Shown here piece by piece: positions 1 through 64,000 of a stretch of DNA of 64,000 bases. Below the pieces are notes generated by a model. It saw only the letters and a program-made list of their open reading frames with translations, did no database searches and had not been told where the DNA came from. The stretch covers positions 372,001-436,000 of the forward strand of contig JARKIF010000024.1 of the NCBI GenBank assembly GCA_029378245.1, read 5' to 3'. Position 1 is the stretch's first letter. Every line of letters begins with the position of its first letter. The position numbers and the translations under genes were made by a program. The stretch comes from Roridomyces roridus. Taxonomy: Eukaryota > Basidiomycota > Agaricomycetes > Agaricales > Mycenaceae.

Positions 1-83
1 TATCCATAAGAACCCGACTCCTGATTTCCAGTGACCAAGTAGAGAATTCAGGATCCTGAACCAATGCCTCTAATGGTGCCTGA

Positions 84-474
84 TCATACTGGGCCTCCTA
101 CCAAGCTCAACTCAGGTTGCGTGATCCCGTCTGAATCAGCTTCCGGTGTTGCAGTGTCAATCTCATCCATCCAGGCTGTGGCATTGTCTGCAACTTCATC
201 AGACCCCTGCTCAAGGAAATTGATCAATTCCTTCAGCTCTGCCTCATGTTCCGGTCGAATGGGTTGATTGTCCTGTCTCGTATGTGGCAACTCTGTGGAA
301 TACAGCCTCAGAGTCTTCAGTTGTCCTTCTATAGACTTTGTTCCGTGCATAAAGCATATCAAATGGAACAGGCCCAAAAGATTCCAGGGCTTGTTTGTTA
401 TGCAAGGGGAGAATAGCTCCAGGCACACATACTTCGGAAACTGTGATTCTCACCCGACTTTTTGATATTGGCAT
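84..474 (-). pseudogene. 3' portion of a split exonuclease-type gene (continues the 2522-4222 gene)
   Basis: Two overlapping minus-strand reading frames together give a coherent segment: VRITVSEVCVPGA, then FGPVPFDMLYARNKVYR, then an acidic tail. This looks like the region that follows the exonuclease domain in large Agaricomycete proteins of the type at 2522-4222. I infer that it is the same gene, cut by the approximately 2 kb insert at 475-2521. The frame changes near 280-300, either through an unseen intron or a frameshift. No complete start or stop can be assigned and the gene probably continues leftward. Family recognition is from memory of the pattern, not from a search. Confidence 0.4.
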
Positions 475-2521
475 AGCATTCGGAATTGGAGCGGTGATGT
501 ATGTGCTCTAAACCTACTATAGAAATCAACCAACTCGAAACAACAAGACCAGATGAGTCTAGGGCTCCGACCCGACCGTCAAAATGACGGGTCAACGAGC
601 CGTCACGACGGGTGCCGGCCCGGCCGTACAGCCCTCTGAAGCCACAATTTTGACGGCCGGGTCCGGGTCCGGTTCCTTGGCTGACGGGGTACCCGTTCCC
701 GGCCGTCGACGGGCCATGACGGGTGGTGACGGGTCCTCGGCTAACTACCTGTGCCGAGCTGCCATCATCACTTGATGCTCCAGGGGTAGCGCACCTGGGT
801 CATCGGCAATCTTCCTGATGGTCCACTACTGCGCTTCTGGAGGCTTCCTGAGTACCAATCCGTAATTTTGACTTCGACATCATGTTCACATCAATCTGAT
901 GGTCGATTTAGCTGGAGGCACGGGCTGTCACCGCTCTAACCCGTCATGACGGCCGTGACGGGTCTGACGGGTACCACCCGGCCGTTTTGAGGCCTCGCAG
1001 CATGGTCTGACGGCCGGGTGGGGCCCGCCCAACCTCCCATGACAGCCATCAGAGCGACGGCCGTCGCCGTCAACGGCCGGGTCAGAGCCCTAGATGAGTC
1101 TCGATACAGACGAATCTCTATCTAAACAACCCAATCACGAAGCTCCGGGGCGAGTGACAACTATATTGACAGCAGGCAAAGGCGAGTATAAGTCCCTAGT
1201 ACAGGGCCTTATGAAAGGTTGTAGGGAATACTGTGATATTGTCTCGATATGATTGGTCGAGTTTTGTATTGCGAATCAAAATCCTTGATGAAAACCAAGG
1301 ATGGCGATTCTAAAGTGTTTTGTAGATTTTAAAGCTTCACAGCTAACACAAAGATAGATTGAGTTTGGCTAAAGCCGGGTTTTTGCAATAAAGCAGGTAT
1401 TTGGGTCTCTCGATCCCTTTTACACTGGTATCTGAAGACGACAGCGACCGATACAACACGGATTTCACAAATTCCAACAATTCCTGAACCAATTCCTGAC
1501 ACTGAACACACAACCTGACCCTAACTGACACACAAACCATACCAAGCCGTAGCAAGCCTTCCAAAGCTGCCACTGAGCTGAAACCCTAATCACAAGCCAA
1601 CTGGCACTCGAACCAACTATGCTTCAAACTCGATTCACACAACAGGAGCCAACAAAACAACAATTAGATTTTCAAGGGCGATGGCTTATTCTACGCAATG
1701 CACCTTCGAAAGCCTCGGACAAATCCCGTAGTCGCAGCTGGTAGCTTGCTAGTGGGGGAAGTATCCGCTGCCCTCTTGGGTAACACTCTATCTACTTTAT
1801 ACATGTCCGGGAATCATATGATAGTACAAATGAATGGCGCAATAATGATGAATCTCCCACATATCCTGAATAGAAATGACCTGATTGGTTGATCTGGCAC
1901 TGGTGCTCAGTCAGCCAGAGCGCCAAGCCATGATTCAGCATGTTATCTCGTGATTCCATCGCTGATCCATGACTCGGACAGTTTGGATATCTTGTATCCC
2001 TTCTTCCCCTCCAGAGTATGGCCTCAAAACGTACTCCCACGTGTTGTAGGTCTCGAACGATACCCATATCTCCCACTCTTGGTCTCGGATACCAGCAGAT
2101 ACTTGACTAAAAGTCCGTATCCGAGCCGGAATCCACTTGTTCCGGCTACTATGTTACTTCCATCGGACCCGTCTCGGCGGTCTGCTCATGTTTCAGGTCA
2201 TTCAGCCGACTTGTCCATCATTCCGTGAACTCCCGAACCTCCGAATTGCACTTGCACCAAGGTTCGAACTGCTGACAATCATACAACGGTTAAGAACTGT
2301 TTAATTGGTGTATCCCATTGGTAAGGCAGGTATCCACACCTCCTACATGTTTCGGAGTGAGTCCATCAGTCGTATCCAGGTAAATACCCTTCAACCTGTA
2401 TAGTACTCTAAAGTATCCACCGTACTGACTGTCTCTGGGCTCGGCATCAGCTCTCGTATTGAGATCATATAGTATGGAAACCACATCTGAAATCGTGCAA
2501 AATACGCGTTTTCAAGGGCAG
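475..2521. other. Insert of about 2 kb inside the exonuclease-type gene; no intact gene
   Basis: The stretch separates two pieces of one minus-strand gene and has no convincing coding frame on either strand. It contains the hAT-type MITE at 560-1092. A weak TGGTATC element at about 1421-1427 resembles a tRNA-iMet primer-binding site, and TTTTCAAGGGC occurs at both 1671 and 2511, which hints at an old LTR element. I could not define LTR ends or a target duplication. Otherwise nothing recognisable. Confidence 0.4.
560..1092. mobile_element. Non-autonomous hAT-type element (MITE), 533 bp, 8-bp TSD GATGAGTC
   Basis: Starts TAGGGCTCCGACCCG and ends CGGGTCAGAGCCCTA, imperfect inverted repeats of about 20 bp. 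It is flanked by a perfect 8-bp direct repeat GATGAGTC at 552-559 and 1093-1100. Both subterminal regions (about 570-760 and 935-1085) are packed with GACGGGT and CGGCCGT motifs in both orientations; the central 150 bp is ordinary sequence. TAG-type ends, 8-bp target duplication and dense subterminal motifs are the hAT pattern. There is no transposase, so it depends on an element elsewhere. Confidence 0.85.
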
Positions 2522-4222
2522 TCAAATTCCATGCTCATCAGCGGTGAGTGAGGAGAGGTGTCCTCGAGCAATCAATTGACCGTCAGGATGGTGTACTGAA
2601 ACCAGTGTCCCAGGGAGTTCATCTTGAGATATTCGGCCAGGAACCTCAGACTTTGCCAGACGGTCATAGATATACAGAGAAGCCAATGCATCCAGAGCAG
2701 CATATTTGATTTGTTCTGGTGTCAGTTCAGTATTGCTCCAATTATTGCTGACTCGAATGGTGCTGCCCCTCTCTGTACCTGCTGTAGCTTTGCTCAGAGT
2801 CTTTCCCAAGATACGTGCGCACAGATCTGCTAGTCCCATTCGAGCGTCTGTGATAACTCTGGCATCCTTGGCCATCTGAGCTAGATCTATGCCTCCTCCG
2901 AATGGGCCAGCTCCAGTCTCTTCTTCAAGACGTTTTAAATCCTGTTTGACTGTGTGACCAGCTTTGATGATTTGATTTGTCTTCAAAAAGCTGATCAGAG
3001 CCCCAGGAAGTTTGCCTTTGAAGTGCTCTATCTGGAAGATGGTCACCCAGTTCTTATATGCAATTTGAATGATCGCAGTTGGCTCCTTGGCTTTCGATCC
3101 GGCACTTGTGTTCACATTCCACTCTGCGTCAAATCCAACAACCAGTCTGTCTTCCGAATCTTCCAAATTGATGTCTGTTGTAATTTTGGCAAGTTCGTCT
3201 TGAACACTAGCAACATCCCGACAGATGCGGACATCTACACCTTCAGGTATATCAAAAACAGGCAAACCAGGATACTTCTCGGTGGCAACAACATCCTGCG
3301 TGAGAGATGGAAAGACACCTTCCAAAAATGATTTATCGGCAGCAGGATTGTCTGTGAACACAGCTTCCGGCTGAGAAAGTCCATAAAGGTCAAGATTTCT
3401 TTTAACCTTTTCCAAGGCTGCTTTGAATTCAACATGAGAACTTGTAGCAACAAAGGCAAGCACCCGTGCCTCCCCAAATTCGTTGGTCAGGGTCAGGGTT
3501 GCAGCAAAGACAGATTCGCCATTAATTTTCATGATCTGCTTGGTTGTCTTGTATGTATGATCAATAGCACCAAGTCGTAGACTTTTCATGGCAGCCTGCT
3601 GGTCCATCTCCCTGCTATGCTCCTCAATGTACAAGTCATACATCACGCGAAGCCAAGCACTGCTAGGAACAAAGCCGCTATATCCTTTGGGGTCATCAAA
3701 ACAACTGAACTCGGTAAACATCAGTGGATTTTCATGGCTTTGGCAAAGCTCAGGATGAGCATTTGCCCAGGAAACCACTCCATCCAGATACTGAGCATGC
3801 AATTTGTCAAAGCGCAGTCTATGCAGAACCTGGAGACTGTTTGAAAACTGCTTTGAACCAAGCCCATAATGAAACACTGTCCTCATCAATTCAAAAATTG
3901 GCTTTGCCATGGCCCCTCGGTGGCTCAGTACAGCTGGAAATTCATCGCGAAGTTGTGCCGGTAAGCTCTGCATGATCCTTGGATCCCAGCTATTGAAAGT
4001 TACTGTCTGTTTATCTGTCTTTGATTTGCATTTGGGACAGTGATATCGTCTGCCAATCATGTAAAAGCATTCATTCATGTCAGCAACCCGACGAGGACAG
4101 GTGTGACCATGATTGTTCAATTGATGTCCACATGTCGGGCACTTGAGATTGACAAAGAAGGCTGGGTCCCAATAGAACAGAAGTGGGTTGTACATGGCTT
4201 CAGCAGATGGCTTGGTCTTCAT
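2522..4222 (-). CDS. Zinc-binding (DUF6729-like), transposase-like and 3'-5' exonuclease fusion protein
   Basis: A continuous 566-codon frame. Residues 18-85 carry a zinc-binding cluster (CPTCG at 28, C42, CPKC at 62-65, then FNSWDPRI) typical of DUF6729. Residues 215-305 look like an RNase H-fold transposase core: IDHTYKTTK with D221 and FTDNPAADKS with D291. Residues 355-525 form an apparently complete DEDDy 3'-5' exonuclease of the WRN/RNase D type: VVGFDAEW (D365, E367), GHTVKQDLKRL (D428) and YAALDALASLYIY (Y507, D511). The ATG at 4222 is only the first one after the upstream insertion; the true N-terminus lies at 17221-18400. The intact active site indicates recent function or expression as a fragment. 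It could be a transposon protein or a host gene. Confidence 0.75.
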   Translation of the reverse strand: MKTKPSAEAMYNPLLFYWDPAFFVNLKCPTCGHQLNNHGHTCPRRVADMNECFYMIGRRYHCPKCKSKTDKQTVTFNSWDPRIMQSLPAQLRDEFPAVLSHRGAMAKPIFELMRTVFHYGLGSKQFSNSLQVLHRLRFDKLHAQYLDGVVSWANAHPELCQSHENPLMFTEFSCFDDPKGYSGFVPSSAWLRVMYDLYIEEHSREMDQQAAMKSLRLGAIDHTYKTTKQIMKINGESVFAATLTLTNEFGEARVLAFVATSSHVEFKAALEKVKRNLDLYGLSQPEAVFTDNPAADKSFLEGVFPSLTQDVVATEKYPGLPVFDIPEGVDVRICRDVASVQDELAKITTDINLEDSEDRLVVGFDAEWNVNTSAGSKAKEPTAIIQIAYKNWVTIFQIEHFKGKLPGALISFLKTNQIIKAGHTVKQDLKRLEEETGAGPFGGGIDLAQMAKDARVITDARMGLADLCARILGKTLSKATAGTERGSTIRVSNNWSNTELTPEQIKYAALDALASLYIYDRLAKSEVPGRISQDELPGTLVSVHHPDGQLIARGHLSSLTADEHGI

Positions 4223-4230
4223 GTTTGTAT

Positions 4231-4759
4231 GTGATCTGTCCCGAAGATCACCCCCAAGAATGAATATGTTGGACCTTCGTGGAACCCAGAATGTGTAATA
4301 TCCGTGCCGGAGGGTAAGGACAAAGAGGCCGGAACCTGAGGCCGGAGGTCGGAGGGACGTAGACCGAGGGTGATCCGGATGAGGTGAACGCTACTCGGAG
4401 GGAGAGCGCACCAGCCACTTGACTTCCGAGAGAGGAGTACTCGGAGACTAGATTGGCACAGAGGAATTGCGGAGGCAACACACGTTAATTAACTACTGAC
4501 ATACATCACAATCGTATATCCTATTTATACTAAGTAAGTATGACACGACCAAATGAAGTCAGAAGCGCGAAAGACAATAAGCTCTATGTTAAACAATAAG
4601 AAAGAAGATGATAAAGATAATCACAATAAGGGAAACGCTCAGAACGACTTCATTGCGTGAAAACCCTATCGGATTGTGCAATACGACGAATCGGATGCAT
4701 CATTGGTCGGAGCGTCCGGAACAGTCGGAGATGTTCCGGACCGGAGGTGGTCGGAGGAT
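4231..4759. repeat. Repeat-derived segment between exonuclease gene and copia element (possible LTR remnant)
   Basis: Begins near TGATCTGTCCCGAAGATCA, a perfect stem-loop at 4232-4250, and continues with GGAGG/TCGG-rich sequence, an AT-rich TATA-like stretch (CCTATTTATA near 4520) and more TCGG-rich sequence up to the copia target site. It interrupts the coding potential of the minus-strand gene. The composition is LTR-like, but I could not find a matching pair of ends or a target duplication, so the class is open. Confidence 0.3.
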
Positions 4760-4764
4760 GTCGG
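4760..4764. repeat. Left 5-bp target-site duplication (GTCGG) of the copia element
   Basis: GTCGG at 4760-4764 directly precedes the TGTTGG end of the 5' LTR; the same five bases follow the 3' LTR at 17216-17220. This defines the outer limits of the retrotransposon. Confidence 0.85.
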
Positions 4765-4796
4765 TGTTGGAAGGACAAACACGGACGCACCCTGAC
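4765..4796 (+). repeat. copia 5' LTR, first part (32 bp)
   Basis: Matches the first 32 bp of the 3' LTR at 16961-16992. The rest of this LTR lies at 11903-12125 on the other side of the KDZ transposon. ACCCTGAC at 4789-4796 is also the left target duplication of that transposon. Confidence 0.92.
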
Positions 4797-4917
4797 CACC
4801 TGTACCTTCCACCTAAGTAAGCTAGGTAGCCTGGTACCTGTAGCAGTGGTACCAGGCTAAGACGCCCAGTTGCTGGATTTCAGGCATGCTTCCGTTTAAG
4901 CTTCCGAAAAGCTTTGG
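4797..4917 (+). repeat. Left terminal inverted repeat of the KDZ transposon
   Basis: 121 bp starting CACCTGTACC, mirrored at 11774-11894 with one mismatch. It contains an internal palindrome around GCCTGGTACC / GGTACCAGGC (about 4830-4859). The last exon of the 4822-5802 gene lies in it. Confidence 0.95.
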
Positions 4918-5802
4918 GCCGCGTACGAGAACTGGGAAAGCAAAGGAGTTAATAAAAAGACGTCAATAGATGAAGAGACTTACGGAAACCTTTCATGATT
5001 ATCACCCGACACGCTTTTTGGAGCCTCAAGAGTTCGTTGGCGAGGGTGACTGGGTAACGAGTCAGAAAGGGAAAGAGAGGGGTGTCGAATACGTACCTTT
5101 GTCTCGATTCATTCCCCACATCTCGTACATTACCATGAAGTCGGGCGCGCTCTTCCCGAACGCGTGTGCAAGAAAGTCGCCGCCGCCCTCGGACTCGACA
5201 AAATAGGTGCCCGTCTTGTCGTGCGGGTGCGTCCGCGTGAAGGCGGCGTGGCCGATGACACCGGTCTGCTGCGCCAACGCAATCATCTGCATACCCATGA
5301 GCCCAAGGTACGCCGCATCCGAGACGAATTACTTACCATTTGGCCGATCTTCGCAATTGTTTTCTTGGCCACGATCTTTGCCGAGAGGTTGTTGGCCCGT
5401 GCTCCACTCTTCTTGACCGTCCGTTTCTCCTCGAGCTTGGCCAGGAGCTCCTCCTCCTCCTCCTCGGTGTAATCGTCGTAGAGGTGGCGGTTGTTGGCGA
5501 TGTGGGCGTTGAGCTGGGAGCTGTTGAGCTTCTCGCCGCGTGGAAGGTCTGTGGAATCGAGTCAGAGACGTTTTACACGAAAGAAAAAGAGAAACCACAC
5601 GACGTACCAGCATTTACAAGCTCCGCGATATGCGACATCTTCGCGTTGTGGATCTGTTTCTCCCGCGAGCCCTTGACGATGGCCGAGGTCATCATCCCGG
5701 TGATCAAGAGACAAGACACACTAAATCACTCACCTCAACAATGACTTGAGATTCTCCACAACGCGTACATACCCGCCCAATTTGTTTTCGATTCAAATTC
5801 AT
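4822..5802 (-). CDS. KDZ-transposon cargo gene, unknown function (236 aa, six exons)
   Basis: I do not recognise a named domain. Exons on the minus strand: 5734-5802, 5609-5672, 5337-5548, 5097-5286, 4984-5049, 4822-4931; together 711 nt, which stays in frame. The N-terminus has a CTRC pair, followed by MSHIAELVNADLPRGEK, an acidic TEEEEEELLAKLEEKR helix, and RTHPHDKTGTYFVESEGGG. It resembles a highly multiplied Agaricomycete family of unknown role, but ends earlier than I would expect. The last exon reads through the inverted repeat to a stop at 4822, so the gene is probably truncated at the transposon edge. Most splice sites are GT-AG with good consensus; the first acceptor (TCAAG) is weaker. 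Confidence 0.6.
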
Positions 5803-6058
5803 TGTATTCCTCATTTAGAGGCCTCTGACAAAATTCGAGGCCTCCATTGTCCCTCAGTCGCTTGAACGAACAACGTTTCTGCAGCTCGGCAGCCTATTCC
5901 GAGCATGTCCGACAAAGCCGAAACCGGGTTCGTCACCCCATATTCGGGTTCGTCATGCCTTCGAGAAAGGTCTGGCAATTCCAAAGCCGTGTTTCGTCAA
6001 TTCACAAAGAAATTTGAGAGGAAGAACTATTATTGCAATAGTAAAACAACTAATGTAG

Positions 6059-7857
6059 CTAAAGCTCGTCAATCGTACTATACATGGCCATGCCCTCTAT
6101 CCACCGCTCCTTCTCCTTCTCCTCGGCTGCGCGCTGTGCCTTGACCCCGGCGTCGGCATTCTCGAACGCGGCATCCGTCTTGAAGCCGTTCCACAGCCAG
6201 TGGAATAACCCACCCGCCGTGTACTGAGCAAACGAGGTTCGCGTCTCGTTCTTGCCAATCGGGGTATTGGAGTGCTTGACGAGAGCGGAGGGGATGAGGA
6301 CGGTGGACCCTGGAGGAAAACGAATAACAAGTTTGAGATGCCAAAGAATCAGCATCCCACCCTTGTCAGGGTCGAAATCCCCAAGGGCGGTGATGGAGCA
6401 CCAACCCCACGCAAGGTTGGCGAAGTCGACGTGCGGGGCGGTGATTGTACGAGGGCCGAAGTTGAAGGTGGCGCCCGCAAATGCACATCCGGGGAAGTTC
6501 CACCGCAGCTTCCTCCAAGAACGAAGCTTCTCCATCTGTACCTGATAATACAGATAGAGTCGCGGCGCCCACAGCATAAGTAGAGCTGAAGACGATGAGT
6601 GAGGGTAGTGAGCAAAGGGAGGCACGTACAGTTAGCGAAAAGTGCGATCCGTTTGAAGTACTCGTGAGCCATAAGCTCGTCCGTGAGCTGTGTATTCGTG
6701 ACGTTGTTACGTAGCTCAACCGGCTCCGTCTGCCCGCTCCCGAAAGACGGCCCACGCGAGACGGCTGCAAACGAGGTCTGCGCGCGTCGATGGTGGAGGC
6801 GATCACGCGTGAGACACAAGCGCGGAAGACGCTCCTGCATCATCGTGTGTGCACCGCCGTGGACCTCTGGCCAGTCTTCGTCGTTGGGACGGCCACCGAG
6901 TACAGCGATGACGCGGCGGTGGGCATCGAGGATGGGGATTGTAAGTCTGCGAAGGAAAGATCAGTCGAGCAAGAATGAATGAGGAAACAAAAACACGCAC
7001 ATGCCCAGCCAAGCCACATACATGAATCCCGTCATCCCGACCATCCTGTCAATCTCCTCCTGCGTGTATTCCCGTCCTCCCATCCCACTCCCTTCGAGAA
7101 CGGCCTTGTTGAGGGCCTCAAACTCGTCTTGAGAGTAGACGCGCCCTCCGATGGCAATTTCGATTGGGGGAGGATCAAGTGCGAGTGGGGCGTTTCGGAG
7201 CCCGAGCCAGGAGGGTTTGGTGTGAGGGAGTGCTGTGCCGTCGACGCCGAGGTGCAGCGCTGAGGACTTGGCCTCTGCGATGCGCTTGTGGTGCACGGGC
7301 TTGAGAACGGGGTCGGTGGAGGCGAGTTCAGCGGCTGCGAGGCGTTTCTTACGACGCCGGGCATTGCCATGGGCCTTATCGTTCTGAAGGGCTGACATTT
7401 TGGCGCCTGGTGAAGTGGAGACGGGTGGTGGAATGGGTGTGGGCGTAGGGAGGGGAGGTGGGTGCAGGATCGACTCCGGCTCGAGAGAGAGGTCCGCGGC
7501 GTATTCTGTGAGGTCATCCAGGTCGTCGGCAGCATTTGAAAGGGCTTGCTCGATGATAGCTTCTTGAATGCGAGCACCCGTGTCGAAATCCAGTGAGGCG
7601 GTGACAGCGCGTTTCAAAGCAAAGTCGAAGGCGGAGAACTCCTTGCCGTTACAGAGGGTGCGTCGTCCTGGTCAATATGTGAGTCTATTCCAGATGTAAT
7701 AGAAGGAGAAAAAGAAGAGAAAAGCTACATATGAAAGGTGCAGTGGCCGACGCGAGCTTGGGAGTTCCAGAGGATGAATCTCTTGCTCTCCAGTTTAAGG
7801 CATGCAGTAGAAACATAGGGAAACAAAAAGGAAGAAGTTGGAAGACGTACCAGCCAT
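6059..7857 (-). CDS. TET/JBP-family 2-oxoglutarate/Fe(II) dioxygenase (about 505 aa)
   Basis: Enzymes of this family oxidise 5-methylcytosine or thymine bases in DNA. Exons on the minus strand: 7851-7857, 7001-7667, 6630-6946 and 6059-6585, which join in frame (1518 nt). The long first intron could hide an extra small exon. The C-terminal half has the double-stranded beta-helix signature: APHVDF gives the Fe-binding HxD (about H382, D384), the distal His is in LVKHSN (about H435), and the 2-oxoglutarate-binding Arg is in ETRTSF (about R446). GWCSITALGDFDPDKGG lies between them. The N-terminal half is basic and proline-rich. The gene diverges from the transposase gene, with only 137 bp between start codons. 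All catalytic residues are present, so activity is plausible. Confidence 0.88.
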
Positions 7858-7994
7858 TGTGTGGAAAGAGTTGTGGTCGTGGTGGTGGTGAGGTGGCAAC
7901 GCGACGCGTTTATTTGGCCACAACAACTCGATTGGGATTAGGTTAGGGTTAGGGTCAGCCACCTCCTCCAAACAAATCTCGAGTCCTCCTCGCC
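7858..7994. promoter_or_regulatory. Shared divergent promoter region of the TET and KDZ transposase genes, with TTAGGG repeats
   Basis: The 137 bp separating the two start codons contain TTAGGTTAGGGTTAGGGT at 7938-7955, that is about three telomere-type repeats, the motif usual in fungal telomeres and in some fungal promoters. Use of one short spacer for both genes implies coordinated expression, which is inference. Confidence 0.5.
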
Positions 7995-10900
7995 ATGAGT
8001 GGACGCAACGGCGGCGTGAAGCAAAGCCACGCCTCCTCCGCCAAGCTCAACATCCTCGGCAGTCGACGCACTGTCCCCGGTCAAGCCCCTCGTTTCCACA
8101 ATCGCACTTTGGGCCCGCAGGCCATCGACAACCTCAGATCTCAGAGGAGTGACGAAATGAGAGAGCAGCTCACTGGTGCGAGCACTATTCATTCAAGTTG
8201 TACCCTTACTGACCTTGCCCCAGGAATGGATGGCAAGCAGCGAGCCAACCTGGATGATTTACGCCGCCGGGCATTGGACGACAACTATTCCCCTCCTGCT
8301 CTAACCTCCACTCTCGAGCAAGACGTGTTGGACGGCTCCGAACGTCTGAATCTCAGCCACGCCGGAGGGGAGCTCAATCTCCCGGGTGAAGGGGTGTTTC
8401 TCGGTTTGGAGGAGGATTTGACACATGAAGTGCGATCACAGAGCAAGTCAGTGTTTTCTCTCTCAAATTCCGGCCCCGACTTACATGCATAAGGCGATAC
8501 GACTGGCGCACCCGCACGGACCAAACCGAACGGCGTAACCAGGCCTTCCAAAGCCAGATGGAAGGTCTCACCGACGCGTACATGCGTTTTTGTGCCGAGG
8601 ACGAGCTTCGTGGGCGTCATGGAGGGAATCGTTGGGAGGAGCTGGAGCTACGTCGGCAGACACGCGCTGGAGATTCCCCGACCGTCGAGGCGGTGTACGA
8701 GATTAAGGTGGTGGATTCCTTCGGTGTGTCGTGTTTTATTCTTTCCTCTGATCCTCCTCACTTACAATGCTTCAGAGACGCGTACAGTGGATGTTGACGT
8801 ATTGGACGCTCAAGGTCGCCTCAACATCGCCAACCTCTTTGTCGCTGGCCTCATGCCCTGCGCCCCATACACACCACATGTCGCTTTCACCATCCGTGTC
8901 CTCGAATCATATCGGACGCTACACGCTCGCTGCCCACAGCTTGCGATACATGCCTATGTGAAAGCCCTCTGCGACCAGCACGAGGTAAGTCTATTTCTGG
9001 CCATTCCTTCGTTGCCTGACCAAGGCCCAGGTGGAATATTATCCGTACCTCCGCCAACAATTCTCCAATGCGTACGACGTGTACCTGGAAATTCGTCGTC
9101 GCACGGACGCGCGGGTGATGAACGCGCTCGGCCGAGACGATTCATGGCGCCTCAAACACGCATGCCCAGCCTGTACCTACAAGCTGGAGGGTGAGGACGA
9201 CCTTATCTTTGATATGCTGACCACGATGGACGGCAACGACTCTCTCAAGCGCGTCCTCCGTCGTTCCAAGGTCGAGCAGGACGACGAGTCCTCCGAGCCG
9301 ACACTGGGTCCCTCGCGCGAGCGCGTCGACAATCGCGATGCTGGCGACGGGTATTTCATTGATAGGGGGATGGTGGAGGAGTGGGCGAAGTGGAGGCTGG
9401 CGGATATCCTGCCCACGGAGGCCAATTCGGTGAGGAAACACTCACCGTCTTCCTTTTCATCACTGACGTACCTTTCCTTTAGGACGAAGACAATCCATGT
9501 GCAGACAGATGGAAGAATATGATTAACGACGTCACGTCGAAGATGTGGGGCATCTTCGATGAGACGGGCATTTTCCTCGCCCTCTGCCGCCATGGATTCG
9601 TGTTGGTCATTGCCGACATGATTCGGAGCGGGGAATTGTAAGTCGAATCCCAATTTTATACATCTATCTAACTAACAACTTTATCAAAGGGCCAAATACC
9701 CGCTGGCGGTAGTCAAGCTCCTCCTCGACACATTCGGCTTCAAGCTCGGCGCTGGGTACGACGTCGGGTGCCATTTCGGCACCACCGTCAACAACAGCGA
9801 CCTCGGCGAGCAGGCAAGAGCTCAGGGCTTCAAGAGCCTTGTCGGGTCCTTCCATGGGCATGCACACAACCGGTTGTGCCAGCTCAATTTCCTCGCCACC
9901 TACGTGAAGGGCCTTGGCATCGAGGACCTCGAGGGCTGCGAGCGGTTCTTCTCGCGTTCGAACGGGCTTGCCAAGTCATGCCGATACGCAAGCCGTTTCC
10001 ACCGCCAGCAGGAGATCAGCACCTACTGCAAGCAGATCGACGCCGTCGAGACGTACGCTAATCTGAGTAAGTCATGCTTCCTTCTCTCCAATACCTAAAG
10101 CTCACAACGTCTTACAGGCAACTTCCTCTGCACCAACTACCGTCAAGCACTCAATATATTGAAGACGGAGCCCGTGCTGCACGCCTGGATGGAACGCGAG
10201 GGGATCGAGGACGTTGAGACGTTCCACGAGTGGCTGAGGGAGGAAAGGGAGTATCTTTTGGGTCTCAAGGCGGCGTCGAGGAAGGATGTGGAGACCCTCG
10301 AGATGGAGTACGTCCACAAACTCAAGAAGCTGCAGGACAGCACGTAAGTGTCATTGCTCGCCTTTGTATCCGAGCTGACCAGATCCTAAGAGCAAAGCAT
10401 GCAACTCTCCTCGGACTGGCACGACAAGCGAACCGTGACGACGGCGACTTTGTACCCGGTGTGCGGAAGGAAGACGTTGCGAGGCGACACGCAAAAGACC
10501 GGGTGGATGGAGACCGGGAGGCGGTGCGGGAGCTCGAGCGCCTACTCAAGGTATCCCAAACGTGGACTGTGTCCTCGCCAAAGTGGGCGGAGACGGTGGT
10601 GGCGATCCAGAGGCGGGACTACCAAGCAGCGCTGAACGCGCTTGAGCTTGTGGTGGTGGAGCGCATCTTTGAGCTCACGAAGGTGAATCGGTCCCAAACG
10701 GGTAAGTCGTGTCAATGTTATTGATGCACACCGAGTATCTAACAAATGTAGGATACAAGATGCGGACACACATCGGCAAGGCGCTTCAGGCGCGTTCAAA
10801 GGCCGTACGCAATGCCATTGAGCGCTACAATGCCGCTGCCCGCGAGTTGACCCCTCCAAAGCCCGACCTCACCTGGAATCAAGTCGTCGAGTACGCCTTC

Positions 10901-11542
10901 CTCGGCGACTTTGACTTGCTGCGGGATGCGGAGGCGGTGGTCCTGAGTCGCCCATGGACACGCCCAGCATATCGGATGTACATGGACAATTATTTCAAGA
11001 CCCTGCGCGCGAGGGAGGAAATCAAGCGACTCAATGTGGAGATACCCCGAGTCATCACGTGGATCCAAGACGAAACACGTGTGCTGGAGAAGAAGGAGGA
11101 GGCGCTGGAGCGGGCGGAGGACGGGACGGATGAGGAGCAGAGCCGGAGCTGGCATTTGGCAGTGCAGGTGCGGCTGTACCGCCAGCGGCGGGGTCGATTC
11201 AATGCAGGGCATATGGCGCGCTTCCGCAAGCTGGCGGGTACTCCCGGCTTCACGGGCTCAATACGGCCAGGACGTGCAGTGGAGGTGACAGAGTCGAGGC
11301 GCGCCCAGCGTGCTGCTGACGGTGAGCTGCTGTCCAGGGTAAATGGGGACTCAGAGGACGAGATGGAGGGAGTGGAGGAGACGCCAGCGGCAGCAGATGC
11401 ATCACCGACAGGAGAGGATGGTGTTGATGACGATGAGGAGGGTGAGGATGCACACGATGAGGAGGTGGGGGAGCTTCTGTACCACATCTCCCGTATTGGG
11501 CTGGATGATGGGGACCGTCCACGTGCCGATGACGACGGTTAG
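7995..11542 (+). CDS. KDZ (Kyakuja-Dileera-Zisupton) transposase, 1033 aa in ten exons
   Basis: Exons: 7995-8175, 8224-8446, 8494-8723, 8776-8984, 9031-9429, 9483-9637, 9690-10066, 10118-10343, 10391-10701, 10752-11542. They sum to 3102 nt with every junction GT-AG and in frame. An N-terminal cysteine-cluster region ends in CPAC (about 326-329). The DDE/RNase H core shows LTTMDGNDSLKR (D348), GAGYDVGCHF (D490), GSFHGHAHNRLCQ and IEDLEGCERFFSRSN (E546), all KDZ signatures. The C-terminus is strongly acidic. It catalyses movement of the surrounding 7.1 kb element. No stop codon or frameshift interrupts the spliced frame, so the gene appears intact. Confidence 0.95.
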
Positions 11543-11773
11543 TGGTGCGCAATAGCGTGCCGTATCGACCTTTTTAATGCTGTATTTTTCCCCCCTATTT
11601 TATTCTGTATTTCACACAATTTTATGTCCACTTTCCTTTTTGGGACATCGGGAGTCGGGGGCGCGCGTCGGTGATGGCGCCGACCTCGGCATCAGTGGGA
11701 AATGATCTTCTTCGGCACCACGGCAATGCCTTTGTGCTTTCTAAGTCTACAGAAGCTTATCGCAAGCATATGT

Positions 11774-11894
11774 CCAAAGCTTTTCGGAAGCTTAAACGGA
11801 AGCATGCCTGAAATCCAGCAACTGGGCGTCTTAGCCTGGTACCACTGCTACAGGTACCAGGCTACCTAGCTTACTTAGGTGGAGGGTACAGGTG
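11774..11894 (-). repeat. Right terminal inverted repeat of the KDZ transposon
   Basis: Reverse complement of 4797-4917 over 121 bp, ending GTACAGGTG directly before the right copy of ACCCTGAC (11895-11902). Confidence 0.95.
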
Positions 11895-11902
11895 ACCCTG
11901 AC

Positions 11903-12125
11903 GTGTACTACTGACGTGGAAGTACTGACACGTAGAGTATGGTTTAAACACTCGCTGTACATACTCACATTTACCCATACTGACTTGCATGTACTTGTAT
12001 CGGTGTTATTCAGTGCATGTTCCCTAATTCTTACTTATGTATGGCTGTACCTTGTTTTTGTATTTAAGTAGCTAACTACGACGAATCTCAACTAAGTCCT
12101 TCTCCCACATTTTCATCCTTCTTCA
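11903..12125 (+). repeat. copia 5' LTR, remaining part (223 bp)
   Basis: Matches 16993-17215 of the 3' LTR with two differences by eye (G/A next to the KDZ site and A/G in GTAGCTAACTACG). Ends CTTCA; the adjoining GGTTATGGGCCCC is the likely primer-binding site. Confidence 0.93.
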
Positions 12126-12168
12126 GGTTATGGGCCCCGAGTTCAACTAAATCCACCAACCGAATTTA

Positions 12169-15100
12169 TTGCACCTCAACAACCAACCTCTGCTATCTAC
12201 AATGTCCACCATCGCCCCGAACTCCAAGGCCGCCGAATTCTTTGTACGGCTCCCGAAATGCGAAGCCGACGGCGCCAACTGGGCGGTGTTCAAGAACCGC
12301 TTCCTCTACGCTGCTGCCGCCGCCGGGCTCTCTCAACACTTGGAGAGCAGCCACTTGCCGCCGATCCCGCCCACTCCGGTCACTCCTTTGTCGACCCCTG
12401 CGGACATCACTGCGTACGACAACTTCGTTCGCGTGGAGGCTGGATATAGGTCAGGTGAGGCCATCATCAAACAAGCTATTGCCGCAACGATCCCTGACTC
12501 ACTGTTTTTGCGTGTCATGGGGGAGCGGCGAGCTTCGGGCCTCTGGACAAAGGTGGTGAACGAGTTCGAGCAGAAGTCGAGAATGGTTACTGTGGATTTG
12601 CGGCGCAGGCTCCAGGATGAGCGCTGTGCCGAGAATGGGGATGTTAGGGCTCACCTCGCAAAGTTGCAGGCACTTCGCGTCGACCTTGTCTGCATGGGCG
12701 CCGATCCCGGCGACGAAAACCTCACCGCCATTATCCTAGGGTCGTTACCGGCATCATACGACCCATACCTCGCTGCCCTCACGGCCACATCGTCCCTCAT
12801 GGGTACGACCATCTCCCCCGACACACTCATCAGCGCGCTCTCGCAGGAGCACGACCGCCGGGCTATCAAGTCGAAGTCGAAGAAGAACGACTCGGACGTC
12901 GCGTTCGCCGTCGGCGGACGTAAAGCCGGCAAGAAGACGTCGAAGAACGTCGAATGCTACAACTGCCACAAGAAGGGGCATGTTAAAGCAGAGTGCTGGG
13001 CGGCGGGCGGTGGGAAGGAAGGCCAGGGACCGAGGGGAAAGGGAAAGGGACGCGGGAGTGGGAAGGGACGCGAGGATGCAAACACCGCGACGGATATCGG
13101 CGGTGTATGGATGGCGCAGGTCGATTCGGATGACCGCGCATGGATTGCTCACGCCGAGCAGAACGTCTGGCTGTTCCGGACGGAACAAGACGTGTTTGGC
13201 GGCGTGGTGACGGGTGCGGGTGTGGAGTGCGATGGCGCATCTAGCCCATGGCTCTCGGATTACGACGAAGACGAGTCTAAAGACGATTCAGTCAGCAACA
13301 TGTCGGTACCGGAGTTATTGAACAACTCACCGACACCGGATCCGATCGAGACGAACATAGAGGACAATGAGAGTGACTGCGGGTCGATGCCCGAGTTGCA
13401 GACGGTGTCCGAATCAGAGGCTGGGGACATCGCTGAGTCCCCCGAATTTTCCTGTGCACACAGCCTCACTCACGATCCCGTCGACGATGATGCAACCACA
13501 GATGCACAGACGTCGCAGACATCTGAACACGGCACCGAGATTGCCGACTGCCTACAGACGGTCATCAACGAATGGCTCGACAACATCGAGCCCTACGATG
13601 CACCGCTTACCTCCTCGTTCAAGACAGCGATGCTCGCTAATGAGGACGGCCCGATGGACACCATGACCGAGCTATACGACTCGGGGGCATCATCCCACAT
13701 CACACCATATCGGCATCGACTCCTCAACTACATTTCGATCGCACCACGGTCAATCACTGCCGCGGATAACGGCTCGTTCCAGGCCATTGGGATGGGCGAC
13801 ATGCACGTCTGGCTGCCGAATGGAAAAGGCGTCAGGACGAAGATATTGCTGCGTGGAGTGTTATATGCACCGAAAATCGGTTTAACCCTTGTCTCGATTG
13901 CGAAGATAACTGATGCGGGTTTTGCAGTCTTGTTCCGCGAGAGCTTCTGCAAGATATTCGATAAGCACCAGAAGCTTGTCGGCATCGTGGACAAGACGAA
14001 GGGAACTTACCGTGTGCAGTCTCCATTCAATTGGGAGACGGTCACTGCCGCATCCGCCATCGAAACAGTCTCGCTCGAAGACTTACACCGCCGCATGGGT
14101 CACATAGCCCCGGACGCCGCCAAACACCTGGTCTTGGAAGGCCTGGTAACCGGCGTCAAGCTCGACCCGACATCGAAACTCCAATCGTGCGACTCGTGCG
14201 CATACGCCAAGACAACGCGGAAGCCGATCGCAAAGGAACGCAAGGCTCCGCGCTCGACAGCCTTGGGGGAGGTCATATTTTCGGATGTATGGGGGCCGTC
14301 TCCCGTCGAAACTATCAATCGGCGTGAGTACTATTCAAGCTTTACCGACGATTTCACTCGCTGGTCCAGACTCTATCTCCAGCGGACCAAGGACGAGACT
14401 TTCGGCTCGTACCAGTCTTACGAAGCGTGGCTCTCAACCCAGTTCGGCGCCAAAATCAAGAAGCTCCACTCCGACCAGGGAGGCGAGTACTGGAGCGGGG
14501 AATTCGACGCTCACCTTGCGAAGAACGGCACCGAACGAGGCTTCACCGTGCACGACACCCCCGAACACAACGGCGTTGCCGAGCGACTCAATCGGACGCT
14601 GTTGGAGCGTGTGCGTGCGATGCTGCACGGCAGTGGGTTGCCGAAGTTTCTTTGGGGCGAGGCCATCGCGCATGCCGTGTACTTGAAGAACTGGCTATCC
14701 ACCAGCGCGAATGACGGGAAAACGCCATACGAGATGGTGTACGGGCGGAAACCAAGCATCGCCCGGCTCCCCGAGTTTGGAGCGCGTGTCTGGGTCCATG
14801 ACGCGAAGGCGAGCAAGCTTGAGGGACGCGGAAGGGAAGGTCGATGGATGGGATTTGATGACGTGAGCAGCGGGCATCGAATCTATTTCGAGGGGAAGCG
14901 CACTGTCGCTGTGGAGCGGAGCGTTAAATTTGACAGGAATGACGAGGTGGTACCTCTCCCAGACGATCTGCGGATTGAGGGGGAGGATTCGGATGACAAT
15001 CAGCCATTGTCTGGGTTTTCAAAACCAACCACGCACCTTCCGACTCCTCCTCAGACACCTGCGGCTTCGACTCCAACTATCCCGACCCAAACGACTCCGC

Positions 15101-16953
15101 AAACTCCCACCAACGTGTTGCCTACGACAGGCACATTACCGGCTTCTCCTTCGATTGCGAGGCTACGCCAACAGCTTGCGCTCACCGACCCACTCGGATC
15201 CGACTTCGAAGGCGATGCTGGACGCAATGAGGGTGGGACTAGCGAAGGACCGAGACGTAGCACGCGCGAACGACGACAGGCGACCATTTTTCCGACCAGC
15301 GGCACGACATATCTCCAGCGGGCTAGGGCCGACGAGGCACCCCACGTGGCGGCGCGTGCCGAGCTTCCTGACGACTGGGAGATGGTGGATGTGCTGGAGC
15401 ACCACCTCGCCGCCGCGACGTCGACTGCTGAGGCCTTAGACCCATCGTGGGAGGAAGCAAGGAACCGGTCCGATTGGCCGCATTGGGATGCGGCGATCAA
15501 AGCCGAGCTTACCTCACTCAAAGCCGCCGGCACTTGGACCGTCGTTCCACGACCTGGCGACCGCAACGTCGTTGACTGCAAATGGGTCTTGCGCATCAAG
15601 AAGAACGCGGCGGGGGAAATCGAAAAATACAAGGCACGTCTCGTTGCACGTGGCTTTACACAGGTTCACGGTGTCGATTACTACGAGACTTTTGCCCCGA
15701 CCGCCAAGATTGCCTCCATCCGTCTTGTTCTCGCCATCGCCGCACGCAACGACTGGGACATCGACATGTTCGACTTCAACAGTGCGTACCTCAACGGGGA
15801 ATTGGATCCCGACGAGGAGATCTACATGGAACAGCCTCCGGGTTACGAATTCGCGGATCGGGCCGCGAATGTTCTCAAACTCGCGAAGGCGTTGTACGGG
15901 CTGAAGCAGGGTGGCAGGAAATGGTACGAGACGCTTTCTCGCTGGCTTTCAGAGCTAGGCTTTACACAGTGCGCGTCCGACCATGCTGTTTTCTATGCTC
16001 GTGACGAGCACGATCTCACCATCCTCGCCATCCATGTGGACGACTGCACCATCACGTCCAGCTCCCCGGCGCTCCTCGTGTCGTACAAGACTCGTATTGG
16101 CGAACGTTTCAAGATGACGGATCTTGGGCCTATCAGTTGGCTCCTTGGCATCGAAATCCGGCGCGACCGCGAAGCACGTACAATCTCGCTCTCGCAGCAG
16201 ACTTACATCGAGTCTATTCTCAATCGGTTCAACTTTGCCGACTCGAAACCCGTCGCAATGCCCTTGGACCCGAATGTCCAACTTTCCAACGAGCACCGCG
16301 CCATCAGCATAGCCGACATTGCCGCAATGAAACGTGTCCCATACCGCGAGGCCATTGGCTCGCTCATGTGGGCATCCGTTGGAACACGGCCCGACATCGC
16401 ATTTGCGGTGACGAAGCGTGTATTTCGGTACCTCCTTGGCACGAAGACGCTTCGGCTCACGTACGGCGCGGGGAGGAAAGGGTTGGAGGGATATTCGGAT
16501 GCGGACGGGATGTCCCAAGACCACAGGCGCGCTATCTCTGGTTTTGCTTTCCTTATTGACGGTGGCGCCATTTCGTGGAGTTCCAAGAAGCAGGAAATTG
16601 CCACCCTCTCAACGACAGAGGCTGAGTACGTTGCATTGACACACGCCGCAAAGGAAGCTGTGTGGCTTCGCGCGCTCATCGGCGAGCTTTTTCGACCGCT
16701 CGAGCGCCCCATCACCCTCCATGGCGATAATCAAGGCTCGATTGCCCTCGCACACTCTGATATCGGCCAGTTTCACGCACGCACCAAGCACATCGACATC
16801 CGGTATCATTTCATCCGATACGTTGTCGAAAACGGGACGATCCGACTTGTCTATTGTCCCACGGCAGACATGGTCGCCGATTGCCTGACCAAGGCGCTAC
16901 CAAGCACGAAGGCCAAGCACTTCGCTGCAGCGCTCGGGCTGCGTACGGTTTGA
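12169..16953 (+). CDS. Ty1/copia gag-pol polyprotein (1594 codons, intact)
   Basis: One open frame holds all domains in copia order. Gag occupies roughly residues 15-250, then a zinc knuckle CYNCHKKGHVKAECW near 263. Protease: LYDSGASSHI near 503. Integrase: HRRMGH and CDSC zinc site near 640-680, then catalytic D in IFSDVWG, D in LHSDQGGEY and E in HNGVAERLNR. Reverse transcriptase from about 1120: FNSAYLNGEL, LYGLKQ, and an active-site box HVDD in place of the usual YVDD. RNase H near 1440-1590: YSDADG, TLSTTEAEY, HGDNQGSI and ARTKHIDIRYHF. The first ATG may not be used; MSTIAPNSK at 12202 is an alternative. No stop or frameshift, so the polyprotein could be functional. Confidence 0.95.
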   Translation: MHLNNQPLLSTMSTIAPNSKAAEFFVRLPKCEADGANWAVFKNRFLYAAAAAGLSQHLESSHLPPIPPTPVTPLSTPADITAYDNFVRVEAGYRSGEAIIKQAIAATIPDSLFLRVMGERRASGLWTKVVNEFEQKSRMVTVDLRRRLQDERCAENGDVRAHLAKLQALRVDLVCMGADPGDENLTAIILGSLPASYDPYLAALTATSSLMGTTISPDTLISALSQEHDRRAIKSKSKKNDSDVAFAVGGRKAGKKTSKNVECYNCHKKGHVKAECWAAGGGKEGQGPRGKGKGRGSGKGREDANTATDIGGVWMAQVDSDDRAWIAHAEQNVWLFRTEQDVFGGVVTGAGVECDGASSPWLSDYDEDESKDDSVSNMSVPELLNNSPTPDPIETNIEDNESDCGSMPELQTVSESEAGDIAESPEFSCAHSLTHDPVDDDATTDAQTSQTSEHGTEIADCLQTVINEWLDNIEPYDAPLTSSFKTAMLANEDGPMDTMTELYDSGASSHITPYRHRLLNYISIAPRSITAADNGSFQAIGMGDMHVWLPNGKGVRTKILLRGVLYAPKIGLTLVSIAKITDAGFAVLFRESFCKIFDKHQKLVGIVDKTKGTYRVQSPFNWETVTAASAIETVSLEDLHRRMGHIAPDAAKHLVLEGLVTGVKLDPTSKLQSCDSCAYAKTTRKPIAKERKAPRSTALGEVIFSDVWGPSPVETINRREYYSSFTDDFTRWSRLYLQRTKDETFGSYQSYEAWLSTQFGAKIKKLHSDQGGEYWSGEFDAHLAKNGTERGFTVHDTPEHNGVAERLNRTLLERVRAMLHGSGLPKFLWGEAIAHAVYLKNWLSTSANDGKTPYEMVYGRKPSIARLPEFGARVWVHDAKASKLEGRGREGRWMGFDDVSSGHRIYFEGKRTVAVERSVKFDRNDEVVPLPDDLRIEGEDSDDNQPLSGFSKPTTHLPTPPQTPAASTPTIPTQTTPQTPTNVLPTTGTLPASPSIARLRQQLALTDPLGSDFEGDAGRNEGGTSEGPRRSTRERRQATIFPTSGTTYLQRARADEAPHVAARAELPDDWEMVDVLEHHLAAATSTAEALDPSWEEARNRSDWPHWDAAIKAELTSLKAAGTWTVVPRPGDRNVVDCKWVLRIKKNAAGEIEKYKARLVARGFTQVHGVDYYETFAPTAKIASIRLVLAIAARNDWDIDMFDFNSAYLNGELDPDEEIYMEQPPGYEFADRAANVLKLAKALYGLKQGGRKWYETLSRWLSELGFTQCASDHAVFYARDEHDLTILAIHVDDCTITSSSPALLVSYKTRIGERFKMTDLGPISWLLGIEIRRDREARTISLSQQTYIESILNRFNFADSKPVAMPLDPNVQLSNEHRAISIADIAAMKRVPYREAIGSLMWASVGTRPDIAFAVTKRVFRYLLGTKTLRLTYGAGRKGLEGYSDADGMSQDHRRAISGFAFLIDGGAISWSSKKQEIATLSTTEAEYVALTHAAKEAVWLRALIGELFRPLERPITLHGDNQGSIALAHSDIGQFHARTKHIDIRYHFIRYVVENGTIRLVYCPTADMVADCLTKALPSTKAKHFAAALGLRTV

Positions 16954-16960
16954 GGGGGAG

Positions 16961-17215
16961 TGTTGGAAGGACAAACACGGACGCACCCTGACATGTACTA
17001 CTGACGTGGAAGTACTGACACGTAGAGTATGGTTTAAACACTCGCTGTACATACTCACATTTACCCATACTGACTTGCATGTACTTGTATCGGTGTTATT
17101 CAGTGCATGTTCCCTAATTCTTACTTATGTATGGCTGTACCTTGTTTTTGTATTTAAGTAGCTAGCTACGACGAATCTCAACTAAGTCCTTCTCCCACAT
17201 TTTCATCCTTCTTCA
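16961..17215 (+). repeat. copia 3' LTR (255 bp)
   Basis: Starts TGTTGGAAGG after the purine tract GAGGGGGAG and ends CTTCA before the right target duplication GTCGG (17216-17220). Confidence 0.95.
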
Positions 17216-17220
17216 GTCGG

Positions 17221-18400
17221 AAGGACGGGGTTGGTGACATGGATATAACAGAATGACTCGTGGTCTTTATAATGCCTGTCTGCCTTGCGCAAGAATTTAT
17301 CACAGGCATCCTTGAGAAAAGTTGGCAATGGTTTCCGCTTGGTGGTCTGTGTCTCCGAGTCATCTTCATGATCACTGTCATCATTTCCTTGACCTGCCCC
17401 CATGAATGTAGATGGATCATTCAAATCAGTGTCGTCTAGATTGACAATCTGTTCTGGGTCCATATCTGGAACAACATGCTCGATCCTGGGATGAGCCAGA
17501 TCTGGTGGAGACCCAAGAGAAGCTATATGCAGAGTAGTTTGACCTGTAGTGGATGTAGTGGATACAGTAGGCAGATCTCCTGCTAGAGGAAGAGAATGAT
17601 GTGCAGGAACTTGGTTTGCTACAAGTCCATATTCTGCGAGGGATCTCTGCCGTCCTGGTTGATCAGGAACATCTGAAGACCTGGATAAAGCAGAAACTGC
17701 TATCCGAGGAATGCTTGAGGGAGTTTCAACAAGTCCCTGCAAATGAGAACAAGTCAATTGAAATGGCTTGTAAGATACTCAAGTACTTGCCCGAGCACCA
17801 GCATAGGGCTTGTGAGTTGTTGTGTTTGGTGGCCGACCAAGCTTCCTTGGTTGATCGCTGGCAGGCTGGGACTGCTTCGGGTTGGGAGGACGGCCTCTAC
17901 GGGCTTCTACCAATGAATCTCCTCAGTGGCATTCAATACAGAGAAACAAAACTCACCACTGTGGCTATCAACAAATGACAAGGTTGGATAATCGATCACA
18001 GGGGCATTGGATGCTGGGCCTAGACAGATTTTACATCCCATACAGGCAAATTGAACACTACCATACCATGAGTGTTGATATTCGAAGGTGAATAATGGAC
18101 TATGAATCAATGAGGGAATTCTTTTGTGGAGACAGAACTATAATGTACCAAAGTTGGACATTTGAGCATGGTTCGTAGGCAAACTATTGGTGGCTCCGAA
18201 TTGTCCTGTTTTTTCTAATGCTGCATCATCGAATTTTATCGCAGCTACAGCTACTCACCTTGGATATCACTTGCAGGTGGAATAGGCAGTGCCGAGGGCA
18301 CCAAGTCATTGAATGTGGGAAGGCTTGTGTAAACATCATCTGGCAGTGAGTCTTCCGCTGGGAAGTAGTCAGTTGGAGAGTCCGGAGGCTGCGGGGCCAT
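17221..18400 (-). pseudogene. 5' portion of the exonuclease-type gene, cut off by the copia insertion
   Basis: Minus-strand exons upstream of the retrotransposon. Exon 1 starts at the ATG at 18400 (MAPQPPDSPTDYFPAED) and ends near 18260 at CAAG|GTGAGTAG. A middle exon near 17780-17920 carries two AT-hook-like motifs, RRGRPPNPKQ and KLGRPPN, suggesting DNA binding. Its junction to the next exon fits a GC-AG intron (GCAAGT...TTTGCAG, about 17740-17793). The final exon (to 17221) ends CYIHVTNPVL before the copia target site. With 2522-4222 this restores the domain order expected for the large family. Intron limits around 17920-18260 are uncertain. Confidence 0.55.
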
Positions 18401-18929
18401 GGTGGTATGCAGGAAAGCTCTTATCAGATGGGTTTGTTTATCGCGCCCATTGAAAGCAAACATTAGATAAGCGCCCGATAAGCACTGCCAAGCGCAGGGG
18501 TTTGATCCGCCGCCATGTCACCTCAGTATCACTGGTAAACTCTCAGTTTTTTCTTTCCTTTCTTTTCCTCTTTCCTTTTTTGGTGATTTTTTTGTAATTC
18601 TTTTAGGAACCAACAAACACCGTCACCGAGCCCCGTAATATGGGCACCGTACACGTTCAGCTCCAGGGCGTAGGATTGGCCGCCACTGACCTTCACTATG
18701 AGTCTATGACGTCCGGCTTACCAGAAGCTCCGACGGCACACGGAGTGGCAAATGGAGATCACGGACTACAACGGACCTGGCAGTCCTCGTGGCCATGCAA
18801 TGGGAAAATTACCAATTCAGGATAGAGTTCCCGTGGCACTGGACCCGGGCGGTACATAAACGGTCGCCATCACTACTCCCCCGCCTCTCCTCCTGCTTAC
18901 AGGAGTCGACTCTCTCTACTGCTGCTTTC
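18401..18929. promoter_or_regulatory. Divergent upstream region between exonuclease-type gene and F-box gene
   Basis: No gene seen. It contains a pyrimidine-rich stretch (18541-18605) followed by ACAAACACCGTCACCGAGCC (18613-18632) that closely matches the end of each 999 bp tandem unit (for example 58862-58938). This suggests that the exonuclease-type gene lies inside an element sharing that end. Promoters for both flanking genes must lie here. Confidence 0.4.
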
Positions 18930-20480
18930 ATGGACTCGGCACAAAATACCGCGTTGACGGAGCTGCCAGAAGACATCATTCTCCACATACTCGCCCGGTG
19001 CGAAATAGTAGCCGTCCTGTCGGCCGCTCAGGTATGAATCTCCTAGTATATGCATCGCGCTTCCTCCGGGCTCATCTTTGGTACCCCCAGACGTGCCGTT
19101 ATGTCCACTTTCTGGCCTTCAGCAAGACTGTCTGGCTCGCACTCGTTGAAGAGCTGCGAGCAAGGTCGATGCTGGACGCCACGTCGACAGCGAATATCCG
19201 CGATCTTACGACAAACGAGCTGATAGGGCTTGTGCGGCGTTTGGAGTCCGGCCCGTCCTCGTGGTCGTCCTCCCAGTCCGGATCCCCGTTCTCGCCCGAG
19301 ATAAAGAAAGAGTTTGTGCTCCATCCAGAGATTCGCAACGCGGATCAGTATTATAATTTCCCCAAGTTGCTTCCGAGTGGGCAGCACGTTCTGTTTAAGC
19401 ATTCGAGGAATCTCGAGTGCTGGAACGTCGCTGAGGATCGACTTGTGTGGAAGCATACCCCGGTGGTGGAGGGTCTTGGGCATCTCATTCAGTTTGCGGC
19501 GGAGGAGACGGATGGAGGGGACACGGTCGTCATGTTGATTTGTGAGCAGATTTCTGGAACCCTGCCTGTCACTTCGTGAGTCGTGTTTTTTTTTTCCCGC
19601 GGAGTTAGAGGCTCATTTCATTAAGATACATTTCGATTGTCGAGCTGGATGTCAGGACCGGAGATCATAAGGTCGTATCCGTGACCCGCTGTTCTCCGTA
19701 CAGTTTTCGGTCCTACATGGAGCCTTCCCTGCTCGGCTCCTTGTGCGCCGTACCTCTCGAGTCTGAAAGGGACGGCGACACCTACCTCATCTTTGACTGG
19801 AAGCTTAACGCTTTCTTCCTTCTTGACTTTGATCCAGTACGTCCCCGCATTTAGTGCGTTCACCAAACTTACCCGACGCGCAGTCCCCTTCATCGCAGGT
19901 CTACCTATGTCCAGGGCATATGGTTCTCAAAGCCGACTCCCTACTAGGAACCACCGAAATCCACGTCGTTTCTACCTCCGTCCTACCCCAATTCTGGACG
20001 CTGATATCCTCCTCCACGCACGGCCTCTCGGGGCCCACCCCAATCCCTCTCACCGCCCTCCCCACGCTGAGCACCCTCTGCCCGCTCGACGTCTGGAAAT
20101 CCCTACATTGGATCTCCATCCACCCAAGCCCCCTCCGACACAATACCTACCGCGTCTGGTGCTATGGCAATACGGCAAACCGAGTCTTCGAGAACGTCGT
20201 CTGGCGGTACGACCTCACCCTCCTTCCCAACAAAGACCCCGCCTGGCGCCCACGCATTCTCTCGTGCATCCTCCCTCGGGCGTATGACAGCAGGTTCACG
20301 TATTCGGGACATAGTCTCGTTTTCGGACGATCTACGGGACAGATTGTCGCCCCGACGTGGCCGTCTGCGAGTGGGCTCACAGATATGCAGGGGTCGGGCG
20401 CGTTCCCGCACTTGGCGTCGTATTCGGGGACCATCACGTATGCGACGAAGAGGGCTATTGTGATACGGTATTTCAAGTGA
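18930..20480 (+). CDS. F-box protein (459 aa, four exons)
   Basis: Exons 18930-19031, 19091-19575, 19626-19836 and 19899-20480 join in frame (1380 nt) with GT-AG introns of 50-62 bp. The N-terminus carries a compact F-box (LTELPEDIILHILARCEIVAVLSAAQ, then TCRYVHFLAFSKTVWLALVEEL), the Skp1-binding module of SCF ubiquitin ligases. The remaining about 400 residues look like the beta-rich repeat part common in Agaricomycete F-box proteins; I see no named substrate domain. F-box genes are hugely expanded in these fungi, so a specific target cannot be inferred. The frame is intact. Confidence 0.85.
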
Positions 20481-20651
20481 TTCGTGTGTGGTTTTTTGTA
20501 TGATTATAATGGGCTAACAAGTTGTATTTGTACGGAAAAAGTATGCGTAGGAAGAACATGTATTATTCAAACCAAACGAACTTGAACGAACGGAGATTTC
20601 GGAGAAATGATCCGTCTGATGCGGCTGTGTCTTTTTTCACTTGCTTCCACC

Positions 20652-21142
20652 ATGGACGACATCGCAGAACCGGGCTACGAGAGCGACACGGGCGAACGAG
20701 ACAATCCCACCTGCAAAAACTTCAAAACAGCCACCCCGGTCGTCCAAACCGAGCACGCGTGGGGGTGAGTGGACGGAAACGGTGGCTGAAGACGACACCC
20801 ACCTGGTCGCGGTTTCCCATCCAGATCCAGCCGTAGGAAACTCAATCGCGAAGGCCGTGCCATCTGCCGCATCGTATATGCACACGACTGGACGCTCGCA
20901 GACATCGGTCAGATCTTCAACGTCTCCACGCAGACGATTCGGCGTGCTGTGGAGAATGTCGGAATCAGCCCGCGGGATTTGGTCGAGGAAGACTATGCGA
21001 GGGTCAAGGACCCGGATTTTTTCGAGATACTTTCCGCCTGTGGGGGCTACAGTGGTGCGTGGAAGACGTTTTGTCTTTGACCATCGCTCACGTCTCCTAT
21101 AGTCTCAGTCGCGTCTTTTGGAGATGAATCACGACGATGACA
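20652..21142 (+). CDS. Small helix-turn-helix protein, copy 1
   Basis: Exons 20652-20764 and 20825-21054 join in frame, with a probable short last exon ending near 21142. The protein starts MDDIAEPGYESDTGERD and carries REGRAICRIVYAHDWTLADIGQIFNVSTQTIRRAVEN, a resolvase- or homeodomain-like helix-turn-helix with a clear recognition helix. It is a paralogue of the HTH exon at 21749-21960. It lacks any enzyme domain. Likely a DNA-binding protein of unknown role. The 3' end is uncertain; the third exon could instead belong to the following gene. Confidence 0.55.
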
Positions 21143-22854
21143 GCAAACACTCTGACTATGAGGTAGCGCGTCTTCACGTACTCGAGTCCACCCTTCTCAA
21201 CTCCGCAGCCGGATTCAGGGCATGAGGCCGTATACCGCTTTAACGGAAGGCCAGCGCGGGTACGCACCATCTTTCCAGGGTCCCATTCGCTCAAATCCAT
21301 CCATTCAGCGCGCCGCACAAGACAACATGTACGAAAGCGATGGGGAAACAGGCGAGAAGAGGAAGTATGCACAAGTCTCTGTGAGTCGCCTTCCATCTCG
21401 CTTAGGCTTGGACTAGAACCAAACCAGCACGAATCCGCGTCCGCACCCCCGTTTTTCACTGCCAAAAAGCCTCGTTGCTACGCCCCAGACACCCAAACTC
21501 CAGTGCGCCCCCTTGCCCATTTTGAATGCTCGATACCCACGCTTGATTCAGAAGGAAATCGAGAAAAGGAAATTCGAATCGTACCCATTCGCCGATCCGG
21601 GCTACGAAAGTGACACTGGTAAACGCGACATTCCCTCCTGCGACAACTTTAGAAAGGGTATACCGGTGCAGAAGACTCTACTTGTCGGGTGCGTCTCCCT
21701 TTCTATTCCCTCACATTCTTTTCTTCAACTCTGCACAGACATATCAGGAAAGTACTCAACCGCGAAGGCCGTGCGATTTGCCGCATCGTTCACGCACATG
21801 GGTGGTCGTATCGCGATATTGCTACAATTTTTGGCGTGTCGGAACATTCCGTGCGAAGGGCGATCGACAATGTTCGGTATACTCCGCGTGATAGAGTTGA
21901 GGAGGATTATATGCGCGTGCGGGACCCCGGGTTTGGGGTGTATTTTCCGCCTCTTGAGGTGCGGTTCTTTTCTTGTCTTTCAGCGGCGTTGAGAGCTTTG
22001 TATAGTCGTCAGCCAGCCACAAGATTAAACGCGAACAGAAGATCTGCGTAGAAAAACCTCAAGAAAGAAGGGCCAGCGTATTATTTTCCTCTTGTTGTAC
22101 CACCCAGCTCTGACGAAATCCCAGGCTCCATCTTACCCGTCCATCTTCAAGGGACTGCCCGGGTATCCCACCAATACGCGTACATCATCAGCACCTCAAC
22201 TTCCCGTTGCAGCTCCCCTGCCCGCACCGCACATCTCATCCGCGGCGCCCACCTCATCCGCACTCCCCAGCTTCCTAGCCAACGTCATGAACCTCAACTC
22301 CCTGTCCGCACACCACGAATTACTCTCTGCCCAGGGCTTCTCGGCGCTTCGTTTACAGATCATGGCGGCGTGGCCTCGACCAGCTATCGAGGAGGCACTA
22401 GCACGGACTTTGATGGGGATAGAGATCCTCGAGGTTGGGTGGGAGAGTCTTGATGCGAGCCAAGTTATTGCGCTGGAAGTTGGGGTGTGGAAGCTGAAGA
22501 GCACGTTGCCTTTGGTGGGTTCCGTTCATTGTTATGCCTTGATACCTGCTGAAACGTCTCCAGGGATCCCCACTCCCGCCTCTCGTCGGTGCCCTCCCTT
22601 CGCCGGAATCAAAATTCCCCAGAGACATCACTCTTACTTCGTTCCTTCAAAACGTGATGGGGTTCGATCTCAGCGCTCACTGTGAGCTCTTGGATGCACA
22701 GGGTCTGGATGTCGTGCGGCTCGGTACGATGACGACGTGGGATTCGGAGCTCGTGAAGGAGATGGTGGGTCGGTTATTTGTGCATGAGCCAAGGATGAGT
22801 AAACTGGAGGCGCTCGCTTTGGAGTTTGCGTTGAGGGGGTTGGGTGCACAATAA
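21122..22854 (+). CDS. Helix-turn-helix protein, copy 2, with a duplicated C-terminal domain
   Basis: A multi-exon gene paralogous to its left neighbour. Acidic short exons come first (MNHDDDSKHSDYE, PDSGHEAVYRFNG, MYESDGETGEKRK), then FADPGYESDTGKRD, then the helix-turn-helix LNREGRAICRIVHAHGWSYR...GVSEHSVRRAIDN (about 21749-21960). The C-terminal part holds two copies of one approximately 70-residue domain: FLANVMNLNSLSAHHELLSAQGF (22260-22500) and FLQNVMGFDLSAHCELLDAQG (22640-22854). The stop is at 22852-22854. Exon limits between 21122 and 21600 are tentative; the first exons may be a separate gene. I do not recognise the C-terminal domain. Confidence 0.5.
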
Positions 22855-22938
22855 GTTCGCCGAACGTCCGTGTATTGTCTTGCCTTGTCGTGAGCATCAT
22901 CTTGTATCTTGTGAATCATTAATCCTGTCTACGTAAAT

Positions 22939-23606
22939 CTACACAATCGCCGTCGCAATCTGAGCCTGCCAGACTTCCCCGACTGTATGGGACACGGAGA
23001 CGAGGTAGAAATCCCTCAAGTCCAAATTCGTGCGCTCGTGAGTGTTCAAAGTCTGTTTGCTTGTTCGTGAGATTACCGTAAATTTCAACCAGGAGGACGA
23101 GTCACTGACCTGGAAATGTTGGAAATACGCCTCAGCCACGCTAAGCGCAAACTCTGCGCGCGTCTTGCCTCGGACTTTGATTCGACAAGTCGTTGTCCAG
23201 GATTCATGCCCGGGCCACTGCCAAGGAAGAGATCAGAAACCAGCTGGGACCGCAGATAGCGCGAGCCACTCACGATGATACACAGCACCACACTCCTTAG
23301 AATCGCATGTGCCGTTCCATCATCGAAAACCCTGCCCCGTCCATCTCGAATCATCCTCTGCACGGCCCAAGGCCCGACGTGCGTCCCGACCATCCAGATA
23401 TCCCACAACGACACGCCCGCAGGCGTTTTGGGGCCGATGTACGTGAAATCCACGCTGCAGGATCGGCAGTATGGGGTGGAGACGGCGGCTTCCTCCCGTG
23501 TGGGTTGGTACCGAATTGTTCGGATGGGTACGCGGGGGAGGGAGCGGTGGTGGGTCCTTTTGCGGCTGGGTACGCGTTGGAGGTGGGTTGTGATTATGTT
23601 GGTCAT
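22939..23606 (-). CDS. Uncharacterised protein, tandem paralogue A
   Basis: Minus-strand exons read SLPRVPIRTIRYQPTREEA, CRSCSVDFTYIGPKTPAG, VSLWDIWMVGTHVGPWAVQR, then after introns RIKVRGKTRAEFALSVAEAYFQHFQ and DLRDFYLVSVSHTVGEVWQAQIATAIV. The product is about 170 residues. I do not recognise a domain. The same exon order and motifs recur in the gene at 24030-24680. Introns lie near 23000-23100 and 23220-23275. The start at 23606 is the first ATG upstream of the conserved block. Probably a lineage-specific small protein. Confidence 0.55.
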
Positions 23607-24029
23607 GGATCGAGAGAGACGGGAACGAGTTGTGTTGGGGAGGGTATTCGAGATCTAGTGGGAGGTTGAGTTGATCTTCGGCGGCTGAAGTATCGTTTGT
23701 TTTATGCATCCTAGCAAGAGGTCAAAGCGCATGTCGGGGCCAGTGGGGTGGTCAAACGCTGTACTTGAGGTCAAAGATTCGGACAATGAGCGGCGAGGTC
23801 CGAGCGTATTGTCGGACCAAGGGTCCGAGCTTTCAATTGATATAATTCAATTGTCGGGCCGGGTCATGATGAACAACGGTAGCTCAGTCGACGGGAGGCC
23901 CGCGCTTTGGAGTTTGCCTTGAGGAACCGGCCAGTTGGCCTGCATGAAATCCATCCCTTTTCCTGTCGGATCCTGCGTCCATAATGTGGTCATCCTATGA
24001 TAAAAAAGCCTCTAAATACATGCATGCGT

Positions 24030-24680
24030 CTACACAATATGACTCAAGGCCGTCCTCACAACAGTCGTCGCAATCTGCGCCTGCCACACATCGCCAACCG
24101 TATGCGAAACAGAAACGAGGTAGAAATCCTCAATGTTTAGCTTCCTGCCCACTTCGGTGTTCAACATCTGACGTGAATCTGAATAAAAAGAAGAAGCCAA
24201 TGGAATGGCAACGCACCTTGAAATGCTGGATATACGCATAGACGACACTGAGCGCAAAGTCAGCGCGCGTCATGCCCCTGACGTCGAGCGGACAAACACC
24301 TTTCCTATTTTCATACCCGGGCCACTGAAAGCAGTTAATCAGTTCAGTTCACGAAGCAGAAAAGCGAGCAGGCCACTCACCAAAATCCTTAAAACAACCC
24401 TCCTTACTCTAGGCTTCATATCATCAAACACCCGATCCGCCCCACCTCTCACTAAACTCGTCGCCGTCCGACGACTGATTGAGGCTAGTTCCCAGAGATC
24501 CCAAAACGACACCCCCGAAGGCGTCCTTGGGCCGACATAGGCGACATCCACCTTGTAGGATAAGCAGCGCGGGATTGAAAGGACAGCTTCCTCCCGCGTG
24601 GGTCGGTATCGCACCGTGCGCATGGGTACGCGGGGGAGGGAACGGAGGAAGGGGAGGACGCGGTTGATTTCGTCGGTCAT
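24030..24680 (-). CDS. Uncharacterised protein, tandem paralogue B
   Basis: Same architecture as the gene at 22939-23606: SLPRVPMRTVRYRPTREEA, YVGPRTPSGVSFWDLWELA, then DVRGMTRADFALSVVYAYIQHFK and IEDFYLVSVSHTVGDVWQAQIATTVV. The start is the ATG at 24680 (MTDEINRVLPFLRS). The DNA upstream of the two copies is also alike (AAAGGTCAAAGCGCA at about 24743 and AGAGGTCAAAGCGCA at about 23716), so an approximately 1 kb block including the promoter was duplicated. Function unknown. Confidence 0.55.
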
Positions 24681-24943
24681 GGAGAATAGAATAAGGTGTA
24701 GTGGTGTTTAAGCTGTAATTCATCGTTTTTATGCTAACCAAAGGTCAAAGCGCACGTCGACTTCGGGGCCAGCCAGGTGATGCAGTGGCCCGGTAGGTGC
24801 TTGACGTACGTACTCGGGTTCAAAGAGTGAGGTCCAAGCGCGTCGTCGGACCCTTGTCCAACGCTGAGTATTGCTGGACAATAATACAAGTTCAATTCAA
24901 TACTCGATACAAAGATGTTTGAGGAAGTACACTTCTCCGAGTC

Positions 24944-26177
24944 TTACACGCGCCACTGATTCCTCTCGCCGCCTTCCACGGAACCAGATCTCGAATAATG
25001 ATACTCCTTCTCCTTCATGACGTCCCTCGACGCCGGCCGCGCGGGAAAATTGATGGTCGGAACCACAGGCCTGCTGGACAAGGGTACCGTCAACGGGGCG
25101 TCCTCGTCTCTCGGACGACGGCGGTTGTTGAGGACTACGAGCATGGTGTTCGCGGAGCTGTGGCATGAATTAGTCACGCAGTGATGAGTAGATGTTATGA
25201 GCTTACAGTCCGGGGAGAATCATTGTGGGGCAGACAAAGTACGTCGTATTCTGATATGTGATTTCAGCTGCAGGAAGGGCGAAACCAAGACCAAAACGCA
25301 CCTGCATACCGAGGTAAAGCGAGAGCCCGATTATAGCGACGACCGCCGTCAAGGTGTTGGTCTCGATGAGCAGACGGACGACGTTCTTGACACAGTCACG
25401 CGAGGTAGGGAGGACCTTTGCCGTCAATACGAGATAGCTCATAGTGAACGCAATGAGCATGTCAGCGGCGCCTCCTCCGATGAGCCAGAGGTACACGAGG
25501 ATCGTGCGGAGGTGACCACGACGCCAGGTTTGGGTCAGGTTGAGGAGTTTCGCCTCGTTGATGTACCCGAGGATGCCGCAGCCCATGCCACCCGCACATT
25601 GCGCCAACGCGAGCTGGACCTTTAGGGCGCTCCAGAATGACCAAATTTACGAAGTAACTCACCAGACCGATGAACACAGCTACAGGCCACGCAGAGCGTT
25701 TGAGGCGCACGATTCGAACGGCTAGGAAGAGTTGTACGAGCATGGCGACGAATGAGCCCATGAGCGGGGTGTAGAAGCGAGCGTGGTGCGGGTTGCCGAA
25801 ACGCACGATGTCACCGAAGCCGTCGCCGAACCAATATTGCGTGTCGATGATGTTGAGCAAGGTACATGCGAGCATGACGAGGAAGATGTAGTAGACGAGC
25901 ATTTTCAAGCCGAGGTTGTCGGTGGGGAAGCAGAGGCGGTAGACATCTATGCTAGGTGAGTACCGTGAATTGGACAGACCCGGGCACGTACAGACTTGGA
26001 CGACCAATGTCCCGAAGAAGAAGAGGTTTAGGAGGGATCCAATGAGTTGCGATGTGACTCTGCGGAGAATGAGCGGGTACATGATGAATGAGAGGTAACT
26101 CACATCGGTGCGAAATCCGGGGGGATCGTGGGCGCACTGGGAGAAGATACGTTCAAGGGCGTCGAAGGGGTGGTCAT
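24944..26177 (-). CDS. Multi-pass membrane protein of the basidiomycete DUF6534 type
   Basis: Starts MTTPSTPLNVSSPSAPTIPPDFAP at 26177, then exons encode several hydrophobic segments: QLIGSLLNLFFFGTLVVQV, MLVYYIFLVMLACTLLNII, PLMGSFVAMLVQLFLAVRI, WPVAVFIGL, a segment near LIGGGAADMLIAFTMSYLVL, and TNTLTAVVAIIGLSLYLGM. The C-terminus reads ANTMLVVLNNRR followed by a polar tail ending GERNQWRV. Seven or so membrane segments, a conserved Leu-rich sixth helix and the terminal N-T-x-L-x-x-L-N-x-R box are typical of DUF6534/DUF6533 proteins, which are abundant in Agaricomycetes and have no known function. Introns near 25620-25665, 25945-25990 and 26060-26105 have GT-AG ends. Confidence 0.75.
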
Positions 26178-26961
26178 GATGCGTCTAAGATCGACTGACT
26201 ACCGCTGCAGCTTTATTGAGGATACTGTCTGAGACCGATCCGGCGGATACGTTGAGGACCGACTGCGGGAAGGGGCTTCCGCGTTATGCATCGTATGTCT
26301 GAGTTGGGTGTCATGGAGGAGCGGAGCAAGGCGGGAGTGTGTGACGTCTGATGTGGCTCTCGCTTATCTCTGACCACAACAGTCTCCTGACTCCTCTGAA
26401 CGAGCTCGAGCTTTTCAGCATCGTTCTGCTGCTATTCTTGCATCCTTGATCTTCTTGGGAATCTGCTCTCCTTCTTCTCCTAATGCGTGGGACGTCGGTG
26501 ACTGGGATCGGCGGATGGAATGCGATTTTCTTGGACCGCACCATTCCCGCTGTCTCTCAGTGGCTTCCATGCCTCGCCTCAAGTCGGCACACGTAAAATA
26601 AGGGAACTTTTCCCAGATATCTGGTCGGCTTCTTCAGCGATACTCGACTTTCCACTGCTTGCAGCTTCGGTCGACGCTGACTGCTGATCGTACCATTGTC
26701 CCAATCCAATCTCGTCGTACCACCTCTGGAAGATTCTCGAACCATCCGATTCCCAAAACGTGGGGCCGCCGACGGGGGTCCGTCATGTCATGTATGATGC
26801 AATTGGCTACCTCACTTTTGGGGCGCGAAGCTCGAGGTCCGAAGCCTCGGATGTGGGACACGCGGCCGTAGTATATAAGAAGGACGTACGCACGGAGGAC
26901 TCCCACTACACCACTTCCTACACACTACTCCACCCCACTCTACCCTCACACAAATCATATC
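26178..26961. promoter_or_regulatory. Intergenic region with TATA box upstream of the microprotein gene
   Basis: No gene seen on either strand. TATATAAG at 26872-26879 lies 83-90 bp before the ATG at 26962, a plausible core promoter. The rest is unremarkable. Confidence 0.5.
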
Positions 26962-27349
26962 ATGGTGAGTCCAATCCGCCCATTCAATCCGAAGGGATTC
27001 TAACCGTTCCCTCAGGGTGCCATATTCAGGTACTTGACCTCGCAGCTGTGTCCCCCGCCGATGCTAACGTCCCATCTCAGCGCAATAGGCCGAGGAATCA
27101 ACGCCATCATCAGCGCCATCGCTGGAGTTCTCATGGCCATAGTCGGCGCGATCACGACTGTGCGTTGCTTCCCTCTCCTGCTCCACCTCTCCTCGCCAAC
27201 TGTTAACCACCTTTACACAGGTAATCGTAACAATCTTCGACGTCATCGTCGACATACTTTGCTGCCGGTGTTTCGGATCCCGCGCCTCTGGAGGGAGGCG
27301 CGCGCGGAGAAGGGGAGGTGCGGGCGCCGGTGGGGCGGCTACGTATTGA
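26962..27349 (+). CDS. 74-residue membrane microprotein in four exons
   Basis: Exons 26962-26964, 27016-27029, 27081-27159 and 27221-27349 join in frame to 75 codons including stop; the first exon is only the ATG. The product starts MGAIFSAIGRGINAIISAIAG, continues as one long hydrophobic amphipathic stretch (VLMAIVGAITTVIVTIFDVIVDIL), then CCRCF and an Arg/Gly-rich tail ending GAATY. All introns are GT-AG. I recall very similar small proteins in other basidiomycetes, none with a known role. The N-terminal glycine and the CCRC cluster would fit lipid modification and membrane attachment, which is inference. Confidence 0.75.
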
Positions 27350-27508
27350 GTGAAGAGATGTCGGCATCTTGGATTTTCTTTTCTCATGTACATACGTGAC
27401 TAGTAATTGTAATTGACCTTTTTTCTTTGCTGGAGATGCGTCGAATAATCTCGCCGTGCGAACAAAAAGAAAGAAAGGGCTACGCCAGCAGCGAATCATC
27501 TGCGGCCA

Positions 27509-30500
27509 GGAATCGAACCTAGTACTAGTATCTCCCGATATGAGGACTGTGCATCTTTCTAGTGGTAGTTGCTTATCGTCCATCGGCCTATCAAGTATCT
27601 TGTTCTCAAAGTTTATCACGACGAGAACAACCACCTTCCTTGTGTCTCTCCCATAGCGACTGCCGGGGTGACTCAAGGTGGAGGCTTCAACTGCCTGTCT
27701 GGGCTTTCAGCTACTTCAGATTTTCTTTTTGTTGGGATGCTTTGACTTCGACTGGTCTAGGGCGCTAGCACTTCCTTCGACACTAACGCAATCGAAACGA
27801 AACGGCCCCCGACTCGGACGAAGTTTTGAATTAGTTTCGACGCCTTGTGCGGCGTGTCTTTATATCTTCAAGAGCCTAGGCCCGCTTACAAAAATCCGCC
27901 AGGAAGAAGTAATGCCGTGCAGGAATCGAACCTCGACTTGGCAGCCTCAGTGCGCCGTGCGCGCTCAGTACTCAGTGTACAGTGGACACGTTATTCTCAA
28001 AGCTGTCCGATTAGCACAAAACTTACCTGAGTCGTGTTCCCTTCGAGACGAATCCGACCGAAAAAACAAGCTCAAAATACAACAAGAGAATCCAGATCTA
28101 TGTGCCAGGAATCGAACCTGGTCTCACCTGGTGTGGGGCAGCAGCGGCATTTTCCCAGTTGCCTACCCATGTCCCGAAGCGTTTCTCTCCGACCCTCAAC
28201 GTTTCGACGCTTGTGCCTTCTTCGAGAGTCAGGCCCTCCGACGAAGCTCCATCCAGCGTCTGTCCGTGCCGGGAATCCAGCGTCCACTCCGCCATGCGCA
28301 GGCTCCTCATCGCTGATCGCTCAACGTGCATTCACTGCAAATTCACAGTCATTCATTGTTACCTGAATAATCGCTATTGTTTTTCACCTGTTTTTTACTG
28401 AGATTTCTTTTGCGAGAGCAGAATCAACTTGGACTTGTGCTGTCAGGCGCAAACATTTTCAATTGCTCGAGAGTCAATGTAGTACAGTCATTCCACGGTC
28501 CTTGCATCGGCAAAAATGTTTATGCCGTTTCCCATCAAAATTCGACTTTGATGGCCGGTTCGGCATACCTGAGGGACACGGCTGAGTACAAAGACCCCTC
28601 AGCAACAAAAAGAATCTCAGAAATCCATCAGGCTTTGCACTTATGAGCGCAATCGGCGTGGGGTGCATTTTGGCACTTTATTGGTCCTTGCATTTTTCAA
28701 CTCAGGAGCGGAATTTGTCAAAAATTGTAATCTTTTGAGTGATTTCCAGTGTAATAGGGACTACCTCAAACCTGGGGGTACAATGTTGAAGAGTACCTTC
28801 CCACGGTTCCTCCTCGAAATTGCAATCTTTTGGATCCTTACCGATTCCCCAAAACTTCACAGCAAAACCTGTCCCCAGAGCTTTCTCACCCACAATGCCA
28901 CCCAAGACTACCCATTTCATGATTTACTTCCCAAACAAGTGTTTCTCACGGGTTTGGTCCAAGAAACGTCAATCAAATGCCGACATCATGTCGAAGGCCA
29001 TGAATGTTTGGCCTTGTTCAACAGGAAGGAGTGGTCGGTTCATCCCAAATTTTTTGTGTCATAGAAAGGAGACTCTTAAGGCCATTCCAGTAACATTTAC
29101 CTGTCAAAATACCCCTTCATCTCATGTCATAGTTGTTTACAAGCTGATTTTGCATATAGTCCCCCATTTGCTGAATTCTGAGGGTGGTATACTGTTCAAA
29201 ATAGAACATAGGGAGGTAGATCAGAGTCTGTTGAATAGGTTTACCAAACATCTGGTCCAAAAAAGTGCAGTTTTGGGCTATATAAAATGGAACATGCAAG
29301 GACCGATGAAAATGCATCGACCGTGGAATGACTGTAGTATCAATGCCTCGGGCAAAAGAAAACATTAGACGTTCAACGTGGATCGCCGTGCCTGGAATCG
29401 AACCTGGGCTCACCCAGGCGCACTCTACGACGAGACGCAACCACCTCCCTCGTGTCTCTCCAACGCCCGCCGTACTTGGTTTAAGTGATGCAAGTCTGGG
29501 GTTCGTCTCTTTACTAGTAGAATGGCAGATTTTCTTTTTGCTAGGAATGCTCTGATTGAACATTTTGGAGACTGAACGAACGGACAAGAGCAAGATGATG
29601 GGTTCGAGAGTCTGGACCTCCGAGCAAAAAACGAATCTTTCAGCCGGGATTCTGTGTGGCAGGAATCGAACCTGGTCTCACCTGGTGTGCGGACTGTATC
29701 TTCGTAGTTGCCTCCCGATGTCTTCCACTTGTCCACTATTTTCTTCTCGAAGTTTAAATGGTGTTATCACGACGAGAAGTAACCACCTTCCTCGTGTCTC
29801 TCCGATCGCGACGGCCGGAGTGATTCAAGTGTCAGAATCAAATTTCAAGTTCGCGGCTTGTAGAATAGACAGACTTTCTTCTTTGCTGGGGTCGAAAAGG
29901 CTCCCGACGAAGTTATGGATTAGTCTCGACGCTTGTGCTATCATATTCTCTTCAAGAGCCCAGGCCCTCGAGCTCCGAGCAAAAATCTGTCGAATGAAAC
30001 AACTGATTGCCCCGCCAGGAGTCGATAGTCTGTCTTTCATGGGATTTCATCTGTTAGAGGACCTTCAACTTGCGTGCATGCGAAGCGTTGGAATTTTCTG
30101 GTTGTTTGAGAGCCTAAATGGTTGCTAAATGGACCCTCCGACCAAAAAACAAGCTCAACGTCACCAGCACATCTGTGGCAGGAATCGAACCTCAGGGAAC
30201 CTGGTCTCACCTGGTGTGGGGAAGCAGCTTTTTTCGGGTTGCCTACATACCGATGGGCCAAGCGTTTCTCTCCGACCCTGAACTTTTCGACGCTTTGTGT
30301 CTTTGTATTTTCTTCGAGACCCTTGATGAAAAATATTAGAAGCAGGACATTGTATTGCCGTGCCAGGAATCGAACCTCGACTTGAGGCTCAACGCTTCGT
30401 TATAAGAGTCAGGGCACACTGTCTCGACAAGATGAAGCCACCGTAATCGTGTCTACTCCGACGGCAACGATATGAGTATATCGAGTTCAACTTATCTGAG

Positions 30501-30843
30501 CTGTGTCGGCGAACGTGGGCTGAGGTGGATCGGATTCCAATTCTTTTTCTGTCGCCGAGGAACTGACCAAATCGTATAAACTCCGGGTGGCTGGCTCGAA
30601 TGGCCATGGAGCGCGGAGACCATTCCAAATTGGCTGGATTGTCGCTATCTGGGCTATGTCTTCGCACGTGGGCGAGCCGAGATGGAAGCCTCGATCGGTC
30701 CATGGACTATCGCAGAAGACCTGGATCGACAGGCTTGAGTCGGGCCGAAAACTCGATCGACGGACCAAGAGATCACAGGCACCTCTATGCCAAAACAAAT
30801 TGCATGAATGATGAGATGAGATTTCTGGACCAGGAATCGAACC
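27509..30843 (-). repeat. Array of eight tRNA-like (Pol III B-box) repeats, minus strand
   Basis: The sequence GGAATCGAACC, reverse complement of the tRNA B-box GGTTCGATTCC, occurs at 27509, 27922, 28108, 29394, 29662, 30181, 30366 and 30833. Several copies also share GTGAGACCAGG next to the B-box and a degenerate A-box-like GGCAACT about 50 bp away, plus flanking text such as ACCACCTTCCTCGTGTCTCTCC-like blocks (27630, 29440, 29785). None folds into a complete cloverleaf with matching acceptor strands by my inspection, so these look like decayed tRNA genes or a tRNA-derived SINE family. Confidence 0.6.
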
Positions 30844-31110
30844 TAGACTCAGCCAGTGCACGAGCTCAGCGCACAGTAGCTAGCGGTGGATTCCCGGATG
30901 CTTAGTGGAGTTCGCTAGTTGATCTTCTGCCCGTCATCGTGTCGGGGAACGTCGGAGATTTGGATTGCATTATCTGTGGCAGCGGAAGTAAGTGCTATGT
31001 CGTACAAACTCCGGGCGGCTGGCTGGAATGGAGCGCGGAGACGATTCCGACTTCCCTGGAAGCGGCAGTCCTTGCTATCTAGGCTATGTCTTCGCACGTG
31101 GGCGATCGGT
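30572..31110 (+). repeat. Diverged tandem duplication of about 426 bp spacing
   Basis: ACTCCGGGTGGCTGGCTCGAATGG (30579) recurs as ACTCCGGGCGGCTGGCTGGAATGG (31005), and GGGCTATGTCTTCGCACGTGGGCGA (30651) recurs at 31081. A more diverged third copy of the latter lies near 30497. Confidence 0.55.
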
Positions 31111-34100
31111 CCATGGATTGTCGGACGCAGAGGAACTGGATCGACGGCCAGGGGCATAAAACGACATTCGATCATCCACAGCAGTCGGACCGACTGGATA
31201 GGTATCATGTCCGGGAAATCAGCATGAGAGGCGCGCAGTTAGAAGCCGGTCGATCGAACTCCGAGGGATGCCACGAGACCGAAGGGTGCGCGATTGCGGC
31301 AGTATCTTGCAAGCTTAATTAGGTCGTGGAGTTACTGGAAGTGAATAGTGCGCGTCTTCAACCTTGGGATTTCGCAGCTCAAGTAAGATTAGCAACAGGG
31401 CCGGCAGCGCCGTAAGTACTTGCTTTTTTTTTCCAAGCCGAACAAAGATGGAACTGCCGAGGCCATCCATGTCAGAGAGCAGCATCCAAAGCAGCCGCGG
31501 TCGACGAGAGAAGATACTCCGAGCTTCAATCTTCAAGCGTCGAGCTTAAGGCAGAGTCCTTGAGGCTTGCTTTAGGCAGACTGAGAGGGTGGGAAGAGAA
31601 ACATCATTTGATCCGCGATCAATTCGGCTTGTCTCCTTGCAGCCATGTCCGAAGTCCAGGATGTGCGCCTTGGGCCTCGACATGTTTGTTTGCTGGGATG
31701 CGACCGGTGAGACACTCATTCGAAATGCGACGATTCCCTCACTGATCTACTTCCCATTTGCCTTGGACGCAGGTCCTCAGCATCGCGATTCGCGAAAGAC
31801 CACGCTTTCAGTCACTGGCAGGACTCTTCTCAGTCATTGAGCCAACGACGTGCTCTAACACGCCGCCACCCATGCCGATGCCCCAATATGGGCAGGCCGA
31901 CCAGCTTAGAGTTGCGCGTGTAGACGGTGTACGGATGCCACCTGCTCCGTGGGACTCCGTACCGAGTGCGAATGGTGGGTACGCGCGCTGGGAGCAGCTG
32001 CCACGAGTAGGTGAGTCGTCCATTACCGACCTGACGGGCTGCATTGGTCCCATATCTTCTGGGACTGCGACAAGCGACAAGCCCTGTCTTTTATCTCGGA
32101 GACTGATTGTCTTCAGGTCCGGCTGCGTTTTTGGTCTACCCTTGGACGCCTGGCAAGCTAGCCACAGCAGCGGTCACGTAAGCTCTCAGAGCGTCGACAG
32201 CGGGAGCTTGAGGAGAGTCCTCTTGCATAGTGGCTGCACGAGGAGCGTTTTATGGGTGATTTGGCGGACAAGACGAGCAATAGGTGAGTGTTACTTGTCC
32301 GCATCTTCAGCTCCTTAGACTGAGTCATCCTCTATAGACGAAGGTCTCGGTCCGACCGCGCTCTCAAGAAGGATATCCGCCCAGTGTCAAGAGCGCGAAG
32401 ATTAGACTCGACCTCGTTGTGGGAGTTACATTGTTGGCAGTTTCAAGAGGTGGACTCGGGCCAGCAACGCGCTCACGGCCGAGTAAGCGCTCCTTGCGAC
32501 TGTCTTGCAGAAGTGCTGACAGGATCGTAGAGCGAATTCCCTCTCAAAGTTTGCCCTCCGGTCTGTCGTCGGGAGCTTTGGCAGCTCGCGACGCTGACCC
32601 CTTTTCCCTTGCGACCAGTCCTGCTTAGCACACTACATTCGGGGCGATACCCAGGATGCCGCCGTTGTCTCCGTCTCCGCGGCCATTATAATCCCCACTC
32701 GATCAAGACCCACTCACGGCTTCCCCTGCACGGGGGTCCTTGCAGTCGAATCAGTCGAATGAAGCTCTGGGCGTTGGGCGGATGAAGAGTATGCGGGGCT
32801 CGGGAACCTCATTGGCAGAATGGAAAGCACCTACGCGCGCAGACGGGAGGAGATACCGCATCATGTGTGTACCTTACCTTTCTCCCTCGACGACCCTGAC
32901 GCCCACGAGATGTATCTCTAGGTCAAGCTTTTCATCAAGGCACCGCGGTCGAGAAGATTCGGATTCGAGTAGTTGGCGGAGGAGGGTAGGTATTTCTTTC
33001 GATCGTCATCTATGGCTTTGCTCATCATCTACAGTACAGACAAGTCGCGCAGGCCGTCGCGGTGCTCAGCCCCAGCAGCAGACCCTTCCTCCACGCCTGC
33101 GATGCTACGGCGATGACGCAGGAGCGGGCGGTCTTACTCGCCCAGGAGTTACGGGCTCGCCGACTCCGTATCCGTTGCCCCATCTCAGCCCCAGCCAGCA
33201 GGTGCTGCCCAAGCTGCTCAGCAGTCTGCTGCCGCTCCGCCTGCGCTCCAGCCGTTACCATCGCTGGCCAGCAGCACGTCGGCGAGTCGGGGAAGGCTTC
33301 CAGCGGTCTCGGCGGTCGCAGTCCCCGTCACTGCCGCATTTCACGCAGGAGCCTCCAGGCCCTGCACCCATGGGGCCCAGCGTATTGCATACATCTCCGC
33401 CTCTTCTGGCCCCCATGGAATCAATGACGTCAGCGCCAGCAGTAGACGGGCATTGTACAATGTACGCGTAGGCGAATCTCGCAAGGCGCTAGCACGGTCG
33501 TGCGCGGCTAATGTTCCTTCATCGGCAATGTCGGCTAGGCGGGCGAAGATGGCTAGGCGGGCGAAGATCCTGATGCTGTCTTCCACGGCGTGAGCGGGGC
33601 CGAGGTGTGATCCCCGAGCGCCTGTGTAGGGTGGGCGCGTGCAGTTGCTGAAGACTATGGTCACACGAGCGTGGTCCCTCGGGCGGCGATGGAAGGGAAA
33701 GTCAATGCCTATACTTGTCGAGGAGGAACGCCTTGTCATCAGCCTCATACTTCCCACCAGTCCTCCCTGCTGTGGCACGCGTGACCTCCCTCTCTCTTCG
33801 TCCCAGCACGGACTGCCATTACGTGCGCTACCCCCTCCCTCTTATCCAGGGACTCGATATCCAAACTCGGTCATCTCGGCCCCACTGAACCCGACGGTTC
33901 CTGTTTGGAGCCTTCCTTCGCTCTGGCCGTATCAGCATTGTCTTCCCGCTCCATCTTATTGCACGCGTCACCCCCTCCCTACTTCCTTGAGTCCCCGGCA
34001 GTGACTCCTGTCAAGGCATGGCTTTGATCTCGCTACCCATCTTATTTTGGCATCTACAATCGTGTTAACCCCGTATTTTCCATTTCGCCTGTTTCTTTCT

Positions 34101-34895
34101 CTTAAAAATGCACAATTGTTGCGGTTTTTACTCGAGGTCGAGGGACGCGTGAGGTCTGGGCGGGGGCGGAGGACTCAAAGAAACCAAATTGTTATCACGC
34201 TTCAGTGGCGAGGATCTGTATGACTCATACTTGGCTATCACCGCCGTTTCTTCTTTGCCTGCGGTTGTCTTTCGTCCCGACATCTCTGCAGGAAGCCCCA
34301 CGAAGGCTGAGTACTCGAGCTATACCTTTTTGTCGGGAGTTCTTGTCGCCCTGCACTCATTCGACACTGCCAGTTTAGGTGTGGTTTGCAAGGCTTGAGA
34401 AAGCAGAATCCTCCAGACCGAACTAAAACCTCAAGCGCGGGGCGCGAACAACCAACCATCTTCACCTCGAAATACGCGAAGAAACGAACACACTAGAACA
34501 GCTTCGCGTCTCGGGTATCTTTTGACGTGCGCCTTCAGCCCGCCTATTCGCCTTTTTGGGGTGGCCTGCCGCCGTAAAGAACTCTCGGCTAAGAGGCCAG
34601 AAGCTTCTCGAGTCGACAAGCGTGTTTTGTCGGCACCGTTATTTCGCGCGCTCCTGGGACTCGAGGGTTCACACTCCGCTTTGCCGAGGATTCCGGACGC
34701 GGGAACAACACGCGTTTACCATGGACGACACTCCAAATATAATTAATACCCTCATTTTCCTGGCCCGGCGCACGGCGTGTAATGGAAGATCTTCTCATGC
34801 TGTAAAACGTCACTTGTCGATCGTGTTTTTCTAAATTCTGCTGGCCACCTTTTAAACCCTGACGACTGGCGACGCTCCACTAAAGCTTTCTCGCA

Positions 34896-36230
34896 ATGCC
34901 CGTCGCCACTACGTCCTCTGAAGGCTACTTCACCTACGAGCCCTCCTCTCCCACTTCTTCATCATCCTCATGCCCGTCTTCTCCCTCGTCGTCTTACCGC
35001 CGACCCAAGACATCACCGCCGCTCGACGTCTGCGTACAGATCAATGCGGACATCCGAGCGAACCCGACCCTCAACTCTCCGTACTTTGATCTCGGCGGGC
35101 ACATTATGAATCGGGAATATTGCATGCAGAACATCATCTATCCCGACGAGACTCACGAAACGGCTACTCTGCTCGACGTCGGCGTGCGCGACCTCCTCCC
35201 TGCTCCAGTCCCTCCTCCGGTACCACCTCCTAAATCCCGCACTTTCGAGATCAAGGAGACGCCACAGAAGCACGGCCTCGGGATGTTTGCTGCGCAGAAC
35301 ATACCTGCCGGTGGACTCGTTGCTGTCGAGCATCCGACTGTCATACTGCCATATGTCCTCGGAGTCGAGCCGGACTGCGAGGCCGAACTATATGCGGAGC
35401 TCCTCGGGAGGTTGTCTGCCTCGACAGCTGAACGATTTTTGTCTCTGGCGAATTGCAAACCGGGCTCGTCGCTCAAGGGGATTATGAATACGAATGCCGT
35501 CGCTATTGCACTGGATGTTCCCGACGTTCCACATGCGGAGCTCTCGACGCATCGTGCGGTGTTTCTCAACATGAGTCGGTGTAATCATAGGTTCGTCTTG
35601 CTCCGTTCTTCATGTAAACTCCTTAATTCATTCCGTTCGGGTTTTAGTTGCAGTCCAAACGCTGCCTGGCACTATGACTCACCTTCATTTTCCCTCTCCC
35701 TCGAGGCCCTCCGCCCCATCGAAGCCGGCGAGGAAATCACCGTCGCCTACATCACAACGACGTGCAGCGCAGCCGAGCGCAGCGCCCGCCTCGAGGCCAT
35801 GTATAATTTCACATGCAGCTGCACCATCTGCTCTCTGCCCCCACTCGCCCTCGCCCAGAGCGACGCCGCACGTGCCGAACTGGCCGTATTCTGGCGTCAT
35901 TCGAATCGCATCCCGTCATTCGAGGCGTGGTGCCGAGACCCGCGGATGGGCGATACAGTGCTGATTGACGCGCATAAACGCGCGCTGGACCTCATCGAGC
36001 ACGAAGGACTGCAGGTGCTCGATTACGGCAAACACCTCGATGCGATCGCGATGGGGTACGGCGCGTTGAGGAATGTGTATCTGTTTAGGGCGTGGATGTG
36101 GAGAGCGAGGGAGGCGAGGCCGCTTGGGAGGCTTGATGCGGCGAGGGTGATGCAAAAGTGGATTCGGGAGCCTGAGACATTTCCAGTTTGGGGGTGGAGG
36201 AGGTTTTCGCGGGGGCCGAGGTCGAGTTGA
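34896..36230 (+). CDS. SET-domain protein (425 aa)
   Basis: Two exons, 34896-35590 and 35648-36230, with a 57 bp intron (GTTCGT...TTTTAG) whose removal creates the motif NMSRCNHSCSPNA, the diagnostic SET box. The first half of the domain begins near FEIKETPQKHGLGMFAAQNI. A downstream Y-x-x-x-T region (EEITVAYITTTCSAAERSARL) and a post-SET-like CSCTIC cluster complete it. SET proteins methylate lysines of histones or other proteins; the layout resembles the SMYD/SET5-like fungal family rather than a dedicated histone enzyme. The N-terminus is a Ser/Pro-rich low-complexity tail. The intron length is a multiple of three, so unspliced message would also read through. Confidence 0.85.
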   Translation: MPVATTSSEGYFTYEPSSPTSSSSSCPSSPSSSYRRPKTSPPLDVCVQINADIRANPTLNSPYFDLGGHIMNREYCMQNIIYPDETHETATLLDVGVRDLLPAPVPPPVPPPKSRTFEIKETPQKHGLGMFAAQNIPAGGLVAVEHPTVILPYVLGVEPDCEAELYAELLGRLSASTAERFLSLANCKPGSSLKGIMNTNAVAIALDVPDVPHAELSTHRAVFLNMSRCNHRFVLLRSSCKLLNSFRSGFSCSPNAAWHYDSPSFSLSLEALRPIEAGEEITVAYITTTCSAAERSARLEAMYNFTCSCTICSLPPLALAQSDAARAELAVFWRHSNRIPSFEAWCRDPRMGDTVLIDAHKRALDLIEHEGLQVLDYGKHLDAIAMGYGALRNVYLFRAWMWRAREARPLGRLDAARVMQKWIREPETFPVWGWRRFSRGPRSS

Positions 36231-37038
36231 AACGTTCAAGTTGGGATACCCGGGCGGGATTTGTGATACCTAGTGTACGCTGGTCGTGATGTACATGCCA
36301 AAAAAATAGAAATGATTTCCAGTTGTCGTTTTTACTCGTTGCAATGAACCCGCTACCTCCTGATTGAACGTTGAGGCGGCTGATTGATGGCGGCATATTT
36401 TACAACTCCGCCAAGGTCGCATGGAAGTATGTACACGAGGCTCACACTGCGGCACCACAGCGGCAGCGATCGCGCACTCTTCGGCCTGGCATGCCGCATT
36501 TATTCGATCGACCGACCTCTATCCAAAGCAGTGATTTCACAGAAATGATACGTATCCAACTGCAAGTCTGCTGTGGATCAACTCAATAGTTTGGCGCTTG
36601 GTTCGAATTCATCAAGCCGTTGTCTATCTTGCACACGTTCAAAAGCATATGCCCCGATAGACCGACCCACGCGGTACACATATAACTTCCCTTGGCGTCG
36701 GACAAGGAGTCCAAACACAGCGAACCTGGATGCAACCTAACCTCTGGGCGATCGAATTTGTGGGTGTGTCGGCCGAATCGGCGAAGTTCAGGTCTTCATC
36801 TCGCCCACGGGCCACGTTCGAGGAGTCCGATCCGCTGACACGCCATTGCTCATGTCCACGATGTCTAAACGCTTTGTGAGACGGACGTCTCAATATTCAT
36901 GCATTTGTCCCACTCATCTATTTCTCTTGTCGCTGTCAATGCTCGACTCAAAAGTTGTTTCAACTTTAAACCCCCAAAAGGCTGTGCTTGAGTGTGGTCG
37001 AGTTTATCACCCCTGAGTGCCCCTTGATTCTGACTTCC
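36231..37038. other. Intergenic region, nothing recognised
   Basis: About 800 bp without a supported gene, repeat structure or RNA. Confidence 0.4.
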
Positions 37039-38131
37039 ATGTCGCCCATGGCAATGTCCTCTCTCGACCCAAAACTCCCTCCAGAATTGGAGCAGCAAAT
37101 ATTTGAACTCGCCGCGTATTTACTACATATTGTCTGCCCGCCGCCATCCCAGCGATGATCCTCACAGCTCGCCGTGTCAAAATCTGGTGAGTATTCTGCG
37201 AGTTGATACGACTTGAAGGATGCTCACCTGAACCCAAGGGTCGGGCCTATTCTCTACCGCATCCTTGCCCTTGCTTGGGAACGAGGTATCAAATACCCTC
37301 TGCGGCACAACCCGGCCTCTTCTTGCCTCCCATCCACCCCGATCATCATGATGCGAGACTGCGTCAGGCACTTGTACCTTGAACACGTGCCGATTGCATG
37401 GGCGCGATTTCTTCTGTCGAACTGCGACAACGTTGAAGATGTTTGCCTATTTGATGGGGACTACACATCCCTCCTCGATCGCCTCGGCGCGCGGCGCACA
37501 CTCCGTCGGCTTCATTGCTCTCTCCAGGATTTGTTCGGGCCCCGAGAGCCTGACTTCAATCACCCCATATTCTCTCGCCTTACACATCTCACCCTTTTCC
37601 CTGGCGTCATCCCAACGGAATGGACTGGACTCGCAAGTCTCCTGCATCTCACTCACTTGTCGGTCAGCGATTACGGCTTCTTGACCTTGATTTCCGAAGC
37701 TTTGAAAGCATGCCCATCCCTACGCGTTGCCATCTGCTTGGTGCCTGATGAATCGGTCGTTTCGGACTTGGAGATATCGGGGTTGGATGCAATGAAATCG
37801 GACCCACGGTTTGTTTGCATGTTGTGCATCACGCATTACACTACGGAATGGTTTGCGGGTACCACCGGGGGCTTGGATCGTTGGAACAGAGCGGAGGAGT
37901 TCATATCCCGACGGGACGCTGGAGAAATTGAACGTATGTCCACCATTCCCGCGAGTGTTCGAGTTGTTATGTAACTGTTTTTTTTGTTGTTTCACAGGCA
38001 CCCAGTTCATTGTCCCTGCGGATGATAGCAGTAGCCTGGAGATGCCAGTAGAGTTCAGGGAACGTGTCACCGTCGCCACACGGCCAACGTGGACTCAACG
38101 TTGCCTAGCGGCGGTGTGGCCTCAAAGTTAG
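37039..38131 (+). pseudogene. F-box/LRR-like fungal gene with a probable frameshift near its start
   Basis: Starts MSPMAMSSLDPKLPPELEQQIFELAA, a short F-box-like helix. The expected continuation (IPAMILTARRVKIW) is in a different frame around 37117-37160, so a small indel, or an unusual intron, separates them. After an intron (37189-37239), VGPILYRILALAWERG begins the main exon (about 250 residues) with Leu-rich segments such as LTHLTLFPGV and LLHLTHLSVSDYGF. A last exon after the intron near 37933-37998 ends at 38131. Families with this N-terminus are common in Agaricomycetes and have no defined role. Confidence 0.55.
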
Positions 38132-38799
38132 GGTAGCAGATACAAGACTCAGTAGGCACCGGCGCCTTTTGTTTCACTCGAGCTTCTGTTTCATTCGGGA
38201 AGACCACTTTGGGTGCTGCGAGTCTGCGACGTCTGGGTACTTACGACGCAAGGGTCATTCACAGTAAACCTGCGAAAATCTCAACTCGCTCATATCACCG
38301 CCGATCCATGCAATATGTATGCAGAAAAAGACAAGCCAGTGTAATGACATGCATGACTTTAGGACGAGAATCGTGAAACTCGACACAAGCCTACATTGGA
38401 TTCACGTCCTGTTCGATTCGGGATCCGGCCATGTTGACACGTTGGCGGCGTTTATTACGTTTTGCAAGCACGAGTCCAGGCCCAGCAATGGAGACTTGCC
38501 GCCGCAGCTCCGTCTCCTCAACTGTTGTCTCTTTCAGAACCGAAGTATCGCCTCGTGGGTGTCAATTCACTTTGAGGTTGCTGCAACACAAATGCACAAG
38601 TATCCGACATAAAAGTCCACACTCGTGGCCCCTGCACAACGATGACACGCTTTTCCAGAGTGGTAGCCCGCCTTTTTTGAAAAATCAAACCTTTTGTCTT
38701 GAAATGGGTTCGATATTTGTGAAAAAATCCGAGTCTCAAACTTCAACAGTGCTTTCCCAACTGCACCACAGAACATTCTTGTGAAATCTAAGACAGTAA
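38132..38799. other. Intergenic region, nothing recognised
   Basis: About 670 bp without a supported gene or repeat. Confidence 0.4.
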
Positions 38800-41700
38800 T
38801 CACATATCACCACCCGATTCCTCCTGTTGCCCAATCAAAACCGTCAAAGCCAAGCCCGCAAGCTCCCAAGTTCTCACAGTGACAAGAACCCCTTGTCGGC
38901 CTTTCTGCCGATCAGCGGGGTCCTGCAATTCCAACACATCCCCATCGTTCACATTTGACCAAGTTTCCTTTGAGACTTTGGTACCATTGAGGAACGTCCC
39001 ATTGCGCGAATGCGTGTCGCGGATAAGGAGAGGGCCACCCTGGAATTTCAGGCGGGCATGGTCACGAGAGAGGGTCGGAGAGTCGAAGAAGATGCCTTCG
39101 TGTGCCTGTGTAGCGGGATCCCACCGCCGAATGTGCAGCGATGGGGCGTCTTCAACGATCCGGCATAGCACAGAGCCGAACGTAGGTTTGGTTGAATTTG
39201 GTGTCGTCTTCTCAATTAACTGGAGGAAGATTGAGTCGCCAAGGCTAGCTTCCATTTCCAGTGGGGCGTTTTGCAAATCCTGCGTCTTTGGATCGAGTGG
39301 TGGTTGCATCGGCCTGCGAATAAACAAATTTGGGAAAGGCACAGGTGCACAATGGAGGTAACATACCCATACAGCTCTGCGCGCATTTTTTGACCATGCA
39401 CCGGCTGTTGAAGCTCCACGCGCATAATAATCGAGTGCACGCCGCGCCCAAACTGCACTGTATCTCCGTTATGGAGCTCGCGTGCCAGGGAGAATGTCGA
39501 CAGGCGAGAACCATTGACAGATGTTCCCGTGCTGGAGTTGGTGTCCCGAATGAGAAATCGCGGTCCAGGAACTGCACATATTTCCGCGTGCAGAGGTGAG
39601 ATTTCCTCACGATACCACGAATTCTGGTCCGTATTCTGTTGGTTCTTCATGACACCCATCGAGATGCCGGTAAGATCTGAGGTGTACGTCCTAGTTCGCC
39701 CAAAGGAAATTGGAGTAAGGCCTTCTCCCAGTTTGCAGACTACCGGACCGTGGACGAAGGATCCGTTGAATGGGATCGGACCTTGAATCGGAACAAAACG
39801 AATGTAACGAAGGTCTGAAGTCAGGCGCAGGACGTTGGACTTGGCTGCGGACGATTGGCGGACGATTGGCGGTGCTATAATCGGAGCAGCACTGGGAAAT
39901 GCTCATGTGAGACACATATTATCCACGGGGATGAAAACTGACATGGCAGGCTTAACCACCGCATCGGCTGCTGGGATATTCGGGACAGCACTGTGGAAAT
40001 GTTGACGCAAGAAATACCCAGAGAGTTGAAAACTGACTCGGCGTGGCTGCGGCTGCTGTTGACGCTCCTGCTGCTCATCTCCGTTATAAGATGGGATATG
40101 ACATTGACAACCTTGAGTGCATTGGGCCGGTCAGAGGAGCGTTTCGCTCAACAAGCAGTCGCCAAATTCCACATCGAGTCCGTCAACCGCGGGATGTTGG
40201 TCGGTCTGGAAGGCCTGAGGTCCCTCCGAGAAATCAGTTCCACAAAATCGTGGGGTCGGATGTGGACACAGTGGGTCTTCATCGGCGTAGAGCTATTTAA
40301 GAAAGATGATTCATCCCAGACAAGTTAACTGAATGCGGATGAGCTCACATCAAATATAGTCATCCCGAACGCGTACATATCTGACCGAGTCGAATGCGGG
40401 ACTCCGGTGAAAAGTTCGGGCGCCATCCAATTTCGGCTTCCGCAGATGGGCCGACCGTGTTCGGGTGCCGTTCGACTTGTGACATCTGCCTTGACTCGCG
40501 CGAGGCCAAAGTCGCACAGGACAGCCCTATTGGAATGATCGACGAGGACGTTTACCTGGAAGGTCGGTCTCGTTCAGTGCAAGATGCAGTCTATACCCGA
40601 CACTCACCCCCTTCAAGTCACCATGACATATTGTGCGTGGATGGCCATGCAGGTACTCTAAGCCAAGAGCTATATCCCGAAGCTACACGAATGGACATCA
40701 AACGTCACCGGAATGGTTCAAAACATTAGAGCTCACAAGATATACGGGGTCATATTCCGGTGACTTCTGAAGAAGCTGTCGCGCAGTGCCGGGTAGATAA
40801 GGTGTCACGATGAAAGGGTGTTCATCTAAAGTGTTTGCGCCAAGGAATTGGAGAATATGAGGGTGTCGAAGCGTGGACCAGATCTGGGAATGCATTCAAC
40901 CCGAGGTTTGTGCTGAAATGGGGTGGAAAAACCTCAATTTCACTGCGAAGCACCTGTGAGAATATTTCAGTTCTCGTTGCATATCCTGCCGACGCACAAA
41001 CGAACCTCGGCTCGAGGGGTGACCCCAGCGCCATTGCGCACCACTTTGATTGCCACCTCGGTATGGTTCCACGTGCCACGGTAGACTTTGCCACTTTCCA
41101 GAAGATGAGTCCCAGTGAATCGAAAGAAGTATTTCTCAATACTCACAAACCGCCCGAGCCCACCTCTTTCCCAAAATCAACGTCAAACGGTGTGATCATC
41201 CAATCCTCCACCTTGACTTGCTGACCACTGAGCACAGTGAGATATTGCAGCGCATGCCCGTAAAATGTCTGTTGGACGGAAGGCATCCGCTTGACGTTCT
41301 GGCTCGCGAGCTTCCGTTCAATTGAAACCATCATAGCCATCATGTTGTCCTGGTTTACGTCTGGAAATCGTAGATGAGTGAGTGCCGGAACGGAGCCGAT
41401 TTTATAGTACACACCGAGGACGCGCTTCAACTCGGCTTGATTCCTCTCCATGTTTTTCAAGCGCCTGTTCAACGCATCCCCATCGGCTTTACGCGCCTTT
41501 CTATCGTTGTTGAGGGCGGTTTGGACATTCCACAGCGCGGAGATCTACTTTCATTCAACACAAGGTAAGAAAAGAACCACGGGAAGCACTTTCCTGAAAC
41601 GCGTCCACAAGTGTGCCAATACGACGGTAGAACCCGTCTATACCAGAGATCCGCGCGTCCTGGTGCAGCAGGGCGACGAAAAATCCGCGGTCCTGCTCCT

Positions 41701-42026
41701 TCTGCACGAACTTTTGGATATCCTTCAACAGGCTGGGGAAGCCTTGAGCAAGGGGGAGATATGAGAGCAGTATTGACGTCAACCTACCTTTTGAGATCCA
41801 AGAGAGCCTCAGCGCTCGTCGACTCGTCAAGCCTCGCCGCTTTGAACTCTGCATCCAAAGACAGCAGAAGCGATGCCACGGATTTCGCAAGCTCCTCGAT
41901 CTGCCCCCGACTCTGGCCGGCCTTGTAGATGCCCTTGACGATGAACTGCATGGTATGGAAGGCCAAGGCCAGCCCTGGGACGGGCTGGTTAGCGAGTACT
42001 GCGTGGAGGACGGCCTCGACTACCAT
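38800..42026 (-). pseudogene. MLKL-like bundle, TKL kinase and FHA-domain protein with a stop codon in the kinase domain
   Basis: Minus strand, many introns. N-terminus (from about 42026): MVVEAVLHAVLANQPVPGL, then helices ending RNQAELKRVLG, the four-helix HeLo/MLKL-type domain that precedes many basidiomycete TKL kinases. Kinase: Gly-rich loop and VAIK motif (about 41045-41165, split by an intron between GGF and GKVYRGTW), LRHPHILQFLGAN, CHGDLKG with catalytic Asp, DFGLARV, and WMAPELFTG. C-terminus: FHA modules at about 39250-39760 (HAEI, RDTNSSTGTSVNGSRL) and 38800-39300 (SRDHARL, RDTHSRNGTFLNGTKV), which bind phosphothreonine. At 40148-40150 a TGA stands where the conserved Trp before the DRP motif is expected, so the chain would stop before the FHA domains. 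Confidence 0.65.
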
Positions 42027-42133
42027 GAAGGTGGGGATCAAAACAATAACGAGACAGGGCCCATGCGGCGACTGAGCGCAGGAAACGCTGCTGTCAAGCG
42101 CGGGAGCTGTGATAGCTGTGTGTCTTCGAGGTA

Positions 42134-45100
42134 CACCTAGGGAAGCACCGTTCGCGCACCTTCGGGACCCGGTAGGTAGCTTAAAATGTTGACACAAAGC
42201 GTACCTAACAGGCGGCATCTACACAGCGACGGATCAACTATTCCCAATCGGGAAGCTCCCCTTGGCAAATACCACCACCATCGTCAACGGTCTGGCGCGC
42301 CGCCTCCAATCCACGCTCCAAGGCGCTATGCTCCTACTTTTGGGACACCACCCTCGCTTTTTCAGTCACCCTGACACCCGCTAAAAATCTCCGTCGACGC
42401 CGCCACCTCTGTCCCTCCGCCCGCCCTTCGTTCCGGCTACCTTCCATGCAGCCTCCGCATTCTTGCCTCAAAATAATATTCTTGGAAAAGCTGGTGTTCC
42501 TGACTGCGACGCTTTTGGCGTAGCACGACCCTGACCCACGGCTCCGCGGCCCTTCCTCCTTGCAGCGCCCACACCCTGTTCGTTCGGGACGCTTTCCGCG
42601 ACGCATTGCTGCCTCAAATTTGGCCGAAGGACAACACTAAAATTGACTTCCTGCGACCCTTTTGACGAACCACAGGCCCCGACCTACGGCGCCTCTCCAC
42701 CTCCGTTCATCCTTGTACCTGCGCCTCGTTCCGGCCGCTTGGCACACAACCTCCGCATCCCCTGCCCTCCAAATTTCATCAACAGTGTTCCCGGCGACTG
42801 ACTGCACCGAGCGCGCTGCTAACGCAGCACCGGAGGTCCACTGCAGCCGGCCGTGGCTGGGATGGAGGGCACCGTCAGGCTACTGCCTTCAGTTTGAAAA
42901 CGAACATGTAGGCCTCGGTCCATACCCGAGAAGAGTCCCTCGACGACATACGCACCGTCTACGGCATCCCTCCTCCCTCCTCCTCCCTCCCCTCCGGCCG
43001 GCCTGCAACTTTCCTTCTGTCGACGCTTCCTACGGTGGGTTGGCGTCGCCGCGTCGGCCTCGATTACCCTGTGTACCAGCGACCATCGGCCGTCGTCGGT
43101 GATTTCAGCGCAGCAATGGGGCTTCGCCGTCTACGTGGATGCACGGCCAGAGCTTACACTGCCCCTCCTCTCCCCAGCTTCTCAGGCTTCCTTGTGTCCC
43201 GTGTATCAGCATTCCTTTCTCAACACGTCATCCTGTGGGTCGTCGTCGGGGTCGGGGTCGGGGTCTCTCCTTTTTGTGCTGATGAGACCATCCCGCGTCA
43301 TCGTTGATGCCGGCGGCCAACGGAGCTCTACCCTGGTAGGAGAGAGGAACAGAAGGCGGGTAGGATGGGATAGAACGAAGAGGGAGCGGCGGCTAGGCAC
43401 GGTTACAACACCATTCATGTTTGAGACAGTTCGACAGAATTCCAATTCAACTTGTTTGAGGCTCCCAAAAATTAAAGGAAGAGTCGGAGGAAGCATTCAA
43501 GGGCTTCAAACAGCATTCACAACAGTGACGAGCATCTGCGAGTGAAGGGGCAAATATTTATTGGACAATCTGTAAGTAGCTCGTAACGAAGTACGAACAC
43601 ATATAGGGAAGTACTCCGCCTTTCGAACGAAACCGTGTTCACGCATTAAATCGCCCGGAAAAAATGGGGAGAAAATCAAATCGGATGCGGCAGACCCAGA
43701 ACATGGAATACCGACCTTCAAAACAGTGAATCCTCGGTAAACTGCTTCCTAGAGAAAAATAAAACAAGGGAACGATCTTTATTCAACATCCGATTGGCTG
43801 CCCGGACATTACTAAATTGGACTGCCGGTGCGACGGAGGTGTAGAAGGTAAAGCAGTTCGTCAAGGATTGCATTTTCTATGCTACACGTAGAAAAAGACA
43901 GTATTTACTTGATGTTCCAAGCCCGGAAATGTGGGAAATGTGGATAATGAGATGAGGGAGAGAGGTGTGGAGGGAGAGGTACGTATGTTCCGGAAGTGTC
44001 GCAGGTACCTGTACCGTGGGTGGTGCAAGAGGAGGAAGCGCCGTGTGAGTAACAGCCTGCCTTCAAAAAACTGGTCTCCAAAGTCTCCAACGTCCCACAG
44101 CCTGCCCCCGCTTCCATACCTTCATCTCCGTCACCTCTCACTGCCCTCACCTCCGTCACGCTCATCGCTCCCACTGCCCCTTCACGTATGTCCATGAAGG
44201 TGACGATGGGCATTGAGCACCACGCGTTGCGAGCCGGAGAGGACGATGCTCACCATGTCCATATGCGCCGCAGTGCCCGATTTCAGCCTAGCTCCACCTC
44301 CACCTCCGTTCCCGCCTGCCCGTCCATGGACACCTTCACCAGCGCCGCCGTATACATAGACGCGCTATGTATGTGCATCCTCCTCGCACTCGCCGTAACG
44401 CAGAGCGACAGACTCCCGGCTTATCCCCGGCCTCTACATCCCCGGCCCCAGCTTCCTCCCACAGATGATGATCCCGTCTTTCCTCTCTGCAAACAGCATG
44501 TTGTTGTCGCACGCGAGTTTCATCCTCTCGCGCTTTCGTAGGCAGGAGCAAAACGACGACCTCTCCTTTGCTGTCCCTGGCGGACAGTGGTAGGTCCTCG
44601 AGTAGAGCAGCACCGGGGGCAGAGGGGCAGAGGGGCAGAGGGGCAGAGGGGCGGCGAGGTCGGCAGGGTAACGAACGTAGAGTCGTATATAGAGGACGGC
44701 GGAAACGAGCAGTACTGTAGACATGAACGAAGGTCGTCGTCCCACCGTTACAGGGCGCTTCCGTGCAGATCCCGTGCTGGGTGGTGCTTCGCAGTCGGAT
44801 ATTCGTATAGCAAGCATCCCGTTGCCTGCACCGCGCGGCAAGCGAGGGCACACCGGCGGTACCAAGTTCCAACGGGAGCGGCGGTGGAGGGCAAGTGGAG
44901 GGAGGTAGCTCTAGCCATCTAGCGACGCCGGAGGGTTTCCCGAAGCAGCAGCAAAGCACCAGCGAGAGAGTGGAGTGGTATGTGTAGAGTTCCTGGGCCT
45001 GGATTGGCGGCGATGTGCAAGAGCGTCGAGGACGATGGTGGTGTGGTGGCAGGAGGCGCTTCCCGATTGGGAAGAATTGATCCGCGGTTGCGTAGACTCG

Positions 45101-45180
45101 GCCTATTAGGTAGACTTCATGTCAACAATTTAAGGTACCTATCGGGTCCCGGAGGTACGCGAACGGTGCTTCCTTAGGTG
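42134..45180. mobile_element. Non-autonomous KDZ-like element, 3047 bp, 8-bp TSD TCGAGGTA
   Basis: Inverted ends CACCTAGGGAAGCACCGTTC (42134) and the reverse complement of CACCTAAGGAAGCACCGTTC (45180) continue as imperfect terminal repeats for about 160 bp at roughly 80% identity. Perfect 8-bp direct repeats TCGAGGTA flank it (42126-42133 and 45181-45188). CACC...GGTG ends with 8-bp duplication match the KDZ transposon at 4797-11894. No transposase or other gene is recognisable inside; the interior has GC-rich, partly repeated sequence (42380-42800), a GGGGCAGA microsatellite (44614-44656) and short open frames only. It sits about 110 bp upstream of the kinase start. Confidence 0.8.
44614..44656 (+). 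repeat. GGGGCAGA microsatellite, about five units
   Basis: Consecutive GGGGCAGA units inside the KDZ-like element. Confidence 0.7.
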
Positions 45181-45493
45181 TCGAGGTATCGCTATGAAGC
45201 TATGAATTGGCTATGAAACGGTAAACCACAAGAGTAAGTATGGATAGGCGCCAGGCGCGTGCTTCACCCAAGACGTCGCCAACGAGGAGACCTTTGAGAA
45301 GACCTACCACATTCAAGTTGTGAGAATTCGTGAGTGGAAGCATCCTTACTGGTGTGGATAGATATAGATTGATCGGGAGGACATCAGTGGACACGCGAGT
45401 TGACGGAGATTTATGTAATCCACCTAGTCTCTCTTGAGTCTTGACAGACTAACGCTCCGTAACCTCCTTTCCTCCTTTGGCTTTTCACCCTGG

Positions 45494-46994
45494 ATGGCAT
45501 CCGTCCTTCGCTCGCGCCTCGCTGAGCTCGATTGGCGAATCGCGCTCTTGCAGGCAGAACGCGACACGGTGGCTACACGACTGGCCGCGGTCGTCTACCC
45601 GGTTCTGAGCCTTCCAAACGAGATTGTCACCCAAATCTTTCTGCACTATGGCGATGGGACGGCTAACTTGAAGGCCGCTCTGTGTGTAGCCAGCGTGTGC
45701 AGAGTGTGGCGCGCAATCGACCTGTCTACCTCTGGGCTGTGGAAGCGCTTTAATTTGCACCCACGACTAGCTGACTGCGCAGAGACTTGGCTGGCGCGTT
45801 CAGGTGTACTTGCTTTGGATGTACATTTGATATTGGACGACGAGCTCATTCTCCAGGCTCTCGAGCAGTATCTACCTCGGGTGGAGAATCTCACACTTGT
45901 CTTTGATCCTCCAGTGCTACGACGCACAGCTCAACTCGGCGGTCCGTTCACAGCGCTGGAATCGCTGTCTTTGAAATCGGGTGGCACAATACACCACGTC
46001 ATGCTCGACGTTCCTGTTGTGTTGCATCCTGCATTCGCTGATGCACCGAACCTGCGCTCGGTGTCGATAGACGGGATACTGCTCGACAACTGGCAGGACG
46101 CCTTCCCTTGGACACAGCTCACCAAGCTGGAAACTCGTTTCATCGACATCGAGTGGTGTCTACAGCTTCTCAAGCACACGCCCTGTCTCGAGATCCTCAT
46201 CTGTGCATTGGATTTGAATGTGTCTTCATTGACCACCCCACACCGACTCCTCCCTCGGCTGCACACCATCGACCTGCGAGAGAACCGCACCAACAAATTC
46301 CTCGCGTACCTCACACTTCCCGCACTCGATCGAATGTATTTGGCCTCCGTGACAGACGGATGCAGTCGAAGACATCGAGGATCTCATCGAGCGGTCCCGA
46401 TGCGCGCCGACGGTTCTCCACATGAGCCTCCGACGCGACCTCGAGTTTTACGAGTTCCGAGAATGTCTCTGGACGCTTGGCGGATCGGTGGGGCATTTGG
46501 AGCTCGAGGGACCGGGTGGGTCGAGTGATGCGTTTAACAGGCTTTTCGCCGCTTTATCCTCCCATGTGCACTCGGGCTCGGACGACGACGAGGATTTGAT
46601 GCTGCCGCAGCTCGTATCGTTGGCGATTACGAGCTGTAGTACTGACATCCAGCTGCGACCTTTGGTTAATATGCTCGAGGCGAGGAGGCTGCGGCGGAGC
46701 GCGGTCAAGTTGGATTCATTCACCTTGTCTTTTTCGCATCATCAGCGAGGGTTGGATGAGAAGGAGAGCGCAGACGTGGATATGGTGGAACGGGATGCTG
46801 CTATTCGAGGGCATATTGGACGACTTGCGCGACTGCGCTCACAGGGACTCGAGTTGGAGTTGAGCTCGGCTTTTGAGTGGTGCGGTACAAATGTTGACTC
46901 GCATATGGTTCGTTTGGGTTTTTTTCTTGGCCTTGAAAGGGATTCATGTATTTTGCAGGTTCAGGAGATTAACACGCTGAGTTCCGGGAGCTGA
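45494..46994 (+). pseudogene. F-box/LRR protein gene with a one-base frameshift
   Basis: Starts MASVLRSRLAELDWRIALLQAERDTVATRLAAVVYPVLSLPNEIVTQIFLHY, the coiled-coil plus F-box N-terminus very common in Agaricomycetes, followed by CVASVCRVWRAIDLSTSGLW. About 290 residues continue as Leu-rich repeats to ASVTDGC near 46365. There the sense frame moves by one base to AVEDIEDLIERSRCAPTVLHM and continues to a short terminal exon (VQEINTLSSGS, stop 46994) after an intron near 46909-46959. Either a one-base insertion inactivated the gene or the base is a sequencing error. The probable role, if intact, is substrate recognition in an SCF complex. Confidence 0.7.
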
Positions 46995-47125
46995 CCGTGA
47001 TTCCGATCGGACTCGACGAAAAGCCAGCAAGAACCAGTCGTATTACAGAGTCGACTACAGATAGGTTGTGTATATACATAAAAGCCTCCAGCCACAATAA
47101 ACCGAAAAAAAGATAAAATACAGCA

Positions 47126-50100
47126 CTAGATCCCCTCCACACTCTCCAGATTTTCCCCCATAATCCCCGCGAGCGCCTCGCCTCCCACTCCCGCATCCAC
47201 AGGCGGCTCAAACACCACAAACGCAGCCCCCCTCCCCTCCGCACTCGTCGACTGCCACCCCGTCCCCCGATCCACAAACACCTCGGGCGACCGATCCAAC
47301 AGCGCCTCCAAATCCGCATCACTCAGCACTGCCTCGGAATCCCTCGTGGTCTGCTCGCCCTCGAGCCGGAGGAGATCAGCAGCCATTTGCGCCATCGTCT
47401 CACGCCGGTTTGGGACTACCACTGAGTCGTTGGCTGTGGGCATCTTGAATTTACCTGTTTCGAGATCATGTCAATAAGGAGCAAGCGAGAGAGGGAGGGA
47501 GGGAGGGAAGGAAGGAGAGGGAGGAGAGATACACACCCTTGGCAATGACGAGCGCCTCCAGCTTGCGCTTCTCCGTCGCCCGCTGCATGATCTTCTCCTC
47601 AATCGTATGGGCGCTTATAAGTCGGAAGATGAGCACCGGCCGCGTCTGTCCAATCCGATGCGCGCGATCCTGAGCCTGGGCGTCCATCTGCGGATTCTAC
47701 ATCACGATACATTCATCAGCCTCCCATCTCAATAAAGCAAGCAAGAAAGACAAGACGTACCCAATCTTGGTCATAAAAAATCACAGTATCCGCCGCGGTG
47801 AGATTCACCCCAAGACCGCCAGACCGAGTGCTAAGAAGGAAGAGCCGCGGAGCGTCGGGGTGGTCACCCGCACTCTGGAAGAGATTCATCTGATCACGAC
47901 GCTCCAGCGGCGGGGTCGATCCATCAATACGACAAATCCTCCACCCCTTCATGTCGACCGCCCAGTCCTACAAGAGATATCTCAGCTGAAGCCGCAAGGA
48001 AAGGAAAGTAAGAAAGGAAGGAGGCCACTCACCTCGATGATATCAAGCATAGTCGTAAACTGGCTAAACAGCAGCACCTTATGCCCCCTTCGGAAAAGCT
48101 CCCCAAGCAATCGATCCAACAACATCATCTTCCCACTCGCACCAACGAGCTCCGCCTCCCTCGCGGCCAGCAACTCGGGCGTAACATTCGCCCTCGCAGC
48201 CCACATCTCATCGTCCCCGCGGGCAAACAAGAACGGGTGCGAGCACACCTTCCTCAGCTGCATAACGGTGTTCTGCAGCTTCATGTTATTGACGTGCTTC
48301 GCTGCGAGAAGATGTGAGTAGGAAGAAGGGAAGGGAAGGGAAGGGAATGGATGGATGAGACGCACCTGCACCTCGACGGGCAAACGCCTCTGCCGCTCTC
48401 ACCCGCTCCGCCTCTTCTGTATCCTCCTCCAGCGCCCTGCCCTTACCTTTATCCGAGCGCATACGCATCGTCCTCCTCGGCGTCTCCTCCTCGACATCCT
48501 CCTCCACCTTGCTCGAAGACGCAGAAGCCTCCGCCGCAAGTGCTGGTAACACCAGACTCTCCTCGCTCGGGGCTGGCGTAGAAGGCTTAGCAGGCGACGC
48601 AAAGCCCGACTGCCCCCCAGTAGCAGCCGCAGTAGCAGTAGCAGCAGCACTCCTCGCCACCCACCCCCGCACATCCCCACCAAGAATAGCCTCATACGCC
48701 TCCCTCTGCGCCGCACTCAGCTTGGCGTAGAGCACATAACTCTTCTTGGGTGGGAGGATCGTACCTGCGAGTCGGTGAATTGAGAAAGAAAGAATAGGGG
48801 TAGGAGTAGGGGAAGGGCATACCAAGCACATCGACCTTCATCCTCCTCAACAAAAACGGCTTGAGCACGCGGTGCAGCGTCGCGACGAGCTCGCCCATAC
48901 GCGCCGACGGGAGAAGTGTCGAGAGCTTTGGGAGCGAGAACCTGAGTGCCGCGTTAGTGAGGTACAGAAAGGAAGGGAGGGAGGAGGAGGAGGAGGAGGA
49001 GGAGGAGGAAGACTAACCACTCCTGAAACGCATCCACGTCGTCAAAGACATCGGGGAGCACGAAATTGAGGAGCGCCCATAGCTCCGCGAGGTTGTTCTG
49101 TCGTCAAGTCGTCAGTAAGCGGGAATTGAGGAGGAGGAGAGATGAGGGCGAAAAACTCACATGTAACGGCGTCCCCGTAAGCACCATTCTCCCCGCACTC
49201 TGATACCTCCTCAACTCGCGCATAAGCGCACAATTCATGTTCTTGAGCCGATGTCCTTCGTCCACTACGATGTACCTATGGGTGGCGTCCGTCAGCTGCT
49301 GTCTTATCCTTCCAAAGCAGAGAGCGAGAGCGAGAGGGAGAGGAGACGGACACTCACCCCCATGGAACCCCACTCAAGACCGGCCGATCCTTCATCACCA
49401 ACTCGTACGTCGTCAACACAATAGGCCACTTGCGGAAATGCCTATCATGCTCTGCATCGCGCGCCTTTTGCTGCGGTGTGCGTTTGTCCTCGGGAACGGC
49501 TCCGTAGACAGGCTCGGCAGCGGCTTCTTCTTCCTCTTGTTCTTCGTCATCGGAGTCGGCGTCGTGCTCCTCCTCCTGCTCATCATCGTTGTCATCCTCG
49601 TCCGATTCATACTCTGCAGCAGCACCACGCGTACGCTTCGTCCCCGCCTGGGCACCACCTCTCCCTCTCCCTCTGGCACCGCCTCTCCCCCGTGCTGCAT
49701 TACGTGCGCTCGACCGTGTAGGAGTAGCAGCAACAGCAGGAGTAGCGGCAGGCAGCAGACGACCTGCCCCTGCCCCTCCCCCGCCCCCTCGCAGCAGCCT
49801 TCCCTCTGGCGTTACCATCGTTCTTAGCTGGAGCCCTCCCCCTCGACGCCGACGCCGACGCCGACGCCCGCCCTTTGCCTTTGCCCTTCCCTTTCGCATT
49901 AGGGCCAGGGGCAGGGATACCCCACGTCGCAGGCATAGTCAGAGACGTCTTGCGCATCGCAGCGCGCTCAGCTGGTGTGCCGTGGTACACCAGCACGGGC
50001 ATCTAATCAGCATTAGTACGAGCCGTGATAAGATAGATAGATAGAATCGTACCCCAGGCGCAAACTTTTGGTACTCGTCTGCCCAATTATGCAACACGCT

Positions 50101-51095
50101 GAGCGGGCATACGATCATGATAGGCCGGGCAAAGTTTTGTTGGCGTAGGTAGGCTGTAAATGCGATCGTTTGTAGCGTTTTGCCTAAACCCATTTCATCC
50201 GCTGGCAAGTCGCTGAGTAAGGTTAAAAGAGAGAAGAGAGTGAAAACGCACCGAGGATACCAGAGAGGCCTTGATCGTATAGCGAGACCATCCACTGCAG
50301 GCCCTCGAGCTGGTAGTCTTTGAGACGCGCGCCAGTCACGAGTGGAGGCTGTGTAAACGCGCTCTCCTCAACAGTCGCGTCGGCGTCACCCTCCTCTTCA
50401 GCGGAATCCTCGACGACAACCGCCTTCGTGCTCCGTCTCCTCCTCTTCCTCGGCCGCTCGCGTTCCTCCTTCTCCTTCTTCGCTCGCTTGACCGCTTCAG
50501 CCACACGCACAACTTTGCCGGCTTCCATCTGCTCCGCTAGAATGCTGCTGTACATCTCACTCTTCTCGAGTAGCCGCTCGAGACGTTTGTACCGCGCGTC
50601 CCAATCACTTTGCTCTTCCGCTGTAATCGCTCCTCTTCGTCTTCGTCTTCGTCTTCGTCGTTTTGCGCCACGTCGTCGTCGAGTTCGGCTTTGAAGGACT
50701 CTAACTCGGGTTGGAAGAATACACTCCCACCACGCTCCTACGCGTTCATTTCATTTCAATTAGCTTTCAAACGATAGAGCATGTAGTAGAGAGTGCCACG
50801 CACCTCTTCAAGCTTCACATCACGCATCTCCTCATCCTCATCCACATCGGGCGCGGGGGAAGACGGGACCGTGCTCGCAGGGACGCTCGAAGACCACATT
50901 CGAAACGGCGTCGGGCACTCGGACGGGGTGCCTGTGTCTCTGTCTCCTTCCGACGTAGACGGACTCGGGGATGATGTGCGGGTGCTTGTGGCGGCCACGT
51001 CGCGCGGGGCTGTTAGGGATAGGGATACCAGTGGCCAAGGGCGGGGTGTGCTGCGCCTGCATGGAGTCGTCGTCGTGTGCCATGGTGGTGGCCAT
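47126..51095 (-). CDS. SNF2 chromatin remodeller of the LSH/HELLS/Irc5 type
   Basis: Minus strand, more than ten exons, start at 51095 ([21 protein letters not shown]). ATPase motifs in order: [25 protein letters not shown] (Walker A), [56 protein letters not shown] (DEGH box), LTGTPLHNN, then [54 protein letters not shown] and [17 protein letters not shown] and the YHGTPxER and [10 protein letters not shown] segments point to the LSH/Irc5 subfamily, which supports DNA methylation and repeat silencing. Unusual features are an Arg/Gly and acidic insert of about 130 residues between motifs Ia and II, a second insert near 48400-48600, and two places (about 50640 and 49770) where the frame appears to shift. 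Confidence 0.75.
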
Positions 51096-52476
51096 GGTGG
51101 GCGTCGAGGAGGAAAGCTGAAAATGCTGTGCCTGTCAAAATTTGAATTGATGGTTGACGATGCCGTGATACCCGGCTGCTCTTGTTCTCCTTTCACCTCT
51201 TGTCTCGATTCTCGAAACAAGGCGGCTTTTGTGTTCCGCTCTTGCTTCTAAGTTCTGGCGGAAGCGCGACGTTTGGACTGTGGGAGCGCCGCCTCGGTCT
51301 CAGGTCTGGGTTCGACCGACGACTCCTGAGTCCTGACCGGCACATGGGGAGTCTGAGTCTTGGTCTTTTTTCACTTGAATGCGCGGTGGCCATGGGTCGG
51401 TCTTGGGGCAGACTCTGAGACACTCTCAAACCTCGAGGTCCCGCAGACTCTTGTGAAAGCCAGCCGCTCCCAATCAAGTCTTGATGATCTCGCCCACTGC
51501 GTTCCTAATAATCTAAATGCCAATCTGCATGACGACCTCTCGCATCACGGCTCCGAGTTCGATTCTCCAGTGGTGCCTTCCAAACCCGTTTCAAACTTTT
51601 TTTTTTCGTTCCTCGGGTTCAAATGTATACACAGGCTATCTTTATGCGGAGTTATCTTTCAACCTCGAGACCTCATGTCGTCCGATGTTCCAAGTTCCTG
51701 CTACCTTTAGGTACAGGTTTCTATAGGGCGCCCTAAATTTTGGTTTTTGCAGGCCATCACGTTTTTGTCGCTGGTTTTTGCGTCAGCACTGATGGCTCCA
51801 GCCAAATGCTTGCTGAAGCTGATGATTGCCGCGCCAAGAACGCAATATTGATGACCTCGACTTCCGGGTGCAATCCTACCCGAAATACTTTTCAACATTT
51901 GCGCAAATGCCATGCACAGATGTCGGGTTCTTTGCCGAGAAAAATCCCAAGGCTGTCAGAGTAACCCCTTTTGAATTGTTCTTGTCTCGTCTCCGCCTTC
52001 GAAGGCTGGCTCGAGTACCAACCAACTGCGACACGCGCATACTCACTGGCTGCATAATACAGCACGACGGGTGTGTGATTTTCTGGGACATGAAAATTAG
52101 GATTCAGAAATGAACCGTACAATACGACAATTTGTTTTGCAAGGGGCAGAGCCTCAGAGGAGCGAGGGAGCGTGGCGCGTAGCGGCGCGCGGACGAGCGA
52201 CCACAAATGATCCTGTAAGCTGCATTGGACGACTCATTCTTGGAGGCCAAGAGCGAGGGAGTGCGGCGCGAAGCGGCGCACGGACGAGCGATCGACGTCG
52301 TGGTGGATCCACGGTGTATTGGCATGTGCCTTGTGCTGCTTTTCTTCATTCTGCACTTTCCGATTCTAGATTACTGCGGGGATGAATACTTGTACACCAT
52401 CAAGTTATCTCCAGAGAACTTGAGCTCGAGAATTCGAAGAAAAAGAAAAAAAGGTCTCGTGTTCAAATCTGTGACA
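51096..52476. other. Intergenic region with one tRNA-like B-box
   Basis: No gene seen. GAGTTCGATTCTCC near 51556 is the first of the plus-strand tRNA-like series. Two related GC-rich stretches at 52149-52200 and 52250-52300 (GCGAGGGAGYGYGGCGCG..AGCGGCGC, ACGAGCGA) form a local direct repeat about 101 bp apart. Confidence 0.4.
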
Positions 52477-55038
52477 CTTTGGCGTAGTAATCGTCACGGG
52501 TCTCCCGCGGGTATTTGCGAGACGACCCGTACCCGTACCCGCTGAAACCCGTACCCGCGATGACGGGTACGGGTCTGGCGGCGGGTCGGCGGGTGACCCG
52601 TGACCCGTGGAACCCGCAGTGGATTTGTGAGCTGCTGGTGGGTTCAGTGACTGAAATCATGCATGAAGCACTGAAATATGCCTACAGGATGCATAAGTTT
52701 CCGTGGAATCGCTGGGAAGTGAGCACAATCAAATGCCGAGTTCAATCAATCACCACTGATTTATCTTGGATCAAGCGGCACAGTGCCGGCAGTTCACCGG
52801 CGGCGTCATCGGCATTGATTTCCACCGTTCCAGTCAGCCCTCGTCTTCAGCGTGCTCGCGCAAGGCGTATTCGGCGGTGTCTGTGCTATTCCTACGGGTT
52901 GTGGCGGGTACCCGCGGGTCTGCAAAAAATTCAGCTGCCGACCCGGACCCGTACCCGTAGGTACCCGTACCCGTGACCCGCGGCGGGTTACCCTACCCGT
53001 GACGAACACTACTTTGGCGTTCATTGGCCCCACCCAAAGGTAGCAGGCCATGCCGCTTGCCGGCCCTACAGCTTTATTGGTTCTCCTCCGCTATGCGAAT
53101 GCCTCCTGGCCTCGGCACCTCATTCAAGACCTGGAGGTGTATTGAATGGCAATGCTCCTAATTTCCGACCTCCCACAACACGGCTCTGAGTTCGATTCTC
53201 AAGTGGTGTGTTTCCGTCAGACCCGTGGTCTTTTTTATGCTACAACCTACAGGTGGCCGATGAGCGCACGTTTCCGGAGCCACTGCTCTCGATCTACATG
53301 CATTCCACTTGACACATCGTGTGGTCCGGCATTCTCATCCATAGCTTCTAGGTTCACCGAAAAGTGGAGGCACCATCCCTCGACGGTTCATGCAAAGTGA
53401 CGCTTCCTTTTGTGTTCCGCGCTTTATGCCATCTTGCACGTCTCTACCAATCCTAGCGCACTCCTCGGGGATACTTAGTGCTGGCCAAAAGCCGCCAAAA
53501 GCCGCCAAATCTCAAGATCTTGATACTTAATAGGCGCCGCAGGTTCGACTCCGCGCTGGTGTCATAAGTGGGCTCAAAAAACGTTTTTATGTCAGTAAAA
53601 TGTTTCCACTTTCCGAGTCGTTCGAATTCGTCTGAATCGACGGCACTTCACATTCAAGACCTGCACCTGGATTCAGTGGCGCCGCTCCTCATTTTCAACC
53701 TTCCACAACACGGCTCTGAGTTCGATTCTCGAGTGGTGATTAGCGAGAGTCGCAAGATGCTGTCCTTTTACTTATCTTCATCTGCTCACTGTGCCGCACT
53801 TTTCCGGAGCAATTTTCCGGAGCCACTGCTCTCGAGTCTCGATCTACATTTCACTTGACACTTCCTGCTGTCCCCGGCATTCTCATTTCTAGGTTCATCG
53901 TCAAGTGAAGGCACCACCCCACCACGGTTCATGCAAAGCGACGCTTCCTTTTGTGCTCCGCTCTTTGTACCTTGTGCTGGACTCGCTTGTGGGAGATGGG
54001 GTCCCAGACTAGCTCACTCCTCGGGGATACTAATTATTGTTGTCCAAATGCCCTCAAAACTCACGATCTTGATAATAGGTGCCGCAGGTTCGACTCCACG
54101 GCGTTTCGTTCGCCGCAACGTTTGCAAACTCATTTTTCATCTGTTTTTTCTTCTCAACTCGACACTTGCACCTAAATCAACTCTCGGCGATCCAATTGCA
54201 AAGTAGTCGGAATTCCTCTCCAGTCTCAACTTGAAATCTCGTGTTGTCTGCGGCCATCTCATGCCACATGTCGAGGCACCATTCCACGCCTTCATAGCTC
54301 CTGGCTCACTTCTCAGTTCCAAATGCACTCCAATCCCGGAGTCGAGATCTTGATACTTCCAAGCAGGCACCGCAGGTTCGACTCCGCGGTGCCTCGTTCC
54401 TGGTGGATATTCCGAGTCTTTTTTGTCTGCTTTTTCATTTCAACTCACGATCGCAATTCCAATTCCGTAAGTCTCGGTGATCCACATAGCGATCGCCCAC
54501 TGCCGAATCGTGTATTCCCCGAGTCACTTGGCTCCCTGGTGAATTCAAAATTAACGTGGCTCTTGCATGGCTCCTCGCAGTCTCGTTTCCTTCGCAAGTT
54601 ATGCAAGTTCCAGGTTCGACTCCTGGCTTGATCGTATGTCAATGTCATGGACATGGAACCATTTCTTTTTCTTTTTCAACAACTTGAGTGTTGACAACTT
54701 TTTAAAGTGCCTGACTGACCTTGGGTTAACTGCTTGGGCTTGGCGTCTTGTGCGATCTGTCTCACCAATCTCCGTCTGTGCTTCTTCCCAGGTAAACGCT
54801 TCCGCTCGAGTCTCACGGAGTTGGAATGCTTGCAACAGCCAGACTCCTGTTCTCTGGGTTCGGAGTGCAAATGCCAAGTGATGGATCCGCCGCGGTCCAT
54901 TCATGCTCTCTGGTGCTCCCCGCTTCTCATAGAAACAGCGCAGTACCCTGCATGTCCCCTTCACGATTGCTTCACGAGTATCAGCACTTCGACCAGCTCG
55001 GCGCCGATCGCGACTCCTCAAGCGCGGGTTCGACTCCT
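51556..55038 (+). repeat. Array of eight tRNA-like (Pol III B-box) repeats, plus strand
   Basis: B-box-like sequences GTTCGAYTCY at about 51558, 53190, 53543, 53720, 54088, 54376, 54614 and 55028. Two subfamilies are visible. One has CCACAACACGGCTCTGAG before the box (53175, 53705; a variant at 51545). The other has GATCTTGATA then CACCGCAGG or GCCGCAGG before GTTCGACTCC (53515, 54066, 54349). The copy at 54610 has a perfect five-base T-stem, CCAGG and CCTGG. I could not complete a full cloverleaf for any copy. These may be decayed tRNA genes or SINEs. Confidence 0.6.
52485..53011. mobile_element. Non-autonomous hAT-type element (MITE), 527 bp, 8-bp TSD CTTTGGCG
   Basis: Ends TAGTAATCGTCACGGGT and the reverse complement TAGTGTTCGTCACGGGT, flanked by perfect 8-bp direct repeats CTTTGGCG at 52477-52484 and 53012-53019. 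Both subterminal regions are dense in ACCCGT/ACGGGT and CCCGCGGGT motifs, while the middle is ordinary. No coding capacity. Confidence 0.85.
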
Positions 55039-55177
55039 TAGTGATTCGTAAAGTCTTGGTCTTCCAGAGCTGTTTTTGTTTTGTCACCGACACAACTGAG
55101 AGTCGCTCTGGACTGTCATCCTCGACACAACATTCCTCGTGGATATGGATTCCAAATCCCGCATAGGAAAGTAAATA

Positions 55178-55741
55178 CAGTGGGAAACCCCCATCCGGAC
55201 CACCCATGGAAGATCAATTTATACCATGAGCTTAGATGGAGATGAAGTGCCGTACTACTGGGGTCTGATAGGTAGGGATGCACCCTGTATTGTACATTTT
55301 TTCCAGGGCATGTAAATGGGGCCTTCAGTCTGTGACATCCAATTTATCGAGTTTGTCCATATGTTGGAAAAACCCACATCCGGACCAAATCATTTTTTCA
55401 GCGGCAGCCGGCAGATTTTCCCATGGGTAAAATGGTCAATTGGAGGCCCCTTGAAGTTGGAGTGCCTATATGTGGATATAATTGCAGCCCCACAGAAGCC
55501 CTGGTTGGCCGGTTAAAATCATAAGACTTTCATGTGTTCGCTAATTTGAGCATTTAAGCGGAGGAAAATGAATTGAATAGATCTCTGCAATGTGACTATG
55601 GTTCTACCTGTAAATTTGGGAGTGGGGACTTCAAGGGGCTACCTATCACCTGAAAAAAACTTGGCCCCATCGGAGCCAACAAACCCGTTGGGCGAGCCTT
55701 GGTCCGGCAGAGGGTCCGGTCCGGATGGGGGTTTCCCATTG
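55178..55741. mobile_element. Tc1/mariner-type MITE, 564 bp, TA target site
   Basis: Ends CAGTGGGAAACCCCCATCCG and the reverse complement CAATGGGAAACCCCCATCCG, with one mismatch in about 24 bp. TA dinucleotides flank both sides (55176-55177 and 55742-55743), as expected for Tc1/mariner elements. An internal variant of the same motif (CCCACATCCGGACC) lies near 55373. No transposase frame. Confidence 0.75.
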
Positions 55742-55848
55742 TACTCGGTCTGCCGGGCAAAGCCGCGGCCCACCCACCACACCAAGTTACCATAAATTAT
55801 CAGGGACAACGTCGCGAGAGCAATAGGTTCAAACCCTGTGCTTGCAAT

Positions 55849-56502
55849 TAGGGCTGGGCACCGTACCGTAACGGACACGGCCGTAGAAATTACGGCCGTT
55901 TTGGCACACGGCCGCGACATTCCGGCCCGTAAAATGGCAGCAGATATCGCTGACGGTACGGCACGGCGCCGGACACGGCCGTATTTCCGTAATACGGCCG
56001 TAAATTGATGGTCAGTGGGTTCTATGATTTCTCGCGTGAATATGATTAAGGGGGGCCAGATTCATTAGTGCCTACAGACTGATTGGGTCTTTGCACTCAT
56101 AACCATCCTCCATCATGCAAAACATGGGGTGGAACCATCTGCCGCCGTCGAGTTTGATAGTTGATGACGCGTTGATGCGCTGATGGCGGTTGCCGTAAAC
56201 ATCCGCCCCAGCCCACGCGCTGTCGCCCACCTAAAGGGGAAGCCATTTCTCCACTTGCCCACCCTGTTTACATCACCCGGTGAGAGAATTCCGACACGAA
56301 TCTACCGCGCTAACAGTGTTCAAGAGAGATTGCCGAGGATTCCCGTATTACGGCCGTAACGGCCGTATTTATGCGGGGAATACGGCACACAGCCGTGTTG
56401 AGCACGGGCCGTATGAACATCGCTACCAGAGGCCCCGGCACGGCACCGTGTCCGTATTACGGAGCCGTATTCCGTGTGATACGGTTACGGTGCCCAGCCC
56501 TA
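55849..56502. mobile_element. Non-autonomous hAT-type element (MITE), 654 bp, 8-bp TSD
   Basis: Ends TAGGGCTGGGCACCGTA in inverted orientation at both sides (reverse complement at 56486-56502). Flanks CTTGCAAT (55841-55848) and CTCGCAAT (56503-56510) are an 8-bp duplication with one mismatch. Both subterminal regions carry many TACGGCCGTA and CCGTATT motifs. TAGGGCTGGGC is a widespread hAT terminus. Confidence 0.88.
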
Positions 56503-56510
56503 CTCGCAAT

Positions 56511-57940
56511 GTGCTCAGTGTGTTCCTTCTCACCATTTTAACTTGCTCGCCGTCCGGCGTCCAGTATCTTCATTGATTGACCTCGCTGCGCAATATGGTG
56601 ATCTGTATTTGATCTGTATACAAAGAGCAGACCAGCTATTGGTCTACATCTACACAGCACTTTCACGACATCAACCCAAGCCATGTTGAATGGATCCTCT
56701 TCCCTTCTGGGATCATCACTGCTCGCCCGCCGACAGCTTGCCGCTGGTGTTCCGCTGATTCTCCGGGCATCCCTGGCCATGTTCTCGCGAACCCAAACAC
56801 TTACCCTCTGCTTTCAGAACACGGGACTCCCTACTCCGTTCCGTCGCTCCCTGCATCGCTGACACCCTACAGTAGTCCCTCGCCGCGTTCTTGTCATCGT
56901 ATCCACCTAGTCTGCTGTCAAAGTCGACCCCTTGGCGGAAGGTCGATAGATGACGTAGTGCCTTCCGTATTGGGACATGCACGTGATTTTGCTCGTGTCC
57001 CGCGTTCGAGCCCCGGCGTCTTCATTCTTTTTCATGGGTTCAGCAGGCAGGCAGGCTCTGCGATACTTTGTACAAGATGGATAGGAAATGGTAGTTAAGG
57101 TAAAATACAGCTATTAGGAACGGAAATCGAGGGAATGGAGGATGAGAACGAGTTCAATGAGCCACCAGGTCCAGGACGACAGTCGTGAGTCGAGTGCCGA
57201 CGGTACTCACTACGAAGCACCTCCGTCTTCACCTCGGCTGTTTTTCTTCACTGGATCGTATCCGCGCCAAATCCGAGAGCGCGACAGGCGACAGGTTGCC
57301 CACCCAGTGGATCCAAGGCTGGGGTCGGTTGAAACGATAGGGCGGATGCGCACGGGAAGCCTGAGGGAACTGTCCGAGGGAAGTTCGTGCTGGAGAAGGC
57401 TGTATGAGAGAGGGTGGAAAGGCAGGTTGTGAACTGGCATGCCGGGCCGTATCGTGTGCGGGAATTCTCAAGGCCGCGAATACACTGAAGGCTATGAGGG
57501 AAGGCGCTGGAAGCGAGAACTCAAACCAACGCACCGTCGTGTCCCTCACCCCATCCTATCCCTCATGTCATGTGTCGTCCCTGGTAAGCCGCCGTAGCCG
57601 CCGACAGAGTGACGGGAGATGTAGTGAGTGCGTAGAGAAGGCCAATGGATGTCGTAGGGCACAGATACGCCGGGGTGCAGGCTCGTGCTCGCCGAGATAC
57701 GAGCCTCGAGGAATGTGAGTGACGAGAAAGTAGCGAGTAATACAGCCTCATTTTCTTGTCTCGGGTGGCACCATGGGCGGGTGGGTTCTTCAGTCGAATT
57801 CTGGGCGATGATGGAGGCGGCAGCGATGCGTCGGAGTGCTAGACGAGCCGGGGAGAGACCGAGGGAGGAGGACGGTGCCAGCTGGCGGTGCACGTGGACG
57901 CCCCGAATTGGAAGGAGCTACGTCATCTATCGACCTTCCG
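56511..57940. other. Region without a supported gene
   Basis: Several open frames exist on both strands but none gives a recognisable or spliced protein. A single tRNA-like GCGTTCGAGCCCCGG occurs near 57001. Otherwise nothing. Confidence 0.35.
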
Positions 57941-60938
57941 CCAAGGGGCGCGGTTCCCATGTTTGTGGTTGATGGCTGCCCCATATAGCCCAACCCAATG
58001 TGGTTGGGCCAAATGGAGTCCAACCACATGCGGCTGGGCCGCGTGAGTTCCAACCGCATTCGGTTGGGATTTGACAGCTGATAAGATTAGATGTGACTTG
58101 TCGTGCACTGATGCTTGCTTTGTATGCCTCGAGAGCATGCTGGATAAGAGTGTTGAGTATTCCGCCGGCTACCAGTGTGTTGTCTGCTCAATTTAATAGC
58201 CATAAATCTCTTTTTTACTTCATCTTTTGCGTGTGGATTGGCAGACAACTAAAAGATAGCCAGATAATCCTCGGGGAGGTTGTAATTGGCTGTTCATTTG
58301 AGATCGGGAAACATTCTACAGTCTGACCTTGTTCTTGGAGGTTAAACTGCTTTGATTTCCAGGAAAAGCCAGACAGGAGGTGGTCTGTGTCGTCAAAGAT
58401 GGAGGGCATCACAATGGCTCAAAAATCACTGATTTACAAGTTCAACAGCCTGGGCATGCTGATTTGAGTGCCATCTCAGTAGCCAATGTCTATTTATCTG
58501 TTTCTGTATGCATTTGACAAAGGATAGTACCCACGGGCTTGCCAATTCATCAATGTTGTGCTGAATGTCAATGCCCAAACCCTTCTCCCCTGGACACCAC
58601 TGAACCCCTGAATCTTATACACTCGGAAGGCCCTTTTCCATGCAAATGCACATCAAAACACCCCGCAGGGCATTCCATCCTGGGAGCCGCAGCAAATGTT
58701 GTTGAATTTTGAGGTGTGATGTGATCAGTTGTTCCGTGCCGGAACAGTAATTGACAATCATCCACATATTCTCATGTCAATCAATGTCATTTCTGGGTGT
58801 GATTTGAGGCCGACAGCCTGCTGCGCAGATATTTAGAAGAACAGTCTGAGAGCTCCTCCTTTCTCCTCCTTTCTCTCTTTCCTTTTTTGGGGATTTTTTC
58901 TTATTTTTTCACCCCAAACACAAACACCGCCACCGTGCCCCAAGGGGCGCGGTTCCCATGTTTGTGGTTGATGGCTGCCCCATATAGCCCAACCCAATGT
59001 GGTTGGGCCAAATGGAGTCCAACCACATGCGGCTGGGCCGCGTGAGTTCCAACCGCATTCGGTTGGGATTTGACAGCTGATAAGATTAGATGTGACTTGT
59101 CGTGCACTGATGCTTGCTTTGTATGCCTCGAGAGCATGCTGGATAAGAGTGTTGAGTATTCCGCCGGCTACCAGTGTGTTGTCTGCTCAATTTAATAGCC
59201 ATAAATCTCTTTTTTACTTCATCTTTTGCGTGTGGATTGGCAGACAACTAAAAGATAGCCAGATAATCCTCGGGGAGGTTGTAATTGGCTGTTCATTTGA
59301 GATCGGGAAACATTCTACAGTCTGACCTTGTTCTTGGAGGTTAAACTGCTTTGATTTCCAGGAAAAGCCAGACAGGAGGTGGTCTGTGTCGTCAAAGATG
59401 GAGGGCATCACAATGGCTCAAAAATCACTGATTTACAAGTTCAACAGCCTGGGCATGCTGATTTGAGTGCCATCTCAGTAGCCAATGTCTATTTATCTGT
59501 TTCTGTATGCATTTGACAAAGGATAGTACCCACGGGCTTGCCAATTCATCAATGTTGTGCTGAATGTCAATGCCCAAACCCTTCTCCCCTGGACACCACT
59601 GAACCCCTGAATCTTATACACTCGGAAGGCCCTTTTCCATGCAAATGCACATCAAAACACCCCGCAGGGCATTCCATCCTGGGAGCCGCAGCAAATGTTG
59701 TTGAATTTTGAGGTGTGATGTGATCAGTTGTTCCGTGCCGGAACAGTAATTGACAATCATCCACATATTCTCATGTCAATCAATGTCATTTCTGGGTGTG
59801 ATTTGAGGCCGACAGCCTGCTGCGCAGATATTTAGAAGAACAGTCTGAGAGCTCCTCCTTTCTCCTCCTTTCTCTCTTTCCTTTTTTGGGGATTTTTTCT
59901 TATTTTTTCACCCCAAACACAAACACCGCCACCGTGCCCCAAGGGGCGCGGTTCCCATGTTTGTGGTTGATGGCTGCCCCATATAGCCCAACCCAATGTG
60001 GTTGGGCCAAATGGAGTCCAACCACATGCGGCTGGGCCGCGTGAGTTCCAACCGCATTCGGTTGGGATTTGACAGCTGATAAGATTAGATGTGACTTGTC
60101 GTGCACTGATGCTTGCTTTGTATGCCTCGAGAGCATGCTGGATAAGAGTGTTGAGTATTCCGCCGGCTACCAGTGTGTTGTCTGCTCAATTTAATAGCCA
60201 TAAATCTCTTTTTTACTTCATCTTTTGCGTGTGGATTGGCAGACAACTAAAAGATAGCCAGATAATCCTCGGGGAGGTTGTAATTGGCTGTTCATTTGAG
60301 ATCGGGAAACATTCTACAGTCTGACCTTGTTCTTGGAGGTTAAACTGCTTTGATTTCCAGGAAAAGCCAGACAGGAGGTGGTCTGTGTCGTCAAAGATGG
60401 AGGGCATCACAATGGCTCAAAAATCACTGATTTACAAGTTCAACAGCCTGGGCATGCTGATTTGAGTGCCATCTCAGTAGCCAATGTCTATTTATCTGTT
60501 TCTGTATGCATTTGACAAAGGATAGTACCCACGGGCTTGCCAATTCATCAATGTTGTGCTGAATGTCAATGCCCAAACCCTTCTCCCCTGGACACCACTG
60601 AACCCCTGAATCTTATACACTCGGAAGGCCCTTTTCCATGCAAATGCACATCAAAACACCCCGCAGGGCATTCCATCCTGGGAGCCGCAGCAAATGTTGT
60701 TGAATTTTGAGGTGTGATGTGATCAGTTGTTCCGTGCCGGAACAGTAATTGACAATCATCCACATATTCTCATGTCAATCAATGTCATTTCTGGGTGTGA
60801 TTTGAGGCCGACAGCCTGCTGCGCAGATATTTAGAAGAACAGTCTGAGAGCTCCTCCTTTCTCCTCCTTTCTCTCTTTCCTTTTTTGGGGATTTTTTCTT
60901 ATTTTTTCACCCCAAACACAAACACCGCCACCGTGCCC
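57941..60938 (+). repeat. Tandem array of three 999 bp units
   Basis: Units begin at 57941, 58940 and 59939 with CCAAGGGGCGCGGTTCCCAT and end CACCGTGCC. Reading across them I find no difference between copies; short frames recur identically every 999 bp. The array is bounded by the direct repeat CCGCCAAGGGG (57938-57948 and 60937-60947 approximately), while inner junctions keep only CCAAGGGG. Near the unit start lie three imperfect hairpins of the form CCAAC...GTTGG. The pyrimidine-rich end plus ACAAACACCGCCACCGTGCC resembles 18541-18632. No gene is supported inside. Confidence 0.85.
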
Positions 60939-62745
60939 GCCAAGGGGCCGACTTTGCGATCAGACTCTATCAACCTAGCATGATGCCATTTCCGGCAGAA
61001 CTCGTACTTATGTTGTGGCTTCCGCTACAATCACGGTTAACATGTACCGTACAGCAAGTGAATTGGTCCCCCCCAGATAAAGAGCCGGAGACCGTTGCAA
61101 TAAGTGCTCCAAAAAGAGGTCTGAAATTTGAATTGATGGTGTCCGAGTCCATCAAACAGACTCCTCAACAAGATCCAGTGGTGGCAGAAAGTGCGAAGCT
61201 TGCTGACACTGCACTTCGCACTTGCTGCCACCGTGATCTGCAGACTGGATTTACAAGTTTGCAGAACTAAATCGACCCTCCAGAATACTTACAGAGGCCC
61301 AGATGTCCGGGAAAAGAAGATTAAACCAAAATGGGTTGATTCTTTGAACAGTTAACCATGCGGAAGGAGGATTCTCATGGGTATTCTACTGCTGTATGCT
61401 TCCATCACTTTTGTGTGACATTGTCCAAAGGAGCCTCAAGCCTTCTTCGCGGAGGTTACGGAGCACGAAGTTCTGTAAGAGAGACTAGCCTCGATCAGCA
61501 GTCTCAGATTCTTCGCGGAGCTTCGTCGAGGGTCTGTAAAATGTGCCATGTGTTTTTCTGCATCAGCCATGCGTGTGGAGTGATCATTTTTTCAGGGTTG
61601 AACCCAGGAGCAAAGATGAAAGAATTGAGATTCAAGAGCCATGAACTGAAAGTGCCTGAAAGAACGGATAATGGCAAGGCGTCACAGTGTGACATGTCAC
61701 GGTCGGGTTGTCCGACCATGACATTTGACGCGTGGCAAACGCGCGACACACTCAAACAAATTTGTGCAAATATGATCTCACATGACAGAACAAATATATG
61801 CAAAGACAAAGATCAACCTTACATGATCGGGAGCCGCTTTCAATTGATGGGGTGCAGGATTTGAAAGAACCAATTACTCATTCCATTTCGCTGCGCTCAT
61901 TACATAAGTACTCGTAAACTACATACTAGCTATCGTCAGTTTGACTAGAGTCTGAGAACCTGAGACTAGTATCCACCCCACACTCCTCGCACCCCATCCC
62001 GTTCAGCTCGAGTCAGGTTTGTCCCGCTTCTTCCCTCTCTTCGCTGCCATCACCTTGACCCCGCCCTGTGCCTGCCCGTCGTTACCATAGTCCTATGTGA
62101 CATTCTAAATGCAATATTTGTCCCCCATCTGCTGGGAATACTGGGCCAAGCTGAAGTTAGATTCACCAGATTACCTTGCAGACCGCAGCAATCCGGTCCA
62201 GAACCCCCCTACATTTCTTCGTTTTGGGGGCAACGTAGTTTCAAGGTTACAAAAGAGGAAGCCGACCCCAAGCCGACCCAATCCAAAAAGAAAAGAAAAA
62301 AGTCATTTTGGACCGGTTTTCTGGGTAAGCTGGGGGAATCTAACCATATTTCCAAAGGAGCCTTTTCCTGATGGCATAGCCCCGCTTTTCTGGTCTCGCC
62401 GCCGTTCTCATGCTTGCTAAGACCTATTCACAAGCTCTGGGCCGGAAAACTGTGTCGACCGCCAGTTGCCATCATCACCCATAGCCGGGAGTCCAAAATA
62501 AATCCCATAAATCGCACCGGTGGTGCCGATGAGCCTTAAATCGGCAGCGCCGAAATTGACAGCCGTGAGCTTAGCTTGCTATAAACTGAGATCAACCGAA
62601 CCCTGGATGTATTCGAGTGGTTGGCGGACCTCTGGAAAACGTTCACAAGCTCTCAAAGCCCCTCAGAGGCCAGATTACCGCGGAAAACAGGTAAGTTTGC
62701 CTTGAGTTTGCCTACCTGTGCCTATCCCCATAGGCAAACCCTGTA
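60939..62745. other. Region without a supported gene
   Basis: Short open frames on both strands, none recognisable. AGTGCGAAGCTTGCTGACACTGCACTTCGCACT (61190-61222) is a local inverted repeat. Confidence 0.35.
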
Positions 62746-62750
62746 CCTAG

Positions 62751-63008
62751 TGTTGGAATCAAGGTGTCCACGTCCTTGACTCGGGAATTGGCAGAAGACC
62801 CTCGCAAACGCGCAGGGGATTCATTCGTGTCTACGAGTATTAATACTGTACATGAACTGCTATCTACGGGGCTCGGAAATAATCGGGAAGCAATAAGTCT
62901 AGAATAAGTAGGATGAAGGGGCAGGGGCAGGGGAATTATGAGGAGAAGTAGAAAGTACCTGGATACCAGGGCTGCGTGCCCGTGAGCGTCGGACTCAATA
63001 TTCCAACA
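62751..63008. mobile_element. Solo LTR, 258 bp, 5-bp TSD CCTAG
   Basis: Starts TGTTGGAAT and ends ATTCCAACA, with direct repeats CCTAG at 62746-62750 and 63009-63013. No internal retrotransposon sequence lies next to it, so the body was lost by LTR-LTR recombination. It differs from the copia LTRs at 4765-17215 apart from the common TGTTGGAA start. Confidence 0.85.
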
Positions 63009-63278
63009 CCTAGGCCCTACACCCCAGCGGAATGCAGTGTTTGGCTTGGGAAGTGCCAGGTGCATAACAACGACTGTGTGTTTAATCCTGTACTGCACGT
63101 TTTCAGCCACACCTATCTGCAACGAGCATGGAGATCCGAGAGACAATCTCAGCAAAATCTCCGCAAAGAAAACAGTTGGAAACATTGACATTGGCAATGA
63201 ATCATGATACATTTTGGTGTAAATTATGAACATCAAAAGGACCATTCTTGCACACATACATCCGAGTCTGGGAAGCCC

Positions 63279-64000
63279 CTACCTTTTGGAAGGGGAGAAT
63301 TTGAGTCTGGAAAATAGTTTGAAAATCCTCTTGACAGATCTTTCTGAATCCTTGTCCTTATCCAAAGCATCCTGTGTAGCCTTCAAGTCTTCGGCAGCTT
63401 GGAGAGTATCTGGATGGTCTGCACCTAGGACATCCCTGCGTTTGGCAACAACTTGGAGTTGGAGATTTTCTGCTTCTTGGTGCCGGCTGGTCCTATAAAA
63501 CGTGATAGCAAGATTGGCCATGGCACTCAGTGTGGCAGGGTGGTCATCACCAAGGAGCTTCTGACGCTCTTTGAGGACAGAACTTTCGAGGGGCTCTGCC
63601 TCTCTGTGTCGTCCCAGTTCCCCATACGTGACTGCAAGGTTGGCCATGGCAAGCAGTGTGGCAGGGTGGTCATCACCAAGGAGCTTCCGACGCTCTTTGA
63701 GGACAGAAACTTCGAGGGCTCTGCCTCTCTGTAGCGACCCAGTTCCCCGTACGTGGCTGCAAGGTTGGCCATGGCAAGCAGTGTGGCAGGGTGGTCATCA
63801 CCAAGGAGCTTCTGACGCTCTTTGAGGACAGAAACTTCGAGGGGCTCTGCCTCTCTGTAGCGACCCAGTTTCCCGTACGTGGCTGCCAGGTTGGCCATGG
63901 CTCTCAGGGTGTCAGGATGGTCATCACCAAGGAGTTTCTGACGCTCTTTGAGGACAGAAATTTCGAGGGGCTCTGCCTCTCTGTATCGACCCAGTTGACC
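63279..64000 (-). CDS. TPR-repeat protein, kinesin-light-chain-like, 3' end only
   Basis: Minus-strand gene entering from the right edge and ending at 63279. It consists of 42-residue (126 bp) tetratricopeptide units with the consensus MANLAVTYGELGRHREAEPLE...VLKERQKLLGDDHPATL, typical of the kinesin-light-chain/NPHP3-like TPRs that form the C-terminus of fungal NLR-like and NACHT/NB-ARC proteins. The tail KDKDSERSVKRIFKLFSRLKFSPSKR is basic. One unit has lost a G (GAGGG at about 63713 where the others read GAGGGG), shifting the frame between about 63527 and 63720. This is either inactivation or a homopolymer error. The N-terminal domains lie outside the window. Confidence 0.75.

Follow-up and report, generated by a model that had tools for sequence, protein, structure and literature searches.

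What does a TET-type dioxygenase do for the transposon that carries it? This question was raised by a KDZ-type element in Roridomyces roridus, found in a 64,000-nt stretch of contig JARKIF010000024.1 (positions 372,001 to 436,000; hereafter the window). The function of transposon-borne TET has not been experimentally validated (PMC12730594). The genome contains TET-bearing, TET-less, and third-gene-less relatives of this element, some of them recently mobile, so that a direct comparison within one species is possible and the role of a transposon-borne TET for its element becomes addressable inside Roridomyces roridus. Our preferred reading, which we consider probable, is that the window holds a cut-and-paste KDZ element, shortened from 11.5 kb, with a transposase and a putative anti-silencing TET.

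The ends of the element were examined together with the site that it entered. The terminal inverted repeats (left, 4797-4917, forward strand; right, 11774-11894, reverse strand) were 121 nt long and 99% alike with one mismatch, and the 8-bp target-site duplication ACCCTGAC was present on either side (4789-4796 and 11895-11902), as claimed in an earlier note on this DNA. The insertion split the 5′ LTR of a copia retrotransposon into its first 32 bp (4765-4796) and a remainder (11903-12126), followed by an open gag-pol frame of 1594 aa (12169-16953) and the 3′ LTR (16961-17216), all on the forward strand. The host element carried RVT_2 and copia-type gag domains. The rejoined halves formed a real LTR, matching the 3′ partner at 254/256 positions. 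Among the matches listed for the joined flank, 22/40 spanned the joint, all 22 at 99-100% and one of them the window's own copia 3′ LTR, which bears out the empty-site reconstruction of the earlier note. These data support a recent insertion, as the note had proposed, into a copia element of Roridomyces roridus that is itself young.

The transposase gene (7995-11542, forward strand) had an unbroken frame of 1033 aa; its ten exons were separated by nine introns, all with GT..AG borders. A 979-aa model without the first 54 residues matched the Pfam KDZ domain (PF18758) with an E value of 1.1e-72 over 217/217 profile positions, supporting the identity of the element as a KDZ transposon. The exon structure and the residues D348 and D490 were as previously read, but the catalytic glutamate placed at position 546 was not: this residue is L, and the acidic residues close by are E547 and E550, either of which may be the third catalytic acid. 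The transposase was under purifying selection in comparisons with the window copy, whereas pairs among the other three sisters gave pN/pS values of 0.61-3.7 on few changes.

The dioxygenase gene lies on the reverse strand (6059-7857; exons 7857-7851, 7667-7001, 6946-6630, and 6585-6059) and encodes 505 aa. Its frame was open, and the HxD motif (H382, D384), distal H435, and R446 were all in place, in line with the earlier note. In a fold comparison of the predicted structure, CcTet, NgTet1, and TET2 outranked other dioxygenases, supporting assignment to the TET type; Foldseek TM-scores to CcTet were low (0.34-0.38 by query), and the mean pLDDT of the model was 67.9. In sequence-level searches of solved structures, the single protein matched nothing at a cutoff of E 1; a profile built from 32 homologs gave nine weak matches, none of them a TET. 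The Pfam Tet_JBP family did not match the window protein and matched 2/32 homologs weakly (best E 0.075). Among these comparisons, the fold provided the link to TET. Counted from HxD without gaps, H+5 was Asn and H+11 was Cys in 98/98 homologs with a readable motif (of 120). These two pocket positions are unlike those published for CcTet (G331 and D337; 14% identity to the window enzyme) and for the Kyakuja-borne AG-type enzymes, which have Gly/Ser at H+5 and Asp at H+11, the place of CcTet 337 (PMC12730594). The Kyakuja-borne AG type was accordingly rejected, as was the PE type, since the motif is HxD and not HxE.

Sister copies at two other loci (C458 and C323) were 11.5 kb long and contained a conserved third gene (ORF3). 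Because these copies exist, the description of the window copy as structurally complete is refuted. Compared with its longer sisters, the window copy lacked two internal segments of about 1.2 kb and about 3.24 kb (about 4.4 kb in total), with junctions relative to C458 at 4917/4918 and 5698/5699, and it retained an ORF3 remnant cut off at both ends (4982-5698, reverse strand). In the preferred reading, the window copy descends from an 11.5-kb element by two internal deletions, which removed both ends of its third gene. A full-length ORF3 relative (P0121) has 646 aa. The third gene had no Pfam match, and its predicted structure was poor (mean pLDDT 49.4). One homology search returned five sequences including the query itself, its candidates probably crowded by low-complexity words, and a second, regional search returned the query only. 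C458 also had two other predicted frames, of 320 and 182 aa, within the 3.24-kb segment, neither with a significant Pfam match. Target-site duplications at C323 and C124 were absent or inexact, and among five 3-kb loci one (C13/C430) had an exact duplication, the other four having none or an inexact one.

A sub-terminal palindrome with 12-bp arms was found at both ends of the window element (4827-4859 and 11832-11864), in each case with the symmetry axis 47 bp inside the terminus. The axis stood 47 bp inward in all 19 aligned ends (15 distinct), and the symmetry was maintained through compensatory changes. The C151 end gave 16/24 pairs when counted at axis 47; a free search for its best palindrome gave a score of 6 at another centre, with 107/300 shuffles equally good. 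An end marked by the palindrome was lacking within 6/16 further stretches (C401, C453, C235a, C480, C112, and C469b). The palindrome is probably the transposase binding site. It offers a concrete candidate for such a site in KDZ elements, and its fixed distance provides a way to search for KDZ ends without prior sequence knowledge.

We propose that the transposase would bind the terminal inverted repeats, probably through this palindrome, cut the element out, and re-insert it elsewhere, duplicating 8 bp of the target. Oxidation of 5-methylcytosine by the TET, within the element or in the DNA around it, may render a silenced copy transcribable or transposable. Activity of the enzyme on 5mC is an inference, and the benefit of the TET to the element would be anti-silencing.

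An alternative that we consider possible, though less probable, is that the TET oxidizes 5mC genome-wide with no self-targeting, any effect on the element being incidental or indirect. The genome contained 76 TET-like loci, and according to PMC8889193 and PMC12730594, oxidized mC in Laccaria and Coprinopsis covers both retrotransposons and DNA transposons. CpG decay was also present in the TET-bearing copies: the four pooled copies showed 50 transitions at 980 CpG positions vs 21 at 2455 other C/G positions (window copy, 30 and 13), a roughly sixfold higher rate of transitions at CpG than at other C/G positions, and self-protection is therefore not demonstrated. In the 3-kb family, the CpG-transition excess was not significant (p 0.11). 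CpG content was rejected as a sign of self-protection, since the TET-less C78 (1.03) equaled the TET-bearing elements (0.93-1.03); one 3-kb noncoding copy had 0.19, and coding status confounds the comparison, as introns within the window element had 0.62 vs 1.05 in exons. However, a divergent transposase was linked to the TET in 28/76 loci and the TET is under purifying selection, both of which diffuse activity alone would maintain poorly.

It is unlikely that the substrate of the dioxygenase is not 5mC but, for example, 6mA, thymine, or RNA. The low identity to CcTet, the lack of a solved TET among the profile matches, and a Met in the window element's family at the near-invariant GGH His (111/113 homologs with the motif) are consistent with another substrate, and CMD1, which performs other chemistry on 5mC (PMC12730594), fell in the same fold group. 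Nevertheless, TET enzymes were the clear best fold matches, and the invariant H+5 Asn resembles Asn1387 of hTet2, a residue that according to PMC11040006 makes contact with N4 of 5mC but would clash with 6mA.

That the TET is a tolerated passenger of the element seems quite unlikely. The TET-less relatives C78 and C469 were two insertions with different flanks whose ends were 99.7-99.9% alike over the 760 and 907 bases compared, and to judge from these ends this relative is one that moved recently. It was mobile with the CpG content of TET-bearing elements, indicating that TET is not needed in cis. In the C124/C151 copy, the TET was seen as an N-terminal remnant only. Against a passenger role, the TET had pN/pS values of 0.11-0.12 vs the window copy, a constraint no weaker than that on the transposase and a pattern of purifying selection that favors a useful activity.

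Finally, it is highly improbable that the 7.1-kb form seen in the window came first and was extended by inserts into the 11.5-kb copies: an open transposase and TET are indeed kept in the window copy and C24b, whereas both are broken in C323 and the TET of C458 has an in-frame stop (unless spliced out as in the NCBI model), but the ORF3 remnant of the window begins and ends at the two junctions, ORF3 relatives adjoin many other genomic modules, and the longer copies have symmetrical repeats of about 265 bp vs 121 bp in the window copy.

The shortened KDZ element with a putative anti-silencing TET also admits a wider extension. The transposase/TET/third-gene module recurs in the genome. Mycenaceae KDZ elements might form a three-part system of a palindrome-reading transposase, a fourth, 5mC-selective TET type, and a third protein that helps direct both to the element. 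This is rather unlikely; if true, natural copies without the TET or the third gene would be ready-made tests of each part.

The kind of element is known, since complete TET-positive transposons from eleven lineages were described in 2025 (Kojima, PMC12730594), and the earlier note's view of a complete KDZ-TET copy as unusual is weakened accordingly. As in the TET-positive Kyakuja/Zisupton of Agaricomycetes described there, a KDZ-type transposase and a TET/JBP-type dioxygenase share one mushroom DNA transposon with CA..TG ends; the word "Mycena" is absent from the main text of that paper. Kyakuja-1_LB and -2_LB have 7-bp duplications and no inverted repeats, in contrast to the 8-bp duplications and the inverted repeats of 121-404 bp found here (121 bp in the window element), so Kyakuja was rejected as a firm label on the described features. 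Zisupton has an 8-bp duplication and inverted repeats, both also found here, a likeness by description. In Laccaria, 4/46 TET genes were expressed, according to the available text of PMC8889193. In the available text of PMC12810828, KDZ1, KDZ2, and KDZ3 of Cryptococcus neoformans were shown to jump; they are similar to the elements here in length (about 9-11 kb) and inverted repeats (139-241 bp), with duplications of 8 bp in KDZ1, as here, and 4-8 bp in KDZ2/KDZ3. In that text, "dioxygenase" is absent, "TET" occurs in one reference title only, and the sole "palindrom-" concerns a restriction site. The recurring third gene differs from published Kyakuja/Zisupton (PMC12730594). What is new here is a divergent TET group, the transposase/TET/third-gene module, TET-less relatives that were recently mobile, and the palindrome with its axis at 47 bp.

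The KDZ element of the window was found inserted within a copia 5' LTR, and the gag-pol frame of that copia element is open (1594 aa; RVT_2 and copia-type gag domains). The insertion is bounded by terminal inverted repeats of 121 nt (4797-4917 and 11774-11894) with 99% complementarity, and the 8-bp target-site duplication ACCCTGAC lies on each side, as the earlier note had described. When the element and one duplication copy were removed, 22 of 40 listed matches spanned the joint of the flanks, all 22 with 99-100% identity, including the window's own 3' LTR; the proposed empty-site reconstruction was thereby borne out. Because the element splits the 5' LTR, its flanks match intact LTRs across the joint, and the rejoined LTR is identical to the 3' LTR at 254 of 256 positions, these comparisons indicate that the KDZ insertion is younger than the copia insertion, itself young.

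The same note had regarded the element as structurally complete, but two sister copies, C458 and C323, are longer. These copies (11.5 kb each, 99.2% alike, inverted repeat about 265 bp) show about 97% identity with the window element and hold about 1.2 kb after element position 121 and 3.24 kb after position 902 that are missing from the window copy. Both deletion junctions fall inside a third gene, which lies on the same strand as TET and has been annotated in C458 as P0121, a hypothetical protein of 646 aa; the window element retains only the middle of this gene. Sequence comparison thus presents the window element as a shortened form; no clear microhomology was seen on inspection of the two junctions. 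In a third sister, C24b, the end of the element with the third gene is missing. At one end of the C323 copy (265789-277485; L011, L012), the terminal repeat is present a second time, as a 152-bp copy, and there is no target-site duplication.

The predicted transposase (1033 aa, ten exons) was reproduced with nine of nine introns GT..AG, and a full-length KDZ domain match was obtained with a 979-aa model. The proposed catalytic residue E546 was not upheld: residue 546 is L, adjoined by E547 and E550. The predicted dioxygenase comprises 505 aa in four exons, with its N-terminus modelled after the NCBI model of a sister copy. The transposase and TET are both open in the window and C24b copies. 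In C458, the transposase is open and a stop at around codon 97 interrupts TET unless splicing removes the segment; in C323, the transposase contains a stop and TET is shifted. The pN/pS values of the window copy against C458, C323, and C24b were 0.19, 0.16, and 0.20 for the transposase and 0.11, 0.11, and 0.12 for TET. Among those three copies, they were 0.61-3.7 and 0.09-0.32, respectively, from small numbers of changes. Synonymous divergence from C458 was about twice as high per site in TET (6059-7857; 41.3/365) as in the transposase (36.0/723), an excess that could possibly reflect recombination between families. Other open frames of the window encode DUF6729 with a 3'-5' exonuclease domain (2522-4222, minus strand, 566 aa) and SET and F-box-like domains (34896-36230 and 45434-46528, both plus strand).

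Roridomyces roridus belongs to the Mycenaceae (Agaricales). The closest protein to the dioxygenase among the matches listed was P0001 of R. roridus, and the best 120 of 317 homologs were all named Mycena or Roridomyces. Merging of search hits gave 76 TET (a lower bound), 60 transposase, and 40 third-gene loci in the genome. An opposite-strand transposase lay within 7 kb of 28 of the 76 TET loci, two of which share one transposase (C323); a same-strand transposase alone was near none. In these counts, haplotig loci may be represented twice. The third gene lay within 10 kb of 25 TET loci (on the TET strand in 23), and both genes were near 17, against chance expectations of about 0.7 for each gene. 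Identical 100-base flanks at the paired loci C13/C430 and C480/C266 suggest that both haplotypes seem to be partly assembled.

Related elements without an entire TET were also present. C78:30465-39567 and C469:1272.4-1281.9 kb (L033, L035, L037, L038; only the ends of the latter retrieved) carry 404-bp inverted repeats, the transposase, and the third gene, and are two insertions with differing flanks and 8-bp duplications (GGATCAGA and TTTCCCAG). The C78 stretch yielded no TET, nor did the genome TET hits, a lower bound, include either of the two places. The element at C124:1108258-1115874 retains only an N-terminal TET remnant and is 99.8% identical to C151:880-8493 (L034, L036), with one flank common to both contigs and the other differing. 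Among nine autonomous-type copies, exact 8-bp duplications were found in seven (window, C458, C157, C460, C78, C469, and C151) and not at C323 or C124. Seven copies of a non-coding 3-kb family, some allelic, were retrieved (L020-L026; C279, C24, C2, C179, C13, C309, and C430). Their inverted repeats are about 450 bp long, with 82% similarity to the TET-element repeats over the outer 124 bp, and exact duplications were found at C13/C430 only; this family was probably moved by a KDZ transposase.

The element ends share a sub-terminal palindrome. Six element families were searched for the best palindrome within 120 bp of the terminus, and in five it had its axis at position 47.0 (arms of 12-26 bp with some mismatches), a result equalled by none of 300 base shuffles each. 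The free search did not give this axis in the sixth, C151, whose end pairs at 16 of 24 positions when counted at axis 47. When every position was scanned in 16 further stretches with an expected right end, the best 47-centred palindrome coincided with the CACC terminus in 10, which represent eight distinct sequences, one identical to C151 and others near known families, and are not ten independent tests. Among the 644 CACC sites on both strands of the window, only the two element ends scored 16, the next highest score being 12. All 19 aligned ends had 16-23 of 24 pairs at axis 47. Over 15 distinct ends, with G-T counted as a pair, 83.8% of cells paired, a share that fell to 40.5-48.2% on sliding by one to three columns and to 69.2% on redealing the 3' letters; both sides changed in 16 of 26 pairs. 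With Watson-Crick pairs only, five group representatives paired at 76%, compared with a mean of 52% (maximum 64%) when arms were exchanged between groups. The dyad is conserved in symmetry despite sequence change, from which we infer a candidate protein-dimer binding site.

Private C/G transitions, pooled over four copies, numbered 50 at 980 CpG positions and 21 at 2455 others (20 and 8 without the window copy). This roughly sixfold excess suggests that methylation-linked decay probably reaches the TET-bearing elements. Measured CpG observed/expected ratios ranged from 0.93 to 1.03 among TET-bearing elements (C157, C460, C458, and window); the TET-less C78 element gave 1.03, and a single copy of the 3-kb family 0.19. 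Since the ratio within the window element was 1.05 for exons and 0.62 for introns, CpG content cannot be read cleanly as a sign of protection or of its lack. The window at 1-4000 and 56001-64000 has ratios of 0.61-0.77 per 4 kb, under those of the rest.

Among the open-licence matches listed, no paper was found on TET transposons of Mycena or on a palindrome in KDZ ends. Complete TET-positive transposons have already been published (PMC12730594). Jumping has been demonstrated for Cryptococcus KDZ elements with long repeats and 8-bp duplications (PMC12810828).
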